A stretch of 30,412 nt of DNA from a virus. The DNA is taken from positions 1-30,412 of IMG/VR virus record IMGVR_UViG_3300048508_000314. One strand, 5' to 3'. Numbering within the stretch: position 1 is the first letter of the stretch; each line of letters starts with the position of its first letter. Of this stretch, positions 1 to 30,412 are shown one piece after another. Both the position numbers and the translations under genes were made by a program. The notes beneath the pieces are model-generated. The model saw only the letters and a list, made by a program, of their open reading frames with translations, was not told the origin of the DNA and ran no database searches.

Positions 1-19
1 ATGGTGCTAACAATCAAAG

Positions 20-1426
20 TTGTGTCGTGATGGAGATCGATCGCGTAAAAAAGTCGATGACCTTGACACGCTGAAGAAGCAGACTGTCAAGGCACTGTTA
101 GAATCTATCCCTCTGACCATGTTCTACATCATCCGTAGTGGTCGGAATGTGTACTCCATCAACGATGTGATTGGTTCTGATGTTTATTCTTCTGTAACTG
201 GCGATAGAGAAGGAATCCTCTCTGAGGTTATCTCTAAAAATCCTCGCAGTGTAGAACTTCTGACCCGCCGCATCGGTTTGGTCTCCAACAGCATTCAGAA
301 GAGCATGAGGCAATCGATCTCTGAGACTATTAACGGTCTATCGGTCTCATCTGCTACCCAGCAATCTATTCCTACTCCATTGCTTGACACGATGATCAAT
401 GACTGTCAGGATATGAGCAGCACATACATGTTTGGTGATCCCAGTGGTTCTCATTCTGCTCGACTCTTGGAACGTGGAATTGATCCCAACCGTCTCACTG
501 TGTGGGAGAGTTGCGATAGTCACCGTAATCGTGTAGGATACATTGACGAGCAGATCAAAATCGTTGCTACCCACCCAGACATGAAGTTCACTGCCATTCT
601 TGCCAATCCTCCATATAACGATCCGACCAAGAAGGCACGGAACAACAAACTGTGGACAAAGATAGTGGAAGATCATCTAGAGATGGTTGCTCCTGGTGGA
701 GATATGTGTGAGGTCACTCCTGCATCTGTGTTGGGTAACACTGGCAAGGGTAAAAAGTTCATGAAGTTGTTCTCTACGATCTACAACCTCAAACTGATTG
801 ACTACACTGCTGATGACTTCTTCAATGAAGGCGTTGCAATATGTCGTTGGCACCTAGTAAATGAACCATATAAGGGTAAGACTACTGTCATCACTCAAGA
901 CGGATCATTTACTTGGGATCTCCGTGATGGTTTGCCTCTCTTTGGTGATGCTGCTCTTAAGCATTCCATTTTAGATAAGATTGCTAACTCTAATCATTCT
1001 CGTATTCCCTTGAAGATGGGTCAGGTAATTGCTAATGAGGATTACACTCCTGATGGTAAGTATGAGATTTATAAATCTGCAGATAAGATTGGTAGAACCG
1101 ATGTTCTTCCCAATACTAGTGATGTACTAAAATTTATTGTACCGTTCTCATCAACATATAAGAAGAGGTTTATCTCTAATGGATATGTGGGTATGCTTAA
1201 TGCTTGGTGTCCTATTACTTCGGAAGAGGAAGGGACGCGCCTTAGTAAGATCTTTGATAATTCGATTATCAAGTTTTTTGTGGACAATTATAAAAAGACT
1301 GCGGGATTTACTCCTGCTATTAAGAATGCGGAAGTACCTGACATCACAAACTATGAGAATCTATCTCAGCAATTTGGTTTTACATCCGAAGAACTGAATT
1401 ACTTGGAGAGATCCAATGTCATCTAA
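20..1426 (+). CDS. N6-adenine DNA methyltransferase (NPPY type), 5' end unclear
   Basis: Likely transfers methyl from S-adenosylmethionine to adenine N6 in DNA. The catalytic motif IV NPPY is at residues 196-199 when counted from the TTG at 20. An upstream segment around 138-165 (GDPSGS, then VWE) resembles a degenerate SAM-binding motif I with its acidic partner, and SIPTPLLD near 116 resembles motif X. The C-terminal half would be the target-recognition part. The start is doubtful: this frame is open only from base 11, after a stop at 8-10, and offers TTG at 20 or ATG at 119. Frame 3 is open from the first base of the window to a stop at 72-74 and joins this frame through a slippery A AAA AAG at 47-53, so the real protein may begin outside the window. 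The 3' end overlaps the next gene by 11 bases. It stands with a second methyltransferase-like gene and a helicase, as in restriction-modification-like islands. The methyltransferase call is firm; its specificity is unknown. Confidence 0.8.
   Translation: MCRDGDRSRKKVDDLDTLKKQTVKALLESIPLTMFYIIRSGRNVYSINDVIGSDVYSSVTGDREGILSEVISKNPRSVELLTRRIGLVSNSIQKSMRQSISETINGLSVSSATQQSIPTPLLDTMINDCQDMSSTYMFGDPSGSHSARLLERGIDPNRLTVWESCDSHRNRVGYIDEQIKIVATHPDMKFTAILANPPYNDPTKKARNNKLWTKIVEDHLEMVAPGGDMCEVTPASVLGNTGKGKKFMKLFSTIYNLKLIDYTADDFFNEGVAICRWHLVNEPYKGKTTVITQDGSFTWDLRDGLPLFGDAALKHSILDKIANSNHSRIPLKMGQVIANEDYTPDGKYEIYKSADKIGRTDVLPNTSDVLKFIVPFSSTYKKRFISNGYVGMLNAWCPITSEEEGTRLSKIFDNSIIKFFVDNYKKTAGFTPAIKNAEVPDITNYENLSQQFGFTSEELNYLERSNVI
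47..92 (+). promoter_or_regulatory. Candidate programmed -1 ribosomal frameshift signal
   Basis: A heptamer A AAA AAG at 47-53 lies in register with frame 3, which is open from the window start to TGA at 72-74. Seven bases later a perfect 8-bp inverted repeat, CCTTGACA at 61-68 and TGTCAAGG at 85-92, can form a stem with a 16-nt loop. GGAG at 32-35 lies 11 bases upstream, where E. coli dnaX has a stimulatory Shine-Dalgarno-like element. A -1 slip leads exactly into the methyltransferase frame, giving a join that reads RVKK-VDDLDTLKK. The pieces are seen directly; function is inference. A one-base error in the A run would look the same. Confidence 0.5.
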
Positions 1427-1832
1427 AAACCGTCACAATCAGCAGCATGGGTCCACTATTGAACGCTCTGATGAGCGGATTAAACAGACACAGGAAGTTT
1501 TTACACCAACAGATCTAATTAATCTCATGATAGACGACATTCCCATTGAACAACTAAAGAATCCAAACTCCAGATTCATGGACAACTGTGCTGGTAGTGG
1601 CAACTTCATCGCCTGTCTTTACGAAGCGTTGCAGGAATATCATAGTAAGGATCATATCATCAACAATATGCTGTATGCTGTGGAGTTGATGGAAGACAAC
1701 CACAAAGAGATGTGTAGGAGACTTGACATCTCTGTAGATCACCCACATTTTGTCTGTGCAGATGCACTTCAGTATCATTACAGATTTGATGGAACTACAG
1801 GACCCGTCACGGTAGATCAATTTCTGGTATAA
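1416..1832 (+). CDS. Half-length N6-methyltransferase-like protein (SAM-binding part only)
   Basis: 138 aa. It has a motif X-like QEVFTPTDLINLM at about 26-38 and a good SAM-binding motif I, FMDNCAGSGNF at 54-64, followed by an acidic VEL and an ADAL near 115, which is the usual order in N6-adenine methylases. The protein stops just where the catalytic NPPY would be expected, so it cannot be a complete enzyme. The start ATG lies 11 bases inside the upstream NPPY methyltransferase, whose own motif I is weak. The two may therefore work as subunits, or this may be a decayed duplicate. The stop codon TAA is contained in a TATAAT box for the helicase downstream. Confidence 0.7.
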   Translation: MSSKNRHNQQHGSTIERSDERIKQTQEVFTPTDLINLMIDDIPIEQLKNPNSRFMDNCAGSGNFIACLYEALQEYHSKDHIINNMLYAVELMEDNHKEMCRRLDISVDHPHFVCADALQYHYRFDGTTGPVTVDQFLV

Positions 1833-1833
1833 T
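1825..1833 (+). promoter_or_regulatory. Extended -10 promoter for the helicase gene
   Basis: TGG followed by TATAAT gives an extended -10 element with a perfect hexamer. No good -35 is visible at the right distance, which is tolerated in extended -10 promoters. The stop codon of the half methyltransferase (1830-1832) is inside the hexamer. The helicase ATG at 1846 would leave a leader of only a few bases. Confidence 0.45.
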
Positions 1834-1845
1834 ATTTGTATTCAC

Positions 1846-3093
1846 ATGAGTTCAATGCAACTTCGTCCCCACCAGGCAGAAGCACTTGATGTTATGGATC
1901 AGAAGTCCAAAGGCATCGTGGTGGTTCCGACTGGTGGAGGTAAGACCTTTATTGCAATTGCCGATGCAATGCGTGAGATGGATAAGATGGAGGGATGCAA
2001 GACCATTGTTGTGGTTGCTCCTCGTCTCCTGCTTGCTCGTCAACTATCTGATGAGTTTACTCAGCATATTAAGAATGCTGCTGTCCTTCATGTTCACTCT
2101 GGGGGTAATGATCTTCCATACCATTGCACCACTGATCCCAGCACGATTTACAAGTGGGATTACCATACTACTTGCCATAAGCTAATTTTTACTACATATC
2201 ATTCGCTTCATCGTATACAAGAATCTAAAATAGTTGTAGATTGCATCTATTTTGATGAGGCGCATAATTCGGTCAAAAAGAATTTCTTTGGTGCTGCCAG
2301 GTATTACACTTCTGCTGCTCGCCGCTGCTACTTCTTCACTGCTACTCCTAAGTACTCTGCTACTCTTAAAAGACATGGTATGAATGACAGTGTTTATGGT
2401 GGCATTATTTACAATGTCCCAGCACCACGCTTGATTAAGAACGGTTCCATCCTTCCTCCTAAGATCAACGCTATCCCTATTGCTGCTGTTCGTGAAAAGA
2501 CTGTTGAGGAGGCAGCACAGCGTGATTGTATGACTCTTTTGAGGACTCTTCGTAATGAAGATCACATGCAGAAGGTTCTGATTGCTGCTCCTAACACTAC
2601 GGTGTTGGGCAACATGATTATCAAAACCACATTCCTACAAGAGGCAAGGCGGATGGGATATGATATCCTATGGATCACTAGTAGGCAGGGTGCATTCCAC
2701 AACTACAACAAAATTAGTCGTGAGAAGTTCTTCTCTCTTGTTCGTGAGTATGGTGATCAACCAGATAAGAAGTTTATTGTCATTCATTACTCTATTTTGA
2801 GTGAAGGTATCTCTGTTCCTGGTCTTACTTCTTTGGTATTGATGCGTCAAATGAATGTTATTGAGATGTGTCAGTCAGTTGGTCGGGTTCTTCGTTTGCA
2901 TCTTGATGATGTAAGGAGGATTCAGCAAGGACAACTAACACCTGGTAAACTTGAAGATTACAAGAAGTCCTTTGGACTTGTCCATGTTCCTGTCTACAGC
3001 AATGTGGGGATATCTACGGTAAAAAGATTACAAAATGTGGTAAACACTGTATTTGTAGAAGGAAAACCAGCAATTAGCACTGTAAAACGATGA
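1846..3093 (+). CDS. Superfamily 2 DEAH-box DNA/RNA helicase
   Basis: 415 aa ATP-dependent helicase or translocase. Walker A PTGGGKT is at 28-34, the DEAH box (motif II) at 137-140, motif III TAT at 165-167 and motif VI QSVGRVLR at 343-350, so both RecA-like domains are present. The N-terminal LRPHQAEAL at 6-14 is a Q-motif-like start typical of restriction-type and UvsW-like SF2 enzymes. There is no nuclease domain. The gene follows two methyltransferase-like genes, which suggests a role in restriction-modification, anti-restriction or repair. A UvsW-type recombination helicase is an alternative. Oddly, the C-terminus carries the hexapeptide ISTVKR twice, at 389-394 and 410-415. The stop overlaps the next ATG (ATGA). 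Confidence 0.88.
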   Translation: MSSMQLRPHQAEALDVMDQKSKGIVVVPTGGGKTFIAIADAMREMDKMEGCKTIVVVAPRLLLARQLSDEFTQHIKNAAVLHVHSGGNDLPYHCTTDPSTIYKWDYHTTCHKLIFTTYHSLHRIQESKIVVDCIYFDEAHNSVKKNFFGAARYYTSAARRCYFFTATPKYSATLKRHGMNDSVYGGIIYNVPAPRLIKNGSILPPKINAIPIAAVREKTVEEAAQRDCMTLLRTLRNEDHMQKVLIAAPNTTVLGNMIIKTTFLQEARRMGYDILWITSRQGAFHNYNKISREKFFSLVREYGDQPDKKFIVIHYSILSEGISVPGLTSLVLMRQMNVIEMCQSVGRVLRLHLDDVRRIQQGQLTPGKLEDYKKSFGLVHVPVYSNVGISTVKRLQNVVNTVFVEGKPAISTVKR

Positions 3094-3521
3094 ATTACAC
3101 GTATCGACCTAAAAAATTTAATTTTGTCAAGAGTCTTACTTGGTCGCATATCAATGAGCAGATGTTGATGGGTATGCATGAAGGGAAGAATGATGTTACT
3201 TTACTTTATGGTGAAACTACTGGTAGATACTCAGACTACAAGGGACTATTACTTAACATCCTTATGCAAATGAATAGGGAACCTGAGGGATGGAATTTTA
3301 TGCACATTTATCATTCTAGAGTGAATGAGGGGGTGACGACGGGTAGGCATAATGATGAGACTGATGTTATGATTGTTCAGGCAGTTGGTAAAATGATGTA
3401 TAGATTTGATGATGGTAGTGAGGTAATTATGAACCCTTCGGATGCTTTGTACATTCCTGTCGGAATGTATCATGAACCAGTTATTATTGGACCCAGAATT
3501 ACATTGAGTTTTGCACAATGA
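3090..3521 (+). CDS. Cupin/JmjC-like 2-oxoglutarate oxygenase-like protein
   Basis: 143 aa. The pattern H87-N-D89, a Q-x-x-G-x-x-x-x-R-F strand (97-106), then PSDALYIPVGMYHEP with H128, matches the metal triad and jelly roll of Cupin_4/JmjC-type (ribosomal-oxygenase-like) proteins. These hydroxylate protein side chains using Fe(II), O2 and 2-oxoglutarate. It is much shorter than cellular family members and consists of little more than the core barrel. It overlaps both neighbours by ATGA and opens the oxygenase-rich block. The fold call is good; the substrate is unknown, and a non-enzymatic cupin is possible. Confidence 0.65.
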   Translation: MNYTYRPKKFNFVKSLTWSHINEQMLMGMHEGKNDVTLLYGETTGRYSDYKGLLLNILMQMNREPEGWNFMHIYHSRVNEGVTTGRHNDETDVMIVQAVGKMMYRFDDGSEVIMNPSDALYIPVGMYHEPVIIGPRITLSFAQ

Positions 3522-3745
3522 CTAACGAAAAGGAATTAAAAGAAATTTACAATTTTTATAAAGGTTGTAAGTCTGGATTTATGACTAGGGACGGTTACGC
3601 TGCTGTCCCTGTTGCTGGACGCAAATCCCTTATTGTAGTGTATAATGGGGTTCAATTGAAGACTTGTAGGAATGAAAGTTCTGCCACAAACTTCATTAAA
3701 AAACATCGTAACCAAGCTAAAAAAGGAACAGTATTCATCAAATGA
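3518..3745 (+). CDS. Small basic protein of unknown function
   Basis: 75 aa, lysine/arginine-rich, not recognised. A predicted beta segment (YAAVPVAGRKSLIVVYNG, about 28-45) is followed by a basic helix. It starts in an ATGA overlap with the cupin-like gene and ends in the same kind of overlap, so it is probably translated by coupling. No membrane segment or signal peptide is seen. Confidence 0.6.
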   Translation: MTNEKELKEIYNFYKGCKSGFMTRDGYAAVPVAGRKSLIVVYNGVQLKTCRNESSATNFIKKHRNQAKKGTVFIK

Positions 3746-3933
3746 AAACCAAGTTTATTTACGTATCACCAATCAGTTCAAAAGCTCATACCTTTTTTGA
3801 GGTAGATATGCTACAATTACATACATGCAGAGTTAAAGATGAAAACTCTAAAGCATATCACTTAGAATCGATTACTAAGCAAAGATTCTCAGTTCTTAAA
3901 CATGATGACTCTAATTGGATGATAGAACAATGA
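3742..3933 (+). CDS. Small protein of unknown function
   Basis: 63 aa, not recognised. It begins with a beta-rich stretch (TKFIYVSPISSKAHTFFEV) and has no obvious motif. ATGA overlaps on both sides argue that it is a real gene in the 3090-4314 run. Confidence 0.5.
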   Translation: MKTKFIYVSPISSKAHTFFEVDMLQLHTCRVKDENSKAYHLESITKQRFSVLKHDDSNWMIEQ

Positions 3934-4151
3934 TGAATGCTGATCCACATCCAGATACTTTGGTAAGTATTACTTGTGATAAAGAAGGTTTGAAGACTAT
4001 GATTCTGGCGTCTATTGCTGCTATTCAGCAAGGAGGTATTTGGAATTTTGGTGATGAATATGATGTGGATGTCACGCCATATCATGAAATGAGAGATTCT
4101 TTAATTCAAAAGTATACTGCGGTTTATGGAAATGAAGATTTCACAATCTGA
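3930..4151 (+). CDS. Small acidic protein of unknown function
   Basis: 73 aa from the ATG at 3930, chosen because it forms an ATGA overlap with the preceding stop. An ATG at 3915 in the same frame would add 5 aa. A helical middle (LKTMILASIAAIQQGG) is followed by an acidic FGDEYDVDVTPYHEM. No family recognised. Confidence 0.5.
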   Translation: MMNADPHPDTLVSITCDKEGLKTMILASIAAIQQGGIWNFGDEYDVDVTPYHEMRDSLIQKYTAVYGNEDFTI

Positions 4152-4314
4152 ATTGACTCATTTGCAGTTGCAAGCGATGCTACGGGAGAATAAATTTCCT
4201 AGTAGTGAGTTGTTGTATCTTGGTGAGAGAGATGGAGAACATTATTACTTGATTGGTGGAGAACATGAAGTTCCTGTCTCTGCCATCGTAGATGTAGAAC
4301 CACAAGATGATTGA
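4132..4314 (+). CDS. Small protein of unknown function, cyanophage-type
   Basis: 60 aa from the ATG at 4132; an ATG at 4126 would add two residues. An N-terminal helix (ELTHLQLQAMLRENKF) is followed by a beta hairpin (YLGERDGEHYYLIGG) and an acidic end. This layout resembles a small protein common in cyanophages, but I have no function for it. It overlaps its neighbours at both ends. Confidence 0.55.
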   Translation: MKISQSELTHLQLQAMLRENKFPSSELLYLGERDGEHYYLIGGEHEVPVSAIVDVEPQDD

Positions 4315-4804
4315 TCAGTTTAGAATCAGACCACAAATAGTGATGTATATGAAATCGCTATTGAGATTGTGTCTTTCAACTCCAGAGTTACTAAAAGATG
4401 AGAAACAAAGTTCTTTATCCGACAACTGCTTTGCAACTCTTAACTTATTAGAATTTCCTCATTCTTACATCTTTTATAACTATATTGGAGAATTAAAGCA
4501 AAAAGTTGAAGAGATCCTTAATCTTACTGATCTTGAATATTTCTATTTGCATTTAGTTGACTATACTAATGGTGGTTGTATGCGGGAGCATAGTCATGAT
4601 CATAACGAAGATTATAGTTTTATACTATATCTAAATGATTGTGATGATGGTGCCACAGTGTTATCGTTGGGAGAACCTTATTGTGTTCTTCCTTCTGAGG
4701 GGAATGTGTTAGTTTTTTCTTCTTCCATCCCACATTCCTCAAATTATTCTAAGAGCAAACAAGTTCTAGTAGGTGGACTTAAAGTAAAACAAATGGAGAC
4801 CTAA
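4307..4804 (+). CDS. 2-oxoglutarate/Fe(II)-dependent oxygenase-like protein
   Basis: 165 aa. A histidine-rich EHSHDHNED at 94-102 is followed by SFILYLND, GATVL and GNVLVFSSSIPHSS with the distal H143. This is the double-stranded beta-helix layout of prolyl-4-hydroxylase-type oxygenases. The first metal pair could be H95/H97 or H99-N-E101, and GGLKV near 156 follows the distal histidine. The start overlaps the upstream stop by 8 bases. It is the first of the first oxygenase-oxygenase-radical SAM series. Fold confident, substrate unknown. Confidence 0.72.
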   Translation: MIDQFRIRPQIVMYMKSLLRLCLSTPELLKDEKQSSLSDNCFATLNLLEFPHSYIFYNYIGELKQKVEEILNLTDLEYFYLHLVDYTNGGCMREHSHDHNEDYSFILYLNDCDDGATVLSLGEPYCVLPSEGNVLVFSSSIPHSSNYSKSKQVLVGGLKVKQMET

Positions 4805-5005
4805 ATGGACTTGGATAGCACCACAAAACATCAGAAACGTAAAGATGCGTTTTACATTTTCTATGAAAGTGTATTGAAACCAGACCATGAGTTACGTCAG
4901 GATGCTCATGATCAGGAATGTTATCATGAACTACTAGAATGGCGAGCCGAAATTATTCAGTATTTAGATCAAAGACGCAATGAAGAATTCTACAATAATA
5001 AGTAA
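4805..5005 (+). CDS. Small helical charged protein of unknown function
   Basis: 66 aa, predicted mostly helical (FYIFYESVL, then ECYHELLEWRAEIIQYLDQRR), not recognised. GGAG lies 5 bases before the ATG. The 3' end overlaps the next oxygenase gene by 26 bases, so the two are probably co-translated. Confidence 0.55.
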   Translation: MDLDSTTKHQKRKDAFYIFYESVLKPDHELRQDAHDQECYHELLEWRAEIIQYLDQRRNEEFYNNK

Positions 5006-5600
5006 CGAAAATCTATCGTCTGATGATGATTTTAGTGTTGATACTGATCATTATATAAAAGATTGGGTTATTCCTTTTTACCACGTTAAACTTGGTGATT
5101 GGGAACGTAAAAAGAATGCTCTTTTAAAAATATGGGAGCATAACTCTAAAGATAATATGATCAGTGGTGATCTTCATGATCAATCTACAGATTATGGTAA
5201 TTGTAATAATTATCATAGTTTAATTGAGAATGTTCTTTATGAAGATATTACAGATGGTCTTCATGCATTGAATTTGGGAGAAACTATAACAGTTGATACT
5301 GCTTGGTTCCAAATATATGATAATAGTAGATATCATCCACCACATAATCATGGTTTAGGTCATCTCAGTCTGGTTGTTTTTATCGAATTTGATGAGGATC
5401 ACTTACCAACTACATTTATCGCACCATTCATTAGTTTAAGGGATGGCAATGTGATGGAATACATACCAAAAGGTGTTACAGAAGGATCTATGGTTCTGTT
5501 CCCTTCTGGGATAATGCATTATGCACCAGTTAATCAAATAGAATCTAAGAGAATGATATTGGCAGCAAATCTTACTATCGATGAGGGGAGTAGATGTTAA
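4980..5600 (+). CDS. 2-oxoglutarate/Fe(II) oxygenase-like protein (PF13759-like)
   Basis: 206 aa. HPPHNHGLGHLS (H119, H122, H124) followed by LVVFIEF, then GSMVLFPSGIMHYAP with H180 and R191, matches the putative 2OG-Fe(II) oxygenases (2OG-FeII_Oxy_5 type), which have an HxH rather than HxD first metal motif. Its start lies inside the preceding small gene and its stop overlaps the radical SAM start. It is the second oxygenase of the first cassette. Substrate unknown. Confidence 0.72.
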   Translation: MKNSTIISNENLSSDDDFSVDTDHYIKDWVIPFYHVKLGDWERKKNALLKIWEHNSKDNMISGDLHDQSTDYGNCNNYHSLIENVLYEDITDGLHALNLGETITVDTAWFQIYDNSRYHPPHNHGLGHLSLVVFIEFDEDHLPTTFIAPFISLRDGNVMEYIPKGVTEGSMVLFPSGIMHYAPVNQIESKRMILAANLTIDEGSRC

Positions 5601-6412
5601 AAGTACCACATGAGATTCAATTGCATGTTACTCACTCATGTAATCTTACCTGTGAAGGATGTACTCATTACATGAATCAGGGTCACAGTGGTATGCTTTC
5701 TATTGAAGATGCGACTGAGTGGATGTGGGCGTGGAGGCAGAAGATCATGCCCCAAAGATTTACTCTTATGGGTGGAGAACCTGCATTGCATAATGATTTG
5801 GTTAAGCTTGTGTACTTGACCAGGAAGATGTGGCCAAATTCTTATGTTGAAGTCATATCAAACGGATTTTATTTACATAAACATCCAGATTTATGTGAAG
5901 CACTGAAGAGAACTAGGACAGTGTTGGGAGTATCCGTTCACTCTGACAATGATCCTGATTATGTCAAGAAGTTTGAACCAGTATATCGACTGGTAAGAGA
6001 CTGGATGGATGCGGGTGCTGAAGTTGAGTTAAGACCATCTATTCAGCATTGGATTAGACAGTATAAGGGTTTTGGTGATAAAATGGAACCCTATGAGGAT
6101 GAGAATCCTAAGAAAAGTTGGAAGCATTGTGTATCTAAACTATGTGTTCAGTTGCATGAAGGAAAACTTTGGAAGTGTCCTGCTTTAGCATATCTTCCTA
6201 TGCAGGCAGATAAGTATAATTTAAGTGATAAGTGGGATCCATATCTCAAATATGTTCCTCTTGACCCTGAGTGTAGTAAGGAAGAGTTGCGTGACTTTTT
6301 CACTCGTAGGGAAGAATCATTTTGTAAAATGTGCCCTGCAGATTCCCATTACTTCTCTCCCGAAAATCCATTGTTACCTGTGAGTTACTGGAAGAAGAAA
6401 TATGACACTTAA
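5594..6412 (+). CDS. Radical SAM protein with extra C-terminal iron-sulfur site (copy 1)
   Basis: 272 aa. The radical SAM [4Fe-4S] motif C16-x3-C20-x2-C23 (CNLTCEGC) is followed by GGEP at 60-63, which binds SAM. The C-terminal part has more cysteines (C179, C184, C195, C227 and C244-x2-C247) arranged like a twitch/SPASM auxiliary cluster, as found in enzymes that modify peptides or carbohydrates. A strong Shine-Dalgarno GAGGGGAG precedes the ATG. It overlaps the upstream oxygenase and the downstream one. A close paralogue lies at 8971-9822 with identical N-terminal cysteine positions and the shared C-terminal phrase WDPYLKY. No RiPP precursor is obvious nearby. Confidence 0.88.
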   Translation: MLKVPHEIQLHVTHSCNLTCEGCTHYMNQGHSGMLSIEDATEWMWAWRQKIMPQRFTLMGGEPALHNDLVKLVYLTRKMWPNSYVEVISNGFYLHKHPDLCEALKRTRTVLGVSVHSDNDPDYVKKFEPVYRLVRDWMDAGAEVELRPSIQHWIRQYKGFGDKMEPYEDENPKKSWKHCVSKLCVQLHEGKLWKCPALAYLPMQADKYNLSDKWDPYLKYVPLDPECSKEELRDFFTRREESFCKMCPADSHYFSPENPLLPVSYWKKKYDT

Positions 6413-7163
6413 ATTAAATAATGATCAAGAAGAGATGGTTATTAAACTTGCGGAAAGATCAAGGACAGCACCATCTGTTCGATTGGATGAAATTATTTCT
6501 GATGAGTTCATAAGGACTTTTAGAAGACCAAAAAATGAACCAGTTACTAATGCTCAGGATTGGATTGATAAGAGAGATGTAGTTCATTTTGACTTCTCTG
6601 GTAATATGATATATCGAGCATATAATTTGTTAACCCCCCATGTTCAAAATGAGATTGAGGAAGATATTGATGATGAACTACGTGCTGGTGATAAGTGGGA
6701 TAGATCTGTAGAGGCAACAAATAATCTTGCTAATAGAACGTTGTGGTACAAGTCTAGTTGGTATATATTTTTTTCATTAGTAAAAAAACATTTATACAAT
6801 TATGCAGACACCGTTGGTAATCCTCAAATAAAAGATTATAAAGTCGCTTCATACTGGTCAAAGAGGATGAAGGGGACTAATGATGAGGATTATAATGATC
6901 AATTGTATCCAAACTATAAGAATTCTCATAGTCATGATGATTTTGATTTGGGTATGATTTATTACCTAAGAAATCCTTCTAGAATTTATGGGACATTGAT
7001 TGAGAATAATGATAGAGAGATAATTCTTCCTGGAGACGAAAATTCTTTACTTATACACCATTCTAATGTAAATCATCAACCTGTTATGCCACAACCGATA
7101 GTTGCTAATAAAGCACATCGTTGTGTAATTGTTGTAGACTTTAAACATAAATCAAAGTTATGA
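6402..7163 (+). CDS. 2-oxoglutarate/Fe(II) oxygenase-like protein
   Basis: 253 aa. SHSHDDFDLGMIYYL contains the metal motif H178-D-D180; a strand with GTLI follows, then PGDENSLLIHHSNVNHQP supplies a distal histidine (H219, H220 or H225), with R240 as a candidate 2-oxoglutarate binder. The N-terminal 150 residues are helical and charged, without a recognised domain. It starts 11 bases inside the radical SAM gene and ends in an ATGA overlap, so it belongs to the same operon. Substrate unknown. Confidence 0.7.
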   Translation: MTLKLNNDQEEMVIKLAERSRTAPSVRLDEIISDEFIRTFRRPKNEPVTNAQDWIDKRDVVHFDFSGNMIYRAYNLLTPHVQNEIEEDIDDELRAGDKWDRSVEATNNLANRTLWYKSSWYIFFSLVKKHLYNYADTVGNPQIKDYKVASYWSKRMKGTNDEDYNDQLYPNYKNSHSHDDFDLGMIYYLRNPSRIYGTLIENNDREIILPGDENSLLIHHSNVNHQPVMPQPIVANKAHRCVIVVDFKHKSKL

Positions 7164-7393
7164 ATGCATACGATAGGATTAAGTATTTTAGTGTGGTAAA
7201 TAAGATTAATCAGGGAGAATTCAACTCTCTTGATCATGATGAAATTAGATGGTTACAGGAACATCCAGAGTTAATTACTAATATGAAAATTGAGAGGCAT
7301 AAGCGAGATATTATTCGCAAATGCCCTGGTAAAAAAGATACTGTGGAAGAAATCTTGTTTTTACTTGATTTGTCAGATAGTATGTATAGGTGA
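7160..7393 (+). CDS. Small charged protein of unknown function
   Basis: 77 aa, helical, with conserved-looking LDHDEIRWLQEHPEL in the middle and a C-terminal EEILFLLDLSD. Not recognised. ATGA overlap with the oxygenase upstream. Its stop TGA (7391-7393) doubles as the TGn of an extended -10 promoter for the HNH gene. Confidence 0.55.
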   Translation: MNAYDRIKYFSVVNKINQGEFNSLDHDEIRWLQEHPELITNMKIERHKRDIIRKCPGKKDTVEEILFLLDLSDSMYR

Positions 7394-7399
7394 TATAAT
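7370..7399 (+). promoter_or_regulatory. Sigma70-like promoter with extended -10 for the HNH nuclease gene
   Basis: TTGTCA at 7370-7375, an 18-base spacer and TATAAT at 7394-7399 preceded by TGA. The TGA is also the stop codon of the upstream gene. Transcription would start near 7406, 14 bases before the HNH start codon. Confidence 0.65.
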
Positions 7400-7419
7400 G
7401 TCCCAAAGAAGTAACTTGT

Positions 7420-7896
7420 ATGGAGCACTTAAAAATACAACCATATCAGACTGTTTTAGTTCTAAATTCGAGTTACGAACCGATAAACTTCACTAACTGG
7501 AAGAGGGCGGTTATTCTTGTATTGAAGGATAAAGTTCAAGTTCTATCTGGTAGAGTAATCCGACTTGTCAACTATATTAAAATACCGATTAATCGTTTGA
7601 TGGTCGGTCGTCCTTCAAGATCACTGATTTATAAACGTGATCGTAATACTTGTCAATACTGTGGATCAACTACAAGACTAACTATTGATCATGTCATTCC
7701 TCGCAGTAAAGGTGGAACTGATACGTGGGAAAATTTGGTTGTTGCTTGTTCTAAGTGTAATACTGAGAAGAGTGACAAATTATTGGAGAATACACGGCTA
7801 AAGATAAGTCGTAAACCAAGGGCACCATATAATTGTGTTGCTTTTGATTTAGCAAACTGTAATGTTCCTGAATGGAGGGAATATGTCTACAACTAG
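7420..7896 (+). CDS. HNH endonuclease
   Basis: 158 aa. Zinc-binding C78-x2-C81 and C110-x2-C113 frame the core with D90-H91 and N105/N114. The core reads TIDHVIPRSKGG, the classic HNH (HNH_5 / McrA-like) nuclease fold. The N-terminal VLVLNSSYEPINFTNWKRA is the extension typical of a widespread bacterial and cyanobacterial HNH family rather than of group I intron homing enzymes. It has its own promoter and splits the oxygenase/radical SAM block into two halves. It may be a free-standing mobile nuclease gene or may act on host DNA. Weak Shine-Dalgarno. Confidence 0.88.
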   Translation: MEHLKIQPYQTVLVLNSSYEPINFTNWKRAVILVLKDKVQVLSGRVIRLVNYIKIPINRLMVGRPSRSLIYKRDRNTCQYCGSTTRLTIDHVIPRSKGGTDTWENLVVACSKCNTEKSDKLLENTRLKISRKPRAPYNCVAFDLANCNVPEWREYVYN

Positions 7897-7906
7897 GAGT
7901 TTTTAA

Positions 7907-8467
7907 ATGTTTTATCGTAAGTTAAATAGAAAGTTTACCATTGAGCATTACGCTAAGAAGGGCAAAAAAATTGAATATGGTATGGATACACCTATGGGAT
8001 TCATGGGTATTCAGTATTCTTATGTTCATACAACCAGTGATGAAGATTTGCTGAGGGTTGTTCCTTCCAAGAACAGGGAGGATTGTACATTATCTGTGAT
8101 GGAACTCAATTATAAGATTCCTCCACACACTGATAGTGATATTGAAGCAATAGTAAACTTCTATATTAAAACTGATAAATGTATTACACAGTTTTATTAT
8201 CCTAATGATAATCTTGATGCTGTAGCAGAAGGGGTTGATACTCAGACTGATGGTGCTGTTTTTCATGAAGGTCACTTAAAGAAGTCAGTTAGATTCATGG
8301 CACAGGATGGTGATGCATATCTTTTAGATGTATCAAAACCACATTCTGTAACTCCAACTGGTGGATCAAACATGACAGATCGTAAGTGTATTTGTATGCA
8401 GATTCTTTATAAATCTTTTGATGAAGCAGTCAAAATGCTAACGGAGACAGGATATATTGATGATTGA
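7907..8467 (+). CDS. 2-oxoglutarate/Fe(II) oxygenase-like protein (HTD motif)
   Basis: 186 aa. The metal motif H74-T-D76 (IPPHTDSD), a following strand AIVNFYIKT, and GDAYLLDVSKPHSVTP with H146, then R159, give the complete facial triad and a 2-oxoglutarate arginine. This is the layout of aspartyl/prolyl hydroxylase-like enzymes. AGGAG at 7895-7899, overlapping the HNH stop codon, precedes the ATG by 7 bases. It starts the second oxygenase-oxygenase-radical SAM series. Substrate unknown. Confidence 0.75.
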   Translation: MFYRKLNRKFTIEHYAKKGKKIEYGMDTPMGFMGIQYSYVHTTSDEDLLRVVPSKNREDCTLSVMELNYKIPPHTDSDIEAIVNFYIKTDKCITQFYYPNDNLDAVAEGVDTQTDGAVFHEGHLKKSVRFMAQDGDAYLLDVSKPHSVTPTGGSNMTDRKCICMQILYKSFDEAVKMLTETGYIDD

Positions 8468-8981
8468 AGTCATTGATGATTACTTAGACACAGAATTGCA
8501 TAGTGATTTGTATAATTACTGGACGGGTAATTATGATAATGGTGATATCGCTAATTCATGTGTATGGACATTCAATAATGGCATAAATTCTCCTGGTGAT
8601 GGACATTCTCAATACATTCATTTAATTTTTTCAAAACATCAAATAATTAGTAATGCATATAACAATGTAGAACCAATAATTCATAAGGAGGACATGAGTG
8701 CTATTGCTAGAATAAAGGCAAATGCTATCAGTAGAACTGATAAATTAACTGTATTTGATTGGGCATTTCATTGTGATTTTGGTCCTCATGCTAATAATAT
8801 GATCACAGCAATATATTATGTCAATACTAATGATGGATATACTTTATTTGAGGATGGTACTAAAGTAAATAGTATTGCAAATAGATTTGTAAAATTCCCT
8901 GCTACTATGATGCATACTGGTACGTCATGCACTGATGATTACAGGAGAATAATTATTAATTTTAACTATTATGCAATTTAG
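8460..8981 (+). CDS. 2-oxoglutarate/Fe(II) oxygenase (HCD motif)
   Basis: 173 aa from the ATG at 8460, which lies 8 bases before the upstream stop; a TTG at 8457 is less likely. H104-C-D106 (WAFHCDFGP), MITAIYYVNTNDGYTLFEDG, then FPATMMHTGTSC with H152 and RR at 162-163 followed by IIINFNY are the metal triad and 2-oxoglutarate arginine of a cyanophage-type oxygenase family. It resembles prolyl-hydroxylase-fold proteins that are abundant in marine T4-like phages. It overlaps the radical SAM gene by 11 bases. Confidence 0.82.
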   Translation: MIEVIDDYLDTELHSDLYNYWTGNYDNGDIANSCVWTFNNGINSPGDGHSQYIHLIFSKHQIISNAYNNVEPIIHKEDMSAIARIKANAISRTDKLTVFDWAFHCDFGPHANNMITAIYYVNTNDGYTLFEDGTKVNSIANRFVKFPATMMHTGTSCTDDYRRIIINFNYYAI

Positions 8982-9822
8982 CACTAAGCAATTAGAATTT
9001 CATGTAATACATAACTGTAATTTTACTTGCGAAGGATGTTCTCATTATTCTAATCATGGACACTCTGGTACAATAGACGTAGACATTGCTACAGAATGGC
9101 TATATAATTGGAGTCGAAGAGTAAAACCAAAACACTTTGTTATATTGGGTGGAGAACCTACGCTCCATAAAAATCTTGTTGATATGGTATACATGGTCAG
9201 GATGATGTTTCCTGATCCATATACTAAAATAGATCTAGTATCTAATGCATCGTTCTTACATAATCACCCAAGACTTCCAGATGCTTTACGTGCTACTGAT
9301 ACAACTTTAGCAATATCAATACATAGCACAAAAGATTTAAATTACGCTAAACGAATTAAAAAGGGATACACTCTAGCAAAAGAGTGGAGGCATTCAAATA
9401 AAGTAAGAGTAGAGTTTTGGGACTTTACTAACAAACATTGGATACCACAATATACTGGATATGGTAACAATATGATGCCGTATGAAGATAACAATTCCTA
9501 CCAAAGTTGGAGTAATTGTGTGTCAAAACATGCATTACAATTACATGAGAATAAATTGTGGAAATGTCCAGCACTTGCATATTTACCAATGCAAGCAAAA
9601 AAGTATAATTTGAGTGAGAAGTGGGATCCTTATTTAAAGTATAAACCATTAGATATTGATTGTACGGATGAACAATTGCAGGAGTTTTTAAGTAGAGAAG
9701 ATGAATCCTATTGCTCAATGTGTCCTGCAAATCAATTAGAACCAATCATCAAAAAAGATCCAACATTACCAGTTAGTTATTGGGAGAGAAATTATGATAA
9801 CATGGGGGATATCATCGAATAG
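8971..9822 (+). CDS. Radical SAM protein with extra C-terminal iron-sulfur site (copy 2)
   Basis: 283 aa. C16-x3-C20-x2-C23 (CNFTCEGC) and GGEP around 60 mark the radical SAM core. The C-terminal cysteines match copy 1 (5594-6412), including C-x2-C in YCSMCPA, but one cysteine of copy 1 (its C184) is replaced here by alanine. Shared segments such as LWKCPALAYLPMQA and LPVSYW show recent common ancestry. The gene is visibly more AT-rich than the first window kilobases. It overlaps the oxygenase upstream and the carbamoyltransferase downstream (29 bases), which suggests a linked pathway. Confidence 0.88.
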   Translation: MQFSTKQLEFHVIHNCNFTCEGCSHYSNHGHSGTIDVDIATEWLYNWSRRVKPKHFVILGGEPTLHKNLVDMVYMVRMMFPDPYTKIDLVSNASFLHNHPRLPDALRATDTTLAISIHSTKDLNYAKRIKKGYTLAKEWRHSNKVRVEFWDFTNKHWIPQYTGYGNNMMPYEDNNSYQSWSNCVSKHALQLHENKLWKCPALAYLPMQAKKYNLSEKWDPYLKYKPLDIDCTDEQLQEFLSREDESYCSMCPANQLEPIIKKDPTLPVSYWERNYDNMGDIIE

Positions 9823-11218
9823 TCATAATGCTGCATTGGCAGTATTTTCTAATGATTCTCTCATGTTTGCTTCTGAGAGTGAACGTTTTAGTAGAACAAA
9901 GAACGATCCATATATTCATGATTCTCTCACATTTTATGCATTAAAATATGGGCAACCTGATCTTATTTGTTGGTATGAGAATCCTCTCCGCAAAAGATGG
10001 AGACAGATTAGATCGGGTCAAGGTCCATTCATAGATAACTTCACCAAGTATTTTAACTGTAAGCATAAATTTGTTGATCATCACTATAGTCATGCTTGTG
10101 CTGGATACTATACTAGTAAGTTTAAAGACTGTGCTATACTTGTGATCGATGCCATTGGTGAGTTCCAAACACTTAGTATATGGAAGGCGACTGAAAATGC
10201 AATTGAATTAAAGTATGAGTTAAAGTATCCAAATAGTATTGGACTTTGGTATTCAGCGATGACTCAAAGAATTGGTTTAAAACCCAATGAAGAAGAATAT
10301 ATTTTGATGGCATTGTCTGCTTATGGTGATAGAACAAAACTTACTCGAAAGATACTTGATGATTTGATTGGTGTTGATTTAAAATCTAAGCGCAATTTTC
10401 ATCGTGGATGTCTTGATTGGGCACCAGGAGAGAGTGATGAGGATATTGCCGCTGCAACACAACATGTATATGAAAACTTATTTGCAACTGCTTTAAATAA
10501 GGCGAAGTCTCTTACTGATAGTAATAACTTAGTTTTGATGGGTGGTTGTGCATTGAATTGTGTTGCAAATATTCGTGCATATGATTATTTTAAAAATGTG
10601 TGGATTATGCCAGCACCAGGAGATTCTGGTTCTGCAATTGGTGCAGTATTGGCACATAAAAAGAAGAAGATAAATTTTACACCATATCTTGGATATAAAA
10701 TTCTACAGAGAAGTTTAAATAGTAATATTGTTAATTACTTGCAGGAGAATAAAGTATGTGGATTGGCGAGAGGTAGAGCAGAGTTTGGACCAAGAGCATT
10801 AGGTGCTAGGAGTCTTATAGCAGACCCAACTAATCCAGGTATAAAGGATAGGGTAAATGAGATTAAAAAGAGACAATCATTTAGACCATTCTCCCCAGTG
10901 GTTCCTATTGAATATGCTTCAAAATACTTTGATATGCATGATGATCTTGTAGAAAGTCCTTACATGCAATATGCAATGAAATGCAAATTACCAGATAAAC
11001 TTCATGGTGTTGTACATGTTGATGGTACTAGTAGGGTGCAAACTGTGAGGAAGTGTGATGCACCAAAATTGCATGATTTACTTTTACGTTGGGGACAAGT
11101 ATCTGGTCACCCAATTCTTCTGAATACTAGTTTAAATGTTAAGGGAGAACCGATTGTTAATGATGAATATGATGCTCAGAGATGGTCTCAATTGAATGGT
11201 GTTGAAGTATTTTCATGA
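9794..11218 (+). CDS. Carbamoyltransferase, NodU/TobZ/CmcH family
   Basis: 474 aa. Such enzymes make carbamoyl-AMP from carbamoyl phosphate and ATP and pass the carbamoyl group to a hydroxyl. N-terminal ASKHA domain motifs: SHNAALAVF at 10-18, HHYSHACAGYY (metal-binding histidines), LMALSAYGD, GGCALNCVAN and PAPGDSGSAIGAVL. C-terminal YrdC-like domain motifs: EFGPRALGARSLIADP, FRPFSPV and LLNTSLNVKGEPIV. It is about 100 residues shorter than usual family members but keeps both domains. It starts inside the radical SAM gene and ends in an ATGA overlap with an SGNH-like gene. The acceptor could be a sugar hydroxyl, as in Nod factor or antibiotics, or a hydroxymethylated base. Confidence 0.9.
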   Translation: MITWGISSNSHNAALAVFSNDSLMFASESERFSRTKNDPYIHDSLTFYALKYGQPDLICWYENPLRKRWRQIRSGQGPFIDNFTKYFNCKHKFVDHHYSHACAGYYTSKFKDCAILVIDAIGEFQTLSIWKATENAIELKYELKYPNSIGLWYSAMTQRIGLKPNEEEYILMALSAYGDRTKLTRKILDDLIGVDLKSKRNFHRGCLDWAPGESDEDIAAATQHVYENLFATALNKAKSLTDSNNLVLMGGCALNCVANIRAYDYFKNVWIMPAPGDSGSAIGAVLAHKKKKINFTPYLGYKILQRSLNSNIVNYLQENKVCGLARGRAEFGPRALGARSLIADPTNPGIKDRVNEIKKRQSFRPFSPVVPIEYASKYFDMHDDLVESPYMQYAMKCKLPDKLHGVVHVDGTSRVQTVRKCDAPKLHDLLLRWGQVSGHPILLNTSLNVKGEPIVNDEYDAQRWSQLNGVEVFS

Positions 11219-11949
11219 ATAATTTATTACCAGCTACAGAAAGTGGATATCCCCCATATCATTTTCATGATAATGATAGTGAAGAATTATTTAAAAAAAA
11301 TTTAAAAACTCAGGGTCCTGATTGGGAATATCGTAACAAGTCTATCAAATATACCATGAACAGTTTGGGATATAGGACTTTGGAGTTTGATAAAATACGA
11401 TGGGATCAAACCGTAGTGATGTTTGGATGTTCAAATACTTTTGGAATTGGAGTAAATGTAAAGGATAGTGTTCCTGCACAATATAGTAATATTACTGGTA
11501 TTCCTGCAATCAATCTTGGAGTTCCTGGATGTAGCGCACAATATCTTCTGTATAATAGTGCAATTTATTTAAAAAACTTTCCTAAACCAAGGGGGGTGGT
11601 AATTGAATATCCAGATTCTTCTAGGTGTACTTTATTTTTGCCTGAAAGGACTGATGGTTTTATGCCAGTTAATTGTGGAAATTGGACAGAAGATATTAGT
11701 GGGTTGGGAAAAGCATGGAGAAGATTTGATGTAAATGTGGTAACACATTTAAAACTTATAAGGTTAACCTTGCAACAAATGTGGAGTGATGTTCCATGTG
11801 CTGAGTATCATATATTCCCCTCAAACTGTAGAATACTTCCAGAGTGTAAGTACATAGACCAAATTGATTATGCAAGAGATTTAACTCATCCAGGATCCAA
11901 AACGAATCAAATTTCAGCAAATTATATTGCAGAGACTTTAAATTTGTGA
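11215..11949 (+). CDS. SGNH/GDSL-family hydrolase-like protein
   Basis: 244 aa. The nucleophile block is FGCSNTFGIG with S73, an NLGVPGCSA block follows near 105, and the C-terminal DLTH gives D222 and H225 of the catalytic triad. The oxyanion asparagine block is not clear. SGNH enzymes remove or add acyl or other ester groups on glycans and lipids, which would suit a partner of the carbamoyltransferase it overlaps by 4 bases. The stop TGA is part of the extended -10 of the next promoter. Function in the cell unproven. Confidence 0.72.
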   Translation: MNNLLPATESGYPPYHFHDNDSEELFKKNLKTQGPDWEYRNKSIKYTMNSLGYRTLEFDKIRWDQTVVMFGCSNTFGIGVNVKDSVPAQYSNITGIPAINLGVPGCSAQYLLYNSAIYLKNFPKPRGVVIEYPDSSRCTLFLPERTDGFMPVNCGNWTEDISGLGKAWRRFDVNVVTHLKLIRLTLQQMWSDVPCAEYHIFPSNCRILPECKYIDQIDYARDLTHPGSKTNQISANYIAETLNL

Positions 11950-11955
11950 TATACT
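11927..11955 (+). promoter_or_regulatory. Sigma70-like promoter with extended -10
   Basis: TTGCAG at 11927-11932, a 17-base spacer and TATACT at 11950-11955 preceded by TGA, which is the stop codon of the SGNH gene. It would drive the run 11979 to about 14248 that contains talC. Confidence 0.5.
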
Positions 11956-11978
11956 ACCAGTAGTCAAGAGGTCATATC

Positions 11979-12143
11979 ATGACTGCAAAATCATTCACGG
12001 GTAAGGGTGGCGAGACTTGGGAGTGGGATGAGACTCCTGAGGTCGTTGAAGCAATTAAACAACTTCATATCAGTGCTCGGAATCGTAAACTTGTAAAACC
12101 ACATCCATATCATAGTAATGAACAAAAAACCACTGACTCCTGA
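11979..12143 (+). CDS. Small protein of unknown function (54 aa)
   Basis: Begins MTAKSFTGKGGETWEWDETP; hydrophilic with a C-terminal basic part; not recognised. AAGAGG lies 7 bases upstream and a promoter ends 23 bases before the start. The 3' end overlaps the next gene by 26 bases. It is first in the talC operon. Confidence 0.55.
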   Translation: MTAKSFTGKGGETWEWDETPEVVEAIKQLHISARNRKLVKPHPYHSNEQKTTDS

Positions 12144-12348
12144 AGAAGTAAAACAAGCAGCAGATCAATTCTTTCCTCTGTTTGATGTTATTCTCTCAAA
12201 TATGCCAGAAGGGTCTAAGATTGAAGATTGTCTTAAAGTAATGGAGACTGTCTGTACCCTTGCTCACAAACTTCGTGCAGACGAAGAAGAGAAATCACTA
12301 CCTTTTGGATTTAATAAAAAAGATGACGGAACCTCAACAACAGACTAA
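12118..12348 (+). CDS. Small conserved cyanophage protein
   Basis: 76 aa, helical: PLTPEEVKQAADQFFPLFDV then DCLKVMETVCTLAHKLRA. The pattern is familiar from conserved hypothetical proteins of T4-like cyanophages, but I know no function. It overlaps the genes on both sides. Confidence 0.65.
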   Translation: MNKKPLTPEEVKQAADQFFPLFDVILSNMPEGSKIEDCLKVMETVCTLAHKLRADEEEKSLPFGFNKKDDGTSTTD

Positions 12349-12625
12349 AAAGTCAACACTATCAACATCTTTGGGATCTAATCCTACAATAGAGAAGGTT
12401 ATTCCTGATAATGTTGTTTGGATAGATGATGCATTTTACATCAAGAAAACCCGCTTTGGTCTTTATACAAGTGTATTAAGAGAACCTTATGGTGCTAACT
12501 TTATTACTGGTGCTACCGAAGATGGAGTTGTCCAGATAACACGATGGCATCTCAAGTGTTTACAAGATGGAACACTTGATGATTATACTTATGTTACCTC
12601 TGTAACTATGGGAGTTAAATTATGA
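12323..12625 (+). CDS. Protein of unknown function (100 aa)
   Basis: The ATG at 12323 is chosen over an upstream in-frame alternative at 12260 because it gives a 26-base overlap rather than an 89-base one. A disordered, Thr/Ser-rich N-terminus is followed by a beta-rich part (VVWIDDAFYIKKTRFGLY). Not recognised. The stop overlaps the next ATG (ATGA). Confidence 0.55.
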   Translation: MTEPQQQTKKSTLSTSLGSNPTIEKVIPDNVVWIDDAFYIKKTRFGLYTSVLREPYGANFITGATEDGVVQITRWHLKCLQDGTLDDYTYVTSVTMGVKL

Positions 12626-12714
12626 AGAAATTATTTGATGCTTTAAGGCGACGAATCAGAGATATACTTCAGAAGCGCAAAAGTAGAAACCGTGATCCCT
12701 ACATTTATCGATGA
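12622..12714 (+). CDS. 30-residue strongly basic peptide gene
   Basis: Encodes MKKLFDALRRRIRDILQKRK followed by ten more residues, ending PYIYR. Eleven of thirty residues are Lys or Arg and the sequence forms an amphipathic helix. It is bounded by ATGA overlaps at both ends (12622-12625 and 12711-12714), the main evidence for translation. It might bind nucleic acid or membrane; no family is recognised. Confidence 0.5.
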   Translation: MKKLFDALRRRIRDILQKRKSRNRDPYIYR

Positions 12715-12908
12715 CTAATTACGATTTTGAATTTAAAAGCCTTGATGAGCGTATTGCTCACCTTGAGGAGCAGGTAAAATTTTTAGAAATGGAGAGAGTT
12801 GAGACAATCAACTCTATGTACCATCTTGAGAATAATTTATCAACTAAAATTGACAAATTATCAACTACAAAATATAATTTTGACAACTACACACTCGGAG
12901 ACAAATGA
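12711..12908 (+). CDS. Small coiled-coil protein
   Basis: 65 aa. A heptad-like helix ERIAHLEEQVKFLEMERVE at about 13-31 continues to residue 50. Not recognised. It is coupled by ATGA to the basic peptide upstream and to talC downstream. Confidence 0.55.
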   Translation: MTNYDFEFKSLDERIAHLEEQVKFLEMERVETINSMYHLENNLSTKIDKLSTTKYNFDNYTLGDK

Positions 12909-13567
12909 AGATCTTTCTTGACACTGCAGATACTGAAGAAGTACGGAAGTATTTTCAGACAGGACTTGTTGATGGTGTGACTACAAACCCATCTTTGATT
13001 CGTAAGAGTGGACGTAATCCTGAGGATGTGTATCAGGAATTGATTGATATTGGTGTGCGCGATATTAGCATGGAAGTCGTTGGTGACTCCACTGTAATGT
13101 ATGAGGAGGGACTTCGCCTTGCTGAGAAGTTTGGTGAGTCTGCAACCATTAAAGTTCCTTGCACTCCTGATGGTTTGCAAGTTTGTCGTCATCTATCCGT
13201 AGGGAATGATATTAAGACAAATGTAACTTTGGTATTCTCTGTTGCACAAGCAGTGATGGCAATGAAGTCAGGTGCAACATACATCTCTCCTTTTGTTGGT
13301 CGATGTAATGATAACTCCTTTAGTGGAGTTGAATTAGTTCGTGCTATTGCTACTTGTAGATCTGTTCATGGTAAGAAGACTCAAGTGTTAGCAGCATCTC
13401 TTCGTGATGCACATCATGTATCACGATGCTTCATGTATGGCGCTGATGTTGTCACCATGCCATCTAAAGTGTTCAATGCAATGTATGATAGCGTCTTGAC
13501 TCGTGAGGGACTTGCTATCTTCCAGAGTGATTATGAAGCATCTCTTGAGGCGTTAAATAATGTATGA
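12905..13567 (+). CDS. talC: Transaldolase, TalC type
   Basis: 220 aa, the length of the short TalC/fructose-6-phosphate aldolase-like class found in cyanophages. FLDTA with D6, TTNPS with N28 and the Schiff-base lysine K83 in TIKVPCTPDG are all present; ISPFVGR and the late TMPSKVF are also typical. It moves a dihydroxyacetone unit between sugar phosphates in the pentose phosphate pathway. In cyanophages it is a well-known host-derived auxiliary gene thought to help supply NADPH and pentose for phage DNA. CGGAG precedes the ATG. A CP12-like gene follows one gene later. Confidence 0.95.
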   Translation: MKIFLDTADTEEVRKYFQTGLVDGVTTNPSLIRKSGRNPEDVYQELIDIGVRDISMEVVGDSTVMYEEGLRLAEKFGESATIKVPCTPDGLQVCRHLSVGNDIKTNVTLVFSVAQAVMAMKSGATYISPFVGRCNDNSFSGVELVRAIATCRSVHGKKTQVLAASLRDAHHVSRCFMYGADVVTMPSKVFNAMYDSVLTREGLAIFQSDYEASLEALNNV

Positions 13568-13739
13568 GGAACTAAACTCATTTGAAGAAGCACTTAAACA
13601 CTTTGGTACAAGAGTTGAATACACCATTGCCATGGAAATGTCAAGACGTATCACTCCTGAAGATGCTTATCAAATGATCAAGGATGAACTCAAAGAAGTT
13701 AAAAAGTGTCGTAAACTATTCAACAAGGAGCAAGCATAA
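13560..13739 (+). CDS. Small protein of unknown function between talC and the CP12-like gene (59 aa)
   Basis: MYEELNSFEEALKHFGTRVE, then a helix ITPEDAYQMIKDELKEVKKC. It overlaps the talC stop by 8 bases, and its own last base is the first base of the next ATG. The layout resembles small helical proteins conserved in cyanophages; function unknown. Confidence 0.6.
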   Translation: MYEELNSFEEALKHFGTRVEYTIAMEMSRRITPEDAYQMIKDELKEVKKCRKLFNKEQA

Positions 13740-13969
13740 TGTCATCACCTAAGCAAAGAGATCCATCCGATCCACTTTATGATCCTAATGATAAGTGGAA
13801 TGAGTATAAGGTAGATCTACACTGTAATGAAGAACACTCACCTGATGAGTGGGATCCAACTACAGAAGGTAAGATTGCTAATCCAGAGAATCGTCACCAA
13901 GATAAGGTTCTAGATAAATTCTGTGATGACCATCCTGGTTCTCCCATGTGTAAAGTATTTGATGAGTGA
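13739..13969 (+). CDS. CP12-like Calvin cycle inhibitor (divergent)
   Basis: 76 aa, the usual CP12 length. The C-terminal VLDKFCDDHPGSPMCKVFDE matches the C-terminal CP12 disulfide loop, C-x8-C followed by a short (Y/F)D end, which binds GAPDH. An HQ in NRHQDKV upstream also fits CP12. The core AWDxVEEL is altered to EWDPTTEG, and the N-terminal half is otherwise unlike the family. CP12 bridges GAPDH and phosphoribulokinase and shuts down carbon fixation; cyanophages are known to carry it together with talC and gnd. The tail match is clear, the core match weak, so an unrelated small protein with a look-alike tail is possible. Confidence 0.58.
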   Translation: MSSPKQRDPSDPLYDPNDKWNEYKVDLHCNEEHSPDEWDPTTEGKIANPENRHQDKVLDKFCDDHPGSPMCKVFDE

Positions 13970-13972
13970 ACA

Positions 13973-14248
13973 ATGACTGCTAAAATCTATGAGTCGCCTG
14001 ATGGTGGCAAAACAGTTTATGAACGTGAAATTGGTAGTGATGAACCAAGGCGTCAGATCTACCCTGATATTATGAATCAGATTCAAGCAACATCCCCATA
14101 TAATGATGGATGGACGCAACAATTTTACAGAGAACAGTGGCCTCCATATGTTCCTGAGGGGTTTAAAGATAAATATGATAGTTATCAAGAAGTCCTAGCA
14201 GATGGTTGGGAATTTACTGGTGATGGATTCTGGATTAAATGTAGTTGA
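13973..14248 (+). CDS. Conserved cyanophage protein of unknown function
   Basis: 91 aa. The opening TAKIYESPDGGKTVYERE and the Trp/Tyr-rich WTQQFYREQWPPYVPEGF are of a type common in marine T4-like phages. No function known to me. It lies 3 bases after the CP12-like gene. Its stop overlaps the late-promoter-like GATAAATA. Confidence 0.65.
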   Translation: MTAKIYESPDGGKTVYEREIGSDEPRRQIYPDIMNQIQATSPYNDGWTQQFYREQWPPYVPEGFKDKYDSYQEVLADGWEFTGDGFWIKCS

Positions 14249-14254
14249 TAAATA
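14247..14254 (+). promoter_or_regulatory. T4-late-type promoter for tail-fibre genes
   Basis: GATAAATA matches 7 of 8 bases of the T4 late promoter TATAAATA, which is recognised by the phage gp55 sigma factor. It lies 28 bases before a structural-looking gene, where a late promoter is expected, and I saw no second match this good between genes. Confidence 0.5.
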
Positions 14255-14281
14255 AGTAAATAAAGGAAATATGATTGTAAG

Positions 14282-14845
14282 ATGGCAACGCAATTAACCG
14301 CCACTGGGGTTACCTTTAATGACGGTACGTCTATAACATCGAAATATTCTGTACTTGCTCAAAATACAGTTAGTGTATTCTATCAAGCATCAGCACCCAC
14401 TGGATGGAGTCAAGTTACTGCTCATAATGATAAAGCACTGCGTTTGGTGAATGGGACTGGTGGTGGATTTGGATATGGTAGTCAATCTGGAGGAGGTGGT
14501 AATACCTTTACTCAGACTTTTCCATCGTCAACGTCTTCCGTTAGTGTAAACTATAGTTCTACTGTTCCAGTTAGTGGAACTGTTGGTGGTCACATCTTAG
14601 CAATTTCTGAGATACCTGATCATACACATAATTCTCTTATTGGACAATCTGCTAGTGCATCTACTGGTAGTGGTAACTTTAGAACTTCTGGTTCTAACCA
14701 AACTGGTGGTGTGACTTCACAGGTGGGAATTGGGCAGGCACATGATCACCCTTGGAGTGGTAGCATTAATTTTAATGTAAATGGATCTGGAAGTATTGAT
14801 TTACGTCTTCAATACATCGATGTAATTATCTGCAGATTTAGCTGA
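14282..14845 (+). CDS. Tail fibre / tail-collar-like protein (copy 1)
   Basis: 187 aa, Ser/Gly/Thr-rich. VFYQASAPTGWSQVT and KALRLVNGTGGG resemble the phage tail-collar (gp12-like) domain; PDHTH and HDHPWSG give HxH pairs like those that bind iron in the T4 gp37 tip; the end QYIDVIIC closes a trimeric beta domain. It probably sits on a fibre or baseplate and contacts the host surface. A paralogue follows after one base, and the late-type promoter ahead fits a virion protein. It is shorter than true long fibres, so it may be an accessory tip. Confidence 0.75.
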   Translation: MATQLTATGVTFNDGTSITSKYSVLAQNTVSVFYQASAPTGWSQVTAHNDKALRLVNGTGGGFGYGSQSGGGGNTFTQTFPSSTSSVSVNYSSTVPVSGTVGGHILAISEIPDHTHNSLIGQSASASTGSGNFRTSGSNQTGGVTSQVGIGQAHDHPWSGSINFNVNGSGSIDLRLQYIDVIICRFS

Positions 14846-14846
14846 T

Positions 14847-15401
14847 ATGGCAAGATTAACAGCGAACGGAATAGATTTTGATCTACTGGATCCAAATAAT
14901 AGGATTAACAGTTTTTACTGGCAATATCCTGCAGGAACAAAGAAGGTATTTTATCAAGCAGCAGCTCCTGTAAAGTGGACACAAGATACTAGTTCTAATA
15001 ATAGAGCACTTCGTGTTGTAAACTCTGCTGGAGGTGGTACTGGAGGTGTACAGAATTGGACTACTGTATTAAAATCAACAGCATCACTCGCAGTGGCATT
15101 ATCAGGAACATTTCCTGTAACTGGTAGTGTTGGTAATCATACACTGTCACTTTCACAATTACCTGACCATACCCACCCGAGTCTTTTTGGTCCAGCAGGT
15201 GGTGCTGGTTCTACACCATTTAGTAATACTGGTGTTAGATTGACATCTGGCACCAACGCTACTGGTACTATGGTTCCTGCTGGTGGTGGTAGTGTCCATA
15301 ATCACCCTTGGAGTGGGAGTGCAGTAGTAAATGAGAATACTGATCTTGTAGTTGATTTGGGTGTTCAATATATCGATGTAATAGTTTGCAGTTTGAACTA
15401 A
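14847..15401 (+). CDS. Tail fibre / tail-collar-like protein (copy 2)
   Basis: 184 aa, clearly homologous to the gene before it: VFYQAAAPVKWTQDT, RALRVVNSAGGG, LPDHTHPS, NHPWSG and the closing QYIDVIVC align one to one. The middle repeat region differs, as expected if the two recognise different targets or form a hetero-oligomer. The HDH of copy 1 is HNH here. Stop TAA lies just before the next promoter. Confidence 0.75.
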   Translation: MARLTANGIDFDLLDPNNRINSFYWQYPAGTKKVFYQAAAPVKWTQDTSSNNRALRVVNSAGGGTGGVQNWTTVLKSTASLAVALSGTFPVTGSVGNHTLSLSQLPDHTHPSLFGPAGGAGSTPFSNTGVRLTSGTNATGTMVPAGGGSVHNHPWSGSAVVNENTDLVVDLGVQYIDVIVCSLN

Positions 15402-15413
15402 ATATGGTATGAT
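15385..15413 (+). promoter_or_regulatory. Sigma70-like promoter with extended -10
   Basis: TTTGCA at 15385-15390, a 17-base spacer and TATGAT at 15408-15413 preceded by TGG. It stands between the late tail-fibre genes and the 15434 gene, which would let that gene be read early. Confidence 0.5.
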
Positions 15414-15433
15414 AAATTTGACATGGAGTTGTA

Positions 15434-15769
15434 ATGGCTAAACTTGAAGTTGGTAAATTTTGTCCTCTAATTGGTAAAGATTGTATCGGTTTAGAGTGCT
15501 CATGGTATACTCAAATCAGAGGAATGCATCCCCAGACTGGTGAACCAGTGGATGAATGGGGGTGTGCTGTTACATGGATGCCAATGTTGACAATTGAAAA
15601 TTCCAATCAGCAGAGATCTACTAGTGCTGCTGTAGAGTCATTTAGAAATGAGATGGTAAATGCAAACGAGAGTAACATTAGTGTCCTCTCTGCTGCTGCA
15701 CAGATGCTTCATGAAGCAAGAACCACAAAAGTAATTCCAGCACAAGTTGAAGAGGTTGAAAAAGAATGA
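15434..15769 (+). CDS. Cysteine-containing conserved phage protein
   Basis: 111 aa. The N-terminal half has four cysteines (about C11, C17, C22 and C43) in CPLIGKDCIGLECSWYTQI and DEWGCAV, which could bind zinc or an iron-sulfur cluster. The C-terminal half is helical. Similar proteins are known as hypotheticals in several phages. GGAG lies about 8 bases before the ATG. ATGA overlap with the next gene. Confidence 0.65.
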   Translation: MAKLEVGKFCPLIGKDCIGLECSWYTQIRGMHPQTGEPVDEWGCAVTWMPMLTIENSNQQRSTSAAVESFRNEMVNANESNISVLSAAAQMLHEARTTKVIPAQVEEVEKE

Positions 15770-16800
15770 AAAAATTTACTTTAATCGAAGAAGATAGGTA
15801 CATCAACATTGATGGAAAAGGTATCTGGTTTTCTGAAGAAGATTGGCCATTTAAAGGAATTGACCATCTTTGGGCAATTCAGTGGAAGGATGATGGATCT
15901 GAGAATGGTGTTGGTCATATTGAATATGATTCTGCTGACAGACAAAACGATCCAGTAACAAAAGAATGCCTTCAACGTTACGTTGAATTGTGGCAAGATA
16001 CTGTTGAAAAGCAAGAACAAGAGGAAAAAGCACAATCTGAGCAAGAAAAAAAAGATCAATATTCTTGGTCTGAGGCAATGCGAGAGCTTGAAACTCAGAT
16101 GGAAGAAATGCAAGCACGGCATGATAAAACTCTGAAGGAAAATCTATCTCAAGATAGGATGTTGTATGATAAGTTGCAACTACAAGTGCGCGAACAAGAA
16201 GAACGTCATGCCTCTTCTATCATGGATATGATGAGAGAAGCAGAGAGTGATAGAAGTTTATATAATGAATTGACTTCAGAAATGCATGGTCAAGAAGTTA
16301 GGCATGAAGAAGCACTTAATGAAATGTTGGTGGATCATGACCAACAGATGGAGACTGTTCATAACGAGATCACCCGTCAACATGAAGAGTTGTTTTATGG
16401 GCAAGACATTGTTGAGGGTCAGGAAGCAACATATACTAATAATGTAAAATACGATAATATTACTTTATTTGATGGTAATGTTGATGATAGTTTGTTTGAT
16501 GATGTAATTGAAGATAGTCACTTTGCTGATGAACCAATTCCTTTAGATGAAGATACTGATGCAAAAGATGAACTTTCAACATTACTTGCAGAACAGGAAT
16601 CACAAGAACCTAAAAAAGACTTCAACGATGTTGATATGTCTGTACTTGACGATGAATTTAACTTAGAATTATTATTTGATGATGATTCTGATGAACAAAT
16701 TGTTGCTGAGATTGAAGAATTGATATCTGTGGATGATACTGGAATAGTATTGGAAAGTCTAGTTCAAGAAGTGAGTGATGATGAATCAAAAACTGATTGA
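15766..16800 (+). CDS. Long coiled-coil protein with very acidic C-terminus
   Basis: 344 aa. An N-terminal domain (residues 1-80) contains DGKGIWFSEEDWPFKGIDHL, and a segment of this type occurs in other phage hypotheticals. Residues about 80-220 form a Glu/Gln-rich coiled coil with His-containing repeats (QARHDKTL, QEERHASS, QEVRHEEAL, QHEELF). Residues about 230-344 are extremely Asp/Glu-rich. It may be a scaffold, a DNA mimic or a binding partner of the conserved N-terminal domain; none is shown. An A8 run at 16046-16053 lies in the coding sequence. The 3' end overlaps the two-domain oxygenase. Confidence 0.7.
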   Translation: MKKFTLIEEDRYINIDGKGIWFSEEDWPFKGIDHLWAIQWKDDGSENGVGHIEYDSADRQNDPVTKECLQRYVELWQDTVEKQEQEEKAQSEQEKKDQYSWSEAMRELETQMEEMQARHDKTLKENLSQDRMLYDKLQLQVREQEERHASSIMDMMREAESDRSLYNELTSEMHGQEVRHEEALNEMLVDHDQQMETVHNEITRQHEELFYGQDIVEGQEATYTNNVKYDNITLFDGNVDDSLFDDVIEDSHFADEPIPLDEDTDAKDELSTLLAEQESQEPKKDFNDVDMSVLDDEFNLELLFDDDSDEQIVAEIEELISVDDTGIVLESLVQEVSDDESKTD

Positions 16801-17941
16801 GAACAAGTATCTTCTTGTTCCTAACTTTATATCATGCTCAAGAGCAAAAGAGTTATCTGATAATTTTAATTCGCATTACAAACAGTTTGAGACTGTGCAT
16901 GATCCTCAAGTGGATGGATGCATTGCAAAATATGATTTTCCACCATTTATTGAATTGTTGGTAGAGAAAAATCAAACTGTGTGTCAGTTGGTGGGGGAGA
17001 ATGTCTTACCAACATATTGTTATTCTAGGAATTATCGCCATGGTAACATACTTACTGGTCATGTAGATAAACCTCAATGTGAAATCTCTTTGACTGTAAA
17101 TTTGGAGTGTGATAAGGTATGGGATATATGGATTGAGACCCCACAGGGTAGAGAATATGTTTCTCTAAACCCAGGTGATGCTATGTTATATCTTGGTATG
17201 GATGCACAGCATGGTAGAGATTCATTTGATGGGGAATCATGTACTCAGGTATTCTTGCATTATGTTAGATCGCAAGGACCATTTTTTAAATATTATTTTG
17301 ACAAAGACCACAGATATCGTGATGATGAACTTAAAAAAGAGGTGATCGAAGTAAAGGAAGTGGATAACTCTCAATTTGCATCAAATAGTTTGAATGATTA
17401 TGTCAAAGTATATAATAATATCTTTACACCAGATGAGTGTAAGATGATTCTTGATGAATATGTTCATTGTAGTGAATGGGAGACTGCAAAGGTAAGTTCT
17501 GATGCAAGAGAGAATAGAGATGTTCGCAATTGTGACATGATATCCATCTCTACGCCTGATGTCATTAAAAACGATCCTAATAGAGTTAATATTGATCAAC
17601 TGATATTTAAAAAAGTAGATCTTGCTGCTAAATTATATGCAAAAGATTTCCCATCGTGCTTTTTAAAAGAGGATAGTGGGTATAATCTACTAAGGTATAA
17701 AACTGGTGGTTTTTATAGTCAACATACTGATAGTTTTAATGAACAACCTCGTACAGTAGCAATGTCTATTAATCTTAATAGTGATTATGAGGGTGGTGCT
17801 ATGGCATTTTGGAATAAAGAACTACAAATAATGGTTGGATTGGGAGATGTAATACTGTTTCCTGCCAATTTTATGTTCCCACATGAGATTATGGAAGTTA
17901 CAAATGGTACACGTTACTCTATTGTAACTTGGTTCACTTGA
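16778..17941 (+). CDS. Tandem 2-oxoglutarate/Fe(II) oxygenase, two prolyl-hydroxylase-like domains
   Basis: About 386-387 aa; ATG at 16778 or 16781. Counting from 16781, domain 1 has H94-V-D96 (TGHVDKPQCEIS) and distal H144 (DAQHGRDSF). Domain 2 (residues about 205-386) has H315-T-D317 (YSQHTDSF), distal H368 (PHEI) and R378. Both metal triads look intact, so two active sites are likely. Domain 2 follows the prolyl-4-hydroxylase pattern closely (GGAMAFW, GDVILFPANFMFPH). Such double enzymes could hydroxylate two sites of a substrate or two different substrates. The gene overlaps the coiled-coil gene, and its stop is followed at once by a promoter. Confidence 0.85.
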   Translation: MMNQKLIENKYLLVPNFISCSRAKELSDNFNSHYKQFETVHDPQVDGCIAKYDFPPFIELLVEKNQTVCQLVGENVLPTYCYSRNYRHGNILTGHVDKPQCEISLTVNLECDKVWDIWIETPQGREYVSLNPGDAMLYLGMDAQHGRDSFDGESCTQVFLHYVRSQGPFFKYYFDKDHRYRDDELKKEVIEVKEVDNSQFASNSLNDYVKVYNNIFTPDECKMILDEYVHCSEWETAKVSSDARENRDVRNCDMISISTPDVIKNDPNRVNIDQLIFKKVDLAAKLYAKDFPSCFLKEDSGYNLLRYKTGGFYSQHTDSFNEQPRTVAMSINLNSDYEGGAMAFWNKELQIMVGLGDVILFPANFMFPHEIMEVTNGTRYSIVTWFT

Positions 17942-17950
17942 TGCTATAAT
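17922..17950 (+). promoter_or_regulatory. Sigma70-like promoter with extended -10
   Basis: TTGTAA at 17922-17927, a 17-base spacer and a perfect TATAAT at 17945-17950 preceded by TGC. It lies across the end of the tandem oxygenase gene. The leader to the ATG at 17971 is about 14 bases, T-rich and without a Shine-Dalgarno sequence. Confidence 0.65.
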
Positions 17951-17970
17951 GGTGCAAATGCATTTTTTAA

Positions 17971-18201
17971 ATGGCACTATCTAATTCAGTAATAGAATCT
18001 CTTGATGATGCAGAGGCAAATCTCCGCAATGCTCTAGCATTTGCTGCAAGAGGAGAAAAACCTTTTGTTTGTAAGACCATTGCTGAGATGATATCTAATA
18101 TTGAGCAGATGAAGTCTATTGATGAGATTTTTGATAAATTGGATAATCGTAAAGATGGTGATTCTGGTACTTGGGGTCCGATCAATGGTTTGAACGACTA
18201 A
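17971..18201 (+). CDS. Small helical protein of unknown function
   Basis: 76 aa. Two helices (SVIESLDDAEANLRNALAFA and a second at about 36-57) and a Gly/Trp-containing tail (GTWGPING). Of a type seen in cyanophages; function unknown. It has its own strong promoter directly upstream. Confidence 0.65.
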   Translation: MALSNSVIESLDDAEANLRNALAFAARGEKPFVCKTIAEMISNIEQMKSIDEIFDKLDNRKDGDSGTWGPINGLND

Positions 18202-18224
18202 ATCTTAAGAGATGTGAAAGAGAA

Positions 18225-18253
18225 TTTACAACTATCCTAGATAATGTTAGAAT
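18225..18253 (+). promoter_or_regulatory. Sigma70-like promoter with extended -10
   Basis: TTTACA at 18225-18230, a 17-base spacer and TAGAAT at 18248-18253 preceded by TGT. It fills the 76-base gap before the ATG at 18278. Confidence 0.5.
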
Positions 18254-18277
18254 CTCAAGACATTCCAAATACATCCT

Positions 18278-18505
18278 ATGATTAACTTACATCAAAGGTT
18301 CAATCACTATCTTCATACTAGTAGAAAGTTGGACATTCAAAATATTGATGAGAGAGTTATCAGTTATGGTTGGACTGATGATGGTTCAAATTTGACTGGA
18401 TATTATATTCAGACAGAGAATCATAGAATGTACTTCGATCTTAATGAGAACTTTAGGTTCAAAGAAGATTGGAAAACTGATATAGATATTATTAAATCGC
18501 GATAG
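18278..18505 (+). CDS. Small protein of unknown function
   Basis: 75 aa, beta-rich in the middle (VISYGWTDDGSNLTGYYIQ), rich in aromatic residues; not recognised. It follows its own promoter, but no clear Shine-Dalgarno is seen. Confidence 0.55.
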   Translation: MINLHQRFNHYLHTSRKLDIQNIDERVISYGWTDDGSNLTGYYIQTENHRMYFDLNENFRFKEDWKTDIDIIKSR

Positions 18506-18510
18506 TTTTT

Positions 18511-18945
18511 ATGGAGTGGGATGGTAGCAAATGGAAGATCTTAAACAAAGTGGGATTGTTATGTCTTGCTCTTAATAAAGACTATAGAAGAGAGACTCTT
18601 TGGCGCATAGGTAGGATAGAGGAGACTCAAGGTATTACTCTTGATACTAAATTCAAACGTAGAGAGATTGAAAACAACTTAGAAATAGGTGCATTTGTTA
18701 TTGACTGCGAAAAACGTAATAAGAAGTACTTTAAAGTTTGTAGAATTGATGAAGAATTTGATCTCATTCCCCATGCCTTTGTTGATTTTACTACAGGTAA
18801 AGTTCATAAAGCAAAAAGTATAAAATCTGCTGATAAAAATCTTGGTTGGGATATTGATTTTTGCATCAAATATTGTGACTGGAGAGGTAATTATTTAAAT
18901 AAAGATCCAAAGAGAGAACGTTATGAGCATGTACGACAACATTAG
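18511..18945 (+). CDS. Cyanophage protein, paralogue of the 22210 gene
   Basis: 144 aa. The C-terminal half, KYFKVCRIDEEFDLIPHAFV then DFTTGKVHKAKS, and CDWRGNYL align with KYHKVMQC, VHAFIDKKTGEVYKAAS and ADWAGSYL of the gene at 22210-22581. This small beta domain is common in T4-like cyanophages, with no known function. The N-terminal 50 residues are unique to this copy. Confidence 0.6.
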   Translation: MEWDGSKWKILNKVGLLCLALNKDYRRETLWRIGRIEETQGITLDTKFKRREIENNLEIGAFVIDCEKRNKKYFKVCRIDEEFDLIPHAFVDFTTGKVHKAKSIKSADKNLGWDIDFCIKYCDWRGNYLNKDPKRERYEHVRQH

Positions 18946-19285
18946 GAATAATTACGACATTGGACCTGGATTTAATAATAGAATCCTTCAAACTAAAAAT
19001 ATTTGTACGACGCCAATGATGCGTAATTTTTGGATAGATCCAGCAGGACAATTGTGGGAGATTAATTGTGATGGAACCCATGATTTTTGTGAAGGTGCTA
19101 ATAATACATCTGGATTCGGGTGGATTAGGAATGGCAACCATGGTAGATGTTCTCCTGTCTACTTAAGTTCTTCTATCACAGTATATCCTGAGAAGTGGGA
19201 TTGTAAGTATGCTCCATTCCCTGAATGTAAACTATTATTTCGTGATGGCATCTTAGAAGTGATAACAAATATTGTGAAGTCTTAA
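18923..19285 (+). CDS. Conserved cyanophage protein of unknown function
   Basis: 120 aa. YDIGPGFNNRILQTK, RNFWIDPAGQLWEINCDGT and DFCEGANNTSG give a beta-rich protein with conserved Trp, Gly and Cys residues, of a type I associate with marine T4-like phages. It overlaps the preceding gene by 23 bases. No function known. Confidence 0.6.
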   Translation: MSMYDNIRNNYDIGPGFNNRILQTKNICTTPMMRNFWIDPAGQLWEINCDGTHDFCEGANNTSGFGWIRNGNHGRCSPVYLSSSITVYPEKWDCKYAPFPECKLLFRDGILEVITNIVKS

Positions 19286-19422
19286 GTTATGTCTCAAGTT
19301 AACAAATGTTAGTGAATTAACACAAACTATGCTATATAATATGAGTAGAGGAGAGGGAGTTGCTTATGTGATCAAATTGCACTACATCATGTAAAAAAGT
19401 ACTTTTGAAGGATGATTCTATC

Positions 19423-19620
19423 ATGCATAATTTAATTTCTTTTAACCAGTTAGCAGAATGGAGAAGATTCGAGCAAAGAGTTGACCAATGCACTGCAATG
19501 GAGGGAGCAATCAACGATTACTTTGAATGTTTAATTGAATGCGATGACGCACAATCAAAATGCAAAAGAATTTGTAAAGAGATTTTATCGGATAAAACTT
19601 TGGAGAGTAAACTAGTATGA
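19423..19620 (+). CDS. Small cysteine-containing protein of unknown function
   Basis: 65 aa from the ATG at 19423; an in-frame TTG at 19405 is possible. Helical, with cysteines in CLIECDDAQSKCKRICKEI. Not recognised. A TATAAT at 19335-19340 without a clear -35 lies about 80 bases upstream; the gap 19286-19422 shows nothing else I can support. Confidence 0.5.
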   Translation: MHNLISFNQLAEWRRFEQRVDQCTAMEGAINDYFECLIECDDAQSKCKRICKEILSDKTLESKLV

Positions 19621-19645
19621 GCACTCTGTAAATTTTAATTCTATC

Positions 19646-19671
19646 CCCCCTTGACATAGGTGTCATGGGGG
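19646..19671 (+). repeat. Inverted repeat over a consensus -35 box (operator or terminator)
   Basis: CCCCCTTGACA at 19646-19656 and TGTCATGGGGG at 19661-19671 pair over 10 of 11 positions around a 4-base loop. The left arm contains the perfect -35 TTGACA. It lies just after the 19423 gene, so it could end upstream transcription, or act as an operator. No T tract follows closely, which argues against a classic terminator. Confidence 0.6.
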
Positions 19672-19680
19672 TCTTATAAT
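19651..19680 (+). promoter_or_regulatory. Consensus sigma70 promoter
   Basis: Perfect TTGACA (19651-19656) and perfect TATAAT (19675-19680), 18 bases apart. Probable start of transcription near 19687, upstream of the small genes leading into gnd. Confidence 0.8.
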
Positions 19681-19703
19681 ATATGGGCATATGCTGGGAA
19701 TAA

Positions 19704-19886
19704 ATGCAAGCTTGGGAACGTATTGAATATAAACTCAAAGAGATTGAGGAGAAGATTGAGGAGATTCGTAAAGATGTAAACTCTTGGAGACCTCAAGAAT
19801 GGGAATCATACTACGAAAATGATCCATTTACTCAGATATCTAGTAATAGATTAAATACTGAGCGAGATATAAATTTAGATCAATAA
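19704..19886 (+). CDS. Small coiled-coil protein
   Basis: 60 aa. Residues 3-27 (ERIEYKLKEIEEKIEEIRK) form a strong heptad helix; the tail is polar. GGGAA precedes the ATG. First gene after a consensus promoter; function unknown. Confidence 0.6.
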   Translation: MQAWERIEYKLKEIEEKIEEIRKDVNSWRPQEWESYYENDPFTQISSNRLNTERDINLDQ

Positions 19887-19890
19887 GAAC

Positions 19891-20073
19891 ATGAATCCAG
19901 ATGATATAAAACTGAATACTACCACCAATTTGTTTGCATATGAGAAGATCTCTCGTGAAATTGAGAGTTGTAATGATCCCAGTGTGCTTAAGAATATGCT
20001 CAGATCTTACGTCAAACTATATTTAAAGCAAACGGAAACAATTAAGTCTATAGCAAATATGCAGGTTGACTGA
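19891..20073 (+). CDS. Small conserved cyanophage protein
   Basis: 60 aa. TTNLFAYEKISREIESCNDP then LKNMLRSYVKLYLKQTETI. The helical pattern is one I associate with conserved small cyanophage proteins; no function known. Four bases follow the preceding stop codon. Confidence 0.62.
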   Translation: MNPDDIKLNTTTNLFAYEKISREIESCNDPSVLKNMLRSYVKLYLKQTETIKSIANMQVD

Positions 20074-20118
20074 CAATTGCTTGCTTACTGGGTCATATGT
20101 GGTAAACTTGAACTGTTT

Positions 20119-20352
20119 ATGAATGACACAACTATGCCAAAATTAAGTAAACATCAATTAAAACTTATTATTGGCGCATTAGAAACACGTCGTACTCACG
20201 AAGTTTGCAATAGTAAATGGTATAATGAGTATACTGATGTTATTATTGCACTCAAAAATTATGATTCTAGTATTACAGAAGCATCCGAACAAGATTGGAA
20301 TGATTTTTGGTCATCTAATGGACTAGAACAAACCTCTAACAGCATGTATTGA
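20119..20352 (+). CDS. Small protein of unknown function upstream of gnd
   Basis: 77 aa from the ATG at 20119 (ATG at 20134 also possible; a TTG at 20077 is in frame). Helical KLSKHQLKLIIGALETRR then NEYTDVIIALKNY. Not recognised. It ends 10 bases before gnd. Confidence 0.55.
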   Translation: MNDTTMPKLSKHQLKLIIGALETRRTHEVCNSKWYNEYTDVIIALKNYDSSITEASEQDWNDFWSSNGLEQTSNSMY

Positions 20353-20362
20353 ATAGGTAATT

Positions 20363-21430
20363 ATGAAAGTTGGAATTATTGGACTTGGACGAATGGGTGA
20401 AGGAATGTCCCGTCGTCTTATTACAGCAGGACATGAAGTACATGGATATCGCAACAACTATAAAAAATCTGAAGAGCAATATGAAGCGGGTTATATCAGT
20501 GGATGTACCACTTCTGTGGAAACTCTTGTTCAAGTAGTAAAACAAAAAGAATGTATCTACGGAGAGAAGTCTGGAGAAACAATCTATACAGAACAACCAG
20601 GCATCTTTATGATGGTTGTCCCAGCAGAATCAGTAGAGGATACGTTAAATGAGTTACTACAATTTTGTGGTGAAGGAGATATTATTATTGATCATGGCAA
20701 TAGCAATTTTAAGGACAGTAGGAGACGGGCAGAGTATTGTTCAAAGTTGGGTGTCGCGTATCTTGACTGTGGTACTAGCGGTGGTGTTTACGGTTTGGAG
20801 CGTGGATACTGTCTTATGGTTGGTGGTTCAGATCATGCAGTATCCATCTGCCGTTCTCTCTTCGATGCACTTGCTCCAGGAATCAGTGCTGCCCCACGCA
20901 CAGGGGATGGTTCCTATGTAATGTACCCAGAAGAATTCGGTTGGATGCATTGTGGTGATCCTGGAGCAGGACATTTTGTGAAGATGGTTCACAATGGCAT
21001 AGAATACGGTATAATGCAAGCATATGCAGAGGGATTCAACATTATCCATGAAGCAAATGCAGGTTCTAAGTATGTCAAAGCAGGAGATGCCGAGGTCGCC
21101 CCAATGGACAACCCTGCCGATTATCAGTATGATATTAACGTTGCTAAAGTGGCTGAGTGTTGGAGGCGCGGTAGTGTCGTTGGCAGTTGGTTACTTGATC
21201 TTACCGCTGATGTTCTACGCAGCGATAGAGAACTTAGCAAGTTCGATGGGGGAGTATCAGACTCTGGTGAAGGGCGTTGGACTGTTCACGCTGCTGTGGA
21301 TCTTGGTGTACCCGCTCCTGTCATCAGCAGTGCGTTGTTTGCACGTTTTGAGTCGCGCCGTCTTGGTGCTTTCACTGCCAAGGTTCTGAATGGTATGCGA
21401 GCAATGTTTGGAGGACATGATGTCCGATAG
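20363..21430 (+). CDS. gnd: 6-phosphogluconate dehydrogenase, decarboxylating
   Basis: 355 aa, close to the short bacterial class. It oxidises 6-phosphogluconate to ribulose 5-phosphate and CO2, making NADPH. The N-terminal Rossmann fold GIIGLGRMGEG is at 4-14; DHGNSN, DCGTSGGVYGLERGYCLMVGG and the catalytic lysine in GHFVKMVHNGIEYG are all present; C-terminal SGEGRWT also fits. Cyanophages carry it as an auxiliary gene with talC, and both occur here about 7 kb apart. This gene looks richer in G+C than its neighbours, in line with acquisition from a host. A 13-base perfect palindrome (21413-21425) lies at its 3' end. Confidence 0.95.
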   Translation: MKVGIIGLGRMGEGMSRRLITAGHEVHGYRNNYKKSEEQYEAGYISGCTTSVETLVQVVKQKECIYGEKSGETIYTEQPGIFMMVVPAESVEDTLNELLQFCGEGDIIIDHGNSNFKDSRRRAEYCSKLGVAYLDCGTSGGVYGLERGYCLMVGGSDHAVSICRSLFDALAPGISAAPRTGDGSYVMYPEEFGWMHCGDPGAGHFVKMVHNGIEYGIMQAYAEGFNIIHEANAGSKYVKAGDAEVAPMDNPADYQYDINVAKVAECWRRGSVVGSWLLDLTADVLRSDRELSKFDGGVSDSGEGRWTVHAAVDLGVPAPVISSALFARFESRRLGAFTAKVLNGMRAMFGGHDVR

Positions 21431-21456
21431 GTTTAAAAATTTGGAGAATTATTAAA

Positions 21457-21801
21457 ATGATTTATGAATCTTCTGATGAGCAAATGAGTACAAAATCTTA
21501 TACTTCTCAACGTAAAGAACGTCTTGACGAAGCAATGTTTGATTATATCTCAGATGAACAATCTGATGCTCAACAAACATATGATGATCTTATTGATGTA
21601 ATAAAAAGTGATGCCGCATATTTTAAACGGTATTATGAGAAGTGTAGGGATCTCCTCTTCAAAATGGGATACTACGGTCCTGTAGAAGAAGATGTAGATG
21701 TGAAGGATAGTATCAAATCTGTTGTTGATGAATACTATATCTCTAGCGAAGATGATGGAACTATTAAGATAGATAAGTTCCGAACCCCACCAGTCTCTTG
21801 A
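21457..21801 (+). CDS. Acidic protein of unknown function
   Basis: 114 aa, Asp/Glu/Tyr-rich and mostly helical (ERLDEAMFDYISDEQSDA, YFKRYYEKCRDLLFKMGYYG). Not recognised. GGAG lies about 11 bases before the ATG. It follows gnd after 26 bases and is probably co-transcribed. Confidence 0.6.
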   Translation: MIYESSDEQMSTKSYTSQRKERLDEAMFDYISDEQSDAQQTYDDLIDVIKSDAAYFKRYYEKCRDLLFKMGYYGPVEEDVDVKDSIKSVVDEYYISSEDDGTIKIDKFRTPPVS

Positions 21802-21803
21802 TC

Positions 21804-21812
21804 TGCTATGAT
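21804..21812 (+). promoter_or_regulatory. Possible extended -10 promoter
   Basis: TGC followed by TATGAT, two bases after the stop of the 21457 gene. No -35 is visible, so this rests on the extended -10 alone. Confidence 0.3.
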
Positions 21813-21835
21813 ATGTGGGTAATGCACACGATCTT

Positions 21836-22006
21836 ATGGCGTATCCTCTTGGACTTGACAATCCCATGGCAGTCAAGCAAGTATGGGGCAGCACTAGGTG
21901 GGCACTCTATTGGAAGGAGGACTGGATCTTGATTGATACCTTCTCTTGTCAGTCTATGGCAATGGGTGCTCGTCGCGCTATTTTGAATGGTATGGGATAT
22001 GAGTAA
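21836..22006 (+). CDS. Small protein of unknown function
   Basis: 56 aa from the ATG at 21836, just after a possible promoter; a GTG at 21815 in frame would add 7 aa but would overlap the likely transcription start. Trp-rich (WGSTRWALYWKEDWILID) with a Met/Ala-rich end. Not recognised. Overlaps the next gene by 8 bases. Confidence 0.5.
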   Translation: MAYPLGLDNPMAVKQVWGSTRWALYWKEDWILIDTFSCQSMAMGARRAILNGMGYE

Positions 22007-22145
22007 GGTTAACGCTATCCAATACATGCTAGCATTTGTGATCACGATCCTTGCAATGTCATCTTATTTGATGTTCCTTGCACATCGTGATTCACAGATG
22101 ATGAACTATTATGAATCAACAATTCAGAGGAGGACACCTAACTAA
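21999..22145 (+). CDS. Small single-pass membrane protein (48 aa)
   Basis: Residues about 8-28 (QYMLAFVITILAMSSYLMFL) form one hydrophobic membrane segment, followed by a polar tail HRDSQMMNYYES. It overlaps the previous stop by 8 bases. Possibly acts in the host membrane; function unknown. Confidence 0.5.
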   Translation: MSKVNAIQYMLAFVITILAMSSYLMFLAHRDSQMMNYYESTIQRRTPN

Positions 22146-22209
22146 GTGTCCTAGTGGGGTCAGTTGATGCCTCTATTTGCCCTATACTAAGTTCATCAGC
22201 AAATCACCC

Positions 22210-22581
22210 ATGACTGCTACCTTCACCGACTACGTTGCTCAGAAGGATGCTCAGAACACCATTCAGTTGAATGTCACCAAGTATAGTCTGATGCTTTGTG
22301 ATGCTCTCCAGCAAAATCATCAACGTCAGTATCCAAATAGTGGTCGTAACTATTCTTATGCACTGATCTCTGGTCGTAAGTATCATAAAGTGATGCAGTG
22401 TGTAGATGGTCAGACTGAATCTGTTCATGCCTTTATTGACAAGAAGACTGGTGAAGTATACAAGGCAGCATCATACAAGGCACCAGCAAAAGGTGTTCGT
22501 TATGATTTGCGATTGATTGAGCAACGTGAATGGTTGTTTGAGAACGCAGATTGGGCAGGTAGTTATCTTTACAGTCGTTGA
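22210..22581 (+). CDS. Cyanophage protein, paralogue of the 18511 gene
   Basis: 123 aa from the ATG at 22210; the reading frame extends 33 bases upstream to a TTG. KYHKVMQC, VHAFIDKKTGEVYKAASYK and ADWAGSYLYSR define a family frequent in marine T4-like phages. Function unknown. A TATACT box at 22183-22188 may serve as -10, with no good -35. A 7-bp hairpin (22131-22152) lies between this gene and the one before. Confidence 0.68.
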   Translation: MTATFTDYVAQKDAQNTIQLNVTKYSLMLCDALQQNHQRQYPNSGRNYSYALISGRKYHKVMQCVDGQTESVHAFIDKKTGEVYKAASYKAPAKGVRYDLRLIEQREWLFENADWAGSYLYSR

Positions 22582-22591
22582 GGATTGAATT

Positions 22592-22786
22592 ATGTTTATT
22601 GAATATGATTACCAGCAGGTAGAAGTACCTCAAGAGATTTTGAGGTACTGTGATCAGTTTACAATGGACTCTCTTCGTAATGAGTTGGAGTATTTGGATT
22701 GTGTTTATATGAATATGGGATATTATGGTGGTGATCCCGAGCAACTAAGAGAGATGCGTAAACGTTTGATGCCAATATTTGAATGA
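22592..22786 (+). CDS. Small acidic protein of unknown function
   Basis: 64 aa. Helical with aromatic residues (EILRYCDQFTMDSLRNELEY, then MGYYGGDPEQLREM). Not recognised. ATGA overlap with the next gene. Confidence 0.55.
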   Translation: MFIEYDYQQVEVPQEILRYCDQFTMDSLRNELEYLDCVYMNMGYYGGDPEQLREMRKRLMPIFE

Positions 22787-22983
22787 CTTATACTAAAGAA
22801 CAACTGATCGATGCCCTTGTTCATGAGTGGGATTATCTCTGCCATGATGACTATGACCCAGAAGATCCAACACCAGAAGAGTATCGAAAGGACATGGAAT
22901 CACTCACTATTGAAGAATTAATCGAAGAAACATCAACTGGTGAAGGTTACACCCTTGATGAATTTATGGAGAACCATGGGTAG
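22783..22983 (+). CDS. Small very acidic cyanophage protein
   Basis: 66 aa. HDDYDPEDPTPEEYRKDME then LTIEELIEET and YTLDEFMENHG. Strongly negative, and of a form frequent in cyanophages; no known function. Its stop is directly followed by the next ATG. Confidence 0.62.
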   Translation: MTYTKEQLIDALVHEWDYLCHDDYDPEDPTPEEYRKDMESLTIEELIEETSTGEGYTLDEFMENHG

Positions 22984-23091
22984 ATGAAGTTATCACTTAC
23001 AGAAAAACTTTTGTTTGTATCTTCCTTTGTCTGGTTTCTACATTGGGGAACTATGGTAATAGATACTATAATAACAAAACTGGTATATTAA
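22984..23091 (+). CDS. Tiny membrane-type protein (35 aa)
   Basis: MKLSLTEKLLFVSSFVWFLH and fifteen further residues ending KLVY; one hydrophobic segment at about 9-19 and a second at 24-30. It begins immediately after the preceding stop codon and ends one base before the glycosyltransferase ATG. Coding status rests on this tight fit. Confidence 0.4.
   Translation: MKLSLTEKLLFVSSFVWFLHWGTMVIDTIITKLVY
23043..23072 (+). promoter_or_regulatory. Possible promoter for the glycosyltransferase pair
   Basis: TTGGGG at 23043-23048, 18 bases, then a perfect TATAAT at 23067-23072. It lies inside the tiny membrane-protein gene. The -35 matches only half the consensus. Confidence 0.35.
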
Positions 23092-23092
23092 C

Positions 23093-24148
23093 ATGTATAT
23101 TCTTTGCGATAATAATCCATCACAATTTAATTTTGATTTAGGATTTGGTAGTAGGTTGTTTGCTTGGGCACAAGCATCTAAGTTTGCTGATAGCAAAAAT
23201 CTCACTATTGTACTACCGTCTGATGAATGGATTGAGCATATTATGCTTGATCTACCTAATACTGAAGTTTGGGATAGGTATGATATTAACCAACATGAGT
23301 GGAAGAATATAGTTCTAGAGGGTGAGATTGATGTATCATCTTCAACATATTTGCGTATTGATGGAACTTGTAATATGAAGACATATTCTCCATCTAAAGA
23401 TGATGTTGAATATCTTCAGACAATTACATTTAAAGAATCCAAGTTAAATGAGTTTTTTAATAGATTTAATTTTGATTGGGGATTTCATTTAAGGAGGTGG
23501 GGAGGAATAAAGTTGCGCCCAGAGTCTGCAATTAAAGTGTTGAATACTCTTCCTAATAGGAATATTAAAGAATTATATTGGAATATGATTCTACGTTGTG
23601 GATTTAATAAAGATCCTAAAGAACATGATCCGTCGTGGATATGTGATCAAACATATTATCAATTTTTGGATATGATTGTTGATCATATAGGAGATAAATC
23701 AACAATCTATTTGAGTACAGATATTCCTGATGATTTGTGTGATTATTACCTAGAACAATATCCAATGATGGTGTCTAGGATTGAATATACTGATGAATGG
23801 TTGGATTTATTTAAAGAATATTATCCAGTAGATTCTGTGACTATCTTAACTGACCACAATACACCTACTGGTTTTTCTCAATCACCCAAGACTGAATGGT
23901 ATAAAACTACACTTAAGGATGTTGCAATAGATTTGCTCGACTTCTTTATGCTTGCACGTTCTAATATGTTCTTGTTATCGGAATATTCCCAGTGGGGTTT
24001 TGCTGCAAAGAGATATGCTTCTGCCGCAGAAGATAACATGTTTGTCATTTCAAGTTCTTCTAGTATCAATGATTTGGGCAATTTATTGGGTGTAGATGAA
24101 ATAATTGAGAGTTTTGAAGATTTGCAACTTGATGAGTTGTTAGAATAA
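23093..24148 (+). CDS. Fucosyltransferase-like glycosyltransferase (1)
   Basis: 351 aa. GFGSRLFAWAQASKFA near the N-terminus, GFHLRRWGG (about 131-139), IYLSTD and a C-terminal block DFFMLARSNMFLLSEYSQWG resemble the GDP-fucose-using GT-B enzymes (NodZ/FUT8/GT11-type). In these, an H-x-R-R motif binds the sugar nucleotide and a late S-x-(Y/F)-S-x-W(G) block closes the site. It would add a deoxysugar or related sugar to a glycan. It overlaps by one base with a second, more divergent copy. Confidence 0.68.
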   Translation: MYILCDNNPSQFNFDLGFGSRLFAWAQASKFADSKNLTIVLPSDEWIEHIMLDLPNTEVWDRYDINQHEWKNIVLEGEIDVSSSTYLRIDGTCNMKTYSPSKDDVEYLQTITFKESKLNEFFNRFNFDWGFHLRRWGGIKLRPESAIKVLNTLPNRNIKELYWNMILRCGFNKDPKEHDPSWICDQTYYQFLDMIVDHIGDKSTIYLSTDIPDDLCDYYLEQYPMMVSRIEYTDEWLDLFKEYYPVDSVTILTDHNTPTGFSQSPKTEWYKTTLKDVAIDLLDFFMLARSNMFLLSEYSQWGFAAKRYASAAEDNMFVISSSSSINDLGNLLGVDEIIESFEDLQLDELLE

Positions 24149-25131
24149 TGATTATTAGATATCGCCATGAGAACGAAAGCGGCAGAGGAGTTCCTCATCC
24201 ATGGAGAGACAGTAGTGTTGAAGAATACTACAATAATCCCCTATCGGATGAATATGATAAAAATGATCTTGGGATTGGAGAACGTTGGAACAGTTGGTTA
24301 GGTGTTTACAATCTTGTCAAATTAAACAAGATGGAACATAGAATACAATGTATGAGAAAACAATTTCCAGAATCAATTCTCTTTAAATTCCCACAAACTG
24401 ACTTTGTTAGTGATGAAGAGTTTTATTCTGGTATTGACCAATTTAAATGGTTTACTCCCAAAGAATATGATGTATTATCATCTCCAGCACATTCTAATAC
24501 ATTTAAAACTATTGCCAGGAGTTACCCTTACATTTTTGTCAATCATGGCAATTCATTTGCTCATCTGTGGAATGATTTTTTATATATTGAATCCTCTTTT
24601 TTTGAATCGGAAAATGATTTGAGATCTTTGTTCTCCGATTATGTTAGTGTTCATGTAAGGAGATATCATGGTATTTGTTATACTGATGAAGATTTAATTG
24701 AATTGTCTGATGATCTCAAAGAACAATATAAAAATGGGGCATATTACAATTCTTGTGGATATTGGAGATATGTGAAGGATAAGGATCATTTTGAATATAT
24801 GAATACATTCAGCAATGACCAGAAGTTTTATGTTGCAACAGACTTGGATGATAAGTATTATCTCAGCAACTGGACAAAACACTTCCCTGGTCGTATAGTT
24901 ACTGGTAAAGATGTCTATTCCAAATTCATGAGCATTCTCAGTTCTCACCATGGTAAAGACTTTGTTAATGCCAATACTAGATTGATCTATCAAATGATTG
25001 ATTTTTTTGCATTAGCATATTCAAAATGCATTGTAGCAGGTCACTATAAGAGTTCTTCTGTATCTTCTTATACAATAGCTGCTCAGAAATTTGGTGATAA
25101 CTATATTAATCGATTTGTAGTGGGCGATTGA
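24148..25131 (+). CDS. Fucosyltransferase-like glycosyltransferase (2)
   Basis: 327 aa. VSVHVRRYHG (about 166-175), FYVATDLDDKYYLSNW and the C-terminal MIDFFALAYSKCIVAGHYK then SSSVSSYTIAAQKFG mirror the motif order of the gene before it. The N-terminal part is different and lacks a clear G-x-G-x-R start. The start overlaps the upstream stop, so a paired or heteromeric function is possible. Sugar donor and acceptor are unknown. Confidence 0.62.
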   Translation: MIIRYRHENESGRGVPHPWRDSSVEEYYNNPLSDEYDKNDLGIGERWNSWLGVYNLVKLNKMEHRIQCMRKQFPESILFKFPQTDFVSDEEFYSGIDQFKWFTPKEYDVLSSPAHSNTFKTIARSYPYIFVNHGNSFAHLWNDFLYIESSFFESENDLRSLFSDYVSVHVRRYHGICYTDEDLIELSDDLKEQYKNGAYYNSCGYWRYVKDKDHFEYMNTFSNDQKFYVATDLDDKYYLSNWTKHFPGRIVTGKDVYSKFMSILSSHHGKDFVNANTRLIYQMIDFFALAYSKCIVAGHYKSSSVSSYTIAAQKFGDNYINRFVVGD

Positions 25132-25133
25132 TC

Positions 25134-25568
25134 ATGTTTTATTGGGACATTACTGGATATGGTTCTCACAAATACCTTTGTGAGGATATTCTTTGCTGGT
25201 TCTACACATCGTTTTACCCAAGACATACGATTGATATTACTGTCAATCACCGTGGATTGAAGCGTGAGGGTGTCTATGGGTGGTGTGATATTGCATCTGA
25301 GAATACATATAAACCTCGTAAGTTCCTGATTGAGATTCAATCTAATATGCCAAAACGATTGTATGCTGAAACATTGGTACATGAGTTGATTCATGTAAAA
25401 CAGTGGATTGATGGAACAATGAAGTATAAACGTGGTGTGAGATATTATAAGGGAATAGAAGCACAGCAATATGAAGATGCACCACATGAGTTGGAGGCAT
25501 ATGAAGGTGAGAGTCAATATCTACTGAAGTTCCTGTGTGACAGTGACAGAGTATGGACAGGACTATAA
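25134..25568 (+). CDS. Zinc metallopeptidase-like protein (HExxH, SprT-like)
   Basis: 144 aa from the ATG at 25134, one base after the previous stop; an in-frame TTG at 25128 is less likely. The zinc-binding HELIH is at 83-87 (VHELIHVKQW), with H118 or a nearby Glu in PHELEAYEGE as third ligand. SprT-like and minimal phage metallopeptidases share this short layout. The substrate could be host proteins or phage assembly proteins. It ends at a non-coding stretch with hairpins. Confidence 0.72.
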   Translation: MFYWDITGYGSHKYLCEDILCWFYTSFYPRHTIDITVNHRGLKREGVYGWCDIASENTYKPRKFLIEIQSNMPKRLYAETLVHELIHVKQWIDGTMKYKRGVRYYKGIEAQQYEDAPHELEAYEGESQYLLKFLCDSDRVWTGL

Positions 25569-25685
25569 CTGTCACATATGCTTGGCCGCGGCGACCAAAG
25601 CATGTATACTTGATATGTGAAGGGGAGACCCGACACAACACATGCTAGTCTCCTAGGGACTAGCGACCCAACTTCTTTTTTTATC
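25569..25685 (+). other. Structured non-coding stretch with two hairpins and a T7 run
   Basis: First hairpin: ATGCTTGG (25578-25585) against CCAAAGCAT (25593-25601) with one bulge, around a GC-rich loop whose 8-base palindrome GCCGCGGC is unusual in this AT-rich DNA. Then TATACT at 25595-25600. Second hairpin: GCTAGTC (25644-25650) against GACTAGC (25658-25664). A run of seven T follows at 25676-25682, three bases before the next ATG. The T run is 11 bases from the stem, too far for a standard terminator. It may be an attenuator, a leader or a small RNA. Confidence 0.5.
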
Positions 25686-25838
25686 ATGAACGAAGATCAG
25701 TTCGACCAATTTGTTGATCAGATGGTTGACAATGAGCAGGATGAGAGTGATCTGGATCTTGGTGCATTCCAGGATTACCATGATCACATGCTCAAGTTGG
25801 CACTAGAGGGACCAGGTTCTTCTTTTGACCTGGATTGA
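25686..25838 (+). CDS. Small acidic protein of unknown function (50 aa)
   Basis: MNEDQFDQFVDQMVDNEQDE then a helix and SSFDLD. Very acidic. The frame runs upstream to a GTG at 25617, but that part would cover the hairpins; the ATG follows TTTTTTTATC and has no Shine-Dalgarno. Its stop codon lies within the TTGACA of the next promoter. Confidence 0.5.
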   Translation: MNEDQFDQFVDQMVDNEQDESDLDLGAFQDYHDHMLKLALEGPGSSFDLD

Positions 25839-25863
25839 CACCTTACTATCTTTACATTATAAT
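25835..25863 (+). promoter_or_regulatory. Consensus sigma70 promoter
   Basis: Perfect TTGACA (25835-25840), 17-base spacer and perfect TATAAT (25858-25863): the best -35/-10 pair in the window. The TGA stop of the upstream gene (25836-25838) is inside the -35. Transcription would start near 25870, ahead of the gene at 25887. Confidence 0.85.
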
Positions 25864-25886
25864 TTGGAGGATCAAAGCGGAGACTA

Positions 25887-26126
25887 ATGAAGTACATGTA
25901 CCTTGTGGAACACTATGTTCCCTTCCCACAATCTGAGTATGGTGGTTTGTGGAGTGTTATTGCTCAAGATGATGAGGAATGCTTTGACCTCATCACACAG
26001 GATGATCAAAATTACTTCAATGAGAAGTATTATGGTAATCTAAGAGAGCATATTGCTAAGGCACAAGTATTTGAACTTGCATCAAATGAAGTCAAACCCC
26101 AAATTGCAGAGGCATTTACTACATGA
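25887..26126 (+). CDS. Conserved cyanophage protein of unknown function
   Basis: 79 aa. MKYMYLVEHYVPFPQSEYGG then WSVIAQDDEECFDLI and EHIAKAQVFELA: a beta-alpha protein of a type found in many marine T4-like phages. GGAG precedes the ATG by about 5 bases. It is first in a run driven by a consensus promoter and ends in an ATGA overlap. Confidence 0.68.
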   Translation: MKYMYLVEHYVPFPQSEYGGLWSVIAQDDEECFDLITQDDQNYFNEKYYGNLREHIAKAQVFELASNEVKPQIAEAFTT

Positions 26127-26269
26127 GTGTTATGATCAGTGATCCGCAATTTATTGCTAAACAAAAGGAGCGTATGGACCACCTCCAAGATCAACTGGCA
26201 ACAATTATCACCGAAATGAAATCTATTCAGGAGTTCTTAAATGGGTATGAAACAAAAAGTAGTTCATGA
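26123..26269 (+). CDS. Small helical protein of unknown function (48 aa)
   Basis: A coiled-coil-like helix (QKERMDHLQDQLATIITEMK) fills the middle. ATGA overlap upstream and a 29-base overlap downstream support translation. Not recognised. Confidence 0.5.
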   Translation: MSVMISDPQFIAKQKERMDHLQDQLATIITEMKSIQEFLNGYETKSSS

Positions 26270-26429
26270 ACTGTGTGTTCGGAATGTTGAAGACTACTTT
26301 ATGGATCGGGTGACTGATCTTGTTGGTGAGATGTCTATCGCTGACGCTGATGCACTTCATGAAGAATTCGTCGTTGATGGTATTGAACCTGATGACTGGT
26401 TGTTTGTGAATGATTTAACTGATGTATAG
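26241..26429 (+). CDS. Small acidic protein of unknown function
   Basis: 62 aa, helical and acidic (VEDYFMDRVTDLVGEM, ADADALHEEFV). Not recognised. It starts inside the 26123 gene and overlaps the following gene by 8 bases. Confidence 0.55.
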   Translation: MGMKQKVVHELCVRNVEDYFMDRVTDLVGEMSIADADALHEEFVVDGIEPDDWLFVNDLTDV

Positions 26430-26658
26430 TCCTCGTGTCGATGATTATGTAATCTGGCACTGTAACCCACCCTTCGAGGGGTGGGTTTATTTTGTTGATT
26501 GTGAATACATAACTATAGAGATTGGTGTGAAGGACAAACCTCCATGCCAATACACAAGAAATGAGAAGCACAAAAAAATCCATACTCTTTTGCTTTGCCA
26601 TCCAAATAGATGGCATGAATTAGAGTATGTCAAGCATAGGAGACAGACTGATGATTGA
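26422..26658 (+). CDS. Conserved cyanophage protein with an internal hairpin
   Basis: 78 aa. SPRVDDYVIWHCNPPFEGWV then YFVDCEYITIEIGVK and LLLCHPNRWHELEYV make a small beta-rich protein of a familiar cyanophage type; function unknown. Bases 26464-26487 form a GC-rich hairpin followed by T-rich sequence, so the mRNA region for the CNPPFEGWVYF segment also looks like an intrinsic terminator. Confidence 0.65.
   Translation: MYSPRVDDYVIWHCNPPFEGWVYFVDCEYITIEIGVKDKPPCQYTRNEKHKKIHTLLLCHPNRWHELEYVKHRRQTDD
26464..26494 (+). terminator. Terminator-like hairpin inside a coding region
   Basis: AACCCACCC (26464-26472) pairs perfectly with GGGTGGGTT (26479-26487); a T-G wobble extends the stem to 10 bp with the 4-base loop TCGA. 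TTTATTTTGTT follows. This has all parts of an intrinsic terminator but lies 42 bases into the gene at 26422. Confidence 0.6.
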
Positions 26659-27448
26659 ATCTGGTATTATTGATGTATTTGATGAAGAAGGTGTAAATTA
26701 TACACTTGAACAAGTTGATGCTCTTAATGAGTGGTGGATTCCGCGTGGAATGTATGGTGGTGAGAAAAAGGGATTTGCTCCTAGCGAAGATACTCCCATT
26801 GACTTCTATACTATTGGTCCTGCAACATACTTAGATCGTGGTATGGTCTACGATATGATTAAGGAAGAAACCCAAGAAGTTATCAGAGATTGGTTTGATT
26901 GGACATATGAAACTTTAGTATATTGCTTGTGGCAAGAGATTGGTCCTTGTGTTATCAGTAGTGATCTTGGAGCACCTGGATTCCATGTGTTTAGTGCAAA
27001 ACCAGGTGAACCATCTAAACCTGCTAGTAAAGAGTATTTGGAACGACCTGTTGCAACTATTCATTTTGATGAGCAACAAAGTTCTCATCAAGCATTGTGG
27101 GATGATTACATTGATCATGGAGCAACTGTTGATCTAGAGAATTGCCTATCATTCACTTTATGTTTCGCTGCACCTAAAAATGGTTGTGGTTTGAGTACCT
27201 GGGGTGAAGAATCTGTCAAGTGTTATGATTTGAATGATGATTATAGTAAGCATGTTAAATCATTAGTATATGGTGGATATGGTTCGCCTGATGCTGTCAT
27301 TCCATATACTCCTGGCAAATTGTTTTACTTTATTGGTCCTTTGAAGCATCAGATGTCTCCAGGATTCGATCTTGGTGAGAATGATAGGCGTATTACTTTG
27401 CAGGGTCATGGAGTAAAGGTCAATGATGTTTGGGAACTTTACTTTTAA
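26651..27448 (+). CDS. 2-oxoglutarate/Fe(II) oxygenase-like protein
   Basis: 265 aa from the ATG at 26651, chosen for TAGGAG about 8 bases upstream and the short overlap; ATG at 26627 would add 8 aa. H138-F-D140 (VATIHFDEQ), the strand LSFTLCFAAP, PGKLFYFIGPLKHQM with H233 and RR at 246-247 give a full metal triad and a 2-oxoglutarate arginine. It stands between glycosyltransferase-like genes, which hints at a glycan or glycoprotein substrate. The N-terminal 110 residues are not recognised. Confidence 0.7.
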   Translation: MIESGIIDVFDEEGVNYTLEQVDALNEWWIPRGMYGGEKKGFAPSEDTPIDFYTIGPATYLDRGMVYDMIKEETQEVIRDWFDWTYETLVYCLWQEIGPCVISSDLGAPGFHVFSAKPGEPSKPASKEYLERPVATIHFDEQQSSHQALWDDYIDHGATVDLENCLSFTLCFAAPKNGCGLSTWGEESVKCYDLNDDYSKHVKSLVYGGYGSPDAVIPYTPGKLFYFIGPLKHQMSPGFDLGENDRRITLQGHGVKVNDVWELYF

Positions 27449-27454
27449 TTAATT

Positions 27455-28579
27455 ATGAAAAAGATTAGATTAAGTCAATTATATTCTGCAAGTGGTACTG
27501 GATTGGGATATCAGATCTCATCTTATATTATGATGCGTAATCTAGAAGGAACCACCAATAGAGTTTGGGAGGTTGGTAATAATTCATATAAAGCATTTAG
27601 AAATACATTTTCCAATGAGATTAATGTAGTCCCTGATTATAACAAGGTAAAACCTGACAAAATCCTGTCTTTGGATGATGAAATTGGATTTAATGAATTG
27701 TGTGTTCAATTAGAATCTGATAAAGATATTGAATTGATTGAGTTGGACATTTATCCAACACCTAAAAACATTACAAGTCCATCTTCTCCATTATTCTCTT
27801 CTTTGAAGAGGACATTGACATTTAAAGATGATGTATATACTGCTGCACATGATTTTAGATCCAAATTTGATGGTGAAGTCATTGCTATGCATGTTCGTAG
27901 AGGTGATTTTGCAGACATTGCAAATGGTATGTTCCTATGCGGTGAAGATTACTTTAATGATGCATTGTCTAGATTACCACAAGATCTGCCAGTATTGATC
28001 TTCACTAATGATAAAGATAGTGTAATTTCTGATCATGCATTGATTGCGAGTGATCCTGCTCGGTTTACATTTGTCACTGATTTGTATAATGATAATGAGT
28101 TATCTGATTGTGATTATGGTCAAGAATTGGATAGGTTAGTTGATATTAATGGTAATTGTAGATTTGATTATAAAATGGCACTTGCAGAGATTGTAAAGAG
28201 GGAGATGGGCATGGTTCCTCCATATGATGTCTTGAAGAAGGAGATGAAGAGGATTATATCTGAATTGTCACCAGTATACACACGTAAATTAAAAAAGAAT
28301 CTTTACAACTATTCTGTTGACCTCTGCTTGATGACGATGTGTGATCATCACATTATTTCTAATAGTACATATTCATTGTGGGGAACTGAATTGTCAGGTT
28401 TAACAAAACAAGTAGTCTACCCTAAATATTGGATGCAGGGACATGAAGATGACATGACCCTAAAAACCGATCTTGGTGATTATGATCAAACAAAAGATAT
28501 TGCTCACTTGTTTGTATCTAAACCAAATTTTCAAGGATTGGCAAATCCTGATCCCCGTTCATTTATCGTTGTAAATTGA
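27455..28579 (+). CDS. GT11-like alpha-1,2-fucosyltransferase-like protein
   Basis: 374 aa. GTGLGYQISSYIMMRNL at the N-terminus (G-x-G-N/Y-Q), AMHVRRGDF (about 144-152), VLIFTND and a C-terminal CDHHIISNSTYSLWGTELSG match the ordered motifs of GT11 fucosyltransferases, which transfer fucose from GDP-fucose. It is the closest of the three copies here to a known family, and about 70-80 residues longer than a typical GT11 enzyme. It lies 6 bases after the oxygenase and is probably in the same operon. Confidence 0.78.
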   Translation: MKKIRLSQLYSASGTGLGYQISSYIMMRNLEGTTNRVWEVGNNSYKAFRNTFSNEINVVPDYNKVKPDKILSLDDEIGFNELCVQLESDKDIELIELDIYPTPKNITSPSSPLFSSLKRTLTFKDDVYTAAHDFRSKFDGEVIAMHVRRGDFADIANGMFLCGEDYFNDALSRLPQDLPVLIFTNDKDSVISDHALIASDPARFTFVTDLYNDNELSDCDYGQELDRLVDINGNCRFDYKMALAEIVKREMGMVPPYDVLKKEMKRIISELSPVYTRKLKKNLYNYSVDLCLMTMCDHHIISNSTYSLWGTELSGLTKQVVYPKYWMQGHEDDMTLKTDLGDYDQTKDIAHLFVSKPNFQGLANPDPRSFIVVN

Positions 28580-28580
28580 C

Positions 28581-28787
28581 ATGTCAAGACGAGCAGAGAG
28601 ATTAGAGTCAAACTATCTCAAAAAGTTATTCCACCTCAAAAAGACAACACATCATAAGCAAGTAAAGATTGGTTCTATGGCATTAGCAGACTTTATCAGA
28701 GTTCTTGTTGATGAGACACCATCAATGTCCTTGAAGACTGCAAAGGAATTATATGAAATTGCAGACGAATTGGATGAACTATACTAA
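28581..28787 (+). CDS. Small basic protein of unknown function
   Basis: 68 aa: Lys/Arg/His-rich N-terminal half (RAERLESNYLKKLFHLKK), acidic helical C-terminus (KELYEIADELDELY). Not recognised. One base after the glycosyltransferase stop. Confidence 0.55.
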   Translation: MSRRAERLESNYLKKLFHLKKTTHHKQVKIGSMALADFIRVLVDETPSMSLKTAKELYEIADELDELY

Positions 28788-28832
28788 ACAAGTATTTTAA
28801 ACCCCTTATAGGCGATTCTAGAGGCACTACAG

Positions 28833-29054
28833 ATGATGAATGATGATTGGCGCTATAGTGATCAAAAACTTGATGTAAGGACACAAGGATTAAATATCCT
28901 ACTAAAGAAGTTTGGTAGTGAATTGTGTTCTGATGGTTCGCCACGTTACAGCAATCAAGGCATTTATGAATGTATTCATGATTGGGTAAGTCAGGGCAAT
29001 ATGAGGACAGATGGGATAGTGGCATACTACAAGGCATATTACGCTGATCAGTAG
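28833..29054 (+). CDS. Conserved cyanophage protein of unknown function
   Basis: 73 aa (ATG at 28833 or 28836). DDWRYSDQKLDVRTQGLNIL, then FGSELCSDGSPRY and CIHDWVSQG with a closing YYKAYYADQ. The pattern is common in T4-like cyanophages, function unknown. The 45-base gap upstream has a TATACT at 28780-28785 and no convincing -35. Confidence 0.65.
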   Translation: MMNDDWRYSDQKLDVRTQGLNILLKKFGSELCSDGSPRYSNQGIYECIHDWVSQGNMRTDGIVAYYKAYYADQ

Positions 29055-29063
29055 TGGTATACT
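29055..29063 (+). promoter_or_regulatory. Possible extended -10 promoter
   Basis: TGG followed by TATACT, directly after the TAG stop of the preceding gene. The expected start of transcription falls at about 29070, the A of the next ATG, so a leaderless message is possible. No -35 seen. Confidence 0.35.
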
Positions 29064-29069
29064 AGATGC

Positions 29070-29336
29070 ATGTTCAACTCCACTGACATGCTGGTTCTAA
29101 TCAACGAAGATCTTGGGTGTGCTCACACTATCGATTCTGAAGGCACATTGATGTATTCACCCCTGATGATGGATGGAACACTTGAGATTGATGAATGGAT
29201 CGAAGTTGATCATTTGGCAATGCTTGGTGAAGATAAGCAGATTCGGGATTCGATCAATGAGATCCATGAGCAGTTGATTCTTGCAAATCAGGCACTGGGA
29301 TGGTACTATACTGATGTACCGATCGCAGTATCCTGA
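29070..29336 (+). CDS. Acidic protein of unknown function
   Basis: 88 aa. MLVLINEDLGCAHTIDSEGT, then beta and helical parts (EIDEWIEVDHLAML, INEIHEQLILANQALGW). Not recognised. No Shine-Dalgarno is visible before the ATG. Confidence 0.6.
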   Translation: MFNSTDMLVLINEDLGCAHTIDSEGTLMYSPLMMDGTLEIDEWIEVDHLAMLGEDKQIRDSINEIHEQLILANQALGWYYTDVPIAVS

Positions 29337-29356
29337 ACACTTAATATTTTTTTATC

Positions 29357-29686
29357 ATGAACACATTTAAAATCAAACTCATTTTTATTGATGAGAGCAC
29401 ACAAGAGAAGACATTGAATGTCGGATGTAGTTCTGAGGAATTACGTGAGATTCTAATGGATACCACACCAAATCTGAAGGACATTGAGATTGCTGATCAT
29501 GATCGCTGGCGTAGTGTAAGAGTCAGTAAGATCGAAGCAATGATTGATGAACTACAGGATGCGGTAACTATTTGTTATGATGTTGATAACAGTAGTGAGG
29601 ATCATGAGCGTAGTTATCCATATGCTGCTGGATATTCCCGTTCTGCGATGCAAAATGCAATCAGAACACTTACTGATTTGTTATGA
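29357..29686 (+). CDS. Protein of unknown function (109 aa)
   Basis: An N-terminal beta-rich part (FKIKLIFIDESTQEKTLNV) and helices, ending SRSAMQNAIRTLTDLL. Not recognised. The start lies in a 16-base sequence, TTTTTTTATCATGAAC, identical to the start region of the gene at 25686. No Shine-Dalgarno. ATGA overlap with the next gene. Confidence 0.55.
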   Translation: MNTFKIKLIFIDESTQEKTLNVGCSSEELREILMDTTPNLKDIEIADHDRWRSVRVSKIEAMIDELQDAVTICYDVDNSSEDHERSYPYAAGYSRSAMQNAIRTLTDLL

Positions 29687-29928
29687 TGTATAAGTTAGAA
29701 TTGGATAAGGTTGCATTCAAGTATTTAAAAGGACTTGCATGTATTGATGATGGATTGCCTATGTTTGCACCCATTACTGGATCATGGGAATTACGTGCTG
29801 CGATTAAGAGAGCAGAGGCAGAAGTTGCATGGGCAATGTATACTGAGAAGGAACCTGATGCAGCACATAGAGAATATGCAACCAAGGATCAATTTTATGC
29901 TAATGAATTCTTTTTGCCTGTAAAATGA
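29683..29928 (+). CDS. Small protein of unknown function
   Basis: 81 aa. AFKYLKGLACIDDGLPMF, then WELRAAIKRAEAEVAWAMY. Helical; not recognised. ATGA overlaps on both sides. Confidence 0.58.
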   Translation: MMYKLELDKVAFKYLKGLACIDDGLPMFAPITGSWELRAAIKRAEAEVAWAMYTEKEPDAAHREYATKDQFYANEFFLPVK

Positions 29929-30146
29929 CAACTAACATTGATCCAAATGATCCAAGGTATTTTACTGAAACAAGTAGTATATCATATGATCGCCATCGTT
30001 ATCGTATTGTAATGAAGGATGGAAGGAGTGGAGAGTTTGATGATTATGAGAAGGTCAGAGCATTTTGGTTTGAGTATAATTCAAGTATGCTCAGTCATGT
30101 AGATGTTCTTGATATAAAGAATACTGTCAAGGGTTTTGGAGGATAG
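29925..30146 (+). CDS. Small protein of unknown function, cyanophage-type
   Basis: 73 aa. DPNDPRYFTETSSISYDRHR, YRIVMKDGRSGEF and a C-terminal VLDIKNTVKGFGG; a beta-strand-rich form with a pattern familiar from cyanophages. The GGAGG at its 3' end serves as Shine-Dalgarno for the next gene. Confidence 0.6.
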   Translation: MTTNIDPNDPRYFTETSSISYDRHRYRIVMKDGRSGEFDDYEKVRAFWFEYNSSMLSHVDVLDIKNTVKGFGG

Positions 30147-30150
30147 TACA

Positions 30151-30412
30151 GTGTCAGTCAGTAATGCGTATGTTGTTGGTTATGGAATGATTGATGCATT
30201 AGGAAGTCATCCTTCCCAGTGCTTCAAAGGAATGCTAGATGATAAAAACTACAGTACAAAGATAGACTGTATGGGTGATCATAAAATTCAGTACGGCATA
30301 CCATGTCATCATGACACTGTGCTTCCCGAGGGGTTCGCGCCGAAAAAATTAAAGACCATGACACGGGCACAAGAACTAGCGATTCATGCTGTAGATCAGG
30401 CATTGAAGCATA
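30151..30412 (+). CDS. Beta-ketoacyl-ACP synthase (FabF-like), 5' part only
   Basis: 87 complete codons from the GTG at 30151, cut by the window end. GGAGG lies about 8 bases upstream. AYVVGYGMIDALGSHPSQCF matches the N-terminal VVVTGxGxxxxxG start of 3-oxoacyl-ACP synthases II; KKLKTMTRAQELAIHAVDQA matches the helix with the R-x-x-x-x-A pattern that leads to the catalytic part. The active-site Cys and His would lie beyond the window. It would extend acyl chains in fatty acid or polyketide-type synthesis, an uncommon cargo for a phage. Confidence 0.75.
   Translation, partial: MSVSNAYVVGYGMIDALGSHPSQCFKGMLDDKNYSTKIDCMGDHKIQYGIPCHHDTVLPEGFAPKKLKTMTRAQELAIHAVDQALKH

Follow-up and report, generated by a model that had tools for sequence, protein, structure and literature searches.

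A conserved cassette of oxygenase, radical SAM and carbamoyltransferase genes in relatives of cyanophages, with a possible role in sugar tailoring

Here we ask what a phage might make with five putative oxygenases, two radical SAM proteins, a carbamoyltransferase and an SGNH-fold protein encoded side by side. The genes lie in IMG/VR virus record IMGVR_UViG_3300048508_000314, within a window of 30,412 nucleotides (the whole stretch of DNA analysed). A preliminary description made from the sequence took them for a set of decorating enzymes, a view that our analysis supports. It knew of no phage pathway with this set, and our literature search likewise found no described phage pathway combining these genes.

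Organisation and conservation of the cassette

The cassette runs from 4307 to 11949 on the plus strand. All of the open reading frames named in the preliminary description were found at its coordinates and in its order, confirming the cassette as a real gene set: OxA, a 66-aa gene, OxB, RS1, OxC, a 77-aa gene and HNH, followed by OxD, OxE, RS2, the carbamoyltransferase (CT) and SGNH. The two small conserved genes had been left out of the earlier list; h66 (4805..5005) matches PHROG 495, a family labelled as being of unknown function, and is kept in most loci and in the cultured phage S-SCSM2R, while h77 (7160..7393) is conserved in the lineage and has no PHROG match. Nearly every gene does overlap the next, with eight of the 11 junctions overlapping by 4 to 29 bases and one abutting. 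Gaps occur only at the two junctions flanking the HNH endonuclease gene (7420..7896; PF01844, 1e-17; PHROG 16726, 1e-55). This gene was rejected as a member of the pathway since it is missing from one clade of relatives (L030-L038), in which h77 directly precedes OxD, and it is probably a mobile insertion.

Because about 30 other viral loci keep the gene order and the reading frames and dN/dS is low (about 0.1 for RS1, RS2 and OxC, and 0.16 for CT), the cassette is far beyond chance; purifying selection acts on these four genes. The co-occurrence in related viruses that had been proposed as a check was also found when the search was seeded on OxC instead of the radical SAM gene, with 58 of 60 loci having a radical SAM gene no more than about 6 kb away. 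The carriers form a family of uncultured phages whose relatives infect marine cyanobacteria. Some of these relatives have lost RS1, OxB, OxE or CT, which implies that the steps of the pathway are not all needed together. The possibility that the radical SAM gene came from bacteria was considered and rejected: a single distant copy was found in a metagenome-assembled genome, near flagellar genes, and the gene is absent from the other 288 genomes of that class.

The gene order had been read as a duplicated oxygenase-oxygenase-radical SAM unit, an interpretation that does not hold. RS1 and RS2 are indeed paralogues with the same four extra cysteines, 50% identical and falling into separate clades of a tree, but they are the only clear duplicates. 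The oxygenases are as diverse as first described, those flanking the radical SAM genes belonging to different families, and since profile-profile comparison found no correspondence between the families of the two sides, duplication as a unit was rejected. OxB/OxC and OxD/OxE show no kinship beyond, at most, the superfamily in this comparison, and the best residual is a weak similarity of OxA and OxE, both of which match PHROG 274.

Predicted enzymes

RS1 (272 aa, 5594..6412) and RS2 (283 aa, 8971..9822) match the Pfam radical SAM domain at 1.5e-12 and 3e-10, respectively. The CX3CX2C radical SAM site (C16, C20 and C23) is invariant in an alignment of 29 sequences, as are four further cysteines (C183, C199, C248 and C251) that line up with cysteines of SpeY; both proteins carry one predicted four-cysteine auxiliary cluster. 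An AlphaFold2 model of RS2 (pLDDT 82) matches SpeY with a Foldseek E value of 1.7e-11 and a Z score of 20.9 over 244 residues, the next match being BtrN (Z 13.6), with which the peptide maturase SuiB ties (Z 13.1), and the maturase SkfB reaching Z 12.8. A profile search of the PDB also retrieved SpeY at 1e-14, over the full length and with all seven cysteines aligned. The radical SAM cysteines of BtrN bear the same residue numbers as C16, C20 and C23; this enzyme dehydrogenates a cyclitol and binds its auxiliary cluster through four cysteine ligands (PMC9012708). SpeY (spectinomycin) and BtrN (butirosin) thus share the fold, the CX3CX2C site and the single four-cysteine cluster with RS1 and RS2, but identity is about 20%, and the viral proteins are two paralogues set among oxygenases. 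The best reading is that RS1 and RS2 are twitch-type radical SAM dehydrogenases of the SpeY/BtrN type, with oxidation of a sugar or cyclitol as the predicted reaction. Twitch folds also act on other substrates.

The five oxygenases of the preliminary description are supported to differing degrees. OxB (206 aa, 4980..5600) is by its profile matches clearly a 2OG-Fe(II) oxygenase of the PF13759 type (3e-8; 34.2 bits, above the curated cut-off of 27; PHROG 81, 1.5e-25). OxA (165 aa, 4307..4804) and OxE (8457..8981, with an ATG start at 8460) are probable 2OG-Fe(II) oxygenases, with conserved motifs and Pfam matches below the cut-off. OxA scores 5e-4 against 2OG-FeII_Oxy_3, matches PHROG 274/81 and has H95/H97/H99, H143 and K151 invariant in 18 sequences, while OxE (Pfam 1e-4) matches PHROG 274 at 6e-36, a family mislabelled “DNA endonuclease V”, and conserves H105xD107...H153...R164. 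OxC (253 aa, 6402..7163) and OxD (186 aa, 7907..8467), of unnamed families, are probably iron oxygenases, candidates by their His...His...Arg motifs only. Cassette members of OxC keep HxH...H...R, and the protein has no match in Pfam, PHROG or NCBIfam or among isolate phages; OxD keeps H74xD76...H146...R159 in at least 90% of sequences (the motif is broken in L005) and has no profile match. Neither has a credible relative among solved structures in sequence searches of the PDB.

The carbamoyltransferase predicted at 9794 was corroborated. CT (474 aa, 9794..11218) contains both the N- and C-terminal Pfam carbamoyltransferase domains (PF02543 and PF16861; 2e-41 and 5e-50), matches PHROG 1601 at 5e-99, and has as its closest PDB chain decarbamoylnovobiocin carbamoyltransferase (9s2t, 8e-46), with motifs in common. 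It belongs to the TobZ/NovN/NodU family of O-carbamoyltransferases and is nearest to carbamoyltransferases that tailor antibiotics, namely the novobiocin enzyme, GdmN and TobZ. Both domains and the conserved motifs are shared with TobZ, GdmN, NovN and NodU, but CT is about 100 residues shorter than TobZ, and its partners here are radical SAM and SGNH genes.

The last gene (11215..11949, 244 aa) had been called SGNH hydrolase-like, and this stands although the protein has no Pfam match: its AlphaFold2 model (pLDDT 87) has an SGNH fold with conserved Ser, Asp and His, S73, N100, D222 and H225 are invariant, and hydrolase or acyltransferase activity is predicted. The best structural match is CgnD (Z 13.6), with generic GDSL esterases tied at 13.0; isolate phages gave no match.

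What the pathway may modify

The preliminary description left peptides, glycans and bases side by side as substrates. Sugars are favoured among these, with peptides (as in RiPP synthesis) and carbamoylated DNA as weaker rivals. This preference comes from the SpeY fold of the radical SAM proteins and from homologues of theirs that occur in operons for sugar nucleotides and glycosyltransferases. We consider it reasonably probable that the cassette is a phage pathway oxidising, hydroxylating and carbamoylating a sugar, probably part of a glycan on the virion; what it acts on, in which order the steps run and where on the virion it works are what we infer. The pathway would resemble the later stages in the making of aminoglycoside-type antibiotics. 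In RS1 and RS2, the SAM-bound cluster would generate a 5′-deoxyadenosyl radical that abstracts hydrogen from a hydroxyl-bearing carbon of a sugar or cyclitol, and the auxiliary cluster would take the second electron to leave a ketone. The non-haem iron oxygenases could hydroxylate, desaturate or epimerise other positions, CT would transfer a carbamoyl group, from carbamoyl phosphate and ATP, onto a sugar hydroxyl, and the SGNH protein might add or trim an acyl or carbamoyl ester.

The neighbourhoods of homologues are consistent with such a role. The syntenic locus of S-SCSM2R has a radical SAM gene, 43-46% identical, that overlaps a short relative of DegT/StrS aminotransferases, with glycosyltransferases and an amidinotransferase that matches streptomycin StrB1 (1e-60) around it; two more contigs retain this arrangement. 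A third radical SAM clade in related viruses lies upstream of GDP-mannose dehydratase, GDP-fucose synthase, GT11 and GT6 genes, and most of these loci also have relatives of OxC and OxE close by; in another relative, L059, the radical SAM gene has no sugar genes nearby. A carbamoyltransferase gene of the cultured T4-like cyanophage S-SCSM1 likewise lies amid 2OG oxygenases, GDP-fucose genes and fucosyltransferases, but no radical SAM dehydrogenase or SGNH gene is annotated in that cluster.

The cassette itself contains no glycosyltransferase or sugar-nucleotide gene, the nearest profile-assigned one lying 15 kb downstream. Glycosyltransferases from other parts of the genome would build and attach the glycan, and the window includes, on the plus strand, a GT11-family (fucosyltransferase-type) gene (27455..28579; PF01531, 2e-9; PHROG 2644 glycosyltransferase, 8e-29) and two tentative glycosyltransferase-like genes (23093..25131) recognised by sequence inspection, with no Pfam or PHROG match. 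Attachment would most likely be to a protein of the virion, and we regard the tail-fibre-like tf1 and tf2 (14282..15401, plus strand) as candidate carriers. Both are found, always downstream, in cassette loci that extend that far, and tf1 is 45% identical to an annotated tail fibre protein of S-SCSM1.

It is unlikely, in our view, that RS1, RS2, the oxygenases and CT instead modify a ribosomal peptide or the side chains of a virion protein, with the SGNH protein freeing the product as CgnD, its best structural match, releases the crocagin core. The crocagin cluster (CgnC, CgnD and CgnI) does combine a 2OG dioxygenase, an SGNH-fold hydrolase and a carbamoyltransferase as the cassette does (PMC10070186), SGNH homologues in other phages adjoin radical SAM proteins of other families, and RS2 resembles SuiB and SkfB. 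Against this, CgnD is tied with generic esterases, SpeY is a far better match, and a SPASM maturase has two auxiliary clusters and about seven C-terminal cysteines, whereas RS1 and RS2 have one cluster and only four further invariant cysteines. Furthermore, the crocagin cluster has a precursor peptide, and the passages describing it name no radical SAM enzyme, whereas no precursor was recognised in the phage cassette: the candidates h66 and h77 show no leader-core pattern, and neither a transporter nor a protease was seen.

Less probable again is that the product is a free carbamoylated metabolite or an altered host lipopolysaccharide, in line with the interpretation of cyanophage GDP-fucose and glycosyltransferase genes as cell-wall modifiers (PMC9602691); the constant placement of the cassette directly 5′ of the tail-fibre-like genes, an argument from position alone, favours the virion. 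Hydroxylation of bases is within reach of 2OG oxygenases, and CT could carbamoylate 5-hydroxymethylcytosine (5hmC) or a related base made or extended by the oxygenases together with the radical SAM proteins. Biochemical work has established 5hmC carbamoylation by a phage enzyme from the CT superfamily, with TobZ residues W408/G421/R423 singled out for such enzymes (PMC8670742), but we regard this route as very improbable and rejected it, since the thymidylate-synthase-like hydroxymethylase paired with that enzyme (PF00303; only ThyX was found) and C5-cytosine methylase (PF00145) were both missing from 11 related records, mostly fragments, and carbamoyltransferases of unmodified contigs have glycosyltransferase neighbours (PMC8670742).

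Implications for cyanophages

Returning to the sugar pathway, it is a tentative suggestion that the lineage runs antibiotic-style tailoring, decorating a particle glycan with keto, hydroxyl and carbamoyl groups, to which amino and guanidino groups would be added in S-SCSM2R. Cyanophages carry many 2OG oxygenases, up to 24 in S-SCSM1, which have so far mostly been ascribed to host nitrogen metabolism (PMC9602691). A conserved operon in which oxygenases stand with a carbamoyltransferase and with radical SAM dehydrogenases of a sugar type offers glycan tailoring as a testable alternative, under which many of these unexplained oxygenases would be glycan-tailoring enzymes. If this is correct, such phages would offer carbohydrate-modifying radical enzymes from a new source, and the decorated glycan, by protecting the particle or tuning host binding, could explain how particles of aquatic phages are shielded or which hosts these phages infect.

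Gene content, linkage and modules of the cassette

The 30.4 kb virus record carries cyanophage marker genes, a transaldolase at 12905 and a 6-phosphogluconate dehydrogenase at 20363, with the latter 79-83% identical to cyanophage copies at the DNA level. All cassette genes listed in the preliminary description were found in the window, from the probable oxygenase OxA to the SGNH-fold protein (4307-11949), together with two small genes that it had overlooked (4805-5005 and 7160-7393). The near-universal gene overlap that it described was also evident, with 8 of the 11 OxA-SGNH junctions overlapping and one abutting. The only gaps are those on either side of a stand-alone HNH gene (7420-7896), which some relatives have and others lack, and which is likely a mobile insertion. 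Upstream, the two neighbouring N6-adenine methylase-like genes at 20-1832, one with an NPPY and the other with a glycine-rich motif, are separated by up to ~2 kb of additional DNA in several relatives; downstream lies a conserved two-part protein (16775-17941), labelled "ferrochelatase" in PHROGs, that has a 2OG-Fe(II) oxygenase domain at its C-terminal end.

The order of the cassette is identical in ~30 further loci. Because these had been found via the radical SAM proteins, the co-occurrence test was repeated with the putative oxygenase OxC as seed, and the linkage was recovered: the radical SAM gene lies within ~6 kb in 58 of 60 OxC loci, many of which are on near-copy contigs and which represent three distinct arrangements. 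Estimates of dN/dS were ~0.1 for the radical SAM genes RS1 and RS2 and for OxC, and 0.16 for the O-carbamoyltransferase gene (CT).

Parts of the cassette also occur as separable modules. Within the recovered flank of L164-L170, RS2-CT-SGNH-SGNH stands alone ahead of the tail-fibre-like pair tf1/tf2, and the 246-kb record behind L165 again contains this module without RS1; several kb ahead of it lies a relative of OxC. RS1 is absent from L006-L008 and L022-L023, and CT from L035-L038. Among 80 SGNH-seeded loci, the SGNH gene directly follows CT in 50 and a cassette-type radical SAM gene in three; in 16 the gene directly before it belongs to another radical SAM family (CNYxCSYC, with STM4011 as the nearest NCBIfam model). 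In other phages (L171, L188-L204) SGNH homologues directly follow a radical SAM gene of a different family, with more twitch radical SAM genes (NF033640) nearby; such phage radical SAM islands form a wider class that is so far unexplained.

The suggestion that the cassette is duplicated holds for the radical SAM genes but not for the oxygenases, which form no pairs. RS1 and RS2 fall on opposite sides of a branch with support 99/97, indicating that the radical SAM gene doubled before the lineage spread; two copies of one cassette in the window were ruled out, since the oxygenases do not match up. Some relatives have an additional, third radical SAM gene, flanked by an OxE relative upstream and two OxC relatives downstream, and an OxE-radical SAM-OxC module may therefore be ancestral.

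Enzyme identities

All radical SAM members share CX3CX2C and four further invariant cysteines, a number that would suffice to ligate a single auxiliary cluster fully. The predicted structure of RS2 (pLDDT 82) best matched SpeY, a twitch radical SAM dehydrogenase according to its PDB title (Foldseek E 1.7e-11; Z 20.9 over 244 residues, 3.0 A), followed by BtrN (Z 13.6) and the peptide enzymes SuiB (13.1) and SkfB (12.8); a profile search agreed, finding SpeY at 1e-14. SpeY is part of spectinomycin synthesis. BtrN oxidises a cyclitol alcohol and has an auxiliary cluster with four Cys ligands, compared with three in MoaA (PMC9012708). A rare bacterial homologue of the radical SAM protein (L045:7986-8822, 39% identical) is located in a MAG, with flagellar genes on one side and NAD-synthesis genes on the other; the genes flanking it there look unlike Marinimicrobia.

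Modification of a peptide finds some support in the SGNH fold, which resembles that of the crocagin hydrolase CgnD and offers a parallel to crocagin. However, the match to CgnD does not exceed those to generic esterases, RS1 and RS2 are of the wrong radical SAM type to be SPASM maturases, and no gene could be recognised as a precursor.

The names radical SAM, CT and HNH are secure, as is the assignment of OxB as an oxygenase; OxA and OxE are probable oxygenases. OxC and OxD had no database matches and are putative oxygenases, named solely from conserved His/Arg patterns that are disrupted in the OxD of L005 and in a distant relative of OxC (L051:10049-10702). OxE (8457-8981) belongs to PHROG 274, which is named "DNA endonuclease V" in cyanophage records yet seems to consist of 2OG-Fe(II) oxygenases; as the Pfam match and motif of OxE point to a 2OG oxygenase, the name is probably a mislabel that has spread over these records.

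Sugar-gene neighbourhoods and the proposed pathway

Homologues of these linked enzymes lie in sugar-related neighbourhoods. In the cultured phage S-SCSM2R, h66, h54, h76, h121, g111, Ox2 and HNH from the surroundings of the cassette also occur near the radical SAM gene, making the locus syntenic. Here this gene overlaps one for a short relative of DegT/StrS aminotransferases. Around it are glycosyltransferases, 2OG oxygenases and an amidinotransferase with a match to StrB1 from streptomycin synthesis (1e-60), an arrangement preserved in two metagenome contigs. Aminocyclitol antibiotics follow the logic oxidise, transaminate, amidinate. The DegT/StrS relative (L040:11399-11983) is only 195 aa long, retaining a Lys and a GG motif and missing the C-terminal part. 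Members of the third radical SAM clade are found directly ahead of or near genes for GDP-mannose dehydratase, GDP-fucose synthase, GT11 and GT6.

Virus G002 has six matches to the N-terminal family of CT, two of which adjoin a sugar kinase, a cytidylyltransferase-like gene and an epimerase. The single-cell virus AG-345-D19 has a CT gene in overlap with a radical SAM gene, and in cultured S-SCSM1 a CT gene is located amid 2OG oxygenases, GDP-fucose genes and fucosyltransferases. Two distant viruses encode a carbamoyltransferase as two separate genes adjoining ThyX, with the C-terminal half placed ahead of the N-terminal half (L041:10549-12026 and L054:4058-5757). Carbamoylation of DNA has already been described in phages, but the searched records, most of them fragments, yielded no enzymes that would make the hydroxymethyl base.

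No phage pathway of this type was described in the open-licence literature searched, in keeping with the preliminary description. Whereas the enzyme types, their association in loci and the sugar-gene surroundings are established here, we infer a route in which RS1 or RS2 would oxidise a sugar hydroxyl, the iron oxygenases would alter other carbons, CT would attach a carbamoyl ester and SGNH would adjust acyl or carbamoyl groups. In cassette loci the cassette is followed by tf1/tf2, of which tf1 shares 45% identity with an S-SCSM1 tail fibre protein; consequently, the likeliest product would be a virion glycan.
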